DNA of 64,000 nt, taken from contig NBIV01000185.1 of assembly GCA_003194525.1 (NCBI GenBank), forward strand, positions 62,001 to 126,000, written 5' to 3'. Position 1 is the stretch's first letter, and every line of letters starts with the position of its first letter. Positions 1 to 64,000 of the stretch are shown here, in pieces. The notes under the pieces were generated by a model. It searched no databases. It was not told the DNA's origin and saw nothing but the letters and a program-made list of their open reading frames with translations. This DNA is from Gracilariopsis chorda. Lineage: Eukaryota; Rhodophyta; Florideophyceae; Gracilariales; Gracilariaceae. Position numbers and translations under genes: made by a program.

Positions 1-990
1 CTAATTCGCAGGCGATGCAATTCAAGCACCACATACAACAAGTCACCATCTTCATCTTCAGCTGAACAACACATGACCCGCGTCACTTGTACACATGCAT
101 TTGAGCCCATTACATCCGACCAGTTTTACCACTACAGAGTACTTCGGTTTGCGACGTTGCGCATTTGTGTTTCACAAGGTCTAGCGGTGTTTTGGCAATC
201 AGCTACTCGAAGATACTGCAAATCATTGCCTTAGAATGAAAAGCATTTCAGCTTTGGCCATGGAAAGAAACTTTTTGGCCACGCAATAGATCGCGTTGGA
301 CACGCAATGCAACTGATGATTTTGTTCTAGCTTGTAGAAGAAAGCTTTTCCACGTTCAAAAACATTGAAGCGGTATAAAACCCGCTTATGAATTCAATAT
401 CAGTAAACTTTGGGGCCATCAAACTTTTCAACATACATCATCTTCGCACCTATACGGCCAACTTGCTCACATTGATCACTAGGAACTTGATTGTATCGCA
501 CAGTACTTTGATCTACCAGAGTGCGTGCATTGACTTTCAACTTACATCATCTTTGCGCCTATATGTAACACAGAAGACAGCTTACAAGCCAAGTCACGCC
601 TGATCACCGTGATCGACTTGTAGCTTTCATGTTCACAGATAGTACCTAGCTTGTAGCGTAGCAATAGAAATCTCTAGACCGCTACAAGATCTGTATAGAA
701 TGGGCGTCAGCCGACCTTCGCTTCCATGTGGAGGAGGTCAGACTTCATTCACCATCACTACTTTACACTATGCAGCCAAATTGCTCACATTGATCACTAG
801 GATACTTGGTTGTATCGCAAAGTACTTTGATCTACCAGGTTGCGTGCATTGACTACTTCATCACCAGCACTGATGACCACAAAACGGAATAAAAACAAAC
901 CTGACTACGTTAAAAAACAACCATCTGCTTTATCGTTCTCACCAATCACCCAACGTTTCCATGTAAGAGAGTAATGACAATCAATCTTCA
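1..990 (-). repeat. Candidate 3' LTR of element A (chromovirus), running off the window
   Basis: No convincing gene lies here. The region follows the chromodomain end of element A, read on the minus strand. A purine-rich run (minus strand AGAGAGAGGAAAACG, about 991-1005) is followed directly by TGAAGATTG starting at 990, which is how a polypurine tract followed by an LTR beginning with TG should look. The far end lies outside the window, so the LTR cannot be confirmed by its partner. The short plus-strand ORFs here show no family signature and look fortuitous. Confidence 0.4.
429..853. repeat. Internal direct repeats within the candidate LTR
   Basis: About 77 bp are repeated with few changes at 458-534 and 776-853; both copies contain TTGCTCACATTGATCACTAG and end GCGTGCATTGAC. 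A smaller 28-bp repeat is at 429-456 and 538-565. Repeats of this kind are common in LTR U3 regions as promoter or enhancer reiterations, but nothing here proves that role. Confidence 0.75.
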
Positions 991-1194
991 CGTTTTCCTC
1001 TCTCTGTGCAATGATGAAGCTTCGCGTTTCTATCATTTTCAGGCAAACTAGCGTAGCTTATATAGAGGTGTTTGTTGTCGCTCTATGTTTGAATCGGATT
1101 CAAACATATGACTTTGTAACAAACGGTCGCTACGTAATAACAATTAATGGGTGTCGCGTAATACTATATTACATTCAACCTCTCTTTCGAATCA

Positions 1195-1607
1195 GACGTC
1201 CTCGTTGATTCCTCATACGCGCGGATGAGATCCTTGCAGTTCATTAACTCGCTTTTTGCCATCCAAATAGCTTCTTTGTTTGTATCATTTTTGAATTGTA
1301 CCAAGTAGTAGACCTTTCAGCGTGACTTCTTCTTATCTAGAATTTCTTGGACTTCTTGTTCCAGATTGCCTTCGGAATCAATTACTACCGACAAAGCAGT
1401 GTTGTCTTTTTCTGCCCTCAAATACTTCTTCAGCTTCGTAACGTGAAAAACTTGGTGCATTAGTTTCATCGTAGGAGGACGCTTTACTTGGTAAGGCACT
1501 GGACCCATCACTTCAGTACCTGATAAAGGACCGACAAACTTCGGTCTCCATTCCTTTGGCAAAGCCGAGCGAGATGATAGATTCATGCCAGCAACATCCA
1601 ACATCAC
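1195..1607 (-). pseudogene. Integrase C-terminus and chromodomain of element A
   Basis: The first part has the usual end of a chromointegrase: a WRPKFVGPL segment (GPY/F-like module), then FHVTKLKKYL and EVQEILDKKK. A TGA stop at 1317-1319 interrupts it. Reading on in the same frame restores a chromodomain: KVYYLVQFKN, then IWMAKSELMNCKDLIRAYEE. In this family the chromodomain binds modified histone tails and steers integration into heterochromatin. The stop separates the domain from the integrase, so the copy is nonfunctional. The chromodomain assignment rests on motif order and the aromatic residues. Confidence 0.75.
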
Positions 1608-1619
1608 TAAGACCCCAAC

Positions 1620-2374
1620 TTAGAAGCATACGTGTCTTCTCTTCTGATTAGCGTAGTAGATTTGTTGTGTTTTTGCATCGAAAAGGTTATCTCGGGCTAT
1701 TAAATTCAACCTCTCTCGTCGTTTTAGAAGGTTCACTGCTGTTTCACAATTTGAAACAGTACCCGGTGTTCTCGCCAATTCAGACTGAGAAACATATCTC
1801 AGATCGACTTCAAATGCAGTTAGCTTCATGTTTTTGTGTTTGTTGGCGTTTTACTCAAACGCCAGGTCACTGAGGAACAAATCTCATTTCTTTGGCTTTT
1901 TCTGAATGATATGACGTAGCATCGGGCTCAAAATTCGAATAGTATTCTCACTCTGATCATCGGTATGTAGATGTTTTTTGCTTGCCATATTTTTCTTAAT
2001 GTTCAGCGTCTGCGTAATTCGTTCAAAGTACTTCGACGTAAACAGCGGATCTCTATCCAGTATTATGCTTTCTGGCATTCCGTGTTTGGAGCATACAAAG
2101 TCAAACAAAAACTGAATGACATCAGTAGATGTAATTCTCCTGTTTGTTAGGATAAAGAGTCCTCTTTTTGAAAGCTTTTCAATCATCACAAACACTGAGT
2201 CGTTTTCTTTATCATAAGTTGGGAATTCTGTAAGAAAATCCATCTTCACACCTCCCAACAGTTTTGTGAGATTCTGTGTGGTTGGAGTAGTCCTTTTTCT
2301 TTTGACTGTTCTTCCTTATTTTCTTGGGAGTTTTGACATGATCCACCGTACTTTTTGATATACTTGTACATCCC
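1620..2374 (-). pseudogene. Integrase catalytic core of element A
   Basis: The core is readable at 1884-2258. The three acidic catalytic residues appear in VKMDFLTEFP (first D), SIILDRDPLFTSKYF (second D) and DDQSENTIRIL (E). The upstream HHCC zinc-binding region spans the end of the RT frame and the next frame (HTCPHFGVEKMFYQCEKSFYW, then a Cys-containing stretch near 2330), so at least one frameshift separates them. The family enzyme inserts cDNA into chromosomal DNA. A further frame at 1620-1829 carries the segment between core and chromodomain. The copy is inactive because of stops and frameshifts. Confidence 0.75.
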
Positions 2375-4117
2375 TTACCAGTAGAACGACTTTTCGCACT
2401 GGTAAAACATTTTTTCCACTCCGAAATGGGGGCAAGTGTGTACCTCGGCAGGAACTTCGTTTCGTAGACCTGCGAATTGTGGTACATAAATTCTTCTTGT
2501 ATCGGCACCAGTCCAGTAAAGACTCTTATCCTCCAATGAGTAGTTGGGTGCATACATACGGACTCTCTTAGAGTACTGTGCTTCCCTGTTTGAAAACGAC
2601 TCAAACAGATCTCTTGAACATTTATCCTTAGCGTAGCCTTCCTGTATCCTCTGTACTAGAGTGGTGTCCTTCACACGTAATGAATTCAGGACTATAGAAC
2701 TCCCGACGTTCCTACTTAGTGCATCAGCTGCACTATTCATTGAGCCTGGCAGATGTTCCAAGATGAAATTATAGCTCTGTATTTCATCTATCCATCGCAT
2801 CTGCCTTCCAGTCAGCTTGGTCGTCGACTGCTGGTATTTAAGTGGCTCTTGATCTGTCTTCAAAATAAACGGTCTGTCTTGAAGATAAACCGCCCATGTT
2901 CTCAATGCGATCATCCCTGCTAAGATTTCTTGGTACCCAGTATCCCATCTTGTTTCAGTTTCCGTCAATCTGTGGGATAGATATGCGACTGGGTGACCAT
3001 ATTGCTCAAGAATTGCTCTTACCGCAAACTTAAACGCATTTGTCGTGAGGACGAAAGGCTCCGTTGAAGATGGATGTCTTAGAATTGGTTCATTCGTAAG
3101 CTTTTGCTTCACTTCGTCGAACTCATTTTCTTCTTTTTCACTCCACGTGAGCTCTTTCCGTCGAAACAGGCTAGTCAGTGGTAGTACAATGGCTGCGTAG
3201 TTCTTCATAAATCGCCGGTAAACATTTTCAAGGCCTAAGAATTTTTGCATTTCTTTCACGTTCTGTGGTATGGGCCAATCTTCGACGGCTTTTACCGAAC
3301 GTCTTTGCGTTTTTATTCCTTGCGAATTCACCATGTAGCCCAAATATTCTACTTCTTCAAGTCCAAAAGTACACTTGCTGGGCCGTAGGTATAGTTTGTG
3401 TTTGCGCAAGATACTGAATAATTGTGGCAAGTGTTCGCTGTGTCATTCCACATTCTTACTATAGATCAATATGTCGTCAAGGCACAATACCATACAATCG
3501 CCAAGAAGGTCCTGGAACAGACTCGCGAGAAGTCGGTAGAACGCCGCGGGAGCGTTTGTGAATCCGAAACATAAGACCCTCCACTCGAAAGAACCAATTC
3601 GGGTCCTTATTGCCGTTGTGTGACAGTCTTGGTCCTTTAATCTCATTTTTTGATACCCCCATATGAGGTGCAGCTGTGAAAAGGCGTTTGCACCAGATAC
3701 TTGGTCGATTGTTTCGTGGATTAGTGGTATCGGGCTGGCATCGGGATTCATGATCTTATATAAAGCCCTATAGTCGCATACCATACGTAGATCGCCGTTT
3801 TTCTTCTTAATGAAAAATACTGGAGCGCCAAATGGTGACCAAGACGGACGCAGTAGTCCTTTCTCAAGGTAGTTCTGTAATTGCAGCTTCAGCTCCTTTA
3901 ACTCGGCTGGCGACAATCGGATAACAGGTCTCACTGGGGGTGGTTCCGCTCGTTTGAAGTTAATCTTGAAATCCATTCCACGTCTCGGGGGTAGTTCTTC
4001 TGGCATTTCCTCTCGAAAAATGTCTTCATACTCGGCGAGTATATCCTTGAAGTGTTTCGTAGTACTCACTCTCTCCATGTGCGAAGGCATAAGTTCTGTA
4101 ATTCGAGCCATGTACAA
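2375..4117 (-). pseudogene. Reverse transcriptase / RNase H of element A (two frames)
   Basis: The RT N-terminal half is at 3443-4117 and continues after a break in the ORF at 2375-3430, which also holds RNase H and the integrase N-terminus. Seen: LEKGLLRPSWSPFGAPVFFI, FGFTNAPAAF and the active-site box CLDDIL, where YxDD is usual. The first catalytic Asp region reads SQLHLIWGYQ, where the family has a LDLxxGY motif, so the Asp is replaced by His. The tether/RNase H region has FLGLENVYRRF, PVAYLSHRL and GSMNSAADALSRN. The gene converts element RNA to DNA in functional relatives; here the catalytic change and frame break argue for a dead copy. Confidence 0.85.
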
Positions 4118-4666
4118 CTCAAATTTGCCTTATTTCAATACTCGTGCCATTTTCTTGAACGACATTCGTTTCACCGTTTGCGTTTGGGAGGACTTCTTGT
4201 TCGTCCTCGGAAGAATCTTCACTATTGACGCATCTGGTCTGGTCAATGACAAATCGTTATTACCTCAATCGATATTCGGATTCTGCTCCCGTAACCATGA
4301 TCGTCCCAATATGACAACTGGTAGGTCTTCCTTGTCATCCATGTCATCATCCATATCGATCAGAGAGACGCTCTCAGTAAACAGGCATTTTTCGACATTC
4401 AACACTGCAGTAATATTTCCATTGACTTGTTTTACTGACTTGTCACTAAGTTCAACTCCGACAACTGTCATGTTCTCATCATTTAGCCCCAGCCTCTTCG
4501 CGGTATTTAATGCCATGAAGTTGTGGGAAGCAAAAGAATCAATCACCACTTGAAGACGATGTCCGCTAAGGGCCGCGTCGTACATCCAGCTCTCTTCTTT
4601 TGCCATTTTCATGGGAGAGAGACGAGGCATTTCATATCTGCCTCCGGAAGCTGCACTGCTGTGCAA
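4118..4666 (-). pseudogene. Retropepsin-like protease region of element A
   Basis: Readable at 4265-4666. VVIDSFASHNFMA corresponds to the retropepsin active-site loop, usually IDSGASHNF; the Gly after Asp-Ser is Phe here, which should disrupt the catalytic loop. VILGRSWLREQNPNID is the conserved C-terminal ILG-x-W-L segment. The enzyme processes Gag-Pol in active elements. It lies between the gag zinc knuckle and RT, as expected. A stop separates it from the zinc-knuckle frame near 4672. Confidence 0.75.
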
Positions 4667-5091
4667 CGTTACTGGTTATTCGAATTCGAGTTGGATTGAT
4701 CTTTCCCGTTATTACGACAAGGATAATCAGGGTCACTCCAGCCCTTGCGACCACATTTGAAACATCGATCATGCTTTCTGTAATGATTATTCTCTCCTTT
4801 CTTGGCGGGACCCCAACTGACGGTGTTATCGTCCTTACGGTTAGGATTAGTTTCCTTTTAGTCGTTGCTCGGGTTTCCTATCTTCTTCTTGCCATCGTAC
4901 TCTTTCTCGTCGGTGTTAGCGTTTTTCTGAAACTCCCTGCTTAACTTTATAGAGAGTTCTAGCTTTATGGCGTAGTCATACGCTACGTGATTACTCAGAC
5001 GACCTGTACGGTCCAGGGGTTGCGAATCCGGAAAACGTTTGGGGAAATTTCCTTTGTAGGCTTTCGGTAGACTGTTGAAGAAATAAATTTA
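4667..5091 (-). pseudogene. C-terminal gag of element A with degenerate zinc knuckle
   Basis: Minus-strand translation gives YFFNSLPKAYKGNF near the insertion point, then a basic stretch, then CFKCGRKGWSDPDYPC at about 4730-4775. That resembles a CCHC knuckle, but the His is Trp and the spacing to the last Cys is longer, so RNA binding may be lost. It is the continuation of the gag half at 11004-11585; the two were parted by the YR element. Confidence 0.75.
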
Positions 5092-5279
5092 ATTATTACG
5101 CTCTGTACGCGGCCAGAACATCATTGCTGTTGAAGAACCAAAGTGTTTACACGATGTCGGATTTCCTGGATGTGCACCAGGAAATGTTCTTTTGCTTGTA
5201 CGCTAGGCAACCCCATCGTCGTGAAAGGGGATTGTTGTGACTCCGAATCGCAACAGTGCAAGGTTTGGCCTTGCCTTGC
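5092..5279 (-). repeat. B2 terminal repeat of the YR element
   Basis: Matches B1 (5753-5940) over 188 bp with a few substitutions; both begin (plus strand) ATTATTACGCTCTGTACGCG. It forms the 3' end of the element on the minus strand and abuts the element A gag sequence. Confidence 0.92.
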
Positions 5280-5324
5280 TAAATAGCGCAATAGAACAAT
5301 TAAAAGGGATGGGAGGGTTTTGGG

Positions 5325-5752
5325 CTTAAACCAGAGAGAAAACCAAAACCGTGGTTTTGAACGTAGGAAAGAAAAGAACCACGGCAATGAAACAAAACCA
5401 AGAGCACGAAGACTGTTCTGAACGACGTTGTGTCTTGTGTTTCGAGATGAAGGACTCGTTTGTACCGAAATGCAGCATCTCTTATACGGAAACAAATTTG
5501 TTCTGATCTGTCCTTTTGTCCGTTTCAGAATTGGGTGTCACATTCAACCCACTCAGTCTCGTTTGAAACGACTCTTTCGAGAATTCAAATCAGATCACTG
5601 TCACCTACGCAATTCTCAAACTTGATTTCTGTCTCACCACCACCAATGCACAATTCACCAAATTCAGCGTGCGCACTCTGTAACATACTATCCATCAATT
5701 ACAATGCGTCTCGCTACCACCCGCTCCAATAAAATATCATCACAATTAGGCC
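5325..5752 (-). repeat. A2 repeat of the YR element
   Basis: Matches A1 (10576-11003) over 428 bp with very few changes. It is directly adjacent to B1, so B1-A2 is a continuous junction, the arrangement expected to template a circular intermediate. Between A2 and B2 is a 45-bp segment (5280-5324) not found in A1 or B1. Confidence 0.92.
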
Positions 5753-5940
5753 ATTATTACGCTCTGTACGCGGCCAGAACATCATTGCTGTTGAAGAACC
5801 AAAGTGTTTACACGATGTCGGATTTCCTGGATGTGCACCAGGAAATGCTCTTTCACTTGTACGCAAGGCAACCCAATCGTCGTGAAAGGGGATTGTTGTG
5901 ACTCCGAGTCGCAACAGTGCAAGGTTTGGCCTTACCTTGC
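5753..5940 (-). repeat. B1 repeat of the YR element
   Basis: First copy of the B repeat, following the recombinase ORF on the minus strand and contiguous with A2. Confidence 0.92.
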
Positions 5941-6086
5941 CAATCCCAAAATGAGAGTAATTTACTCGTGGCGGGTTCTGAGAATTTCAACGTCTTTGTA
6001 ATTAAAACATTGCCGTAGAAGTTTGTCAAAACAATCTGCGTAGCCAGAACAGAAACTCGGGTTTGCATCTCGGTTGAAATTTTGAT

Positions 6087-7163
6087 TCAAGTAACGGCAG
6101 AACGGTCGTTCGTTAAATACCTTTGCAGTGACGAAAACGATTTCCATCTGCCCGTAAGTGCAATAGTTTTCGCAGAATGGCCAGCAAGGAAATCGGTAAG
6201 CGCACCCCCAATTCTTGCTGAATGCGTAGTGAATCGATTTGACTGTATACCAAAATGTTGAGCGGCTTTAAAAAGCAAGTTATACTTCTCATAATGCAAG
6301 TCAAATAAGGTTGAGTCTGAGTGGCCTGAGAGACTTTCGAGGTAACTTTGCAACAGGGTTATCACAAATTTGTCTCGAATCGGTGTAAACTGCATGGGAC
6401 CAGTCTTTGATTTCTCAATATTAATCCCGATGATCTGGCCTCCAGCGTGGGAAATACGCACATCTTGAGGTAGAACCACATCACATCTACGTAGTGCAAG
6501 AACCTCCGAGGCTCTCATGTAGGTACACCATTGTACGCAAAGTGCAACTGCAGCGTGCAAACAATTCTGCGAGATGAAATATTGAGCAAAAGCCATCATG
6601 AAGAGCTTTGTAAGAGGCAATGCGGATAAAGGAGGGTTCAACTTATTCCAACCAATCAATGCTCGTCGAGATAACTTGAAATGGAGGTCTGAGGAGGGTA
6701 CAGATAACGACAGAAAGGCTAGAGCATAGACTACCTGTTGACGTTGACCTGCTGAACGGTTCTCATTGCACGCTTCGTGCAAATAATCGACAAAACACTC
6801 ATCAAGCTCGTTTGGCGAACAAGGTATATATCGGAGCGAATGTTTGAAATCAGTGTACGCATTAACATACAAATCTCGTGTATTCGGAGACAGGGTGGTG
6901 GCAATAAGTGGATACTTCTCGAAGAAATTTTCCGTAGGAAGTTTGAAACCGTCCATTCGATTGGGAGTGCGAAAATATCTGCTGCTGGTCTCTCGATGCT
7001 TCAAGCTTTTCTTCTGGATGCCGAAGTTAGTGATAAGCGATTTGTTCCATTGCCGTTCAAATGCAATGTGAGAGAGACTGAGTCGTGGCCTTGCAATGGG
7101 GTTCATCCTGGCTGAATCGTTTTCTGCTTGAGTCGTCCTGGATGGAAGCCGTACGCTACTCAT
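6087..7163 (-). CDS. Tyrosine recombinase of the YR element
   Basis: 358 codons, intact. All catalytic residues of the phage-integrase-type recombinase fold are visible: Arg217 in YMRASEVLALRR, Lys251 or 253 in IEKSKTGP, His314-x-x-Arg317 in THSARIGG, Trp340 in TGRW (the His/Trp position) and Tyr349 in LQRYL. In PAT, Ngaro and DIRS elements this enzyme inserts the circular cDNA by recombination. The start overlaps the stop of the RNase H frame (ATGAGTAG), so translation may be coupled by termination and reinitiation. The enzyme could still be active, unlike the neighbouring frameshifted RT/RNase H. Confidence 0.9.
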   Translation of the reverse strand: MSSVRLPSRTTQAENDSARMNPIARPRLSLSHIAFERQWNKSLITNFGIQKKSLKHRETSSRYFRTPNRMDGFKLPTENFFEKYPLIATTLSPNTRDLYVNAYTDFKHSLRYIPCSPNELDECFVDYLHEACNENRSAGQRQQVVYALAFLSLSVPSSDLHFKLSRRALIGWNKLNPPLSALPLTKLFMMAFAQYFISQNCLHAAVALCVQWCTYMRASEVLALRRCDVVLPQDVRISHAGGQIIGINIEKSKTGPMQFTPIRDKFVITLLQSYLESLSGHSDSTLFDLHYEKYNLLFKAAQHFGIQSNRFTTHSARIGGALTDFLAGHSAKTIALTGRWKSFSSLQRYLTNDRSAVT

Positions 7164-7590
7164 AGCTTCCCGCCTTAAAACGTGGTCGAGAAGGGCCGTC
7201 GGCGGGGTTTAGGGTTGTAGGTACGTGAACGAACAAAGGTTCCAAGTCGTGAGCGATGCACACTCCTGCGTATCGTCGACATGGGAGACACAGACTCGAA
7301 GATGAAGAGCGGCCCTTTCGAAAGGCGCCAATAGTAACCATAGAATCCGAAAGTATCAGGACGCGCAGACCAGTTATGTCAAAGGAGGCTGCCCATTCCA
7401 AAGCAAGGACTGCAGTATGTGCTTCAAGAACATTAATATGTTCATCTCTTCGCCATTTGTGAACAAAAGCTGTCTTCCAGTGGTGATTTTGAACAAAATA
7501 AGGCAGCATTGCGCTTGCATTCACAGACGGGCCTTCAAAAGCAAGGGCAGTAAGATTCGATATCCACAAAGTGTTGGCTTTAGTATACAC
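7156..7590 (-). CDS. RNase H domain of the YR element (separate frame)
   Basis: 144 codons from an alternative first codon, so not an independent gene. It has INVLEAHTAVLALEWA, LILSDSMVTIGAFRKG and TTLNPADGPSR, the conserved RNase H blocks of DIRS-order elements. The first catalytic Asp (VIAIDASPTPE) lies at the end of the RT frame, so a -1 shift near 7590-7600 is needed to join RT and RNase H. Either a one-base deletion inactivated the copy or the element uses frameshifting; the sequence alone does not decide. Confidence 0.85.
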   Translation of the reverse strand: MYTKANTLWISNLTALAFEGPSVNASAMLPYFVQNHHWKTAFVHKWRRDEHINVLEAHTAVLALEWAASFDITGLRVLILSDSMVTIGAFRKGRSSSSSLCLPCRRYAGVCIAHDLEPLFVHVPTTLNPADGPSRPRFKAGSYE

Positions 7591-9116
7591 AACTGCTCCG
7601 GCGTCGGGGAGGCGTCGATGGCGATGACATGATTCCAGTAAGGTCTATTGAGACGAATGGATGAAAGCGGGAGCAGTCTTGCCAGCAATGTTAGCTCTCG
7701 AAAAACGGCGACTTGAATTGAGTTGTTGACCTTCGAAGGCTGTTCCAGAAATTGAAAGGTGCGATAAAGAATAGAGAGCAAAGGCCGGCATCCTAAAGCG
7801 ATCCAAATAAGTTTTCCCACAGATGAACGAACTCTTGATTCTTCCAAGGGAGACTTGATGATCGCGGATACGCTTGTGAGCGCAGAGTTCAACTTTTCTA
7901 GTTTCGGTCGCAAGATGTGTCTTTGTAGGCACCAGTTCCATCCCATGAACGTGAGCTGACTCTTTTCCAGTTCACTGGGTGGTGATGACTTTGCACGTTT
8001 GATAGGTAACTGGTTCCGTTGAAGCACAGACTCAACGAGGTTTTGGAGCCTTATGGCATCCTGGTCGCTCCATCCTGCAAGTACGAAGTTGAGGTCATCA
8101 ATAATGTGTATTATCAAGGAACAGTTCGATGTCAACTTCACTGTGCCGTTCTGTTTGTGCAAAAGGATTGGGAAAGGGAAAGTGGATGTAAATCCGAGTG
8201 TGCGCGATGTGTCTTGAAAAATGCGAAAAGCTTCGATGTAGCATGACTCGACAAAGGTATGTCCAATAAAGACTGACCATTTGAATCCCATTGGCAATGT
8301 ACGTTGACAGGGTCGCATCTTCTGAGCTTGACGGGGCCTGAAACCCAAGGATCGTTCGATGTATCTTTGGAGTTTTCCCGGAAGATCTCCAAATGCAATC
8401 TGAGCCAAAGAGAACAAAGCGGCTAGGTTGAAGGGAAGACGAATGTTGTGGAACATATTTGAGATGTCAAGGAAAAAGCTGGACAAACCGGGTGTCGTAT
8501 CAGAGAGAAGTACAGCAGAAAAATTTCCAGGGTTAGGCAGAGACACGTGAGGTGAGTCAGGAATGCAAATGTTTTGCACCCTCGGCCAGCTGATTAACCG
8601 GTCTTTCTGTTCGTCTTTCACGACAGCAAACGAAGTCATGGTAAGATGGTTCGCAAGCTCCCTATATGAATAATTCTCTTCATCAACAAGTGACCACTGC
8701 AACATTCCAGAATCAGAGAGGCGGAGTAGCATTTGAGGGTATTGATTCGGAGCACAATGGATGGGAGGTGGTGGAACGTCAGCACTTGATATGTACATCT
8801 GAATGGTTTGGAGAAGCTGATTGAAACCATCCCCGAGAAACAAACGCTGGACTTGTTTTGGCATTCGGCTGGTCCAAACAGAATGATCAGATGACGTCTC
8901 GGCTGGCAAGTCCAGACGAGCGGCCCGAATCATCGTAAAATCACCCCGTACTAGACCCGCCGACTGGAGAGAATCAAGGAACTGAGTAGAGTCTCGTACG
9001 AGCTCGTCTTCAACATGAAGAATTTTGGTGGACTTCCTTGGGACCCAGCGTGGGAAAGAGAGGCTCTGCACTTCGTGACGTCCGTAGGTCTTGGTGAAGT
9101 CAGAATGTCTCTTCAC
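7521..9116 (-). CDS. Reverse transcriptase of the YR element
   Basis: 531 codons open. Conserved blocks: SFAVVKDEQKDRLISWPRVQN, FFLDISNMFHNIRLP (first catalytic Asp region), TLPMGFKWSVFIGHTF and HIIDDLNFVL (IIDD in place of YxDD, with both Asp kept). The end reads VIAIDASPTPE, the first RNase H block, after which the frame is lost. This is the DIRS-type RT, which copies element RNA to DNA. Upstream, about 185 bp separate it from the stop of ORF2. Likely functional except for the break into RNase H. Confidence 0.88.
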   Translation of the reverse strand: MKRHSDFTKTYGRHEVQSLSFPRWVPRKSTKILHVEDELVRDSTQFLDSLQSAGLVRGDFTMIRAARLDLPAETSSDHSVWTSRMPKQVQRLFLGDGFNQLLQTIQMYISSADVPPPPIHCAPNQYPQMLLRLSDSGMLQWSLVDEENYSYRELANHLTMTSFAVVKDEQKDRLISWPRVQNICIPDSPHVSLPNPGNFSAVLLSDTTPGLSSFFLDISNMFHNIRLPFNLAALFSLAQIAFGDLPGKLQRYIERSLGFRPRQAQKMRPCQRTLPMGFKWSVFIGHTFVESCYIEAFRIFQDTSRTLGFTSTFPFPILLHKQNGTVKLTSNCSLIIHIIDDLNFVLAGWSDQDAIRLQNLVESVLQRNQLPIKRAKSSPPSELEKSQLTFMGWNWCLQRHILRPKLEKLNSALTSVSAIIKSPLEESRVRSSVGKLIWIALGCRPLLSILYRTFQFLEQPSKVNNSIQVAVFRELTLLARLLPLSSIRLNRPYWNHVIAIDASPTPEQLCILKPTLCGYRILLPLLLKARL

Positions 9117-9301
9117 GATCGAACGGACTGCTGCTCTGGTTTGAGTTCAGGGGATATTGTTGAAGCTTTTAGGCTTACTGTACCCGAGGAAAAGGAAATC
9201 TAGAGAAGCGAGAACTTCAGTAATGTGCGATCCAGCGCCGCAAAGGGGCCCTTTTCGTAGAAACTGAGTCAAAGGAAAGGTTCGAGGCCTGACAGGATCA
9301 A

Positions 9302-10117
9302 TTACAACTGAGGTGTTTCGGTGGTGTTGTCGCGATGATTTGCTCTGGGTCTCTTGGGTCTTTGAGGTCCCCTCGTTGGTCGCTTCGCTAAACTTCGTAC
9401 CGCATTTCGAGCCCTTGATGCTGCAGATATGTGCCGGTTGACGATTGAACGCATAGCTGGAACTCTTATACCCGTGTCGGGATACACTTCCAGAGAAGGT
9501 AGGACATGTTGTAAAGCTTCGTCGCGAGTTAACGGACTGGGCCCGGAAGTCAAATTCTCTACTTCCAAGAGAGCCCAGAGTCTTCGAAGGGCTACTTCTG
9601 TCCATGGAGCTTTTGTGACTGCTTCTTCCATGGTCGCGAATGTGCAGAAGTTAAAGTGAAGACATCTCGCCAAAGTGAGGGCTTCTACTTCTGAGCTGAA
9701 GGGTCTTCCGTCCGACTGGCGCGTCCATCTGACATTTCGGACTACCAATTCGATATTCAGACCTTCTTGGCAGAAAGAGTGAAGAATAGATGGCCACATG
9801 AGTTGCTGAACGTTGAGGAGTACGGAAGAGTGGCCCGGATACGCTGCAAGTTGGCTCGGACGTACGGGCGTTGGGCCTCCGAGCCTTGAATAAAAATCCT
9901 GTGCTTCTTCGTCACCTTCTCCAGTGGGGACTCCAGCGACATGATGAATCTTTTGTCTCTTTTTGTTCACATCTTGAGGCAGTAGGTCATCCAAAGGGTT
10001 GGGCCTTTTGGGCGCTGGAGGCGTATCGTCCAGAATTCGCGTCGGAGCCTGCGTAATATCGTCTACCTGAGCCATGTCTCTTCGTTCGAGAGCTGCACGA
10101 GTTGCCCCAGCTGCCAT
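9302..10117 (-). CDS. ORF2 of the YR element, Gag-like
   Basis: 271 codons. The sequence is basic and Pro/Arg-rich at its end (RPTRGPQRPKRPRANHR), with a charged N-terminus containing KKRQKIHH. It lies between ORF1 and RT, where Gag sits in PAT/Ngaro elements, and overlaps ORF1 by about 55 bp in another frame. No zinc knuckle is seen. Its role as nucleic-acid-binding Gag is inferred from position and charge. Confidence 0.6.
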   Translation of the reverse strand: MAAGATRAALERRDMAQVDDITQAPTRILDDTPPAPKRPNPLDDLLPQDVNKKRQKIHHVAGVPTGEGDEEAQDFYSRLGGPTPVRPSQLAAYPGHSSVLLNVQQLMWPSILHSFCQEGLNIELVVRNVRWTRQSDGRPFSSEVEALTLARCLHFNFCTFATMEEAVTKAPWTEVALRRLWALLEVENLTSGPSPLTRDEALQHVLPSLEVYPDTGIRVPAMRSIVNRHISAASRARNAVRSLAKRPTRGPQRPKRPRANHRDNTTETPQL

Positions 10118-10551
10118 TTGAGAATGAGACTACAAACAGACTTTGCGTCATCTGAATCATACGCTCTCGGACTGAGTTTCGAATTGAGGCGCATACAGGT
10201 TTCAACAAGCTTAACCAAGTCTGGGAGGTTGCTTAATGCCATTTTGTCAAGATCCTCAACGGATAACGAGAACATTCTTTCTATTTCACGTGGATCATCC
10301 GCGGGTTCAGTACTGTTGCCTCCGCTTGCAAGCATATTTTCTCGCCAACCAAGAACAATAGCCAGAAGTTTGTACACACTTCTTGGCACAGCAGAAACTT
10401 GACTACGAACATGATTTGGAGCGGTGGAGACAATGTTCTTCAAGGCACTGTGATTTGCAGTACAAAGCGTGTCGATGGAGACTGATTGAAGGTTGCTGTA
10501 TGTGAGCGGCACAATCTGTCTTTCAGGATGAATGTCATCTGATTCGGACAT
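10063..10551 (-). CDS. ORF1 of the YR element
   Basis: The longest open frame begins inside repeat A1, but the first ATG after the repeat is at 10551 (MSESDDIHPERQ), giving 162 codons. No known domain is recognised. It is the first ORF downstream of A1 and overlaps ORF2, which suggests one Gag-like product split over two frames or two structural proteins. Confidence 0.55.
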   Translation of the reverse strand: MSESDDIHPERQIVPLTYSNLQSVSIDTLCTANHSALKNIVSTAPNHVRSQVSAVPRSVYKLLAIVLGWRENMLASGGNSTEPADDPREIERMFSLSVEDLDKMALSNLPDLVKLVETCMRLNSKLSPRAYDSDDAKSVCSLILKWQLGQLVQLSNEETWLR

Positions 10552-10575
10552 GTTGAGGCAGTTAAAGCAAACCAA

Positions 10576-11003
10576 CTTAAACCAGAGAGAAAACCAAAAC
10601 CGTGGTTTTGAACGTAGGAAAGAAAAGAACCACGGCAATGAAACAACACCAAGAGCACGAAGACTGTTCTGAACGACGTTTTGTTTTGTGTTTCGAGATG
10701 AAGGACTCGTTTGTACCGAAATGCAGCATCTCTTATACGGAAACAAATTTGTTCTGATCTGTCCTTTTGTCCGTTTCAGAATTGGGTGTCACATTCAACC
10801 CACTTAGTCTCGTTTGAAACGACTCTTTCGAGAATTCAAATCAGATCACTGTCACCTACGCAATTCTCAAACTTGATTTCTGTCTCACCACCACCAATGC
10901 ACAATTCACCAAATTCAGCGTGCGCACTCTGTAACATACTATCCATCAATTACAATGCGTCTCGCTACCACCCGCTCCAATAAAATATCATCACAATTAG
11001 GCC
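10576..11003 (-). repeat. A1 terminal repeat of the YR element
   Basis: 428 bp, near-identical to A2 (5325-5752). It is the 5' end of the element on the minus strand and borders the element A gag segment ending CNNLTNGA. Confidence 0.92.
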
Positions 11004-11585
11004 AGCCCCGTTTGTCAGATTATTACATAACGACACCAAGTCTTCAAAGTCTGTTAAGTGCTCTTTCATGTCATTTGCATCCTTTAGCTTGATATCCATT
11101 ATTTTAAAATGGGCAGCGACCTTTTCGTTCGTCGGAACGAACTCGCGAATTATTTCTTGCCTCAATTCTTGAATCGTTGTGGGCTTCTGGTTTTCCCGTT
11201 GTAGACGAAGTATCCAAGAGGCTGCGCGGTCTTGCAAATGACACTCGGCTAAAGCAACCATCGTCTCTTCGGATTAGTTGTACAATGTTCCATATTTCTC
11301 TATGGAGTAGAAACAGCTTCTAAGTCGCTCTAAATTTCGATCTGCAACACATCCCTTGAATACAGGGATCGGAGGAGATTTGAATGCATTTGTACCAACG
11401 TGGACTTGATTACCCGCACTATTTTGCCTTTCGTTTAGACGTTTCTGTAAAGCTTTAATCACGTTGGTGTGTGGCTGCACTGTCGATTGCAGTGAAGCAA
11501 ACTGTTCTCGAAACTGTGAAGCGTTGACGGGTTCAACTTCGTTGTCGTTGTCGACGTTTCTTCGGCTGCGCGTACCAGAACTCAT
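11004..11585 (-). pseudogene. N-terminal gag of element A
   Basis: ATG at 11583-11585 opens a frame that stops at 11274 and resumes in the same frame (ETMVALAECHLQDRAASWIL, then IREFVPTNEKVAAHFKI and NDMKEHLTDFEDLVSLCNN). These are the hallmark blocks of the retrotransposon Gag domain: the AxxxLxxxAxxW helix and a later FxxL(v) segment. One in-frame TAA breaks it. It is cut at 11003 by the YR element and continues at 5091. Confidence 0.8.
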
Positions 11586-11606
11586 TCTTTTGAAAACGTT
11601 CCTGAA

Positions 11607-11624
11607 CTCGTGCGATTGCTACCA
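11607..11624 (-). promoter_or_regulatory. Probable primer-binding site of element A
   Basis: Minus strand TGGTAGCAATCGCACGAG, 22 bp before the gag start. The first eight bases match the complement of the initiator-Met tRNA 3' end, the usual primer of Ty3/gypsy elements. The LTR expected just beyond it (above 11625) is absent; element C sequence begins there. Confidence 0.5.
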
Positions 11625-13640
11625 AATCCCCGGAACCTCCTTTTGCCCTCGTTATCACCCCCGCAGGGGAATGCAGCATCGACTCCGGCTGTTGCCGCAG
11701 TGCCCCAGGCACCCCGGCCCGCTCCCGCTGTCGCGGCTTCAAACCCCTGTGGAACGGGCGATAACACCCCCCATGGGACTTCCCTGGAATCCCAGGTCGG
11801 CGCTCTGTGGACCACCCATGACACCCTTGTAGGGGAACTAAAATCCCTCCAAGAGGTGGTCTTGGCAACCCCCGTAAAGGAGGTTGCCGAGGAACTCCGT
11901 ATTTTACGGTCTGACGTCAACTCCGTGTTGGAGAGTTTGGGACAACCCGCCACCTTCATCGAAGGAGTTGAAGCCCGATTTGATCGGATTGGTGCCGGCC
12001 TGGAGACCCTGGAGCAGTTCGTCCTCATGGACAAACCATCCCCGGATGATCCAGTAAACGAGGCATCGCACTACGACCAGCTTGCTGGGAAGAAGAAACG
12101 CCGTCATCGACGGAAACACCACCGAAAATATTCGGACTCCGATTCTTCGACATCGTCAGACGCATCCCGAGACCATTCGGTTAGCTCGAGCTCCTCGGAC
12201 TCCGACTCGGAGGACGAGAAGCGAGGCTACTCCTCCCGCTCGAAGCGGTCATCGGCCACTGAAGGTGTGGTCCGAACCCGCCAGAAGGGGAGAAGACACC
12301 CCGGTCTCCAGGAATTGAAACCGACGAACCCGGATTACCGGAAGCTTTTATCATACCGGTACTACCGGCTCGAAGATTCGTCACTTGGACGTACGCCCCG
12401 TGGTACGGGAAAGGTGCGAGAATGCATTAAGCGAATGCAGCTCTCGCTCCGAAACCAGTATTTTACTGGAGAGGACCCAGTCCTAGTACTGGATTTCCTA
12501 TCCCGCTTTGTAGCGGAGGCCGATATCCTCGGTATGAATGAGGGACAAGCCTATTTGGCTTTACGGTATTTCTTACGGGGAGTGGCAGAGGACCAATACA
12601 ACTCTGTCAGAGGATCTTCTCGTGCCTCCGAGGGAGGGGTTACTTGCTGGCCGGAGGCTGTGCAGTATCTTCTGCGCTCCTACGCCACCAACACCGCTAT
12701 TCAGCAGGCTATCCTCGCTTTGCGAGATACACGCCAGCGTGCTGGAGAGACCGAGACCGATTACTCGGTGCGCCTTAACAAGGCTTTCCACAGATGTGGT
12801 AACCTATACCCGGCTGGGGAGCGCAGTACCATGTTCATCGATGGTCTTGACCCGGCAATCCGGAGTTTAGTTATGCGTTATTGGGAGGACAAGCGGAGGA
12901 TCACCTATCTTGAGCTGGTCCAACACGCCCGAGCGGAAGGGGATGCACTTCGTGCAAGAGCTCCGAACAATCGTTCTAAATCCGCCAAGGCGTTGTTGCT
13001 AGAAAGCGAAGCTTCCTCACTCCCGCTCACTGCGGATGGGAACCCTGGACAGGGATTTGATACCGTGCATTTAGTGCAGGGGGATGGTGTGTCGATACCC
13101 ACCAGTGATTTGCCGTCATCGACGGAGATGACCCGTGATACGGGAACAGAAGATCCCGTTCTATACGGTGGTAACGGTCAGGTCCAACCCCAACGACTCC
13201 CGTTTTCAAACGGTCAATCCCGTTATCAACGGCCTGGATGGACTGACACCCGCCCTGCGGTTCGCTTCTCCGATACTCGGAATAATAATCCGCGTGTCGC
13301 GGTATTGGCTCTCATTTGCCACCTGTGCTATGCCCATGGCCATACCTCACCTCATTGTATTTGTTCACTGAAGGATATGGCCAAGGTAGTGGCAAATTAT
13401 GAGGCCCTCACTCCAGAGGAGAAACGTTCCGTCCCGACAGCTTCCTACCTCCGTGCTAAAACGGACTTTTCCCACGCCCTACCACAGACCCCGCGTGCGC
13501 GGCAAGCTTCATACACCCCGATTCGGGAGATCACGCAACCATCCGTTGCAACCCCCGCTTATGCGGATAGAAACCCCCGTCAACGGGATGAAGCACTCGT
13601 TGTCGAGGAAACCAACCCACCGCCGAAGGCGGGAAACTAA
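11610..13640 (+). pseudogene. Gag of element C, 5'-truncated
   Basis: The frame is open for about 676 codons, but the first ATG is roughly 140 codons in, so the true start is lost. In order: a Pro/Ala-rich N-terminal part, a helical stretch (EELRILRSDVNSVLESLG), a Ser/Asp-rich acidic and RS-like block at 12130-12250, the retrotransposon Gag domain (RNQYFTGEDPVLVLDFLSRF through LRSYATNTAIQQAILALRD), and a CCHC zinc knuckle CHLCYAHGHTSPHC near 13314-13360 with canonical CX2CX4HX4C spacing. Gag packages RNA in virus-like particles. The stop at 13638 is followed by a different frame for protease. Confidence 0.85.
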
Positions 13641-13657
13641 CTGAGGGAGTCTCCCCT

Positions 13658-14515
13658 TTGGGAGAGGCGTCCTCAAAAACGAGGCTGTTGGCGCCCGAGG
13701 CGTCCTCGCCTCGCTCCCCGGTGAAAGTCCTCTCGAGGAAAGACACCACTGACGCGGACTCTGCGCACCTCGGTGTGTTGCGTCGCCCGTGGATACGGAG
13801 TAAAAATCCCCGGATTCCCGGTAGAGTCTTGGTCTTGGCCAAGCGCAATTATAAGGTCTATGCCGACCTTGGCCTTGATCCCCAGTTTATGGTGAGGTTT
13901 CTCACCGTTCTGGATACAGGTGCAGGCCCCAACTTTGTTGTGGAATCATTGTTACCCCCGCTTGTGCGGTCTTGTGTCCGCTCTGACGCGGTCCCCGACA
14001 TTTCGGATGCGAACAACAATCCGTTACAAACGGTGGGCACAGTGGACCTCGTCGTGAGACTTGGTACCTCTGTGGTGAAGTTAGACTTCATCGTTTGCCG
14101 TTCATTGGCAGCACCAGTCATACTGGGATGTGATTACTGCGACATATTTGTCGACGCAATCAGGCCCCGCCTCAGGCGTGTAGAACTTGACGACGGATCG
14201 TCGGTTCCGATTGTTCGCTGCCCGCTAAAGTGGTCCTCTCGGAAACAAGTTCCGCTCCCTGCTGCGCAGGAACCACCGCCCGCGTCCCGCGAGTCCACCA
14301 AGCTCCGCGTCGCTGCCTCGGTTTCTATACCGGCTGAATCCCAAGTCCGGGTGCAGGCAAATTCCCGTCAACACGGTCTTCGGGTTATACAACCCCTCGC
14401 CTCGTTGTACGAGAAATCCCAGTTGGCGCTGGCTAATGTAATTGTCTCCATTTCCCCGGATGTTCCTTTCCGGATATTGGTTGCCAACCTTGGCAAACAC
14501 CCCAGTATCTGGTAA
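13658..14515 (+). CDS. Protease of element C
   Basis: About 285 codons in a separate frame just after gag. The active-site loop FLTVLDTGAGPNFV carries the catalytic Asp, and VILGCDYCDIFVDAIRP is the conserved second block. A downstream segment (PAESQVRVQANSRQHGLRVI) is the linker usually found between gypsy protease and RT. Homologous segments are in element E (36434-36721) and G (44705-45220). It may be expressed by frameshift from gag, which is inference. Confidence 0.82.
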   Translation: MGEASSKTRLLAPEASSPRSPVKVLSRKDTTDADSAHLGVLRRPWIRSKNPRIPGRVLVLAKRNYKVYADLGLDPQFMVRFLTVLDTGAGPNFVVESLLPPLVRSCVRSDAVPDISDANNNPLQTVGTVDLVVRLGTSVVKLDFIVCRSLAAPVILGCDYCDIFVDAIRPRLRRVELDDGSSVPIVRCPLKWSSRKQVPLPAAQEPPPASRESTKLRVAASVSIPAESQVRVQANSRQHGLRVIQPLASLYEKSQLALANVIVSISPDVPFRILVANLGKHPSIW

Positions 14516-14550
14516 AACACCAAGTAATTGGGAGTGTAACCCCCCATCCT

Positions 14551-16884
14551 ATGGGAATGCTGCCAACGAAGATGACAGCCGCCGATGTACTCGGAGTTAC
14601 CACCTCTTCTGAGGAGTTCACCCCGCCGTCCGAAGACGTCAAGTCTAAGGAGGGGGAGGAAACCGCTACTTCAGCGTCGAACATACCGAGTAACTCGGAA
14701 TTGCGAACCACACCTCTTCCACAGGACAATGCTCCATCGAGCAACGACCGGATTGATCCGGAAAAGGCACTTGAAGCGCTGGACTTCAGCCACGTGCCAG
14801 AGTCGCACCGCGACAAACTCCGTACCATGTTACGGGAATTCACCACAATGTGGGATGGCTCGCTTGGCGAGATTAACCCAACGGAACACCGGATCGATTT
14901 AATCCCCGGTGCGCGACCGGTTGCACAACCCCCTTACAGGGCAGGTCCGGAAGCTCGGGAAGAGGAGCAGTCCCAAGTGGACAAGATGCTCCGCGCAGGT
15001 GTGATTGAGCCCGCTCAATCACCCTGGGCATCCCCAGTTGTACTGGCTTTAAAGGCCGACGGAACCTGGAGGTTCTGTGTCCACTACTGCCGGCTCAATG
15101 CCGTGACCGTTAGGGACACGTACCCTATCCCTCGTATGGACGAGTGCATTGACTCCCTTGGAGACGCCACCGTGTTCACGGCCCTTGATGCCAATTGGAG
15201 ATATTGGCAAGTACCTGTCAGACAGGAGGATCGCGACAAAACCCCATTCACCTGCCACGCAGGAACGTACCGCTTCAAGCGGATGCCATTTGGGTTAACC
15301 AACGCCCCTGCTACCTTTCAGCGTGCAGTAGATATTCTACTCAACCGCTTTAAGTGGCGGAGTTGTCTGGTCTACCTTGATGATATTATCATCTTCTCCA
15401 ACTCGTTGGACGACCATCTCACTCACGTCCGAGACGTGCTGACCGTACTCCGCGATGCGGGAATTACCCTGAAGTTGAGGAAATGCGAGTTCTTCACAGA
15501 TACTGTGAAGTATCTGGGTCGAATTATCCGTCCTGGGCGGTTAGCGATCGAGAAAGCTCGAGTCAAATCCCTCGTTGAGGCGAAAGAGCCCCGTACTCAA
15601 ACGGAACTGCGCTCCTTTTTTGGGCTGGTCAACGTCTATCGACGGTTTATCCCGAACTTTTCGCATACCGCGGCGCCCCTAAACGCGTTGTTGCGAAAGG
15701 GGAACCCCCCAAAACTGGGAACATTTACGCCCGAGCAATCGGAAGCTTTTAACTCCTTGAAGGAGGCTGTCACATCAGCACCAATCCTACATCTCCCAAA
15801 ACTTGGGTTGCCATACTCCGTAGATACGGACTCGAGCGACTACCAAGTCCGGTGTGCTCTTTTTCAAACCACCCCCGAGGGGGAACGACATGCAATTGGT
15901 TATTGGTCGCGCTCGCTCAATGTTCATGAGCGGAACTACTCCGTATCGGAGAAAGAGTGCCTCGCCGTCGTCTGGGCGATGACCACTCTGCGCCCCTACC
16001 TTATGGGAATTCACTTCACCGTGTACACGGATCATTCCTCATTGAGGTGGTTGATGAATATTTCCGACCCGTCGGGACGCCTCATGCGCTGGAGACTCCG
16101 CCTCGCAGAATGTGACTTTCAAGTCATTTATAAAAAGGGCGCGCAGAACACCCATGCCGACGCCTTGTCGCGGTTACCCACAAGTGGGGAAGCACTCCCA
16201 ACGGAGGATGATGAAGTCCCATGTTTCATGGCCATAGACCCGGATGATCCGGAATGTGCCGTCGAGGCTGGGCCAGAAAACTGGGACGAGGATGCTGACT
16301 TTGACGAACTACTTGCATCGCGAGATGAATCTGAGAACCCGTTACCGGGAAACTTTGTACCGGTATCACCGGAAGAAATGATCCGAGAACAATTCGGTGA
16401 CCCATTCTGTACGAGGATTCTTGCCCGTCTTAACGGTGGTGAAGATCTCCCTTTCGGGGTAAACGACAAAGGCTACCTCGTAAGAAAGGTCGAAGCCCGC
16501 CCACAGATTTTGGTACCTCATTCCCTGCAGTAGCGGGTGTTACATCTATCACACTACGCCCCCATTGGAGGTCACCCAGGTGGGAGGAAACTCTACCTAA
16601 CCCTGCGAAGGGATTTCTATTGGCCCGCAATGGCGGTGGATTGCTACGCAACTGTGCGGTTTTGTAGCGAATGCGCGAAGAATCGCGTCAAACTCCGCAA
16701 AAATGCGAAGAAGATGAAACTATTCCCCGCAAGGGCGCCACTCGAGTTTATTGCAATTGGTCTTCTCGGACCACTACTCACCATGAAACGTGGAAACAAG
16801 TTTCTACTTGTCATTACCGACCGCTTTTCTAAGCTGTTACGGACGGTCCCTCTTCGGAGGATAACCGCTCTCACGGTGGCCTAG
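14551..16884 (+). pseudogene. RT / RNase H / integrase N-terminus of element C, with TAG at 16531
   Basis: RT blocks: AGVIEPAQSPWASPVVL, WRFCVHYCRLN, FTALDANWRYWQVPV (first Asp kept; Trp-Arg where Ser-Gly is usual), MPFGLTNAPATFQ and LVYLDDIIIFSN with both Asp. RNase H: SVDTDSSDYQ, SEKECLAVVWA, VYTDHSSLRWL and THADALSRL. Frame 1 is broken by TAG at 16531-16533 and continues with the HHCC domain (HLSHYAPIGGHPGG, then DCYATVRFCSEC). The next block reads FIAIGLLGPL, where the first integrase Asp is Gly (codon at 16759). A second TAG is at 16882. Both stops could be single C-to-T changes from CAG. RT/RNase H itself looks intact. Confidence 0.88.
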
Positions 16885-18504
16885 GCTCTGGTGACGCACT
16901 GGATTTTCGTCTACGGTCCCCCTGTGGTGGTGCTCTCCGATAACGGGAAACAGTTCGTGAGCAAGTTCTTCCAGGATGTTTGTCACATCCTGGATGTCAA
17001 GAACTTGTTCACGACTACCTACTACCCCCAGTGTAATGTGCAAGTTGAACGCTTTAACCGGACGTTACTGGCGGCGTTACGTTCCTACTTCGCAGACCAC
17101 CCAAAGAACTGGGACATGTACGCTGATGCGGTAACCTACGCGTACAATACGCAGGTACACCGGACTACCGGAGTTTCGTCATTCAAGTTGGTTCTACATA
17201 GAACACCCCCGCCTGTGGCGCTGGAACCCCAAGCTACCTTGGACAATTTCCCATCAGTGGGTATCTACCGGCAGCAATGGAAGAAATGGCTTTCCAAGCT
17301 GGTCCCCGCTGCGCGGAAGTCTATGGCACGGGCCCAAGCCGCTTACAAGCGGGATTTTGATGCTCGCTTGCGAGGGAAACCGTCCCCGATTCGGGCGAAT
17401 AACTACATCTTCATAAGGAAGGAGTACTACAACCCGGAACGGGAAAAGCGCCATAAACTCTCGCCTGTGGCGGATGGACCATTCAAGTTCATCTATGTGA
17501 ACACCGACACTGTCGTGGTAGAGATGGGCGACACGCACGAACGGATCTCCCGTGATCGTGTTGTCCTTGCCCCTCCTTCCTCGTCAGAGGTAGTCCTGGA
17601 TCCAGGCAACCCCGTTTCTACGGACTCTGCTCCACCGGAACCATCCGGGAGTACTAGGCCTACGGTACTACCACACCCCAGCCACGGACTCTCAGACCTA
17701 CCGACCCTGTCGGACTCACCGGCTCAGCCGGGTAATTCGGGCCTCTCAGCGCCCGCCCCTACCACGTCTGCCCCACTGGCGCGCGTTTATACCCGCCAGG
17801 CGGGGAATGTTATCCCTTATCCCGCCGCTCCGTCTAAGGAGGGGGAGGAGAACACTCGTTTTCGAGGAACGATATCCCCGTCGCAACGGGAAACACACCG
17901 TAAAATACGGAACACTGACCGTGGAGCACGGAGTATGTCACGCGACACTAATCCCCCGTTCTCGGGCAGTTCTGTGCAACAGGAACCAGACACGCAGGCC
18001 CCGCAAAAGTGGCAAATACACCGTTTTTCACGGGAAAACGAGAAGCCTCCCTCCAATACCGCAGCAGCGGAAATGCAATCGCCCGATCCATCCCCGGAGG
18101 CATCGCCACAAACGCGGGAAATATACCGTGCCACACGGGAAGTTGAAGCGCAACTACCGCACACCCCTCTTAGGGAAGGATCCCCGCTAAGCCGCCATTG
18201 GCGGAAGCCCACGCGGAGAAGAGGCGTCCAGACACGCCAGCCTCACAGGGAAATACCCACACCCCTCTTGGGGAAAAAGGCAGCAAAGCCGCAGTCGAAG
18301 CTTCAGGCCCTGGCGTGCAAGCGCCGGAAACGCCTCCCGTCGTCGACGGAATCGAAGGCCCCGCTCCGGGGAATAATTTGCGCCGACCCCCGCATCGCTG
18401 CGGCGAAGAACCGAGGAACTCGGGAAAAACGCGCGCCATCGCACGCTCGACACCGGTCGTACCGGGCGCTGCTCCTCCTCATGGAGATGGTGCACCGCGC
18501 TTAG
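16885..18504 (+). pseudogene. Integrase core and C-terminal extension of element C
   Basis: In frame with the preceding segment after TAG. VLSDNGKQFVSKFFQDVC holds the second catalytic Asp, and YYPQCNVQVERFNRTL the Glu, with the Gly-Gln-x-Glu motif partly changed. LSPVADGPFKFI is a GPY/F-like module near 17460. Beyond about 17570 it is Pro/Ser-rich low-complexity sequence with dense short palindromes, so this part is probably a spacer. The chromodomain lies in another frame (18198-19274), so one indel or a frameshift separates them. With the first Asp lost (see 16759) the enzyme should be inactive. Confidence 0.8.
16956..17013 (+). other. Long stem-loop inside the integrase coding region
   Basis: Arms CGTGAGCAAGTTCTT (16956-16970) and AAGAACTTGTTCACG (16999-17013) pair with one mismatch (G opposite T, a G-U wobble in RNA). 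The inner arms CCAGGATGT (16971-16979) and ACATCCTGG (16985-16993) pair perfectly around a 5-nt loop, with a 5-nt bulge on the 3' side. The homologous part of element E does not keep this pairing. Confidence 0.7.
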
Positions 18505-19274
18505 CGGCAATTCCCCTGAAAAGGGTGTCATCGGCACCTGCCCTGCACCCCCCAAAGGGGAATTTTGACCAAAATACCGGTGTACCGGAGTTAGCCCCAG
18601 GCAACCCGTCAGTAACCTGGGACACCACGGCGTCGCCGGAACGTATGGTGCAGAGCGCTCGTGCACCTGGCAGGGAGGCCGAACGCTTACCAATCACCGT
18701 GTCGCACGGGACCCCGCAGGGGATGTCGCAAACGCCGTTCTCGCATACGCGGCAAGAACCCCGCAAGCTCGTGGTTCGCGAAGAAGACCGCACTCGCGGA
18801 GTTCAAGTCCCCCGCCGGTTGGCGGTTCGCCCGGCCTACCGTGAAGACGGGAACAACGACACCCCTCTGGGGAACGACTTGCCGGTGGAAACCGTGACCC
18901 CACACACCCTCTTGAGGGATATTTTCCCGCATGAGCAGCGCCCACTAGGACAGCGCACGGCAACGCCGGAGACATCGCTGACAACCCGGATAGGGGGTAA
19001 TATACCGCGCAGCGGACAACCCTCGCAAGGGAATACAACCACCACCCGGCACGGCCGGCACGTTTACGAACGAGAGTTCGTAGTAGACCGACTTGTCGGA
19101 CACACCTGGGACCAGGATGGTATTCTACAACACTGCGTCCGCTGGTACAGGTATGACCCCAGTGGGGATACGTGGGAGCCAATCGAACACCTCCCACGGT
19201 CGCAGGTCGTGCGATACCACCGTCAAAAGGGAACTGCAGCTCCAGCCACGCTGGTAAATGCCCAAGTTGGGTAA
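18198..19274 (+). pseudogene. Chromodomain-bearing C-terminus of element C
   Basis: An open frame without ATG, in a frame different from integrase. The first 290 codons are Pro/Arg/Gly-rich low complexity. The end has YEREFVVDRLVGH, HCVRWYRYDP and GDTWEPIEHLPRSQVV, the typical chromodomain aromatic cage and WEP motif (about 19060-19230). In chromoviruses this domain follows the integrase and reads histone marks. The frame change from the integrase probably reflects an indel in the spacer, since the two belong to one polyprotein in relatives. Confidence 0.8.
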
Positions 19275-19531
19275 CGTTGCCGCGCGAACGGAGGGCGATA
19301 GGAAAGGATAACAAGGCAAGGTCCGTCGAAGACGGGGAACTCAAACGAAAATCACCGTTCAAAACGGGAAAGTTTATTCAAGGGAGCAGCTAGCTCCCCA
19401 CAACACTATACTACAATAGCCGGCTATGCCAGGAAAGAAGAACCGGAGACGGCGTACGCGTTTTTATCACCCATTTTCGTCTGGGAACCCTCCGCGTCCG
19501 CGGTCGTTTTCCCGTCTTAGGGGGGGGGATA
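19275..19531 (+). other. 3' untranslated region and polypurine tract of element C
   Basis: Noncoding after the chromodomain. The tract AGGGGGGGGGATA at 19519-19531 directly precedes the LTR start TG at 19532, as required for plus-strand priming. Confidence 0.8.
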
Positions 19532-20358
19532 TGTATTGCCACGCCCTCAGGGAGGGATTCTTGGTACTTGAACACTTTCCCGATATTATCGGTTGTGTAG
19601 TGTGTATATGAACTACGCCCCACTATGGTGGATATGGACACGTGAGATACGGTTTTGGGTCAATTGGCGGTTGGCCACAGTAGTGGATGTTGCCACGAAA
19701 TGTGGAGTATTTTAGTTAATATTATCTATTATTTTCACACCCATTTCTGGGAAGCTAGTACTTAGTGCGACGGCGCACTGCCGTCGCACCAGTAAACCTT
19801 CCCCAACAAGGGACCCCAACCTGAGGAATTGGCTCTAGTTGTTGCTGCTTGCGCGCGTGCTCTACTCCTCCTTGGAGGGAAACACCGTAAACCACGGGAC
19901 ATCTAACCCCCCTGCACATCTAAAGAAGCCCATCCTTGGGAGTATAATTGTTCCAGTCATATTGGTGCTTCGCCCTGTATAGGGAGTCCTGTCCACCGGC
20001 ATTGCCGTATCTGTTCGTCACTCTCGCGACTCACTTCGTCCTCTCTTCCTCCTCTTCGCCCTTCCTTTTTCCCCTTTTTAGGGTAGCACCTCCCACTACC
20101 CGCGGCCGTCGTGTGCGCATCCGCTCACATACCCCCACTTAGGTGGAAACATACCTTTACTGAGGATCACACCCCGCTCACGCGGATACCGATTCTTTGC
20201 CTTCACCTCCCTGCGCGAGTCGCGACAGGTGTCCCTGGTCTTACAAACTGGCTTCGCCGTGACACCTCTGGGAGGGCTCTACCCAACTTTGTTCACCTCG
20301 TGAGAGGAAGATCCCGAACGTCTTTCGGTGTTTTTCCCCTTTGGGGCATTGCACCACA
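19532..20358 (+). repeat. 3' LTR of element C
   Basis: 827 bp, from TGTATTGCC to GCACCACA. It aligns throughout in reverse orientation with the solo LTR at 34086-34881. It holds a run of short hairpins: 19544-19556, 19580-19592, 19620-19631, 19675-19686, 19693-19705, 19740-19751 and a 10-bp perfect stem at 19765-19789 (GTGCGACGGC, 5-nt loop). The right flank enters a different repeat; no partner 5' LTR exists to test a target duplication. Confidence 0.9.
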
Positions 20359-21600
20359 CTGCAGTGCCAGCCACTGAGAAGCAAAGAGGCAATCAACATG
20401 CAGTAGGAGCCAATGCACTGCATGCTATGCTGCTGCTGAATTTTTTTTGTGGCAGGGATGTGGTGCGCCAGAATGCCGCTTTTCATGCATTTACGGGGCC
20501 TTGTGAAGCGATGTTGTGGCGCAACCACTCCATTCAGTCAACGACATCCCCCTAGTACGCGTTTTAGTGCCTAACAGTGCAGAGACAAGAATATGCCTTC
20601 GGATCCATGTTTAGCTTGGTGCAGCAGAAAGAGGTTCTGCATGCTACCCCAGAGCCAAATATTGTTTGATGGATCCAAAGAGGTAGTTCACATACCTCTA
20701 AATGTGATTTATGTTTTGACTAACACATGGTCATCCAAGTGCACGTGATGGCAATTAGCTGGAACTGCAGTCATTTACTGTAATTCCAGCCACTCATAAT
20801 CAGGCACAGTGAATGTGCAGCCGCAGCCAAGCCACCAATAAGCTTTCGAGCGTTGCTGCTGCTGCTGCTGAATTTTTAAATTGGGGAGTAAAATTGCGCC
20901 AAAGTGGACCTTAAGGGCACTGAAAGGGGCGTCCAAAGGGATATTTCGGCTCAACGTCTCCTGTCAATCAACAACACCCCCCTCATTGTTCTGCAAATCA
21001 TCCTAATACTGGGGGGTTTTGAGAGGGTTAGAAGCGGTCTTCGGCCGTGGGAGGCGCTGCGCAGATTGAGGGTGACTTCAGGGATCTGCAGGCCGTTTCT
21101 GCTCGCTATCGCTCGCAAACGGCCTGCACACCAATGACGGCCGCAGCGCCGAGAGTGAATACGGAATTTTAATTCCAATTGAGCGCCCCAGCGTTGATGA
21201 TTAGCTGGCACTGCAGTAGTCTGTGTAGATTACAGTAGATTTTAATTGGCTGGCACTGCCAAAGTGACTGCATTGCGACCCACTGAGCAGCGGCGGTAGT
21301 CAACATACAGCAGAAGCTACTTAGCTTTGAGGTCTGTTGCTGCGGCTGTTGGTGGTTGTGATGCTGCTGCTGCTTAATGTTTTGAAAGGATGGGAGGCGT
21401 TGCGCCAAAAGAGGTTTTTACCCGCGCGGAAGGGGCCGTGCGCTGGTGTTTTTTTCGAAACGCCTCCATTCAATCAAAAACTACCTCCTCATACGTCAAT
21501 ATGTCTATATAGTGAAGAGATACTGCGAGCTTTTGAGATTATCATAGTGCGAGGGGTGTTGAGATTACACCTAAAAGCGGGATCTGAGACCTATTTGAAC
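20359..21600. repeat. Diverged tandem repeat array, about 415-bp unit, noncoding
   Basis: Three diverged units begin near 20360, 20770 and 21200. Each has in order a GCCxxCCACT-type start, a CAACAT-CAG block, a run of CTG triplets, AATTTTT, a GGAGG-TGCGCCA block, a GGGGCC segment and a C-rich tail (CCATTCAGTCAACGACATCC in unit 1). No coding potential is apparent. A nested inverted repeat lies between units 2 and 3. Confidence 0.65.
21053..21150. repeat. Nested inverted repeat (cruciform-capable)
   Basis: Inner perfect arms TGCAGGCCGTTT (21087-21098) and AAACGGCCTGCA (21117-21128) enclose an 18-nt loop. Outer perfect arms GGCGCTGCG (21053-21061) and CGCAGCGCC (21142-21150) enclose that. Could be the core of a small non-autonomous DNA element or a replication or recombination structure; no identification. 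Confidence 0.75.
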
Positions 21601-21870
21601 AGCTAAGTATACTCAGTCTGACTAACAGTATAAGTAGTGATCGATCTATCTTGATCTGAGAAGAAAGAAAAGAAGAAGGTAGCTCCAGTTACCATACTAT
21701 AACTCTGTCTTTATTAGTACAGTATACACTTCATAAACTAAACTTTAACGGGTTACGGCTTTTTGGTATAGTGATTAATATGAACTATGGACAACGCTCT
21801 TGTCGAACTTTTGCCGCTACGATTTACGTACTGTAGACACCATTCCAGTGACAGCGAACAACGCAACGGT
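21601..21870. other. Unassigned spacer
   Basis: AT-rich sequence between the tandem array and the 3' LTR of element D. I see nothing identifiable. Confidence 0.4.
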
Positions 21871-22476
21871 GACAAGTCAAGATTTAGCAAAACAGTAACT
21901 TACATCGTAGCAAATACATGAGCACTAGCCACCGAAACGACCATAGTGGTCATTCACATCACCAAATTAAACAAAGACTCCACAGAAACACAAAACAATA
22001 AAGAATATCTTCATCTTGCTTGGTCCTGCAGACCGGAACAAGAATTCATACCTGGTCTTACGCTATATCAAGAACCATGTTTAGTGAATACAACGGAGAG
22101 AAAACAAAAAAAAGGCAGTCCACACCACCTCTTAGGCCACAAACATCCACAAGAAAAGAAACAGCTGCCGGTCTTGGAGCAGACGCCAACGTTGGACGCC
22201 TGTTATAGACAAGAAGATATGCCTTTTGATATATAGAACCATGTTTTTCTAGCTTCTGCATGACGCAATTTGTACGTATCTACTTACTGTGATTCGACAA
22301 AATGCGGGACCAGCTGATACGTAATTATTTAATAATTAGAATACACAAAAGGCATAGGCGCTGTCAAAATAACTAAATTCCATGGCCAACACGGCTCACT
22401 CGCTTGCCACTGCGTAGCTGCCACTCAACACGTGGGGTGCTACTCTCAGCACCATGTCTCACACTTGCACTTGGCA
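21871..22476 (-). repeat. 3' LTR of element D (approximate borders)
   Basis: Aligns with 41054-41941, for example CAGCTGCCACTCAACACGTGG-type sequence near 22420 and 41885, and GCAATTTGTACGTA-type sequence near 22265 and 41730. The partner is longer by about 280 bp in the middle, so one copy has an indel. Confidence 0.7.
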
Positions 22477-22600
22477 CTCTCCCATTCTTCTTCTTAGCGG
22501 TCGCTGCACCCGGCAACCAACAACTATTGGTCACTCTAAACTTGGAACAATATCCCAGACGGAAATTGAAATTGAATTTTATATCCGTACGGTTTCGGTC

Positions 22601-23059
22601 TCAAGCATATCTGAAAACAAACAACTGGCCGCTTTTAAATGTCATGATAAACTGCATAGTCTCCCCTGTGTACGTTTTCGTTGGCGGTAAATGTCCATAC
22701 TGACTGACGACGAAACGATAGAGATACTTTAAAAATTCTACAACTACATGCCTTCCAATGTGGGGGTCCAGGTGGTCCATTAAGGGTAGAACAGTCTGGA
22801 AGACTTTTTGTCTTGAGTAGGGACCATAGAGCTTGTATATTGAAATCCAAAGATGTACTAGATCCGATACGATCTTTTCCTGAATATTGTCCAGCCTCCG
22901 GGAGGATGCGAGCCACGCATAGATGGGGTGGCCTGCTACGAAGCTCATCTGTAGATTTTCATCCTGGTCATAGATGTTGAAGTCCATCATAGTCGGCATC
23001 ACCACGGGATCTAACGCTTCATCTTCCATGTCATCATCGTTTAACATATTCACATACAC
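22601..23059 (-). CDS. Unrecognised 152-codon ORF between integrase and LTR of element D
   Basis: No family recognised. The predicted protein begins with an acidic stretch (DDDMEDEALDP), has aromatic-rich segments (HPIYAWLASSRRLDN, VEFLKYLYRFVVSQYGHLPP) and no clear signal peptide. It is one of the longest open frames in a region where pol is full of stops. It sits after integrase, where some gypsy elements carry an extra gene, but element H has nothing there. It may be fortuitous. Confidence 0.3.
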   Translation of the reverse strand: MYVNMLNDDDMEDEALDPVVMPTMMDFNIYDQDENLQMSFVAGHPIYAWLASSRRLDNIQEKIVSDLVHLWISIYKLYGPYSRQKVFQTVLPLMDHLDPHIGRHVVVEFLKYLYRFVVSQYGHLPPTKTYTGETMQFIMTFKSGQLFVFRYA

Positions 23060-24172
23060 ACCATTCCCCCCGTTAATGTATGGCAGCGCTTGCGTTTATG
23101 CGTCTCGGCACAGGCATTAGAGTGGGCAGGGCGGGTATAGTAGGGCATAAAGCGTAGAGCATGACTTCCCTTCCGCTTGACTCGGTTTCTCCCCGATATG
23201 AGCTCGTAACAAGGGTGCGTCGCCTTGGCTACCGTAGTACAGGGCCTTGAATGCAGGTCACTTCACATTCGCATTCAGCGCCTTTCCGCGCACTACCAGC
23301 ACTTAGTATCAAATACACAACCTGTGTCCTTATTTTCAAATATCCTTCCGAATTGGCTGCGACGCAATCCTCTGCTCACGAGGACCAAGTGTTGCCAGTA
23401 TCTCTGCCTAACGATGAAACGGAGTTGATACACATCGCAAGGTGACAGAACCGGCATGTTATATGCGTGGCATTGTTCCATAAGGTAGCTCGAGGGGTGA
23501 ATGTGCTTCTCTGAGCGTGCAGCGTCGGTACCCATACAAATCCCCTGGTATTGCTTCGTCCCACTGCACGTCTTTTTTGGGAAATATTTTTTCGACCGAG
23601 TGCTTGATGGTTCCAAACATCCTCTAAACACTTGCGTCCGACTTTGGAGCTTATGCCGGAATCCTCCCCCACTCGATCCTTCTATTATTCACAAACATCT
23701 GTACTACACATGCCATGAAAGACCTAGCTTTGTCAGATATAATTACTCTAGAGAAGCCGAACGAATCGATGATCTGGGTCCTGATAACGCCAAGAACCAC
23801 CATGGCGGTATAGCTCGTTGTAACCAGGGCTATGTTCTGTTCTTTCAAGTGTTCCACCCCAACCACTATAGATCTGCTTCCTGCCTTGAGCACTGGAAAA
23901 GAACCAGTGAAGTCGAACTAAAATATACGAAACAGCCTGGTTAGAGAGCAGCGCTGCCCGGCTTTATAGGAAAGCAGCGGCTTCATAAGTTGGCACTGCT
24001 TGCAACTCGTGACGTATTTTGATATTTCTGCAATGAAACAATGCCACCAAAACTGGTCTAAGAGAAACATCTGCGTGGCTGCTAAGTCCAGGTGGCCCAT
24101 ATCGTCATAAATCATCCTCAATAGTGCCTCGTGCTCTGCAACAGAAGGCACAGTGCATGTGCAAACCTTCAC
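23060..24172 (-). pseudogene. Integrase of element D
   Basis: The zinc-binding region is at 23918-24172 (DDMGHLDLAATQMF, YVTSCKQCQ); its first His is Tyr compared with the H copy. The core is at 23651-23893, with SFGFSRVIISDKARSF covering the second Asp. 23293-23672 corresponds to the part after the catalytic Glu (MFRG, KNISQKRR in two frames). Several frames are needed, so the gene is dead. Confidence 0.7.
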
Positions 24173-25707
24173 GGATTCGTCGGAACAATCTTCCTTCCCA
24201 TACGTGGAACGTCTTCTAGTTCCTTTTCACTGCGGCCTGTAGCTTGAAATTTGGCTCCTGTATGGGCATACCGCTGATTTATCGTGCGATACTAGCGTAG
24301 TAGGGCTCGAATCCTGAGGAAGGTTCTACGACCCGTACGCTCAGAACTTCTTACTCCATTCGCTATGAAGCACGGCTTCCTCCTTTGTATCGCGAGAGGT
24401 AAGAGGCCGCAGCTTTTCCAGCTCCAGGTCAGTACACCATATCGAACTCGTACTCGGCAAACAATTCCGGCCTGCGAGCCAGCCGATCATGGGCTTCCTT
24501 CTTCTTGAAGGCATGACTCAGTGCCTGGTGATAGGTTACCAGCTAAAGTGGCTGTGCCCCAAGAAAGTAAATTTGGAACTTTTTCAACGCAAAAACCACC
24601 CAAAGAGCTTCTTCTTCGCACACGGAGTATCTTTTTTTGGCTTCGCTCATCATCCGGCTGGCATACTAGACAGGATGAAACATTTGGTTTCCTCTCTTCT
24701 GAGAAGGGACCGCACCTACGGCAACCGAAGAGGCATCCGTTTCGATGCAAATGGAGACTCAAAATCTGGGAATCCTAAAGCGGATGGGCTAGTCAAGTTT
24801 TCCTTCAAGTTTTGAAACGCCATGCGCATGTCATCTGCAAATTTGAATTTCTTATTCTTTGATTTTGCAGCATGTAGCACCCCAGCGGTCCCTCAAAAGT
24901 TGCGAATGTAAAGCCTGTAGTACCCAGCAACCCCGAGAGAACTTCTGAGTTTGGTTGTTGTTTCCGGCTCTGGGGGCTGGATGATAGACTCTATCTTGGT
25001 ATAGCCCACAAAGAATGCTTCTTTGCTGACACAGTGACGTAACAAAGCTGTTCTGGGTTGAGCAAAGCTGCACTTTGAAATCTTCAATTTCAGACCATGA
25101 GTGGCGACTATCTGCAACACACTCGTGATTTGACACACGTGATCTTCCACTTCCCGTAAAGAGATGACAAAAACATCAACATAGACTCTGAAGTTCCCGA
25201 TATCGGACAGAATCGAGTCTATGATCCTCTCAAATGTGGCTGGGGCGTTCATGAGCTTAAAAGGCATCACTCTGAAATAGAAGGTCCGGTATCGACAATC
25301 GAACGTAGCCATATCTCTGCACTGGAGCGTCATCTGATATTCCAATACCACGAAAACATATCCAAGGTAGTGAAAAACGAGTTTCCTCTAAGTTCGTCAA
25401 AGCATTGCTCAATATAGGGAAGTGGCCATCTATCAGCCTTCAAACGTTGGTTCTGCGAGCAGTAATCAACACAAGAGCGCGGTTTTACATCGTTCTCTGT
25501 ACAAATGACCACCCGAAACGACCATGCTGAATGAGCGGGCATGGTCATCCCGACAGCTAGCATTTTTTCCACCTCCTCCTTGACCATTTTCTCATGCTTT
25601 GCAGGAAGGCGACGCACCGGTGAAGATATTGTGGTTCCTTTTGCTAACGAAAATTCGTGTAGTGCTGGGACATCTGCGGGGCGCACGTTTTCCAGAAACC
25701 ATGACAT
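24173..25707 (-). pseudogene. RT / RNase H of element D
   Basis: RT blocks NVRPADVPALHEFSLAKG, PAHSAWSFRVVI, LKADRWPLPYIEQCFDELRG and FFTTLDMFSWYW are at 25330-25707. FRVMPFKLMNAPATFERI and FRVYVDVFVISL are at 24893-25351. The active site reads YVDV where H has YIDD, so the second Asp is Val. RNase H remnants are at 24487-24762. It aligns block by block with element H. Confidence 0.8.
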
Positions 25708-26800
25708 AACAGCTAAGCTCTGAAGAGTCCGGGCAATCCCCTTTTGCAGGGCTTGTGGTATTTGAGCCAGTCTTTCCTTGACACGGGGATCTTACGTTGG
25801 TTGTGCATCAGCCTCTTCATTGATTTCATCTACATCTCCCACCAGACGCTCAGGGATTTGCTCTGCAGCCCCTTCGGCTTCACGGTCTGTGTAGAAAAAA
25901 TCTTCTTTCTCTTAATCTTCGGGAACGTCATCAACGACTTCTGGATCTTCGCATTGAAGCGACGAAATGTTTGGTCCCCTTTCGTCGCTACCCTTTGGAG
26001 GTGACGTTTCTAGAGATATTGGTGTGAGGTCATCCTGTTCATTCGCACCATTGGTGAGCACTGGTTCCCCTCCACTATCAGTGGTAAGCAGAAAGTTTCC
26101 ACCAACCGGGAGCTGGTTTGAGTCTAATGGTAGAGATTCACCTGCCTGAAGAGCTGGAAAACGTTTGTGCACTGAAATCCTCAATGCCTCCCTATCCTGC
26201 ATCTGACTGCAGGGCTGCAGCAAGACCGTGTCTGCTTGGATCGGAATGCATAGGTTCGGGCTCGAGGGAATCAAGTAAGTAGAGTCACTGGGAGAATATT
26301 CATCTCCCCCTTATGCATCGTCAAACCTCTGATCATGCTCATCTCCAGAACTATGAGGTTGTTCGGGACTGCGCATATGATTCTTGAATTGTTCAAGGCA
26401 ACAATACATCACCTGATAGCTTCTCAGACCTCAGAAACGTTGGCGGTCACGTCCACCAACGGATGACGGCTGATTCTGCTGGCGTTACCAATGGGTACCA
26501 TCTTCCTCTCTTTCTGTTTCTGCTTCGGCTTTGTCTTCTGTCTCTGGGTTTAAATTGACTTTCAAAAGAACTATACAACTCCTTGTGGCTCGCGTCCGAA
26601 TATTCAGAATCAATGTACTTAATCTCTTTGTATCCGTCTGAAAATGGGGAGGAGATTCGAACTTTCCCAATAAAAGAAGCAATCAGACCGTTCTCGTCAA
26701 TATTAGAATCGGAGACGGCTCCCTCTACGTCTGAAATGGAGTCCTTGCTGCCCGTGGGGCACCACGGAGTATACTTCTCAAGGCCAGCACGTTTTTAATC
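25708..26800 (-). pseudogene. Acidic spacer between protease and RT of element D
   Basis: Open segments with acidic, Ser/Pro-rich composition (for example 25912-26274, ending CEDPEVVDDVPED). Element H has a shorter acidic spacer at the same place (about residues 568-605). No domain is recognised; several stops. Confidence 0.45.
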
Positions 26801-27491
26801 TAATCAAAAAGTGATTAATTAGTTAATAAACGTTAATTTCACCTCCTGCATGTCGATATCCAGTTGAGCTTGCAAGGTCTCTAGAGCTGGACATCCGATA
26901 ATAACCTAAAATTGGTCCCCTCAGCGACCAAGAAGTCTAAATGGACTCGTACATGATCCGAACTTGATGAGCACTTCTCGCAGCGCGTCTATCACATTTC
27001 ATCAAACCTCATTGGCCGCACAAATCTCCTTTGCAGTAGCAGTCGCAGTTAAAGACAGCAGGTCGCAAAAAGTTAACGAAATCAAGGTAAAGACTGCCCC
27101 TGATTCCAGGAAAGCCTGGGCACGATGACCACAGAACATGACCGGTAACACCTTTAGTCACTTGTCTATGCGTCACGTTTGCGTCAAGTTGACTTTTCGA
27201 CTGGTCTTTTCCGATAAATTGCGTTCTATGTCCTTTTTGGCGTCTTCAGCATCTCTAGGAATCAGCTGTGTAACTTTCAGACCAGTCAAGCCATTCACAA
27301 GCTCCTCCACGACATTTTGTTCTACAGCATGCTCCCCGAGTCTGATTATACTGGTCTGTTTTTGTGTGTTGCGGGTTTTATTGTCCTCGGGAATGCTTTT
27401 TGGCTCGTTCTTACTTACATCCACGTCGTTCCTAAATTTGATGCGTCCAGGTCGAGTAACGCGTACATGTCCATTGTCCGTTACGTGCAAG
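26801..27491 (-). pseudogene. C-terminal gag and protease remnant of element D
   Basis: 27173-27490 contains NGLTGLKVTQLIPRDAEDAKKDIERN, matching the H segment NASSGLTFVQLIRGDADDAK upstream of protease. The following sequence down to 26801 corresponds to the protease but is not readable as one frame. It is the continuation of the gag at 39973-41022, interrupted by element E with duplication CTTGC. Confidence 0.65.
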
Positions 27492-27496
27492 CTTGC
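27492..27496. other. Left target-site duplication CTTGC of element E
   Basis: CTTGC here and at 39968-39972 directly flank the outer ends TGTAGGGC and GCTCTACA of element E. Confidence 0.9.
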
Positions 27497-28445
27497 TGTA
27501 GGGCAATATATCTAGGCTAGAGATTCTCCGAAGGTGTTCGTGGCCTCGCTCTCTCGCGAGGTAGGCAAAGCGACAGGGCACTCTGTACCACACGGTGTTT
27601 GCTTGTAAAACCGAGGTGGGTTCTGGCTATACTGACGGATTTGTTACCGAGAGTCCGGTTACTAGCTCGTCAACGTATTGCACAGGTCCTTGTAAGCGGT
27701 GTTTCTGTCCAGGGAGAATACAAATGGAAAAAGGGAAGAACGGACAAAGAACCAATAAAAAGGTTACAATTCAACGTGTTGTGCGGAAAACCTAAAGATA
27801 CCAGGCGATGCGGGTGCTGCTTACTCAGCCAGCACGGCTAAATTAAATACTGAGTCGAACAGCTATCTGGTCCTACAGTAAAAAGTAACGATTACAGTAA
27901 AAACAGTGAGCACTGGGCGAACTTACGGGGTACGACTGATCAGCGGTTCTTATTCATACTGTGCTGGTGAATGTAACGAGATCAAAGGAGATGAAACTAC
28001 AGGAGGGAGTTAGTTACTTCGCTCAGACGATACAACTATATCCGGGTTACAGCTTAACTCTACTTCAGCGTAAAACGGCAGGGCCGTCCTGCCTTGACTA
28101 CTATGGGGTCCTACTAAAATTAGGAATACTAATGTTGTAGCGTGCGACACGTGTGGTCCACACGTATGTGTCACTGAGTGACATGGCCGGCCACGGCGCA
28201 ACATGACATGTCTGAATCATGCTAGCCATGGATATTGTCCATGCGCTTACAACGCGTCCATCTATTCCAGATATTATAAAAGTCACCCATGAAGGTTCCA
28301 AAAACACCAAATAAAATTCATATCGAATATTACCCAAAATGTATAAGGTTACACTCATATCTGAGTTCAACCGATGCCACGTCCGTACTTAATCATTCAT
28401 GATCCATGTCGCCTAGAAGGCATGTGCATATGCATTGCTCTACAC
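27497..28445 (-). repeat. 3' LTR of element E
   Basis: 949 bp. On the plus strand it begins TGTAGGGCAATATATC and ends GCATTGCTCTACA, so the ends form an 11-bp imperfect inverted repeat. It matches 39021-39967 and, inverted, the solo LTR 43408-44319. It holds tight palindromes: 28149-28165 (8-bp arms around one base), 28170-28182 (6-bp arms) and 28184-28193, plus a hairpin with CAGGG loop at 28075-28087. Confidence 0.9.
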
Positions 28446-30200
28446 ACCCCTGATCTTTAGACCAGGAATCATTGCAATAGAAGCGAGTGAGCCGCAGGGG
28501 AAAAGGGGTATAAAGATTCCAACTGCGCATGAGTACTACAGAGCTTCCTCCGGTTCAACTCATACCGTGACGAGCTAATATCGACAAAATCGAACCAGGT
28601 ACTTCATCTTCACCAATAAACTCCTATCATCCTAGCCACCAGAACCCCCGGAGCCTGTGCTTCCCAGTGTGGGAGTACCACTTTTTCATCTTTCACACTG
28701 AGCCAGTTTCCTACGGCTCTATTGCCTCAGGGTAATGCTCCAATAACCGTTTTGGTACACATCCGAGCGTGGCACTGCTTTCAGGGTACTCCTGTTATCA
28801 TCAATCAACTAGGGTGGGTCCACAGGGTAGCCCTGGAAGCACGGGATCCGCTATAAAACCCTCCCATCTATGCGCAAGCTCCTTGGTTTCATACGTTTGT
28901 GGCTATCATCCTGCCACTGATCTACTCCTATTCACACGAAGGCGTTCTCTTTGGTGGGCTTTCGCCTGACGTGGTCACCCCATACAATTGACGAAAACTC
29001 ATTGCATTAAATCCAAACATCTTAAGGATAGACCTCCGCCGTGGAGAGAACATGGATAGGGCCCGAGAAGAAATGACGTGACTTGCCTAAATACGGTTCA
29101 TGCGTACTAGAAGCCAACATCTGATTCCCAGTGAATATGATTTCAACTTATCGAGGTATCGCACCTATGGCAAAGTATCCTATGGGGATAACCTGGTCCA
29201 ATTCGACACGGCACACCTCGAAACAATGCAGGTAACCATCGAGTTCGATATGCTCTGTGAACAATCATCCCTGCAGAGTTTCGGTTCATCTGAAGTTCTG
29301 AAACGAAAGCCATGTTATTCAAGAAGACTCGGTTTGACCGCAAGGCGCGTTCCCGACACGAGTGTATAATTCCATACACCCATATCGAAACCGAAATTTA
29401 TCTCCCGCAAACCTTCAGAGATCGCTTTGCAGCGCTACAACCATGGTGGCGTCAGGTTGAGATACCCAAGAGGTGGTTCTCAAAAGTGCATCCCGGTTTA
29501 ACTTATACAAGTTCCCACATCATGGATGATCCGAAATCCGTCTATTGGTTACTCATTGCCTCATATTAGGCTTCTCGCTTAGCTGTTTTCCTTATCTAGG
29601 AAGCGTATGACAATTAACGTCTTTGGTTCACACTCCTAAAGGTTAGTAACACCATCAAACAGTTCTACCTGTTAGTCCCATTGAGGTGCAAAGAGAACTT
29701 GAATGAAGTCTTATACATCGTTGATGTGATATAGCAGGTCGACTGGAATACCATTTCATGGGATACCCGTGGTGACAAGTCTCCGGGCGCCGGCAATCAA
29801 ATGCTAGATATTTCGTCTATTGCGATTCGTATGTGGTTGCAACGGTGCCATGTGCTACCGCGTTCGAGGAACGCAGTCTTCCGCGTACCGTACCAGAGTA
29901 TCATCCGAAAGGATTCGTATTTCATGACTATTATGAATCATTGGTTGACTTCGATGATGCTATGACGGATGAAGAGGTTAACTAGATTGGTGGCCTTTAC
30001 CATGGACTGGTAATGTAATCGGTGTATCAGAGCAACGCTGAGGTGTCCAGCCAATCAGGTGCTTCCCAGAAATGGGGCTCTGTAACTCAGATGGGTGAGC
30101 TGCAACCTCTAGCGAATGTATCGCCTCTGACTGTAACTGACCATCACGTCCTCAGGTTACGCGAGAATCTCCGAACACTTGTAATCCTGGTACTTCATAT
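28446..30200. other. Unassigned interior of element E
   Basis: This lies between the chromodomain remnant and the 3' LTR of element E. No pol homology is seen. Short plus-strand open stretches occur, such as 29100-29369 and 29312-29569 (contains TFRDRFAALQPWWRQVEIPK), but they overlap in different frames and match nothing I know. It could be an old inserted sequence or a degraded extra gene. Confidence 0.35.
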
Positions 30201-30203
30201 CTT

Positions 30204-31668
30204 TTATTCTTCCGTAAGGTACCCATACCAACGAACATTGTAATAAACTATCCCTGGTGCGTCATAATTGTGATGCACGATGCGCTTGATTGCGAAATCT
30301 TGGAATTGAGTGACAGATTTCACGTTTCTCTTGACGAATTCCCTTATAATCGAGCCCTTCAGGTCTACCAAAGGACTCTTTTCCATCCCTGAGCGAGAGT
30401 ATGGCCGTTGTCGGTCATTAGGGACTTGAAATTTACCTTCAGTGGATCTATTGAATCGGTCAGACGGTAACCTTTGTTATACGCATCACAGCGTAAATCT
30501 GAAGGTATGCCCGGATAGAGGTCGCGTTTCTAAGTAATAAATTCTCACTTTATCTTCCTAGAGTCATTAATTGGCAAACAGTAGCATTTGAGATTCGTTT
30601 AGTTCCTCACGGAGTCGGGATTACAATTTAACGAAGGTATTCTTGTGCCGCACTCCCTGCACATGGAGACGGATCGATCGGCTACGTTGTGCGCAAACTG
30701 TATCCTGTTTGGATGACCGTCGATGCCGGACGTCCACAAATTGTTGGTGCCACCCTAGTTAAACCCTTGCTGATGGGTGACACGTGTTTTCATATACAAT
30801 GCTATGATTTCCATTGCTTATGCACCTCAGCGCTCTGCGAAGCTGTATGAAAGTTACGTCCATATGTGTATATCAGCTTTTCGCCGGGTGACGCACGTTG
30901 CACTTGAACTTGCAACACGCCGTGGCGCACGCTCTAGTGCTCTCCCTCCTCAAAGGTTCTACTTAAGCCTCGTTCTTCCCACCGAGTGAGGAGTACAAGC
31001 ACCAAAGTGTGGTGAACACCCCATCGGTTCCGTCGTCTTCGTCAACATAACTCAAGTAAGGGACAGCCGACACCGGGGGCTGTTCCTCATTAATCCGAGG
31101 AGGAAGGCCTCGCGTGTTATTGCTATTGAGAAATCCTGATTTCTGCAGGCGAGCCACGGGGGCAGGCCCTGTTAGAGCTGTGTCTTCCCTTTGAGTGCCT
31201 TCCCTAGCGTGGTTTCCCATATTCCTTGCGGGATTCCCTTTCCACTTCTCGCACTGAGCGATTAACTTTCTGGTGCTCAGGAATATTTTTTTCCTGGCGA
31301 CGCTGGTAAATCGACAGCGAATACACCCCCCTCCGCTTCCTTAGGCAGAGCCATGGGTATGAGTAAGGTAGATGGCGGGTTATGTCGAGTAATTTGGGCC
31401 CTGGTATCCGGGTACTTATCCTGGAGACGGAGATCTGATGCCTTTGATAAATCCGATTAACAACTATGTGGGTGCGGTAGAACCACTGGGAGCGACGAAT
31501 AGTGAACAGCGAGGGGATCTTCTGAGTCCAAATTACCGTTGAAATTGTGCTCTGTATCAGGATTTGGATGGGGGTGACGAGATACAATAATTTGGTCAAG
31601 TGACACCCACTCGTGCTGGTTGTTAATGTCCAGGAAGACTGTGTAGTTGGCAGTAGAAACCATGCCAT
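30204..31668 (-). pseudogene. Chromodomain and spacer remnants of element E pol
   Basis: 30204-30386 has FAIKRIVHHNYDAPG and YYNVRWYGYLTEE, aligning with the element C chromodomain (VVDRLVGH, HCVRWYRYDP). 31457-31663 has TANYTVFLDINNQHEWVSLD, matching the post-core segment of element C (TVVVEMGDTHERISRDR). 30963-31220 is low-complexity spacer. Multiple stops. Confidence 0.6.
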
Positions 31669-31799
31669 ATGGTCCGTGCGCGATTGGAGAAAGCTTATCC
31701 CGCTTTACATTTTCAGGATTATAATACTACTCAAGAAGAAAAACAAAGTCATTTTTCTTAACGTGCCGTAGCGGTTGACGGAGCATACCGTCAAAATAG

Positions 31800-32660
31800 A
31801 GCTTTTACGTAAATTGTACATAGCTTTCCGGGAAGTCAGTACCATCTTCTTTAACCATTCTCTTCAAATGTCCCTGTGTACCCGCGTTGAAGAGTACGCA
31901 TACAAATTCGGTTGAGCCTCAACTGCCACCGTGGGTGGAGTACGCTACCACACGAACGCAAAAGGTGGAAGCGACGTAATTTAATATGCTTGGGTATGTT
32001 AGTCATACGTGACCGCATCTGTATACAGGTCCCAATCCTTGGGATGATCTGCAACATAAAATCGTAATGCGTTCAGCATCTTTCGATTAAATCATTACAC
32101 TTGTCCATTACCCTGCGGATTGTATGTTGTGACTAACATTTTTCGAACACCGGAAATACGACAGACGTCTTGAAAGAACTTTGACGTAAGGTAGGGACCA
32201 TGTGTTGATAGTAAATCGACGGGTGGAGCAGAAAGAAGTACGCAGTGGGTGACAAACACTCGTGTCACGCTGCATTGGTAATCCGTTTAAGTGGCACCGT
32301 CTGTACGAGTTTGGAGAACCGGTTGATGACTACCAGCAGATAGTGGTTCCTTCGGGGCGTCCGAATCAAGTCGTTGAGTATATCGATGGCCACGAATTCG
32401 AGCCTAGCGCCAGCTGGTAACAGCATTAGCTTCTTATAGTATTTACGAGATTGACGTTGTTCTTAGTGCAGTCCGTACAAGAGCGGCTAACTGCATAAAA
32501 TTCGAACGTCATAGCAGGCCGATGGAGATCTCTGCAGAGTGCTAGATATGACTTCCTACCCCTTGGTGTCATCCGAGTGTCACATAGTGGGAAAGGTGTA
32601 GAACCCGTCTTTGTAAAGAGTGGGGTTACCACAATCTCAAGGGAAGAACTGACCAACCTG
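31800..32660 (-). pseudogene. Integrase of element E
   Basis: 32426-32656 has the zinc-binding part (PRGRKSYLALCRDLHRPAM, SRSCTDCTKN). Next come LEFVAIDILNDL, which keeps the first Asp that element C has lost, NHYLLVVINRFSKLVQTVPL, then LTSKFFQDVCRISGVRK with the second Asp replaced (LSTHG), TTYNPQGNGQV and FNRKMLNALRFYVADHPKDW. Stops and frame changes are frequent. Confidence 0.75.
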
Positions 32661-32925
32661 ACAAGGTATCCCTGATCGTTCGTCAGAAAGGTAAGTCGTA
32701 TCCTCTACTGAAGTGAGCGCGAATCTGCTTACATAATGGGTCGCATTGCTCCTAGCGAATCAACTTGACCACAGAAATAGGCGTAAAGTAGTCTTCCTTC
32801 GTGGGCGCTGAAGTCTTAGAAGCGAGAATATCATCACGAATGTCGTCTCACCAATCCTTGGTACTTAGTTCATTTTTCTCAACCACAAAACACATTATCT
32901 TGAGATAATCGACCAGTTCTGCTCC

Positions 32926-34080
32926 TCAAATGGTTCCAAGGACGCATAACGAGTTGGCTTGCGTGTTCAGGGTTTCCATTTTACAGAGCATTTCGAAAAC
33001 GAATTCTGAGAGTCGAAGGCGCCAATACGTGAGGCGTCCCGATGGTTCGGCAATCTTCATAAGCAAACGGAAGCAGAGGTGATCCGCATGTACCCTAAAA
33101 CGGGTTCCCATTAAGATATGATCGAAGAGTGGCAAGCGCTCAAACAACGAAGAGACACTCCTTTTCCGAAACCGAATAGTTACGCTCGTCCATTTTCAAA
33201 GTCCGAGAGCAATCCCCGATTGGGGATCGTTCACCGTCTTCGGGCACTTGAAGCATCACAAACCCAAGCCGTTCATCACTGGCATCAGCATCCACTTCAA
33301 ATTGTAAACTAACACTTGGCAGCGCCAATATTCGCCGAGACATCACGGTGTTGATGAAAGCCGTGAAGGCAGACGCGTCCGCGTTTCCAAAAGGTTGCAG
33401 TTGAACTGTTTGCCCCTTCTCTAGCAAAGCATTCAAAGGTGTGGAAAGCGCCGTATAAATCGGCACAAACCGATGATATACGGTACAAAGTCCGAGAAAT
33501 GATCGGAGTTTCGTTTTTGTAGTCGGATGTATCGCGTTTTTCAGGGATGTGACTCTTACCTCGTCTACCGAGAGCTGTCTGGGGCAGATTCCTTGCGCAA
33601 GACACTTTACTGGGTTAGTACGCAACTCGAAATTCATGAGGTTTAGCTTAATCCCTGCATGTCGTGGCACACGCATGAAGTTCCTCACATGGGTTATTTG
33701 ATCATCTAAGTGGTTTGAGAAAACGGTTATATGGTCAAGATACACCAAGTAGGTTGTTTATTTGAACCTCGCCAATAGAATATCTATTGCACTTTGAAAC
33801 GAAGCAGGTGCATTGATTAACCCAAAGGGTATTATTTTAATGCCATTTAGTACTCCATGACACACAAATGCAGTTTTGTCGCGGTCCTCCTTTCAGATAG
33901 AAACCTGCCAATAACGCCAATTGGAGTCAAGAGCAGTGAAAACAGTAGCACTCTCTACTGAGTCGAGGTGATCGTGCATCCGAGGAATGGGGTAAATGTC
34001 TTTGACTATAACTGTGTTAAAACGTCGATAATCGATACAAAATCTTCACGTTCCATCCTACTTTGGACAAAAAATACTTA
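32926..34080 (-). pseudogene. RT 3' part and RNase H of element E
   Basis: Starts after the solo LTR with VKDIYPIPRM and TVFTALDSNWRYWQV (same Asn-Trp-Arg-Tyr-Trp signature as element C), then PFGLINAPA, MVYLDHITVFSN (YLDH in place of YLDD), LRSFLGLCTVYHRF and RNase H blocks EVDADASDERLGFVML, SVSEKECLFVV and VHADHLCFRLL. Several frames. Confidence 0.8.
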
Positions 34081-34085
34081 TGAAG

Positions 34086-34881
34086 TGTAGTGTAATGCCC
34101 GGAAGCGGGAGCGCACCGAAAGACGTTCGGGATCTTTCCTCGTTAGAGGAGAGCCCAGTTAGATAGAAGCCTTCCAGGAGTGGCATGACTATGTGGGGTT
34201 GTAAGGCCGAGGCCACCCGTTGCGACTTGCGCAGGGAGGTTGAGGCAAGAATCGGATATCCGCAGGAGCGGTGTATGGGGGTGGTCGTCCTCTAGAGAGG
34301 TGAGGTTTCCACGTTAGTGGTACGCGGGAACACGAGCCATGGGTAGCGGGAAAGCCACCCTGTATAGTGAAAAATAAGGGGGGAGTTGAGTGACGAGTGT
34401 CGTGACGAAGACTAACGGCAGTGCCGGTAAATAAACCTTATACTAGGCGAACACAAGAAAGCTGGAATAAAAATCCGAATACTCGGGTACTTTAGATAGG
34501 CAAGGGGGTTACACTTCCCGTACACGACGTTGCTATCCTCCAAAGAGGAGTAGAGATCACGCGAAGGCGGTGAGGTCTAGAGCCAATTCCCCAGGTTGCG
34601 GTCCCTTGTTGGGCAAGGTTTACTGGTGCGACGGCAACCCGCCGGCGCACTAAGTACTAACCATCCCAGAAATGGGTGTGAAAATACTAAATAGAATTAA
34701 CTAAATTACTCCACTTTGGTGGTTCATGCCCACTACTGTGGCCGACTGCCAATTGACTCTTCCGTGTCCCACGTGTCAAATCCACTATTAGTGGTCGTAG
34801 TTCATGCAATGAGTACATTACCGAAACATTCGGGAAATCAACCAAGTACCAAGAATCCCTCTCTGAGGGCATTGCACTTCA
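34086..34881 (-). repeat. Solo LTR of family C inserted in element E RT
   Basis: 796 bp, reverse orientation relative to the element C LTR and alignable over its length. Exact 5-bp duplications TGAAG flank it (34081-34085 and 34882-34886). It splits RT between QSPWAS and the segment leading to VKDIYPIPRM. Hairpins at 34711-34722, 34730-34741, 34782-34794, 34821-34833 and 34857-34869, and a 10-bp stem with one mismatch at 34626-34650, correspond to hairpins of the 3' LTR at 19532-20358. Confidence 0.93.
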
Positions 34882-35300
34882 TGAAGCCCAGGGTGACTGA
34901 GTGGGTTCGATAAGCCCAGCGCGAAAAATCTTCTCTACTTGAGAATTTTCCTCTTCACGGGCTTTCGGTGCAGCGCAATAGGGATGCTTTGCAACTGGCG
35001 GGGTATTTGGTAAAAAATGAATACGGTGCTGTTTTATCCCTATTGCTCCAAGGAAACCATCGCACATGAGGGTTAACTCAGGAAGCATATCACGTTGTTT
35101 TGACGGTGATAGTCCAGGATATGTTCCACGTCCAGCTTTTCGGCTTCCTCTATTGCAGTCGCCCATTCTGAAGCAGGTGATAGCGCACGGGTTTCCGTAC
35201 TCCGTTCAATTTCAAAGTAGGGGTGCGAATTATGGTGAGCGTTTACGGAGTTGTCGTCCCCCTTCTTTGCGTTCTCCACTCCAAGGGCAGTCGCCACTAG
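34882..35300 (-). pseudogene. RT N-terminal part of element E
   Basis: 34879-35166 has LTLMCDGFLGAIGIKQHRIH, AKHPYCAAPKAREEENSQV and FRAGLIEPTQSPWAS, aligning with the element C RT start (DGSLGEINPTEHRIDL, AGVIEPAQSPWAS). It is cut by the solo LTR. Confidence 0.8.
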
Positions 35301-36721
35301 AATTTTCGTCGGCGCGACTACCCACGGGTGTGGTAGAACCGAGCCCAGGACCTGCTTTCTGAATAACTTCTGAGTGGTTTTGCCAAAGTCGGCAACCAGG
35401 ACCTTGAAAAGAACATTAAATTCGATAAAAACGACTCCACTCGCAAGAGAGAGTTGACACTGGTCATATAACGACGGAAGTGGTTAAACTACGTGGTATG
35501 GATTTGGTTTGGAAACAGCTGTGGCTCAGATCTGGGACTTTGGTCGCACGGCAACTCATTCATCAATACGAAGCTTTGTAGAAATCGGATCCTTACTCTC
35601 CTTTTCTTGAGCAGCCGGTATCGTTACCTGCTTCTGCGTAGCACGTTTGAGCAGTTTCCGGACAATCGGTACTGTAGAACCGTTGTCCATTTTCATGGCT
35701 CTCGCACAGGGGCAAATTGCTTCCGCAACGTGATCAAAGAAGCCACAAACAACAATAACTGATGCTGCGAGTTTATCCCAAACAAAAGAGTCCAGTTGAG
35801 CCATACAGGTACTCAATCTCTCGACGACAAGGAGGTACCCTAAGGTCTGTAGGGGGTGGTCGTTCGCTTCAGCGATATCCAGGCTTGGTCCACAACGAGT
35901 GTGAACCCGAAGAGCGGATGGTGTCATAAATTACTACTTTGCTTGGTTGACTGGAGTATTAGTCTATTGAAAGGTAGCAGTGACAGAGAGCCAGTCACTG
36001 ATGTGACAGTCTACTGCGTCTACTGGTGACGTGAGCACCAACTGGCAGCGAGGCACAATAGTTGGGCCCTATCTCAAGTCCCTGCAGGTTTGGAGAACGG
36101 TAGCAATGGCTTGGAGGCCTCTATCATCTATTAGCTGCATCCGGCGGCATGAACACCGCGATGGTGCTTGCATTTACCCTTCGAAAATCGGCGGCACTCG
36201 AGCCAACTTATATCATTGTCAGGGCGCTCTGACTTCCACAAAGTATTCTGAAAAATTAAGTAAAATTACTGCATAAAAATAGCTACCGCCATAGTCCTTG
36301 GCACTTGGAATGTTTCCTGGTATCTCCTCCATCGGCACCCAGCTTGGCAACGTGGAACGTTTTGGCCAGCAATGTGCCGACTTTTGTCAGCTGAAATCCA
36401 TGGTCCCCTCACATTACCTGACATCGTCAATGCTCAATCTCCTACAGGGGGTAATAGTTTGGGGCTGATAAGGTTCGGCACAGCCCCTGTATCTAAGACA
36501 GACAACTGGCGAACCATACATTGGTTGGACAGGCCAAGATCAGCATAAAGCTTTAATTTTCTCTTGGCCATAACCAGAGCTCTATCCGGAATACGGAAAA
36601 TACGAGAACGTATCAACGGATCACGTAGAGCCGAGATGGTTTCTGAGTCCACGTCAGTTAAAGCCATTTTCCTTGTAAAAGTCCTGACAGCTGGGGAGCG
36701 AGGCCGTACCACCTCGGGCAT
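35301..36721 (-). pseudogene. Protease region of element E
   Basis: 36434-36721 has MVRQLSVLDTGAVPNLI, with the catalytic Asp loop, preceded by LVMAKRKLKLYADLGLSNQ that aligns with element C. 35556-35927 has SVIVVCGFFDHVAEAICP and DNGSTVPIVRKLLKRATQK, matching the VILGCDYCDIFVDAIRP and DDGSSVPIVRCPLKWSSRK region of C. 35928-36433 is unreadable as one frame; 35301-35555 covers the linker. Confidence 0.7.
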
Positions 36722-36768
36722 GAACGTTGACTCAGAAAACGCCCCTCTCGTACGGGAGACTCCTGATT

Positions 36769-38540
36769 CTAGTACTTTGAGGAGGTCCTCACCAAATCCG
36801 GTGTCACCATCCCATGATTTGAAGCCGAATTAATCCCATTCGGTGGTTCTACCGTGTTCACCGTTTGATCAGGGGTTGGTTTAGCCATGGGAATATCCGT
36901 TCGTGCCATAGCGGCGTTAGCTGATAATGCTTTCACCTCTTCATAAGAAGTACCCGGCCGTGGGGCACGATCAGCTGGGGTCAGCTTTTCGTAATTCACG
37001 ATAGCCTTTAGCACCTCCGGGAATGTCAAGTCACATTTCGGGGCGATATGACCATGTTGGTAACATCTATGATAGATAGCCGTTGCTTCTCTATCATATT
37101 AACGATGGCTATTCTTTTGAGGCTGTGGTTGCATTAGGACACATACAGGGCGGGTAAGTCGGGATCCGCTTGACGCGTGAGAGAGCGGAATGGTCTGCAT
37201 CCGAGCCGCACCATCTTAGAAAGCGGGATTGCCGTCCAAATATCGCGCCGGTATTGACTGCAAGCCAGTACTCCGAAACAATTCAAGGATACTTCCAGCG
37301 TACCCGACGTTGTCCATATTTACCTTCGCAGTTTTGCTCTGGAGCACTCACATCGATTGTGATGATCTCTCTAATAAAAGAGCTCTCATCGACTGGAATT
37401 TTGGTTGACTGCGTGTGCAGTGCGTTTCTCCTTCAGCTTGGGCACACTGGACTAGTTCAAAGTATGAAATCTACCGTTTATGTTCACTTTGTCCTGCGAC
37501 GAGTGCTCGTATTGCAGGATCCATTCCATGAACAAACATCTTGCACCGCTTCTGCGTGGAGTACAAATTACCAGCACAGTGAAATGCTTTCTTCAAGCAG
37601 GTTGAATAGATTGTTTTGGTTTCACCATATTTCTGTTTCGTATCCCCGTAAATCGAGTATCCCAGTGTGGATGGCGTCTGGCGTTGCGTTCCACCTGAGG
37701 AGGTAGTGAACTGCTTCTGTTCAGTAGGTTACTCTTCTTTCTGGGGCTCTCGAGATTCTTTGAACGGAGTTGAAATGATCTTCACTCATAACGGTTAGGA
37801 AATATGGTAGCGTTAGATACGCTTGAGCTTCACTCATGCAAATTATATCAGCCTCCTGAACGAATCTGGCGAAGACGTCAAACGCCAGAGTTGGACATTC
37901 TTCTGAGAAAGGACTGGATTGAGGCATAATATTTTTTTATGTGATGCAATCAGTAACCGTGCCGGCAGTTCGTACCGACCAAGGAAATGAGGAATCATCC
38001 AAACAATAATAACGACACCATAACTAATTCTGGTATAGCGGACTCGTCGGGTTTACATCTTTGAGTCCCAGGTGACGCCTTCCTTACATCAAGAACTAAT
38101 ACCTTCCTGCGTAGTATAGGTTGCATTAGACCTCGTCGCACGCTTCTTACTCCGTTCATTACCGGAATCCAATGCATATGACGAGCAATCCACGGAACGG
38201 CAATCAGAATCAGAATCTGATGAAGCCAAATCAAGGTAAAGAACATCATTTTTGGGGTTAAGAGGCTACCTTTTGTTCAAGTGGCTAATTGAATCGATAG
38301 AAATGACTTCTTTTTCCGCTTTTGGTGGCACTTCTGTATCCATACGTAGGGTGGCTTCAAGCGTATTCAGACGAACTTGCACACGTTTCAAGGCGAACTA
38401 AACGTCATTTACAAATTTTTTGTAGTCCTTGACAGAGTTATCTGTGACACCCAGACATTTGAAAATGGATTTTACGTCCCGACGTAAGAGTCTTATATCT
38501 TCCGACGCATCCCAAAATTGGGCGTTTTCGATTTTTCGAC
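36769..38540 (-). pseudogene. Gag of element E
   Basis: 37721-37927 has LAFDVFARFVQEADIICMSE and AQAYLTLPYFL, matching the element C Gag domain. 36769-37029 (EVLKAIVNYEKLTPADRAPR) matches the segment after its zinc knuckle. About 38410-38530 translates to EDIRLLRRDVKSIFKCLG, matching EELRILRSDVNSVLESLG of element C. Many stops. Confidence 0.75.
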
Positions 38541-39020
38541 GAGGTTCGTTTACCTATGGGAGGAGAGACACATTAGCGTCTTTAGAGATATAGATCATTC
38601 ACTGCAGTTGAACAAACTCAGCTGAGTGTAGTCCGCAGACGGTGTTTCGACGACGGGGAGTGGTACTGCCTGGTTTATATCCTGTGAAGCAGACGCAACA
38701 AAAGGCGTTCATCGGGTATTCCGACCAATTTCATTGTCGTCCAAACGTTCCAGAACAGATATCCGCGTGCGCGGCGCCCCCTGCGGAGGTATACCTACGG
38801 CATCAGTAAAAACAGTCTGAGACTTAGGAGCCCGTCATAGCATGTTGCATACCATTGAACCGATGCTTCGAAACTTCAATGAACTCGAATCAGAGATTTC
38901 CAAAAAACTGATACAACACGACGACCTTGATCGATTCTTCCAAAGAATTGGAACAGCACAGAATTGCTCAAAGTGATCACATCAATTGTTGGAAAACCGA
39001 TTCTACGTAGGAAGACCCTT
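38541..39020 (-). other. 5' untranslated or N-terminal gag remnant of element E
   Basis: No readable domain. The sequence next to the 5' LTR on the minus strand begins AAGGGTCTTCC, which does not match a common tRNA primer, so the primer-binding site is not recognised. Confidence 0.4.
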
Positions 39021-39967
39021 TGTGGAGCAATATATCTAAGTGGGAGATCTCGCCAAGTGCTTCGCTGCCTTGCTCTTTTGTGAGGTAGGTATAGCGACAG
39101 GGTCCTCCGTACCACACGTTGTTCGGGTGTAAAAGCAAGATGGAATCTGGCTATACCGACCGAGTGGTTACCGAGATTTGGGTCACTAGCTGCTCAGATT
39201 AGTGCACAGGTCCATGTAAATGGTGTTCCTGTTCACGGAGAATCCAAACGATAGAAAGAAAGACGAGAGAAAAAAACCAAGAAAGAAGGTACGATCCGGG
39301 AGTTCGTGTAGAAAAGTGAAAGAAACCCGGCTTTGGTGGTGTTGCTTATTCAGCACACGGCAAAAGTCAATACTGAGTTGAACAGCTATGTTTTCCAACA
39401 ATGGAAAGCAACGAATACGGTAAAAAAAGTGAACACTGGGCCAACCTACGGGGTAGGACTGATCAGCGGTCCTTGTCGATACTGTGCGGGTAAATATAAC
39501 GAGATTGAACGCGATGAAACTCCAGGCAGAAGTTAGTCACTTCGCGCAGACGATACATTTATAACCGAGTAACAACATAACTTTACTTCAGGATGAAACG
39601 GCAGGGTCGTCCTCCTTTAAGAAATATGGGGGCATAATAAAACTAAAAATACTACTACTGTAGCGTAACACTCATGTGGTCCACACGTTTGTGTCACTGA
39701 GCAGCGTGGTCAGCCACGGCGCAGCACGACATGTCTGACTCATTCCAGCCATGAATAATATCCATGCGCTTACAGCGCGTCCATCTATTCCAGACATTAT
39801 AGAAATCACCAATGAACGTTCCAGAAACACCAAATGAACTTCATATCAAACTTTACCCACAATATCCAGGGGTCCACTCGCACCTGAGTTGAACCGATGC
39901 CACTTCGGTACTGAGTCAGTCATGATCCACTTCTCCTACACGGCAAGCGCATAAGCATTGCTCTACA
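39021..39967 (-). repeat. 5' LTR of element E
   Basis: 947 bp, plus-strand ends TGTGGAGCAATATATC and GCATTGCTCTACA, clearly diverged from the partner at 27497-28445. It ends at the duplication CTTGC (39968-39972). The CAGGG-loop hairpin is at 39598-39610 with one G-T pair. Confidence 0.9.
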
Positions 39968-39972
39968 CTTGC

Positions 39973-41022
39973 TTTGAAACTGGAGCACCGTTCACCGTAC
40001 GTTTCTTCGTCGCAACAATTTCCTCAACCAATTCTTCTGGGCCGACTGTAGTGAGTACAATCTGTCACCTTTGGGCCATAGTCTCTTCCAGGCGGCATTG
40101 ACTGGCCACGGCGAGTCCTAAGTCGAGGGTGAGCATCGTAATCTGCTATTAAATTCTTAACACGGCCATCCTCTGACGGCTTCTTCCCACAAGTGGTGAC
40201 CGATTGGCCGAATTTCCCACTTTTCGTGCAACGAGTGCCACGATGTGGATTGAGATGTCATAGATTTGCGTAGTGCCCAGGGCGCTGACAGTACGAGCAG
40301 AGCTAGTGTTGGTTGGTCCTCGAGCCCGAAGACTGATTCTTCTTCACCTGCATCGAGAGATGAGACATCTGATCGGTAATCTGATCTACTCCCTCTTTCA
40401 GGGCATATGATGCCTTCTCATCCACTTGGTTCTCATTGTGGAAGATTCTCTTGGGTGGCAGCATGACAAGCGACGCTGTATGAGATCTCAAAACCTTCTG
40501 AACAGCACCAAAAGAGCGGACGCACTTCTTAAAGACTTCATAATCATAGGCACCTTGTAATATAGCAAATTGGGCCAAAACTCCAAACTCCATCATTGCG
40601 TTCCGGAATAATTTTAGCTTAGCATTCTCGTTGAGTCCCGCTCTTTCAAAACAGGCATCCATACGTTTTGGCGATTTTAAGAGATTAACTTAGTCCAATC
40701 GAGATGAACCAGCCTGTCGGATATGTTTTTCAGGCTCTCGTGAGACACCGCAACTCTCAAAGAACATTTTCTCAACCACAAAATATTCTCAAGTCTCACT
40801 GCTGAGATCACCGTCAACAGCAAATGTATCGTAGTAAAACTCGAAGGCCTTGCGCTCCAATCATCAAAGAATATTCAAGGCACGGTCCCCACTTGACTGG
40901 CCGCAAGTGGCCATGTTCTTATCCTAAGAAAAGAATTTCCGGCTGTCGACAGAAAATTCTTTGAATGAGAGGCTATCTTTCCGCGGAAGCAGCCCCTCAG
41001 CTGGAGGAACAGACGAAGCCAT
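39973..41022 (-). pseudogene. N-terminal gag of element D
   Basis: ATG at 41020-41022 opens MASSVPPAEG. ERKAFEFYYDTFAVDGDLSS and MMEFGVLAQFAILQGAYDY (in 40303-40662) align with element H Gag (NKAFEFYYDSYAVNGSLS, VMEYADLAQFVVFRGADDY). A zinc knuckle (LCSYCQRPGHYAN) follows near 40270-40300. Several stops. It is interrupted by element E at 39972 and continues at 27491. Confidence 0.75.
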
Positions 41023-41053
41023 TTCGGTGGCAAAGAACAAGGCAGCTGGTACA

Positions 41054-41941
41054 AGCCAATATTTAGCAAAATTGCAGCTTACGTGTTAGCCAATAGATGA
41101 GCACTAGCCACCAAAATGACCAAAATGGGCCTTCAAACCACAACACTAAACAGAGGCAACACAGAAACACGAAACAATAAACGGTAGTTTGACCTTGCTC
41201 GCTTCTGAAACCCGATAGAAAACCCACAATTGACCTAATGCGATGTCGACGACCTTCTTGAGTGAAAAGGGCCGAGAGGCAACAAAAGAAAGAGATAGTC
41301 CAAGCCACCTCTGAGGCCACAAAGGTCAACCAGAAAAGAAACAGCTGCCAACAAGACAAACTTCTGATACCCTAAGCATCAAAACCAAAAAAAACAAGCG
41401 CAAGTTCAGGAACAAATCAAGATCGAACCGCGATATGGGACAAAATCAGATCCAAAAGGACCATGGGAGCGGTGTTTGATATACGCGTTCGTGCCAGGAC
41501 CACGAGCTGACCACGATTGGAATGCTCAAGAGAGCGCAACCAAGAAAGAGCTGCTAAAGTCTACGGACGAGGCTGTTGAGGCTGAACTGAGGCGCGGTCG
41601 AGTTGTGGGGGGGGGGTGGTGGCCCGGGTTGAAGCAGAAGGCAGCTTTTGGGGCGTTTGATAGACGAAGAAACTAGTGAATACGCTCCTCTGTTGCATAG
41701 CGCCATGTCCTGCCAGCACCGGCAGGAAGCAATTTGTACGTACCTACCTACCGTGACGCGAGAAAATGCGCGACTTGCTGTTACGTAACCACAAAGAACT
41801 TGGAATACACGACACGCATATGGGCACTGTTAAAAATATAAATTATATGGCCAGCATGGCTCATTCGATGGGCACTGCATAGCTGCCACTCAACACGTGG
41901 CGTACTACTCTCAGCACTATGGCTTACAAGAGCACTCGACA
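41054..41941 (-). repeat. 5' LTR of element D (approximate borders)
   Basis: Matches 21871-22476 in two blocks (about 41060-41370 and 41690-41941), with extra sequence between them. It starts on the minus strand with TGTCGAGTGC. A run of ten G lies near 41610. Confidence 0.7.
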
Positions 41942-42249
41942 CTTTCACACTTACGTCAGTCAAACAAGTACCACCGTTGGTCCAGGAAGATGGACCTTCC
42001 TTTACAGGCAAACGTTTTCCGGGATGTAATGAAGTGCACTGTTGTTTTGGATTCGGACTCTAGTGGAAAGCAGATGAAGAAATATCAGGAGAGTAATTTC
42101 ATTTCGTTGTCATGTGTTCTATTATCAATTGGCAACTCATGTATGGCGTCGTAAATCGACAGCAATAACTTTGAATGTGTTTATTATACTCTCAAAAACA
42201 ACTTTTAAATGATATCAAAGCCCAGTATTGATTTCTACTAGAATATCGT
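41942..42249. other. Unassigned spacer
   Basis: Between the element D LTR and the copia fragment. No gene or repeat recognised. Confidence 0.35.
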
Positions 42250-43407
42250 CAAAAGGTTCGCATATCAGCTGACTAATCCGTTCTTGAGTACATGAACAAA
42301 CTGGCAGAGATTAATTCTAGTCTCAGCAGCATCGAAACATTCTTAACCGAAGAAGTGAAGCTCAGGACGCTGTTATGAATAATCGATAGGGATGGCACCA
42401 TGACTGCCGAAATGGTACTTGCAATTGACGAGACAATTAGAGATGCAGTAGAAACGGTCATGTCTTAAAAGTCCCAGCTAGACTTGAATCAAAACAGAAC
42501 GTCCGGCGAAGGGATAGCTACTGCCCTTCTTGCAAACGAACGCATCCTTCTCCGTCAGAACTGACCCTTTTTTATAATAAAAATGGTAATACCCTGCGTT
42601 TCTATCAGGCCTTTCCAAGAAGAAGAGCTCCGAATGATGCTCGATGTTTTAGGTGCTTTTTGGCGTTTTTACGGAACTACGCCACACTAAAAGAAGGTGC
42701 ATGACCCAGAGCAGAAGTCATGGGTAATTTTCGTAGCAGCTATAATACCTGGAGGATACAACAGCTATGCTTCTGAGAAGCATAAGTAGTACCTTGGTTC
42801 AAGAGCAAGCCATCATATGGTGAACGAAATTGAACTGTTGACGGTTCTCTCACTGACGCAATAATTGCTACGGTATCTTTAGGCAATGTTGAGTACGTAG
42901 ATGTGAAGGGAACTAGGAAAGTAAAATGCTGAGGGAACATGCTTTGGAGACAAAGGCAACATATCTTTTGAAGAAGTCAAATACATTCCTGGGTTCATAT
43001 GCAACCCTTCTTTCGGTCCACTAAATCCGTGCAAAGGGATTCATGGTGGTATTTCGGACCAATAATAGCGAGGATGATATCTGTATAATTGTTAATGAGG
43101 TCACTGGCGAGGTTATGAAACTAGGAGTGGAGAATGAAGAAGGCCTCTACGAGATTGTTGTCCAGTTTATACCAAAAACATCTTTCTTTCTAAGCAAAAG
43201 CATGGAATCGAAACTTTTATGGCATGAACGGCTGGGTAACATAAGCAAAAAGGGAATCAGAGAAGCTCGGAAGGCCGTAGAAGGTGCGAAGGATATGAAG
43301 GCATCCGCTCTGGATTTCTATGAGCCTGGTCCCATTGGAGAATCTTCGAGAGCACCGAGAGCCTCCAGCGGCGCTACAAAGCAATATGTACGCACATACC
43401 CTCTAGA
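42250..43407 (+). pseudogene. Ty1/copia gag-protease-integrase fragment
   Basis: In order: a gag segment (EYMNKLAEINSSLSSIETFL, 42290-42350), a protease remnant near 42790-42850 (YLGSRASHHMVNEIELL, where copia has LDSGASxHM, so the catalytic Asp is Gly), KYIPGFICNPSFGPL, and the GAG-pre-integrase block SKLLWHERLGNISKKGIREA in the open stretch 43043-43426. The last block with its conserved His is the clearest sign of copia. Stops separate the parts. The downstream integrase and RT are missing: the fragment ends at the solo LTR. Confidence 0.75.
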
Positions 43408-44319
43408 TGAGGTGTGTCAGGAATGATCCGCTACTGACTTGGCATCGGTTCAACTCAGGTATTAGAGGACTCTTGGTACATTTGGGTGAAATTCGATATG
43501 AATTTTATTTTTTGTTTTTGGAACCTTCATGGGTGATTTATATCATATATGCGAGAGATAGATGCGTATTAAGCGTACGCGTGCTATTCATGGATGGCAT
43601 GATCCACACTTGTCTTATTGTGCCACAGCCAATCGTACAGCTTAGTGACACAAATTTGTGGACTACAAGTGTGGAATACTACAGTAATATTATACTTAAT
43701 TTTGTTATGAACCAATAGTACCCATGGGGGGCTGGCCCCGCCGTTCCACTCTGAATTAAAGACAAGCTGTGACGTGGCTCTGAATTTATCACCTGCGCGA
43801 AGTCACGAGCTCCTTCTGAGTTTTCACTGCGTCCGGTTTCGTATACTCACCCCCACAGTAACAACTAAAACCGCTGATCTGTCTTACCCGGTGAGTTTGC
43901 CCAGTTTTCACTGTGGTTACCATACTGGTTACTTCTTATTGGTGGAACAGATAGTCGTTCGAGCCATTATTGAGTTTTACCGCGCTGCATGAATAAGCAA
44001 CAAACACACTGACGGAATTACTTTGGCTTTCTGCACAACATGATGGGTTGTACCCTTTTTCTTTGTTCTTTTCACCTTTTCTCGTTTTCATTTCTAGATT
44101 CTCGGTGGACCAGAAATCCGTTTACACGGACCCGTGTACTATGTTAACCAGCTGGAAACGCGATTCCCGGAGAGATATCCGTCGGTATAGCTGTAAATCA
44201 CCTCGAATTTACACCGTAACACCGTGTAATATGGAAGTCTCTGTGGCTTTGCCTAGTTTATAAGAGAGCAAGGAGGCGAACAATTTGAGAGAATATTCCC
44301 TTAGGGATACTGCTCTGCA
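43408..44319 (+). repeat. Solo LTR of family E with target duplication
   Basis: 912 bp starting TGAGGTGTGTC and ending CTCTGCA, aligning inverted with 27497-28445 and 39021-39967. Exact 5-bp duplications CTAGA lie at 43403-43407 and 44320-44324. The left flank is copia and the right flank is gypsy fragment G, so those two were already joined before this insertion. Confidence 0.9.
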
Positions 44320-44324
44320 CTAGA

Positions 44325-45934
44325 ATCCAAAGAATTCGGTACATGCTGAGTCACTCCCGACTCTTGGGTGTTGTGAGCCGTATTGGTCTGTGCCTCGTCC
44401 CTCTTTGGCTGATCCTGAGCGGAGTCGCTCACAATCGAAATAAAGTCCAATATAAGTAACGAGAATGCATGCCCAAAGATTGTAATTAACAGAGGGTAAC
44501 GTTTCGATCAACGAATTTCACCACGAAGACCTGAAAAGATCTATTCATGCAAACGTTTGCAACACCATGGGTCAACCGGGCCCGGTACATCTCTAAGAGT
44601 TTCTCTTCTGGCTGTACGAAGAACGTTTCTACATGGAAACATCGTGCCAGAATGACGGTCTCTGATCTGAGGGGCAGATGAATCTTCTGGGTGACGTAGA
44701 TGCATCAAAAGTTGTAGAGGAGATCCCTCTTCAGCCTTAGAGCTTTGCTCTTCGGTGGCTTGATACTCCAGATCGATGCCATTCGCCAATATACTGGCAC
44801 AGATGAGTGGTCGCTCGTATAAAAGACTCCCTTCCGTGGGTAGCTCCCATCAACATGCCTATGGATGTAATCACACTCCAGGATTACGTCTACGGTCAGA
44901 GACTCAGTGAGGAGCGGTACGCGTGCCATGTGTCTTGCGATTCGTACCGATATGAAGGTCGTACCAAGCATTCTTAGAGCATGCTATCCTGCGTCTTTAA
45001 GTCCATTAGACTTCTGACCCAGTGGCGTAACCCACAGTCCTGGAAATGCATCCTGGTGGATGACGTTGGGAGCAGCTCTCGTATCCAGTACTGTCAATAC
45101 TTTCAAGGCATTAATGCTCATGAAGCCCACCCAATCTGCAGCTTTATAGTTCAACCGGCCTGCTTTCAAGACAAGATCTTGACTCTTTTCCTTACTCTCA
45201 ACCATGTGTCTTCTGGACACTTCCTAACGTACTCGTCATCCTTGTCTCCGGAACTTGGTTCCTCGAGAATAGAGACATATTCTCTCAAAAACGTGCATCG
45301 TTTCCGGAAGCCAGCGGCTCGTCGTTGCTCTTAATAATAATTTGGATTGGGGAATCTGAACCTGCCACTGGACAATGAATAGGGTATTCCTGCGTAGGAG
45401 GCGTTATTCCTGCGATGTAGCTCATCATCGCCGCCAAGGATGCGCCTCGCTCGCGAGGGGCCTCCATAGCTCTCTGTCGAGCTTGTGCTTGCATTGGTAT
45501 AGTTATCTGCGGGCAGTCGAAGATCTGGTGGTCTATGACCGCACAGAGATAACAGTCTCTGCCAGTGGCACGTTTGCCAGTGAACTGGTGTCGTGGACCT
45601 TCTTTTCGGTCAGCGCAACCGCCTCTTTTGGGCTCTAACAATTCTTCGAGACAAGGTTTAAAGTTCGAAAGAGAAGCTGTAACGGAACCGCCATGTCCTA
45701 GTAGAACTTCCGTAAAAGGCTCATCCGTCTCTGTCGTGCTACCAGTCTACCTGGCATCGGTCGACTTATCATCATTATCACCGGTTGCGATGTGTATCCC
45801 TGCAAAATCGCCTTTTGCCAGGCCAGTAATGGCTGTTCCTATTGTAAGGGTATTTACTTCTAAAATGATCACCGATGTCTTCGCCGGAGAACTCTGGGAA
45901 TTCGATGGGAGTCTTGGCGGTCGCGTTAGACGCG
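44325..45934 (-). pseudogene. Element G: gypsy gag C-terminus and protease
   Basis: 45285-45641 has a canonical zinc knuckle CYLCAVIDHQIFDC (CX2CX4HX4C). 44984-45220 has LTVLDTRAAPNVIHQD, the protease loop with Gly replaced by Arg. 44705-44971 has SLTVDVILECDYIHRHVD and DHSSVPV, the second protease block, and the linker follows. The layout equals protease of element C, but the sequence is a distinct family. RT is missing. Confidence 0.75.
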
Positions 45935-47063
45935 ATATGTGTATGGTTTCATATCAAATACACCAAATCGTCCTTTTTGTCAGAATCAAACTGAGTACAG
46001 CGTCGAAGTGCTGACGGCCATAGCTTTCCAGTGAGCTATCTTGCGGATTAAACGAACAACTCGACTCCAAGATATTGACGTTACGCCGTTGAACGTTCGC
46101 GAAGGTGGCAATCCAAAAAACCACAGGAAGAAGGAGAAACGGGCCGTTTTATTCTCGGCTCATTTTCAAAGGCCCCACAAGCTCAAGCATCCCCACTCGA
46201 AGCAATCGATATGCCACCGTTTTCCTTCTTTGCTGAAGAGATCAGTATTGACATAGAAGAACTCATCGCCACCGACCTCCAAGAACTGGACGACAGGCAT
46301 TCATCTCATCACAGCTTGGAAACGCCACCATCACCACCATGTTCTGAGCTCTTGTTGCTTGAAGATGTCGCATACAGCGACCACAACTCCAAGAACCTCC
46401 AAGCCAGACATGCCTCTATTCATCTCAACAGAATGGTAGAAAAATGCTTGTGCCTCCCGAAATGTGTCACAGTAGACACATATCGTCAAATTGCGAAAAC
46501 CTTTGACACAACGGCAGCCGAACAAAAACATAACATGGTGAACGCGATGCTGCTTTGCTTAAGCTCACCACCGGGTCAGAAAAACTTTTTGATGGAAACG
46601 GACCTATTTCTCGCCCAATACAAACGAAAAAAAAACGCCAAAGGCTTTCACAAAAGTCATAAACTTCGACAAGCTATGCGCTCTAAGGGAGGTGGGTGTT
46701 CCAATACGGTTTCGCTGCAGTGGTTCAGTTACACCCAAGAACAGTTCGTACTTTTTCTGCGGCAGTAAGTGGTGATGAGGGCTTTAAAATCTTCAGTAGT
46801 CAGCACTATAAAGGGCTAAAGGGGAAGCAGTAAAAAGCGTTGAAGACTGGTGAAATACACTCTAGATATAGTCGATGAGTGTTCTGCGTATATCTTTGGT
46901 ATTACTGATCCAATCATTTTTCTGTTTAAAGCTTTTGAAAGCGTAGATTGAGCTCTACAACTTTGTTTTTGGTCGAAAAGACAAGTTCTGGCACCAACTT
47001 GACGATATTTCAGTTCATTCGAGAGTACTATTTGGTATATTTGGTATGAAACGGTACACATAT
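45935..47063. mobile_element. TIR DNA element inserted in element G gag
   Basis: 1129 bp with 34-bp terminal inverted repeats matching at 30 positions: 45935-45968 (starts ATATGTGTATGGTTTCATAT) and 47030-47063. It splits the gag of element G, whose parts continue at 45934 and 47064. No clear target duplication can be separated from the AT-rich TIR ends. It contains one ORF (46211-46768) but no recognised transposase, so it may be non-autonomous. Confidence 0.8.
46211..46768 (+). CDS. Unrecognised ORF of the TIR element
   Basis: 185 codons, start ATG. Acidic N-terminal half (EELIATDLQELDDR), Ser/Pro-rich stretch, then a basic C-terminal part (QYKRKKNAKGFHKSHKLRQ). No DDE triad or known DNA-binding domain is evident. 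It may be a fragment of a transposase or accessory protein of the element. A frame at 46041-46256 precedes and overlaps it with basic residues, possibly the same protein before a frameshift. Confidence 0.4.
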   Translation: MPPFSFFAEEISIDIEELIATDLQELDDRHSSHHSLETPPSPPCSELLLLEDVAYSDHNSKNLQARHASIHLNRMVEKCLCLPKCVTVDTYRQIAKTFDTTAAEQKHNMVNAMLLCLSSPPGQKNFLMETDLFLAQYKRKKNAKGFHKSHKLRQAMRSKGGGCSNTVSLQWFSYTQEQFVLFLRQ

Positions 47064-47780
47064 GTGTCCATAAGACATGGTGAGATCTGCAATGGAATCA
47101 AGGGTCGTCAAAAGTTCACAGAAGAGTTGTCGGTCCCGTGGAACACACAGAACGACACTGGGCAGCAGCGCAGCACTAACGGGCATATTCTGCTCCTACT
47201 TTGGGTACAATCCGCTAAGCCTAGAAGAGTTTAAGCGTAGAAGCTGTTTGAAAGACTGCCCCTTCTCTCCCAATCGTTGTAGAAGTACCCCGGGGTATTG
47301 GAACATGTCTTGGACGACTTCATCCTTTAGGTAGCTGCGTAGCAGCCATTTTATAGCGTCCGGCCAACTCTTGATCCTTACCGATGAGGCATGAAGTGCA
47401 TCGAGATGTAGAGTGATTATGTAGTCGATGAGGCATTTCTTTACAAACACTTCGACAGATTCAACTTGCCCTTCCCCTCTGGGATGCCTTTGTTGCTCAC
47501 ATAGCATTTGAATGGGGCATCCAATGGCAGTATAGACATAGGGTCCATAAAGTTCAATCGACAGTGGACCGTGGTGGTCTTGAAGCGCTTGGACATGGAT
47601 GCAACACATCGCTTTACATTCGAGCTCTCGCTAGGGTTAAGGTTATTCAAGTGGTATGTCTTCTACGACAAGAATTTCTTAAAATGGCTATTAGCTCGGT
47701 TAATCTCAGTGAGATTGTATTTGCGCAAGCCAAGATCCTACTTCAAAGAAGAAGGTATTCCATCATGCGGGGAAGAAGAA
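47064..47780 (-). pseudogene. Element G: Gag domain
   Basis: 47196-47609 has SWPDAIKWLLRSYLKDEVV and LLRLNSSRLSGLYP, which align with CWPEAVQYLLRSYATNTAI and RLNKAFHRCGNLYP in element C Gag. 47441-47650 has SNVKRCVASMSKRFKT, aligning with KVRECIKRMQLSLRN in another frame. Cut on one side by the TIR element; degenerate above 47700. Confidence 0.7.
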
Positions 47781-48637
47781 TAGGATCAGATTTTATGTTC
47801 TTGTTGGAGCGCCTGCGCTACCTTGTGGCATTCAAAGCCCAGATTTTCCGTGAGGGAATCTAACTATCGTGCATAGAAAACCCAGGCTTCTTAAGAAAAA
47901 CTCCTGGCTTCTCAGTGCATGATTTTCAAACTCCAGATGGTCGAACCTCTGGTCGTGCTCAACTATCTTCGCCTCCACTTCGTGAAGCTCTCTTGTATTT
48001 GAAAGGTTTTTTTTTGCTGTGTCACGTGCGACGCCAGGACGGGAATCTCACTTGCAAGAATCCACTGTATTCCTGTTTGCATTGCAACCTGCGCGTGGTC
48101 TGCGACCTTAACGACCAACCCGTTTATTCAGGCTTTAACACGCGATTCGCGACTCAAGGGCACCTTCTGCCGAGGAACTTCAGAAAGCCCAAAAATCAAG
48201 ATCCTTTCGGAGCTCCACAATTTTTACACCGTTGCAACCATCTCGGCCAGTAGAATGCGCCTACAGAGCCGCAGACCAATCGGAAGAAAGTGTGCTGAGA
48301 TATTGGCGCTTGACCCGCACCGCTTCAAGCCAAATGTGGTCATGATTTGGCGCTGTGATCACCGTAAAAAACAATCATAAAATTAGTATTTTCCATCTTG
48401 CGCAGCACATATTTACCAACAGAGCTGGACCTCACCACGCTTTCCCATACCCCATGATCAGCAAACCGCGCTCGTACAGGCAATACCAACATACTCCTAC
48501 CCAGACTCTGAACCCCGTCCTCCTGTATCGCTGCCCTGCCCATCGAACGATATAAGCCCATACCCCTTCAGTTCAACACCCACCCTTCCCCGCCCGCTCC
48601 GCTTTGGCACTAGCAGTTTGGAGTTTTTAAGTGTTTT
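47781..48637 (+). other. Unassigned region with one Cys-containing ORF (47915-48253)
   Basis: 47915-48253 (112 codons) reads HDFQTPDGRTSGRAQLSSPP and later NPLYSCLHCNLRVVCDLND, with Cys-x2-Cys spacing. It loosely recalls the N-terminal zinc-finger regions of MULE-type transposases, but I cannot confirm that. The rest shows no gene. Confidence 0.3.
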
Positions 48638-49000
48638 ATGCAGGTCTTCGGGGATCGATTTGACATCCCGTCAGAGATGCAGCTACAAAGAGCCATCAAT
48701 ACAATGTTCCAGCGGCATAAAAAGGTAGGATCAGGCCGGAATAGGGAAAGGAGTCAGCAACGCCTTGGAGATGTATACAAGGACACAATCGATGGTATTT
48801 TGTTGGCGCACGACTTCAACATTGCCCCCTCCGCCGTAGTGCGAGAACTTCGAGAGAGGTTTACCGTGAACGGTGCTCTACAGAGTGACTTCCCACCGGA
48901 GAAACAAGTGAAGAACAGAGTGTCTTCCCAGAAGGGCAAGCATAAGAGGGAAACGACGCTCCCGGCCGACCCCCTCGAGCCGAGCACACAAGGCGTTTGA
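48638..49000 (+). CDS. Unrecognised basic ORF, possibly a MULE-type fragment
   Basis: 120 codons, start ATG. Basic throughout, with VVRELRERFTVNGALQSDFP followed by PEKQVKNRVSSQKGKHKRE. Segments of this type (a helix ending RERF, then a Lys/Arg-rich KQVKNR motif) occur upstream of transposase cores in some mutator-like proteins of protists, from memory. No catalytic part follows. It could equally be a chance ORF. Confidence 0.3.
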   Translation: MQVFGDRFDIPSEMQLQRAINTMFQRHKKVGSGRNRERSQQRLGDVYKDTIDGILLAHDFNIAPSAVVRELRERFTVNGALQSDFPPEKQVKNRVSSQKGKHKRETTLPADPLEPSTQGV

Positions 49001-49009
49001 TTGGCCATG

Positions 49010-49338
49010 GGTCTAGAAGTAGGAAGGTGGCGACAGTAATGACAGCAATGATTGATTTTTTGGTATTTTTATCGGTGATCTTCGCGCCAAAACAGCCTTA
49101 TTTCGACCTTACATATCTCCGTAACCGTTCGTGCGCTTTCTAATCCAAGCGTGCCAATCGATTCAGCGTACTCGAAAATGCCAACCTACTGATCGTCGTG
49201 ATTGGCCGAAGAAGGGAAGTATTTTCAGGCGTTCGAATGTTCCTCAGGACAGGGGTCCAAAAAGGCCCCTTGAGTCGCGAATCGCGTGTTAATAGAATCC
49301 TTCCAACTCTGCGACAACTCGTTAGCCCATAGGGTACC
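49010..49338. other. Unassigned spacer before element H
   Basis: No gene or repeat recognised. GTACC at 49334-49338 directly precedes the LTR and is the left member of an imperfect target duplication (right GTAAC at 56015-56019). Confidence 0.4.
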
Positions 49339-50368
49339 TGTGGGCGCCATCACGGGACGGTGACGCAGGGGGCCAAAAAGTTGTAATAATAAAAGCCAAA
49401 AGGGTGCTCTTCGTAGCTAAAAGCCCCAAAACAAGTTGAAAACAGTGGGATCAAAAGAACTAAACCCACTCGATGAAATAAAACAACACTAAGGAGAGCA
49501 AGAGGCTCAATCCCCAAGTAAAACTTCTTAACTTCTATGTTGAAACGGCGCGCAACCCAAAAATTATGTCAAGGATCACTAAAGGTCAGACCCTCGGCTT
49601 CCGGTCAGACACTCCGGATTTGAAGTGGATTATGCAGCCTACCTACCTCTGCACTAACCAGAAGCAGGCGCATACAATCCTTACAGGGCTTCCCGAGGAG
49701 AGCTACTAACAGCGGGATATGCTTTCACTCTATACCCAAGCTGGCCCTTTGCAGGAAAGGTTGTACGGCACGTCGCCTGCGGATAGCTTCCCGTCAAGTA
49801 CTTCCGTCCGGAAATCACCAGGTCTTTCGACTGACACCGGTGTCCGAGCAAAGCTCCGGTGGGGCTCACAGACGACAGAAACACCTTTGGTACACACTAC
49901 CCGTCTCCCGTCCACGCCTAAGGCGCTTCAACCGGTCTTAGCGACGGTACTTCCCCACCCTATTGGACAACTAGCGGCACACGCCTCACTGACTGTTGAT
50001 GATAGTTGAATTGGCTGAAGGTTGATAGGGGGTGGGGCTTAGATGTTGGTCGATTGTTGAGGTGAGTTCAGACCGAAGTCCGAAGCTCAGAACCTCTTTT
50101 TATAGTGTTTAGAGGCACTACAAACGAGCTAAATACGCATTTCTACTTGCTAGTTACTCATGTGTGCGTCTAGGTTACTCCATTGGCTTCTAGAGACCTC
50201 TGGAGCTGCACACTAACCAATAATAAAGCGAAAATTTGCGCCAGCATCACTAAAATACTGTAGTCTTTCCTGGGCCAACAAAGCGTGCAATGTGCTAGAA
50301 ACTACTGGAACATTCTACACGTGTGTTCCAGCAATTTCTGGCACATTCCGCAACATTCGCGACTGACA
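49339..50368 (-). repeat. 3' LTR of element H
   Basis: 1030 bp; on the minus strand it starts TGTCAGTCGCG and ends GGCGCCCACA. The Gag-Pol stop at 50464 is 95 bp upstream. No strong polypurine tract is visible just before the LTR on the minus strand. Small ORFs inside are duplicated in the other LTR and have no gene character. Confidence 0.93.
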
Positions 50369-50463
50369 CAACCGCAACCTCAAGGGTTGCCACGCCGCGG
50401 CAATCTGAAAACCTAACCTTCCATCGGGCGCGCAATATACTTCGTCAAACGACGGGCGTGTAT

Positions 50464-53400
50464 TCAATGGCGAGTGTACCGGTTGTGTGGAGAAACCAAC
50501 GTGTACCTTGGATAGTGAGCCCTCACCACACGACATGGGCCAAAGTACTTAGAGGAAAAAGCAGGCCATTTCATGGTAGTGTTCAGGGCCTTTCCACGAG
50601 CCACAAGGACCAGATCACCGACTTCAAACTTCGTAATGGAGACTGCATCAACTTCCTTCAAAGGCCTCTGAGCAAAACGTTTAGCTCTATGATTCCTTGA
50701 TGCGAGCAGCTCCACTGAGCGGAACCGGTCGGAGGAGTCCACAACTCGTGCCACGACACCACCTTCATCGGAGGTCATACGTGGTTTCACGCCGTAAAGC
50801 AACTCGAACGGAGAGATCCCACTGGCAAGATGTCTGCGCCGGTATCCGTACCGAACCGAAGGCAGGTGTTCGTCCCAACTTGAACGATTATCCAGAGCTT
50901 TCTTTCCTATTGCTCTTTTCAGAGTACCAAACATCCTTTCAGCTCGGCCATTGGACATGGGGGCGTACGCCAAGACCGTTTTCCATTTGATACCATGGTC
51001 CTCCATGAATGAGAACAGCGACTTAGAAGTGAAGCATGTAGCATTGTCCGACACCACGATACGAGGGAAACCAAACACGGCAATGATCTCTTTTCTCACG
51101 AAGTCTATGACCTCCTGTGACGTAGACCATTTTGACGCTACGGCAAGTGGCCAACCAGTCAAATGCTCAACACAAACCAGAATGAAACGGTTTCCGGATT
51201 CGGTAGTCGGAAGAGGACCTGCAAAATCAATCGAGAAGACGTCAAAGAGAGAGGAAATGGGAGTCCGAAGGTTGCTGTAATACCTTGGTAGTGGTGCGAG
51301 TCTCTGGCATTCGTCACAACTCTTGACGTAGTTGCCGATATCTTCATGCATAGTGGGCCACCAGTATCTCTCAGTGATGAACTTCCTTGTAGTCTTCAAA
51401 TCCCAGTGTCCAATCTCATCATGAAATGACTTGATAATGATCTGTCGCCGACCAATAACAGGAACAACTCGCAGTGCGTTTGGCATCCTTCTGAACAATT
51501 TTCCTTCCCAGACCAGGAATTTCTTCGCATTTCGTCGGATTGCTTGGCGGAGACGTGCATCAGTGTCGTCTGTAGGCAGACCACACAAGAAGCGCGCAAT
51601 GTTTGCGTAGTATGGTTCAAGACCGGAGAAGTCGTCAGGCTCAACAGCCATACAAGCAAGGTCGCCTTCATCTTCTAACGGCTCGACCTCGTCTCCGTGG
51701 ACTATCCTTGACAGATAATCTGCTGCGCCATTCTCCTTGCCTGCGCGATACACTATTTCAAAGTCATACTCGGCCAGAAAGTCTAGCCAGCGAGCTAAGA
51801 GTCCATGTATATCGCGCTTCTGAAATGCATATCGTAAAGCCATATGGTCCGTGATTACCTTGAATGGAACAGACGAGAGTAGATACAATCTGAACTTCCT
51901 GAGAGCAAAGATAACTGCCAATGCTTCTCTTTCACATGCCGAGTACTTCTTTTCCGCAGCGGTCATAGTACGACTGGCAAACTGCAGAGGATGTATCTTC
52001 CCATCTTCCTTTTTCTGAGAGAGAACTGCGCCGAGTGAAACACTAGAGGCGTCCGTTTCCACAATGAAATGCTGCTCGAAGTTTGGAAATGAAAGTACCG
52101 GAGGCTCAGTCATCTTTTTCTTCAGACCGTGGAAAGCTTCTAGCATCTCTCCGGTCCAACTCAGCTTCTTATTCCCCGAGGTAGCACTGTGAAGCACGGC
52201 GGAGGTCTCAGCAAAGTTTCTGATGAACCTTCGATAGTATCCGGCTAGTCCCAGAAAAGATCGTAGTTCCGTAGTGGTGGCAGGAATTGGGGCATCCTGG
52301 ATCTTAGCAATCTTCTCCTGGTCCACGTGCACTCCATCTCCGTTGATGACATGGCCTAGAAGAGACACCTCCGGTAGTGCAAAGAAACATTTGGACAGTT
52401 TGAGCTTCAATCCATGCTTCGCAATCCGACCAATCACAGCCTTCAAGTGAATCACGTGCTCTCTGAGGCTTCTTGAGAATATGACAACGTCATCAATGTA
52501 AACCCGAACGAATGGAAGTCCTCTTAGCACATGATCCATCATCCGTTGAAAGGTGGAAGGGGCATTCATGAGACCAAATGGCATGACTTCGAACATGAAA
52601 GTTCCGTATCTGCACACAAAGGTCGTCATCTCTTTGCAATCCTCAGACATCTTGACTTGCCAGTATCCAGAGAACAGGTCGAGCGTAGTGAAGACACAGC
52701 AACCTCCAAGTTCGTCAAAGATCTCTTCCATGCGTGGCAAAGGCCAGCGGTCAGCTTTCATGACTCTGTTCAGCTCTCTGTAATAGACACAAAACCTTGC
52801 GCTTCCATCTTTCTTCGAGGCAATGACAATTGGAAACGACCAAGCAGAGGCTGAAGGGTTAATGATACCAGCTTCGAGAAGAAGATCAATCTCCTTGCGT
52901 ACGAACTCGTTGTGCTTCGGCGACATCCTCCTGGCTCTGAAGTAGATTGGTTTGTCAACTGTCAACTCGAAAGAGTGAGAAACAGGCACATCGGCTGGGC
53001 GTAAGTCTTTCAATGACCAAGCAATTACATTCGAGTCCTTCAGACAAGAAACCAAGTCGTCTCTTTCATCCTCTGAAATGTGCGAGAGTTTTGAAAAGAG
53101 TAACTTCTCGTGCTGCTCATCGGTAGTGATGTCCAATTGCGGGATCATTTCGGGAGTCTTGCCATGGTTCTTTTCTGTTAGAGCAACCACGAGTTGTTCG
53201 TCATTTTCAGAAGCAGTATCAGAGTCAATAGCGGCGTCAGAATCTGAAGTGAATTCGTCGCTATCCGTCTGGAAACCCTCTTCGTCTGAAATCTCGACGC
53301 GAGCATAGTCAAAGCCAAGTGTTACTCTTTTTCCATCAATATTCATCTTCACGTGCTGATTTCCGAGGTCAAGGCAGGCTTGTAACGATTCAAGTGTTGG

Positions 53401-54996
53401 ACAACCCACAATGATGTCGAATGGCGGACCATCAATAACAAGAAAGTCTAATGGAACGGAGACGCCCCTGAAGGATATAGGGATATCGAATAGTATTCCT
53501 CTGCACACGGCGCTCTGTCCATTGGCAACAGTTATCTTCTTCGTCGTATGCTTGGGTTCCAGTGCTATCCTGTCACACAGCTTGGTTGACATAAGGTTTG
53601 GAACAGCTCCAGAGTCGAGCAAAGCTTCAGTCTCAGTCCCATATATCATAACGGGGACCGCCTTAAGACGTCTAGGCTGCTTACCGACTGGCCCAACAAA
53701 AGGGCGTGGAACATTGCTTTTGCGACCGATGAGCTTACGAATCTCTTTCTTCGCATCATCTGCGTCTCCTCTGATAAGTTGTACAAAGGTTAGTCCGGAA
53801 GAGGCATTCGCGAGCTCAGTGAGAACGTTATATTTGCTTGCATGGTCTTGAAGACTCTGCTTCTTCGACTTCCTCTGTTTTGGCTTCTTGACTTTCTGTT
53901 CATGAACCTCAGGTCTCCGAACTCTCTCTTCGTATCTTGTTGGATTGAGCAAAAGCGGGATGGGTGCACCACCGTCTGAACGGCGCTGTTTGGGCAACGC
54001 TTCACCGTCAGCACTTCTCTTGGTTGTGGCGACTACATCAGCATTCCCGGCGTTTTCGGTGACAATTGATACGGGTTTGGATCCTTTCTGAAGATTAGAT
54101 GCTGACTCTTTAGATTCCTCATTGGTATCCCATACTTTGCGGGTCTCTTCGGGTCTGATTCTTCGCCAACAAGTGATCTCTGAGTGTCCAATTTTCCCAC
54201 AACGCGGGCATCGCCTATCTCGGTGCGGATTAGAGTCACATTGTGAAGCATAATGTCCGGGCTTCTTGCAGTATGAACAAACCTTTTCGTAGTCTCGACG
54301 CTCCGTCTGTGTCTTCTTAACCATTAATGACAGCTGAGCAAACTGCTCAGAGAGTTTGTCGACCTTAGACTCCAAAGCATGAGAGATAGTTTCTTCAGAA
54401 GACCTGTGGTTTTGGACAATACGCTTAGGTGGGGTACTTAATGAAACGTAGTTTCCCATTGCTTTCCGGGCAGCATCGAAGGCTTTCACTTGAACCTTCA
54501 ACTCATCATAATCATCAGCGCCACGGAAAACAACGAACTGGGCTAGATCAGCGTATTCCATTACAGCTTTCTTCAAAAGACCAAACTTAGCCTTAGCGTT
54601 GAATCCTGCCTTTAAGAAGAGGTTGTCCATATAGGTCAAGGAACCAACCAAGTCTGCATAATCCAATTTAGCAGAAATTGCAAGGCTTATATCTTCCTCA
54701 GGCTCCTCGGCTTTTCCAAAACGATCGATGAAAGCTTGCTTAACGGAGCGGTAGTCCTTTGCTTCTTCCGAAAGTGAACCATTAACAGCATAAGAATCAT
54801 AGTAGAACTCAAAGGCTTTGTTCTCAAGGAAACCAAGCAACTCAAGTGCCATGTCCTCGTCAGTCCTACCTGTCATTGCAACATTCTCAAAGTAAAAGAA
54901 GAACTTTACGACGTCAATAGAAGAACCGTCATAAGAAGTAAAGGCAGCGTTAGAGTCAGAAGAGCGCCCTCCTCGAGAGTACCATGTGGGCGCCAT
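50464..54996 (-). CDS. Gag-Pol polyprotein of element H
   Basis: Numbering counts the GTG just before the ATG at 54996 as residue 1 (1511 in all). Gag is about 1-240, with two CCHC knuckles (CSYCKKPGHYASQC 241-254 and CPRCGKIGHSEITC 264-277). Retropepsin has LLDSGAVPN (Asp462). RT has FTTLDLFSGYWQV, MPFGLMNAPSTFQ and YIDD at 834-837. RNase H has Asp983, Glu near 1023 and Asp1051. The integrase zinc site is His1193, His1198, Cys1228, Cys1231. The DDE triad is Asp1258, Asp1318, Glu1354 with 35 residues between the last two. No chromodomain; the end is a short GP-containing tail. Gag and Pol are one frame, so no frameshift is needed. All motifs are intact. Confidence 0.93.
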   Translation of the reverse strand: MAPTWYSRGGRSSDSNAAFTSYDGSSIDVVKFFFYFENVAMTGRTDEDMALELLGFLENKAFEFYYDSYAVNGSLSEEAKDYRSVKQAFIDRFGKAEEPEEDISLAISAKLDYADLVGSLTYMDNLFLKAGFNAKAKFGLLKKAVMEYADLAQFVVFRGADDYDELKVQVKAFDAARKAMGNYVSLSTPPKRIVQNHRSSEETISHALESKVDKLSEQFAQLSLMVKKTQTERRDYEKVCSYCKKPGHYASQCDSNPHRDRRCPRCGKIGHSEITCWRRIRPEETRKVWDTNEESKESASNLQKGSKPVSIVTENAGNADVVATTKRSADGEALPKQRRSDGGAPIPLLLNPTRYEERVRRPEVHEQKVKKPKQRKSKKQSLQDHASKYNVLTELANASSGLTFVQLIRGDADDAKKEIRKLIGRKSNVPRPFVGPVGKQPRRLKAVPVMIYGTETEALLDSGAVPNLMSTKLCDRIALEPKHTTKKITVANGQSAVCRGILFDIPISFRGVSVPLDFLVIDGPPFDIIVGCPTLESLQACLDLGNQHVKMNIDGKRVTLGFDYARVEISDEEGFQTDSDEFTSDSDAAIDSDTASENDEQLVVALTEKNHGKTPEMIPQLDITTDEQHEKLLFSKLSHISEDERDDLVSCLKDSNVIAWSLKDLRPADVPVSHSFELTVDKPIYFRARRMSPKHNEFVRKEIDLLLEAGIINPSASAWSFPIVIASKKDGSARFCVYYRELNRVMKADRWPLPRMEEIFDELGGCCVFTTLDLFSGYWQVKMSEDCKEMTTFVCRYGTFMFEVMPFGLMNAPSTFQRMMDHVLRGLPFVRVYIDDVVIFSRSLREHVIHLKAVIGRIAKHGLKLKLSKCFFALPEVSLLGHVINGDGVHVDQEKIAKIQDAPIPATTTELRSFLGLAGYYRRFIRNFAETSAVLHSATSGNKKLSWTGEMLEAFHGLKKKMTEPPVLSFPNFEQHFIVETDASSVSLGAVLSQKKEDGKIHPLQFASRTMTAAEKKYSACEREALAVIFALRKFRLYLLSSVPFKVITDHMALRYAFQKRDIHGLLARWLDFLAEYDFEIVYRAGKENGAADYLSRIVHGDEVEPLEDEGDLACMAVEPDDFSGLEPYYANIARFLCGLPTDDTDARLRQAIRRNAKKFLVWEGKLFRRMPNALRVVPVIGRRQIIIKSFHDEIGHWDLKTTRKFITERYWWPTMHEDIGNYVKSCDECQRLAPLPRYYSNLRTPISSLFDVFSIDFAGPLPTTESGNRFILVCVEHLTGWPLAVASKWSTSQEVIDFVRKEIIAVFGFPRIVVSDNATCFTSKSLFSFMEDHGIKWKTVLAYAPMSNGRAERMFGTLKRAIGKKALDNRSSWDEHLPSVRYGYRRRHLASGISPFELLYGVKPRMTSDEGGVVARVVDSSDRFRSVELLASRNHRAKRFAQRPLKEVDAVSITKFEVGDLVLVARGKALNTTMKWPAFSSKYFGPCRVVRAHYPRYTLVSPHNRYTRH
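54966..54984 (-). promoter_or_regulatory. Primer-binding site of element H, inside the Gag frame
   Basis: Minus strand TGGTACTCTCGAGGAGGGC directly follows the 5' LTR end ACA. The Gag ATG (54996-54994) lies 12 bp earlier, within the LTR, so this site is translated (Trp-Tyr-Ser-Arg-Gly-Gly). The tRNA is not identified. Confidence 0.65.
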
Positions 54997-56014
54997 CACG
55001 GGACGGTGACGCAGGGTGCCAAAAAGTTGTAATAATAAAAGCCAAAAGGGTGCTCTTCGTAGCTAAAAGCCCCAAAACAAGTTGAAAACAGTGGGATCAA
55101 AAGAACTAAACCCACTCGATGAAATAAAACAACACTAGGGAGAGCAAGAGGCTCAATCCCTAAATAAAACTTCTTAACTTCTTTGTTGAAACGGCGCGCA
55201 ACCCAAAAATTATGTCAAGGATCACTAAGGGTCAGACCCTCGGCTTCCGGTCAGACACTCCGGATGTGAAGTGGATTCTGCAGCCTACCTACCTCTGCAC
55301 TAACCAGAAGCAGGCGCATACAATCCTTACAGGGCTTCCCGAGGAGAGCTACTAACAGCGGGATATGCTTTCACTCTATACCCAAGCTGGCCCTTTGCAG
55401 GAAAGGTTGTACGGCACGTCGCCTGCGGATAGCTTCCCGTCAAGTACTTCCGTCCGGAAATCACCAGGTCTTTCGACTGACACCGGTGTCCGAGCAAAGC
55501 TCCGGTGGGGCTCACAGACGACAGAAACACCTTTGGTACACACTACCCGTCTCCCGTCCACGCCTAAGGCGCTTCAACCGGTCTTAGCGACGGTACTTCC
55601 CCACCCTATTGGACAACTAGCAGCACACGCCTCACTGATTGTTGATGATAGTTGAATTGGCTGAAGGTTGATAGGGGGTGGGGCTTAGATGTTGGTCGAT
55701 TGTTGAGGTGAGTTCAGACCGAAGTCCGAAGCTCAGAACCTCTTTTTATAGTGTTTAGAGGCACTACAAACGAGCTAAATACGCATTTCTACTTGCTAGT
55801 TACTCATGTGTGCGTCTAGATTACTCCATTGGCTTCTAGAGACCTCTGGAGCTGCACACTAACCAATAATAAAGCGACAATTTGCGCCAGCGTCACTAAA
55901 ATACTGTAGTCTTTGCTGGGCCAACAAAGCGTGCAATGTGCTAGACACTACTGGAACATTCTACACGTGTGTTCAAGCAATGTCTGGCACATTCCGCAAC
56001 ATTCGCGACTGACA
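54985..56014 (-). repeat. 5' LTR of element H
   Basis: 1030 bp, partner of 49339-50368. It contains the likely Gag start codon in its last 12 bases on the minus strand. Confidence 0.93.
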
Positions 56015-56652
56015 GTAACGATTCAAGGCACCAGGTTGGTGACCTCTGCGATATAAAGTTGATTGACGTCTGCGGGAATTGCGCCCATTGGGCGTACTGA
56101 AGATGAAGGCTCATGTAATCGGAGAGAAACCTTCACAAGCACCCGTTAAGCCACGCCAATCTTCACTTGCTTGGCTACCTGCTGCTCTCCGCTACCAGTC
56201 TTTCTCGATTGCTAGGCTGGATTCTCCCATAATGGAAGAGAGAGTGGTGTGAACTCTGCTTAAGACAGAGCAGCGAAGAGCGCTCCGGTCAGAGCCTTCA
56301 TCGGAGCGATTGGATCATATGTGGCCTATGAAAAGCGCTCTTACACCAGTGCTTTCCCAGATGACGAGGCAGCGCCTCTAACACTCTCCGACTGCAAAGT
56401 TTCGGGTGTTTGTCCATGGCCCAACTGAACAACTCGGAACATTTTAAGTTTCTTAGGTTCACTAGAACTCCCATCAAAGTTCTTATTAGAATTCGACTTA
56501 CAGCAGCTGGGCAAAATGGACAAACTATCGTTTAGCTTTGGACGCTGGTATGACCTACCCGATTGGACAGACATCTCAGAAAAATGGAACAAAGGGCAAA
56601 TACTGCAAAGAAAAGACTTTTTTAGAATAGAAGACCAAGGGTATCAGGATCC
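56015..56652. other. Unassigned sequence
   Basis: Begins with the right member (GTAAC) of the imperfect duplication. A minus-strand frame at 56341-56592 has no recognisable domain. Nothing else seen. Confidence 0.35.
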
Positions 56653-57297
56653 TTGGTCGGTAGAATGAAAAAGGGAGCCAAATGCGCTATTTGGGAGACC
56701 ACCAGCTCTCAGCGAAGCAAACAGCATGCACAAACTCGAATGAAGACTCTAATAGTCCCAGAATACTTCGAATGCAAAGCTCAGTTCTATGCGTTCAACG
56801 GAAGTATTAGTACTGGGCGATACCCACAGATACCAAAGGAACCAGCGTGTAGTATAAATACAACCAACGTGTCGGACTCTATGAAAGAAATATTGGTGGA
56901 GCAGGAACGTCGTGTGGTGACGGAAAACGTGGGCAACACTGTGACATTGAACCAGCGCCTGGACGAGGGCCTATGCTTACGTCGCGTACAGCGTTTTGAC
57001 CGAACATCCAACGGGGAACAAAAGAAGAGCATGGTATCGCTCAGATTGTATCAGAGCCCAGAAATATATGTCTGCCGTGATTGCACCATCTGGCACTCAG
57101 ATTCAACGATGCTCACAAACCGGGGTTCGCCGCCGAGCCCAAGTGTCGGGGTTGACACAACAGGTTGGCTGTCTATTGAGACGGCGTGGTTGCCAGTAGC
57201 CCAGCAAGCTAAGCGACAGTGCAACGCACACTATCGTGGCCAGAGACCGGTAGCAACAAGGAATGAATGGATAATATCAGGCAGGTGTGGGACATGA
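56653..57297 (+). CDS. Unrecognised 214-codon ORF
   Basis: First codon assigned at 56653 is not ATG; an internal ATG (MKKGAKCAIWETT) is four codons later. The sequence is basic at the start, with CRDCTIWHSDS and scattered Cys, and no known motif or membrane segment. It is long for chance in this region and may be a fragment of a mobile-element protein. No neighbours give context. Confidence 0.3.
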   Translation: MVGRMKKGAKCAIWETTSSQRSKQHAQTRMKTLIVPEYFECKAQFYAFNGSISTGRYPQIPKEPACSINTTNVSDSMKEILVEQERRVVTENVGNTVTLNQRLDEGLCLRRVQRFDRTSNGEQKKSMVSLRLYQSPEIYVCRDCTIWHSDSTMLTNRGSPPSPSVGVDTTGWLSIETAWLPVAQQAKRQCNAHYRGQRPVATRNEWIISGRCGT

Positions 57298-57759
57298 GCT
57301 AGACCTCGCATATAGTTGCGCAGAATATAAACTGTATTGCTGACGTCAATAAGTTAGTAAATCTGGAACGAGATATGTCGCAATACCGGTACTGAAGTTC
57401 TGAAGCCAAGAAGCGTCCGGTGGAATTCACTTAGAACATGGAGGGTGAGCTTAGCGGACTAATATCGCCGGCCTATACGACAGCTGTACTGTTCTATTGA
57501 AAACCTTTTCTTAATTGTACAATTCTACAGGCGCCCGCACGCTGCAGTCAGCCGAGAGCAAGTTCCAAATGTCGGAACACCACTCCCGATGTGTGCCAAG
57601 TGCAGGGCGGCAAGGCCGCTAAGAACTAAAAAATTCAGAGGACCGCCCTCGAAACTAATAGTGCACTGCACCGTAGCGATAAGGCGTCTGTTTTCTATAG
57701 AAAGGCAAGAATCACTGCGCTACACTAGATACACCGAATCTAGGTTGAGAGGTCACTCG
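57298..57759. other. Unassigned spacer
   Basis: No gene or repeat recognised between the ORF above and the E-type LTR fragment. Confidence 0.35.
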
Positions 57760-58430
57760 TGGGGCATCGTCTCTTGATGGGAACCCCTCCTAAGACGTTC
57801 GCGGCTTTGCCTCGTTGTGAGGTATGCTCAGCCATATAGCCCTCCGTACCACACGGTGCTCGGCTCTACATCCAACGTGGCTGGTCGCTACACCTACTGA
57901 GATAATACTAGGAATCAGTCAACCAGGTGGGTGGCTTGAGGTACAAATCCGCGTAACCGGTGTTTCTGTTCGAAGAAAATCCAAAACAAGAAAAGAGGAA
58001 AAGGAAAATGGACAAAGGGAAAAGCTAACAACCAGGTGGATTGTGCAGAAAGCAGAAGGAAAAAAGGCAGTGATAGTGATGCTCAACCAAGCGGCTGGAT
58101 AAAACGCAATACTGAGTAGAACAACTCTTTGTCCCCAGGATAATACAGATAACCAACACAGTAATAGCATGCAACCCGGGGCAAAACCAAAGAGAAAACC
58201 AGATCGGAGGTCCTGACAGAAACTGTGTGTGGGTGAGTAGAACGAAGCTGGATGCAGTGAAACTCGGGGAGATGTTATTCAGTTCACACAGGCAATATAC
58301 TCATAACCGACTCACATCTTACCTTCATATCAGGGTAGAATGGCAGGGCCATTCTATCTTAACTATTATTCGGTTATCTTACCTATCTAACGATTTCTCT
58401 GACAACGAGCTGGATGAACCCTTATAATAA
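57760..58430 (-). repeat. Truncated E-type LTR
   Basis: Aligns with the first roughly 650 bp (plus-strand order) of the LTR at 27497-28445: GTACCACACGGTG-type block near 57850, CCGGTGTTTCTGTTC near 57960, AATACTGAGT near 58110, and the CAGGG-loop hairpin at 58336-58356. The remaining third of the LTR is missing. The hairpin stem is longer (8 bp) than in the other copies and its base pairs differ. Confidence 0.7.
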
Positions 58431-59049
58431 ATGAACAAACGCACATTTACTTCCCTCCAAACGACTAACCCATGGTAATCAAACGATGTGACCTACTGGC
58501 ACAAGTCGTTCGAGCAGGTGTAGGATCTGTCACTCCGGACAGCCTCAAATTCTTTCAGCTAGTCGAATCCGTCCCACACAAAGATATCTCTGAGGGTCAA
58601 AGAACAGGAAAATCCTCATTGCGTCGAATCAAGTGGTATTCTTCCAATTTTGTGTACATGGTGTCGATCTTTGGGCCAACGGAGGACAAAATCTCTTCCA
58701 GAAAAGACCAACTTAACGTACCACGGTGCAAATAAATGTGCTTCAATCCAGTTTTTACTATGCACAAATTTCCAATAATGTGCAAAAGCGCAGTAGAATA
58801 GAACCCTTATGGACACGGGAGTGGCATAATTGCAGGTAGCGAACCTCTGCTTGGTATATATCAGCGATGGTTTTAGATGTTCTTTGACACGAAGAAGCAA
58901 GAAAAGTGAAATAGGTTGCAGATGGATGCCTGAAGAAACGTTTTCTGCAACTTTAGAGTACATTCTAGCTTAAATAGAAAATCGATAGCACATTAGACAA
59001 TTAGTAAAATAGAAACGTATCTTATTCAGATAACAAAAAGAGTTACGTA
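58431..59049. other. Unassigned sequence with a short ORF (58472-58735)
   Basis: 58472-58735 (87 codons, ATG) reads MVIKRCDLLAQVVRAGVG and then a basic stretch; no domain recognised. The remainder is AT-rich without features. Confidence 0.3.
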
Positions 59050-59252
59050 CAGTACCACCTACGTATACACTTCTATCAAAGATAATTATAGTTTACGTAG
59101 TGCATACGTAGGCTGCACAGTACTGCAAACGTATACCATTCTAATAAAAATAGTTCTAATCTCTGTAGTGCATACATAGTCTGCGCAATACTGCAAACGT
59201 ATACCACTCAAACAAAACTAGTTGCAAGCAATGTAGTGCATACGTATGCCAC
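59050..59252. repeat. 68-bp tandem repeat, about three units
   Basis: GTAGTGCATAC starts at 59097, 59165 and 59233, exactly 68 bp apart, and CAGTAC at 59050 and 59118 gives the same period. Units share CTGCAAACGTATACCA-type sequence. This is a minisatellite next to the solo H-type LTR. Confidence 0.85.
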
Positions 59253-59403
59253 ATATTATTACGAAGGTAGACTTCTTAAAGAAGAATAGAAATCAACTAT
59301 ACGCTGCAAAGGTAGGTAAAACCGTCCTCTATATGTATTGACGTCTGCAACCAATACTAAATAAGAATACAATCCATCTGTACCTAGAACAGTACTAAGT
59401 ATG

Positions 59404-60464
59404 TGTTGGTCGCGAAACGAGTAGAATGTTCAGGCGCTGCTGAAACACACGTGTAGAGTTTTCCAGCAGCTCTTAGGGCATTATTAGCTTCGCTGGTGCA
59501 GCAGTGCTACTGTATTTCAATGATGCTAGTATCAGAAGACGGAGTTTTATTGGTTATTTTGCAGCTCCAGAGGTTGTTAGAAGCCCATGGAGTAACCTTG
59601 ACGCACACGTGAGTAAGTAGAAAGTAATAATATGTTTCTGCGTTGTTTTGAGTCACTTTAGACGCTACAAAGAAGCATGCTGATGCCCGGACTTCGGCCT
59701 GGACTCAATTAGACAACAGATCCACATACAAACCTCCCCCCTCAACCTTTCCCATTCTTTCTATCAAACATTCAACTGTTGTTTGCATCTAGTGAGGCAT
59801 TTGCCGCTAGGTGCATTCTTGGGGTGGGGAACTACCGTCACTAAGACCGGTTGAAGTGCCTCACGCATGGACAGGAGACCGGCGTTGTGTACCAAAGGTA
59901 ATTTTGTCGTCTGTAACCCCCACTAGAGCTTTGCTCGGATAGCGGTGTCGGTCGAAAGACCTGGTGATTTCCGGACGGAAATGCTGGACGGAAAGGCATT
60001 CGCAGGCGATGTGCCGAGCAACATTTTCTGCAAAGGGCCAGTTTGGGGACAGAGTGAAAGCATATCCTGCTTTTATTAGGTCTACTTTAGAAGCCCTGTA
60101 AGGATTGTACGTGCCTGCTTCTGGTTAGCACAAGAGTAGATACGCCGCAGAAATTGCTTCACATCCAGAGTCTCTGATTGGAAGCCGGGATTCTGACTTC
60201 TAATAACTATTGACATAAGTCTTTGGTCACGCGCCGTTTCAAAAACCTTGGAAGAAATTTTCTGGGATTGAGACTCTTTCTTTCCTTTTGTTTTCATATT
60301 TTCTTAGCAGGTTGAGTCATTTTTGTCTCTGCATTTCCATTTCGTCATGCTTTTTCTATATCATTTTCATCTCTACGGGGCTTTTAGCTACGATTACAGC
60401 CTCTATTACCTACTTTATTGCTTAGTTTGGCCCCCCTGCGTCACCGTCTGTGATGGCGCCCACA
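59404..60464 (+). repeat. Solo LTR of family H (inverted relative to H)
   Basis: 1061 bp, starting TGTTGGTCGCG and ending GGCGCCCACA. It aligns across its length with the element H LTR on the opposite strand, including the GGTGATTTCCGGACGGAA block near 59965, but is clearly diverged. Flanks GTATG (59399-59403) and TTATG (60465-60469) agree at four of five positions. No internal region follows, so it is a solo LTR. Confidence 0.85.
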
Positions 60465-61091
60465 TTATGTACACCATCAACGTAAAGCTGGTGTCAGGAA
60501 TATCTTGAGACCTTGAGAACAATAAGAACAATAATTATACGTATCTTATGCCGGAAAGTATTATGCAACACCAGTTCCCTACTTACGTGACAGAGATGGT
60601 ACATATCTCATCGACAGGTGATCAACTAATCTGTCAGGTTCTCTCCGCTTTCTGCAATCGGACATGAGTTTCTTCGCATCGGCGGCCATGAAAACGTTGT
60701 GGGCCCCAGTGGAGAGCAGATGTTCGTACAAGAGAGAGTACGAAGCCCGTGTATCATTGAGACAAACCGATTAGCTTGGGCAGGTGAACTAAGGAACTAG
60801 AACTGAGCTTGCCCAAAACGGTATGGAACCTCATAACCCTGTAGAGATGCACTTGAACTCCTCTCAATCTTCCTGCATTCAACAGGAACGAGATAGGACA
60901 GCTATGTGGTTCGCTGAACTCTTCAAGGCACTCACTATGGACCAAAATATGTCTGGGATGCAAGGGCCGAAAATATTTGTCATGGCCTCGCACGTCCAAT
61001 TTCTTCACATTCAGAGTACCAACCAATCACTAGCACACTTGAAGCTTATTATGGAACGTGCGGGGCAAACGTTCACCGAGCAACTCCATGT
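60465..61091. other. Unassigned sequence upstream of the Helitron gene
   Basis: A plus-strand frame from 60823 overlaps the start of the Helitron frame in another register and shows no domain. Possible 5' part of the Helitron; no TC terminus was identified. Confidence 0.35.
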
Positions 61092-64000
61092 CCTCTCAAA
61101 GATTCGAGGCGGGTGCTTCGTATTCGTATGTGCAAATATTGTGGCGCTGTTCTGTTTGGTGACGAGACGGAAGGAACATGCTGTGGTTATAAAAGCTCCA
61201 GATCGCTTGGATTTTCTTTAAGACGAGTGCATATCAATTCGAAACGTGAAGACATATATCGCTTTCTCTCATTTCAAACGCTATCAACACACTTAAATGT
61301 GTTATTTGCAACCATTGTGACATTCATGGATATGAACGACGTTCGGGGTGGAGGTCCGTCATTTTTTCGACTTAAAGGCAATGTGTCTATTTTCGTTCCA
61401 CGCCAGGACGTGCGCTACAAATATTTGTGGTCGGGAGGTCCACCCAGTCGTAATTTACGGGATTATTCTTCTTCTTCGTTCACGAAAAGAAACGAGTCTA
61501 ACCCGAATATTCGATACTTGGTTCCGACGTTATACGATCTTATGCAACCAAGACCAGACATTTGCTGACAAACGTATAGAAATTTGTTCAGACAAGAGGA
61601 AATTGTTCGGAGGAGATCAAACGCAGACGAATCTACTCTGGACATCTTTGCAGACTCTGTTCAGGAAAGAATACTTGTCTGGAAGTATCAAGGTGCCCAT
61701 GAAGCCCGAATTAAGGTGAGCGTCTTTGCTGGATCTTTACCAGAAAACAGTCGAGGCAGAACTCTTGCGATGAAAGTTTTCGTCTTAGATTGAAATGGAC
61801 TGTTCAGTTTGAAAACCCCAGTTAACTAGCTGGTTGGTGGAGGAGAACACCTTCCCATATCAATTGGAAACCTTCGCCATCGACTTGTCAAGTGCAAGTG
61901 GTTGAAGCGTGATTCAATGGGCGCTGAGAAATGGACTTTTTCACTGCTCTTCCCCTACAGTGAGAGTCATGCCCCGTATGATACAGCAACATATATTTCA
62001 TCCATAGATGTAAACAACCAAGACGAAAGGGGTCCAACATGGGCAGAACACTCTAAGCGAAGACTGTATACCGATAATGTGCTGCTGAGCGCTGGCACTC
62101 TTCTTCGGCAATGGTAGTTTCGTACTAGCACAAACATTGAAGACTTGAGACTTCGCTACCTGGAAACAGAACAAATGAGAATGGTTGAAGAACGTGAGAT
62201 GCGGGCAGGAACCTACAACAGAACAGATGAACTCGGCCCTCCCTGTAAACTCTTCCGTCCAGGCAATCACAAAACCTCTCCAGCGTACTGCAGACAAAAA
62301 CGACTGGATGTGCAGTCAATGGTCACTCAACTGCTTTCCCAGATGCTTTTTGTCACACTCACAACGAACGTATGTCCGGGAGATACGAAAATTCTTAGTA
62401 TAGACAACGAAATACCGGAGCATTTTCTCCAGGGGGAGACAGAAACCGTCATGTTGATAGGCCACATCTCATAGCAAGAGTGTACAACTGGTATGCAAAT
62501 TTAATAATGAAAGATCTAAAAGTAATTCAGAAGAGCTATTTGGCTGGACGTGCACTGGGATTGCCGCCAAATTTGAGTTGCAGGAGAGAAATACTCCACA
62601 TCATCTTATTCTTCTTTGGTTGCATGGGGGTGCACTTGAAGGTCCTGAGATCATGGAAAATTTGATCAAAGGCGAACTGCCTCGAGGTGACTCGCCTGAA
62701 GACAAGAAATTCCGAAAAGTGGTGAAGAAAATCAATATGCACGGACACTCCCCAAATTGCCGTGGTCGTACCTCTGGCAGGAGGTGCCTATTTGGGTATG
62801 ATAGACAAGAAAATGTTGGCAAAGACAAATAGAAATGATTACGCGAACCTAGTGACCTATCGAAGAAAAAGGACAGAAGATTTGAAAGTGGTTCCGTACG
62901 ATCCGGATCCCTCAATGAAGTAAAAGGCTCATATCAACGGTGAAAGAACCGAAGGTGGCAACAGTGTACCATAACTGATGAAATATGCTTTCGAGAGTGC
63001 TAAAGAACAGGGTTTGGTTGTATCAAGTCGAACTGAAAGCCAATCAAGTGCCCAGAGCGACATGCGTCAAAATGAGATCAGGGTGTACATGAGAGCGAGA
63101 GCGTTGGGTGCAGTTGAAGCTGCATGAAACCTCTCTGAGTTCAGACTTGTTCTCATCAATCCACCTGCACAGGTACTTCACATACACCTCCGCCGAGAGC
63201 GACAGGTTTTGATTCGAAACGTAAGACCTCCTAGAGGTCTGAAGTCTTCCCTGCTGGAAAGATATTTCAAACGACCCTCCCGGTATATGGAATTGGGGTA
63301 AATGACATACTAAGAGACTGTACGTGTATACGATAAGCTACCGCGCTCTGTACGAGAGCCTGACTCTACTCGGGATGGAGGAAGTTTACGAATGTACGTC
63401 GTCCCATGATCCGAAAATGATCGAACTGTGACTCGAACTAGATTTTCTTCTCCCAAAAATCCCGAACTCTTTGCTCTTCAAACATTGCTCATGAAATCTG
63501 CATTCAGCTCCTTCGATGATCCGAAAAGTGTTGGGAGCGAATCTTACTCAACTGACAGAGACGCAGCAGTAGCCGGTGGACTATATATCTATGGTGACGA
63601 GTACGAAAAGGCAGGCTTTTGATGAGGCAGTAAGATACCAATCTAATCCTGCTGAGCTGCGTTCTTTGGTCGTCACTTCCTTTCAACAAGGGGTATATCC
63701 AAAAACTGTGATTGAAAAGCACGAAAGAGCTCTAACTACAGAAGTACCCGAGGGAACCTGAGCACAAGGAAGAGAAGAATTGCTTCGAAGAATCAATGAG
63801 ATTTCGGAAAGACACGGCGGTCCGCTTACCAGAAAAGATTTATTCTTTCATCATATTGTACCTCAACTTCATCTCAGAAAAATTAAACTCCAATTAGCAG
63901 AAGAACGAGCTCACATACGTCTCCGCTCTTCTTCGAGGTCCAGGCGAGTGAAAGAGCGATATGAATGTCTGAAAGAAGGCCAGAAGCAAGTTTTTGACAA
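61092..64000 (+). pseudogene. Helitron Rep-helicase gene, decayed and open at the window end
   Basis: In order: a Cys motif CKYCGAVLFGDETEGTCCG (from 61127), the Helitron-like N-domain FATIVTFMDMNDVRGGGPSF, FSLLFPYSESHAPYDTATYI, IEDLRLRYLETEQMRM, LSQMLFVTLTTNVCPGDTK, and the HUH region RNTPHHLILLWLHGG at about 62588-62630, where the usual P-H-x-H-I-L reads PHHLIL so the second His position is changed. Next are VVPYDPDPSMK, SVP-stop-LMKYAFES (stop TAA at 62972 where the first catalytic Tyr should be; the second Tyr is at 62984), EIRVYMRARALGAVEAA, GLYIYGDEYEKAG and LKEGQKQVFD, the start of the helicase. In-frame stops and a frameshift near 62500 make it inactive. Helitrons move by rolling-circle replication. 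Confidence 0.85.

Follow-up and report, generated by a model that had tools for sequence, protein, structure and literature searches.

An array of CC..GG microhairpins along a red algal Ty3/gypsy retrotransposon looks like an undescribed structural code

Introduction

The packaging and dimerisation hairpins of retroviruses and Ty3 are few and lie near the 5' end of the genome. Bacterial REP and REPIN palindromes are short, numerous and dispersed, and represent mobile copies of related sequences. Persistent RNA viruses are reported to have ordered structure at genome scale. Dispersed packaging signals of the MS2 type are, according to PMC6281560, many short stem-loops with variable stems, which occur genome-wide including the coding parts.

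Here we describe an array of microhairpins in a high-copy retrotransposon, element C, within a stretch of 64,000 nucleotides from the red alga Gracilariopsis chorda (contig NBIV01000185.1; hereafter the window). Like retroviruses and Ty3, the element combines hairpins in its nucleic acid with a CCHC Gag; in contrast to them, its array extends over gag, pol, an antisense open reading frame and the LTR. REP and REPIN share with it the many short dispersed palindromes, but in element C the stems vary in sequence and pol can be aligned without insertions. Presence or absence of hairpins as insertions, which would be REP- or MITE-like, was not found in the pol alignments with their few gap columns. 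As in persistent RNA viruses, structure extends along the whole genome; the array, however, consists of a fixed 11-13-nt unit, not the most stable one, with one orientation and spacing and no long-range folding. The tolerance of G.U on the transcribed strand that marks GORS-like structure was not found in the array. It does show the dispersed, variable stem-loops of packaging signals, but compared with the MS2 type it has neither a common loop motif nor G.U use; instead its predicted sites have fixed CC and GG stem ends and occur once per 42 nt in the C set. No earlier report of such an array appeared among the matches listed in a search of the open-access literature, subscription papers being outside its scope.

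Results

Element C can be placed among the Ty3/gypsy chromodomain elements, as reverse transcriptase (RT), RNase H, an integrase after the RT, a chromodomain and an LTR were detected in it or its relatives (Table 1). Its integrase match stayed under the cut-off in the window copy and exceeded it in family C2 (L033), and the Pfam scan that scored the chromodomain covered family C. A search for the 5' LTR revealed none. We take the frame following gag to be the protease on account of its motif; Pfam gave no match there. The motif scan detected a CCHC knuckle in the gag of family C2 as well. For the product of the antisense ORF no match was found in Pfam (best E 0.094), NCBIfam or PDB (best E 0.24). 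The GC content of the element is higher than that of its surroundings.

Table 1. Coordinates of element C, its parts and selected hairpins in the window
Feature	Position	Strand	Basis or remark
Element C, decayed, 5'-truncated Ty3/gypsy chromodomain LTR retrotransposon bearing the hairpin array	11640..20358	+	domains, genome copies, density
gag open frame	11520..13640	+	706 aa, stop to stop; starts upstream of the element boundary of the preliminary description
CCHC zinc knuckle in gag	13317..13358	+	motif scan
Protease-region open frame (presumed)	13592..14515	+	motif
RT and RNase H frame	14437..16533	+	Pfam domains
Integrase core end and linker start, one frame	16885..18504	+	weak integrase match, under cut-off
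Proline-rich linker and chromodomain region	17641..19274	+	hairpins kept in place with family C3
Chromodomain match	19077..19202	+	residues 302-343 of the frame from 18174
3' LTR	19439..20358	+	920 bp
Array of 146 non-overlapping CC..GG microhairpins	11658..20346	.	first to last hairpin
Example unit CCGCTTCAAGCGG	15270..15282	.	
Paired stem changes between families	18697..18709	.	C CCGTGTCGCACGG, C3 (L036) CCGCGTGACGCGG
Hairpin present in 10 of 12 aligned copies	19355..19367	.	window copy: loop altered, stem kept

A preliminary description of this locus had reported perfect short hairpins throughout the element, almost all beginning with CC and ending with GG. This observation is confirmed, and it is stronger than claimed. 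All eleven hairpins listed with a 5-bp stem and a 3-nt loop were found at the positions given, together with the 8-bp stem at 15492-15510, the 6-bp/1-nt readings at 16240-16252 and 18337-18349 and CCTCTTCGGAGG at 16849-16860. Ten of the eleven start with CC, whereas the hairpin at 15939-15951 starts with CT, and a recount of 18021-18588 (stem at least 5 bp, loop at most 3 nt) gave eight hairpins instead of seven.

Element C has 146 hairpin centres in 11640-20358 (16.8/kb), compared with 33.9 +/- 6.4 in 20 dinucleotide shuffles. Among five other stretches of the window, counts were at the level of such shuffles in 1-11500 (45 vs 47.9) and 56000-64000 (27 vs 28.1) and mildly raised in 20400-32000 (51 vs 40.1 +/- 6.3), 44000-56000 (57 vs 42.2 +/- 5.6) and 32000-44000 (65 vs 44.5 +/- 7.1). 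Strict CC..GG hairpins (stem at least 4 bp, loop 3-5 nt, non-overlapping) number 146 in the 8.7 kb of the element and 56 in the remaining 55.3 kb. Codon and dinucleotide shuffles had been proposed as the test on which the claimed excess should stand or fall. It survived them: with protein, codon usage and dinucleotides held, open-frame copies had 78 hairpins vs 17 in family C (L007, L004) and 49 vs 15 in the 69%-identical family C2 (L033). Regional shuffles revealed the array in gag, protease, RT-RNase H, integrase, linker, antisense ORF and LTRs. Density reached 19.1/kb in gag (11640-13630) and 18.2/kb in RT-RNase H (14500-16533), and the LTR carried 7 hairpins in the window copy and 10-11 in other copies, compared with 3.0 in shuffles. 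Along the element there is roughly one hairpin per 40 to 60 nt; in the C set (one per 42 nt) hairpins occupy 31% of the sequence, together with protein frames and the antisense frame. The array was seen in three families (C, C2 and C3), all of one clade, and sampled DNA outside the clade showed few hairpins. As relatives beyond this genome, viral_contigs yielded 0 of 52 matched stretches. In genome_contigs the figure was 1 of 55; this single locus, 38% identical and from a bacterial bin, was left out of the analysis. Protein relatives are on record from Agarophyton chilense, Gracilaria domingensis and other Gracilariales.

The unit has CC and GG ends, spans mostly 11-13 nt and is complementary in its inner bases down to a loop of 3-4 nt; pairing ends exactly where the loop would drop under 3 nt. 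CC..GG exceeded codon shuffles 4-11-fold and GG..CC, little enriched, 1-2.7-fold, so the unit in use is not the most stable available. Stem sequences differ among sites and loop bases are mixed, with G and C alone somewhat depleted. No common loop motif was found among the hairpins, which share the CC..GG stem feature instead. Double-stranded DNA sites for protein dimers (CCG..CGG type) were rejected, because the inner bases vary yet pair down to the 3-4-nt loop and no enrichment of loopless palindromes was found. In summed counts there was no preference for G.U on the sense strand (42 vs 35.1 expected), while A.C pairs numbered 113 vs 44.8 expected. This plus-strand A.C excess, equivalent to minus-strand G.U, was present in C and C3, while C2 showed no strand tilt. 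In copy L008, A stood on both flanks of 15 of 46 five-bp/three-nt hairpins, and linker flanks were A-rich; a flanking-A motif was nevertheless discarded, since in pol most of the signal is just the base usually standing after GG and before CC. G-clamped primer ends were likewise discarded as the source of GG, as Ty3 RT has no such preference according to PMC3407194.

Gaps of 5-10 nt between hairpins were preferred in three families. Several other family C copies showed quasi-periodic spacing near 20.5 nt, which was not found in the window copy alone, the gag piece or C2 and was marginal in C3. The signal is weak unless a choice is made among overlapping hairpins. A track without this choice shows little past about 130 nt, which speaks against a strict long-range lattice; its 15-30-nt windows are biased, and a non-element control scores equally high. 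RNase H spacing of the Ty3-like type was rejected as the source of the 20.5 nt, as a review gives about 13 bp (PMC5371799).

The families compared are 60-69% identical, and roughly every second hairpin of a family has a counterpart at the corresponding position in another. Common centres were found for 16 of 33 and 14 of 21 hairpins, compared with about one after shifting positions. Between families, 72-86% of linker stem pairs were still paired, compared with 42-47%. The fraction of two-sided changes that pair was 0.43-0.86 vs 0.31-0.35 in the linker, at 5-10 changes per comparison, and 23 of 41 in pol, compared with 41% in controls. Linker copies differed by 1.8-4.7% in stems and by 8-16% elsewhere. 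No such depletion of stem changes was found in LTR copies or among eight C copies, in the latter perhaps because dead copies prevail and CpG, which changes fast, is frequent in stems. Many hairpins are family-specific or turn over, and as a set the C hairpins showed no conservation between C2 and C3 (0.351 in stems, 0.305 elsewhere). The earlier suggestion that structure is what is kept is supported in part: loops vary with stems constant, some stem changes are paired and centres are shared, but many hairpins belong to one family. Small palindrome insertion, also suggested, is disfavoured by the few gap columns in hairpin-rich pol alignments between families (12 and 72 in 2.9 kb, 6 and 3 in 2.2 kb, 7 and 3 in 2.4 kb).

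Discussion

The hairpin array is very probably genuine and in part under selection as structure; it looks like an undescribed structural code, not like chance. It would be kept because it folds in the single strands of the element itself, either genomic RNA or cDNA. Tentatively, we regard the CC..GG hairpins as docking units for the element's own Gag/RT particle. Each hairpin might dock a particle protein, most likely Gag because of its CCHC knuckle, or else the reverse-transcription complex, and many weak sites at preferred spacing could serve to pick out and compact the nucleic acid of the element. Such action would be akin to that of dispersed packaging signals, except for a CC/GG clamp in the stem instead of a motif in the loop. 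In favour of the particle role are the excess above codon-plus-dinucleotide shuffles found for two families, the loop limit and orientation bias, the array in every element part tested with few hairpins in other sampled DNA, and the common centres, kept pairing, slow linker stems, gap preference, 20.5-nt order in family C and CCHC knuckle. Against it are the lack of a G.U preference and of a loop motif, the turnover, the missing stem depletion in LTR and eight C copies, and the spacing, absent from the window copy, gag piece and C2 and marginal in C3. A bolder version, which we consider rather doubtful, is a structural code spanning the entire genome of the element. In it, a strict CC/GG hairpin unit of 11-13 nt, written over every protein frame, the antisense gene and the LTR at about 20.5-nt spacing, would be read by an element protein arrayed like regularly spaced beads on single-stranded RNA or cDNA.

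An unselected origin is somewhat unlikely. The element's RT could often switch template in short near-palindromes and copy one arm onto the other, so that replication writes and repairs hairpins without benefit. The strict Watson-Crick pairing without wobble preference, the presence of hairpins both in coding and in non-coding parts and the limitation to one RT clade agree with such copying, as do the paired fractions of stem-pair changes shared among the eight C copies (4/32 vs 11/272 in controls) and of copy-specific changes in family C3 (8/198 vs 29/1612). Arm copying alone, however, would not slow substitution as seen in the linker stems, the CC..GG orientation is not its obvious product, and copy-specific stem-pair changes among the eight C copies were paired in 0/121 cases vs 16/846 in controls, though most changes of this kind postdate insertion. 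Escape from small-RNA silencing seems less probable still. Hairpins spaced by about 20 nt would make each 20-22-nt stretch self-structured, so that guides load badly or miss their target; the spacing near 20.5 nt and the minus-strand G.U excess in C and C3 fit, and in the red alga Chondrus crispus most small RNAs measure 22 and 21 nt (PMC4872230). C2, however, has neither spacing nor strand tilt, and stability is not maximised, GG..CC being unused.

Plain sense-RNA structure that tunes mRNA translation or stability is improbable. Pairing probability was higher on the sense strand in C pol (33/56) and in the linkers (16/17 and 10/13), but this excess is absent from gag (11/25) and C2 pol (10/26), and in the antisense ORF the strand of that frame is favoured (sense higher in 4/12 and 4/14). 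G.U is not favoured, which counts against plain sense-RNA structure; the hairpins may still serve packaging by Gag. A role in translation, raised in the preliminary description, is unlikely on its own, because non-coding LTRs and the antisense ORF bear the same hairpins. Structure following the coding strand of each gene was hinted at by loop bases and pairing probabilities and was not upheld once codon shuffles and stems of shorter length were used. Chance, codon bias or base composition is practically ruled out: the element is GC-richer than its surroundings, but codon-plus-dinucleotide and regional shuffles, the genome control and the span-specific pairing contradict this cause.

Should a protein read the array, the arrangement of a nucleoprotein would have left its footprint, spacing included, in a genome that codes for proteins, and sequence would allow tests of how selectively LTR retrotransposons are packaged and of the geometry of their particles. 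Hairpins written by reverse transcription would instead make the signature of one enzyme visible. In both cases the unit has sharp limits and lends itself to simple tests. The rules of orientation and loop, the restriction to one clade and the spacing go beyond what the preliminary description had contained.

Element C and its relatives

Element C is a broken Ty3/gypsy retrotransposon copy, and a search for its 5' LTR found none. The best-scoring reverse transcriptase (RT) relative is from Agarophyton chilense, with 66% identity. In genome G000 (91.3 Mb, 1081 contigs), family C has at least 40 copies with at least 97% identity, counted among the 40 scored of 1397 candidates. Two families of the same genome served for comparison, C2 (L010, L029-L034; ~69% identical to family C) and C3 (L021, L036-L043; ~77% identical to family C in pol and ~55-63% in the linker); the three together are referred to as the clade. 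Four C2 copies (L010, L029-L031) stand in tandem, unit after unit, with a period of ~8811-8813 bp. Elsewhere in the window lies another LTR-like stretch, which shares 71% identity with the LTR of element C and is adjoined by RT fragments (43-47% amino-acid identity).

Coordinates of element C, the antisense ORF and further features
Feature	Location	Strand	Details
Element C	window 11640-20358		gag frame with CCHC knuckle; RT; RNase H; weak integrase match; chromodomain; 920-bp LTR
Deletion-like junction	window 19439-19444
Distant Ty3-type RT	window 24315-25668	opposite to next row
Antisense-protein relative	window 28878-29976	+
LTR-like stretch	window 34086-34882
Hairpin-dense stretch	window 38001-38750
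Antisense ORF	L011:2810-4429	-
Antisense ORF	L017:1103-2650	-
Antisense ORF	L021:3961-5562	-
C2 tandem copies	G000 contig C3, ~100300-119923

Hairpin enrichment is restricted to the clade in the sampled DNA

The preliminary description of element C as studded with hairpins was confirmed by a scan for stems of at least 5 bp with loops of 1-4 nt, which detected 146 centres compared to 33.9 ± 6.4 in 20 dinucleotide shuffles. The stricter check it had proposed, shuffles preserving codons and dinucleotides (25 each), was exceeded by all three of the long-open-frame copies tested: 78 hairpins vs 16.7 ± 3.7 in L007, 67 vs 15.7 ± 2.9 in L004 and 49 vs 14.7 ± 3.4 in L033 (family C2). Hairpin density was 17.0-21.2 per kb over eight C copies (window copy: 17.6). 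Regional z-scores were 10.1 for gag, 9.7 for protease, 13.0 for RT-RNase H, 5.3 for integrase, 6.9 for the linker, and 5.2 for the antisense ORF; three LTR copies scored 2.3, 4.3 and 4.3.

Over a 264-kb control, made up of the window and twenty samples of 10 kb, hairpins numbered 499 within 39.9 kb of clade sequence, or 12.5 per kb, and 983 within the other 224 kb, or 4.39 per kb. Of the 92 hairpin-dense 500-bp windows, 72 consisted mostly of clade sequence. Nine other RT stretches (20-51% amino-acid identity) gave 0-1.9x the mean of their shuffles and never exceeded it by more than 2 sd. None of the clade sequences used matches one small stretch of the window that is dense in hairpins (7-8 per 500 bp).

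Geometry and orientation of the hairpin unit

An excess of CC and GG ends is seen for spans of ~9-14 nt in families C and C3, and of 9-13 nt in C2. With such ends in place, inner complementarity rises well above 25% only where a 3-4 nt loop remains: at pair 3 for span 10, pairs 3-4 for spans 11-12 and pairs 3-5 for span 13, weakly at span 14 and not at all from span 15 up. Other sampled sequence showed neither the span excess nor the loop-limited pairing. As pairing halts at a 3-4 nt loop, the rule is that of a folding single strand, and a protein dimer on double-stranded DNA is ruled out as the reader.

Hairpins by stem ends, observed v codon shuffles
Region	CC..GG	GG..CC
C pol	61 v 8.7	10 v 5.3
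C gag	38 v 3.6	2 v 1.9
C2 gag	11 v 1.1	2 v 1.4
C2 pol	30 v 5.5	5 v 3.7
C3 linker	22 v 3.5	7 v 2.6
Antisense ORF, first copy	21 v 4.8	5 v 3.0
Antisense ORF, second copy	27 v 5.2	3 v 3.0

Any other stem ends gave 1.2-2.5x the hairpins of codon shuffles. Stems ending in GG..CC would be about as stable as those ending in CC..GG, yet they are little enriched; stability is therefore not the sole target. Strict hairpins numbered 187 in 10.3 kb of C, 73 in 8.6 kb of C2 and 68 in 6.6 kb of C3, compared to 61 in 140 kb outside the clade (14 of the 20 samples; the six containing clade sequence were left out).

Conservation and turnover

Linker stem pairs were Watson-Crick also in the other family at 0.72-0.86 in ten comparisons, which have copies in common, vs 0.42-0.47 when isolated pairs of comparable distance were taken. 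Two-sided linker changes preserved pairing at 0.43-0.86 vs 0.31-0.35 (5-10 such changes per comparison). Hairpin centres are also shared: 14 of 21 C3 hairpins match one of the 33 in C (among 2000 shifts the null had a mean of 0.8 and a maximum of 4) and, in gag-pol, 16 of 33 C2 hairpins match one of the 89 in C (null mean 1.3, maximum 6), with nested spans counted separately and a shift null that does not model plain sequence identity. Linker stems differ by 1.8-4.7% vs 8-16% elsewhere (window copy, L011 and L017; stems defined in the third sequence). The contrast is smaller in other parts: integrase-region stems of close copies differ by 2.3-6.4% vs 4.1-8.0% (in one comparison, one set of the four ran the other way) and antisense ORF stems by 22-25% vs 30%.

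No depletion of differences in stems was found in LTR copies or in eight C copies, whose stems are rich in CpG, which changes ~3x faster. At C hairpins in pol, C3-C2 differences were as large in stems as elsewhere (0.310 v 0.315; strict hairpins 0.351 v 0.305), and paired two-sided changes showed a weak excess (23/41 vs control 41%). The conserved centres and linker pairing, together with the missing depletion elsewhere, make about half of the hairpins in shared regions look old and the others look to be turning over. In L001-L008 (window 13000-18000), CpG sites carry ~3x the copy-specific changes of other sites, as would follow from CpG methylation of the element.

Strand preference

Selection on the sense RNA would be expected to tolerate G.U pairs. 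Three tests revealed no such preference on the sense strand: one-sided changes between C and C2 (40 G.T, 43 A.C), conserved hairpins with one odd pair (6 G.T, 11 A.C and 37 other in eleven overlapping comparisons) and near-perfect CC..GG hairpins. The latter gave 42 G.U vs 35.1 expected and 113 A.C vs 44.8 in C sense ORFs, antisense ORF and C3; C2 was even (G.U 33 v 17.0, A.C 36 v 20.1), and LTRs had G.U 9 v 5.1 and A.C 5 v 3.7. Other outer mismatches were also 1.9-3.4x over expectation, which makes G.U the exception. Copy-specific changes in family C were balanced (C>T 76, G>A 64; 1475 C, 1289 G). The remaining readings are that pairing is strict, that both strands need it, that the minus strand is the relevant one, or that the reader refuses wobble pairs.

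Possible readers and rival explanations

We infer that an element-encoded protein would read the hairpins along its single-stranded genome, with Gag and its zinc knuckle as first candidate and RT as second. Such a reader is favoured as the simplest account covering all element parts, clade restriction, orientation and spacing. The main rival, an RT of the element that writes palindromes, is compatible with paired changes in C3 (8/198; control 29/1612) and among shared C changes (4/32; control 11/272), which fit selection equally; however, linker stems change slowly, none of 121 copy-specific stem-pair changes in C was paired, and the CC..GG orientation rule also argues against it. Escape from small-RNA silencing, a less likely possibility, matches the hairpin spacing and the minus-strand tilt.

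The array resembles dispersed packaging signals in its many weak stem-loops across a genome (PMC6281560), but a shared loop motif was not found and we therefore do not class it with them. Among the literature matches listed on retrotransposon hairpins and palindromes, or on packaging signals in connection with retrotransposons, none described such an array in the portions available. In our reading the architecture is categorically new; should Gag prove to bind the hairpins, it would instead count as a distant variant of the dispersed packaging signals.

The antisense ORF

In families C and C3, the antisense ORF (540 aa) follows the pol/chromodomain end and precedes the 3' LTR. Its L011 and L021 copies differ at 113, 89 and 262 sites at codon positions 1, 2 and 3. 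Searches revealed four protein relatives, two from Gracilariopsis chorda and Gracilaria domingensis and two metagenomic. The window contains a relative of the protein (30-39% identical) and, on the opposite strand, a distant Ty3-type RT, so the gene may be shared by several red-algal Ty3 lineages. The window copy of element C lacks the 1.77-kb segment holding the ORF; the alignments flanking the junction share ~6 overlapping bases, resembling a microhomology deletion.
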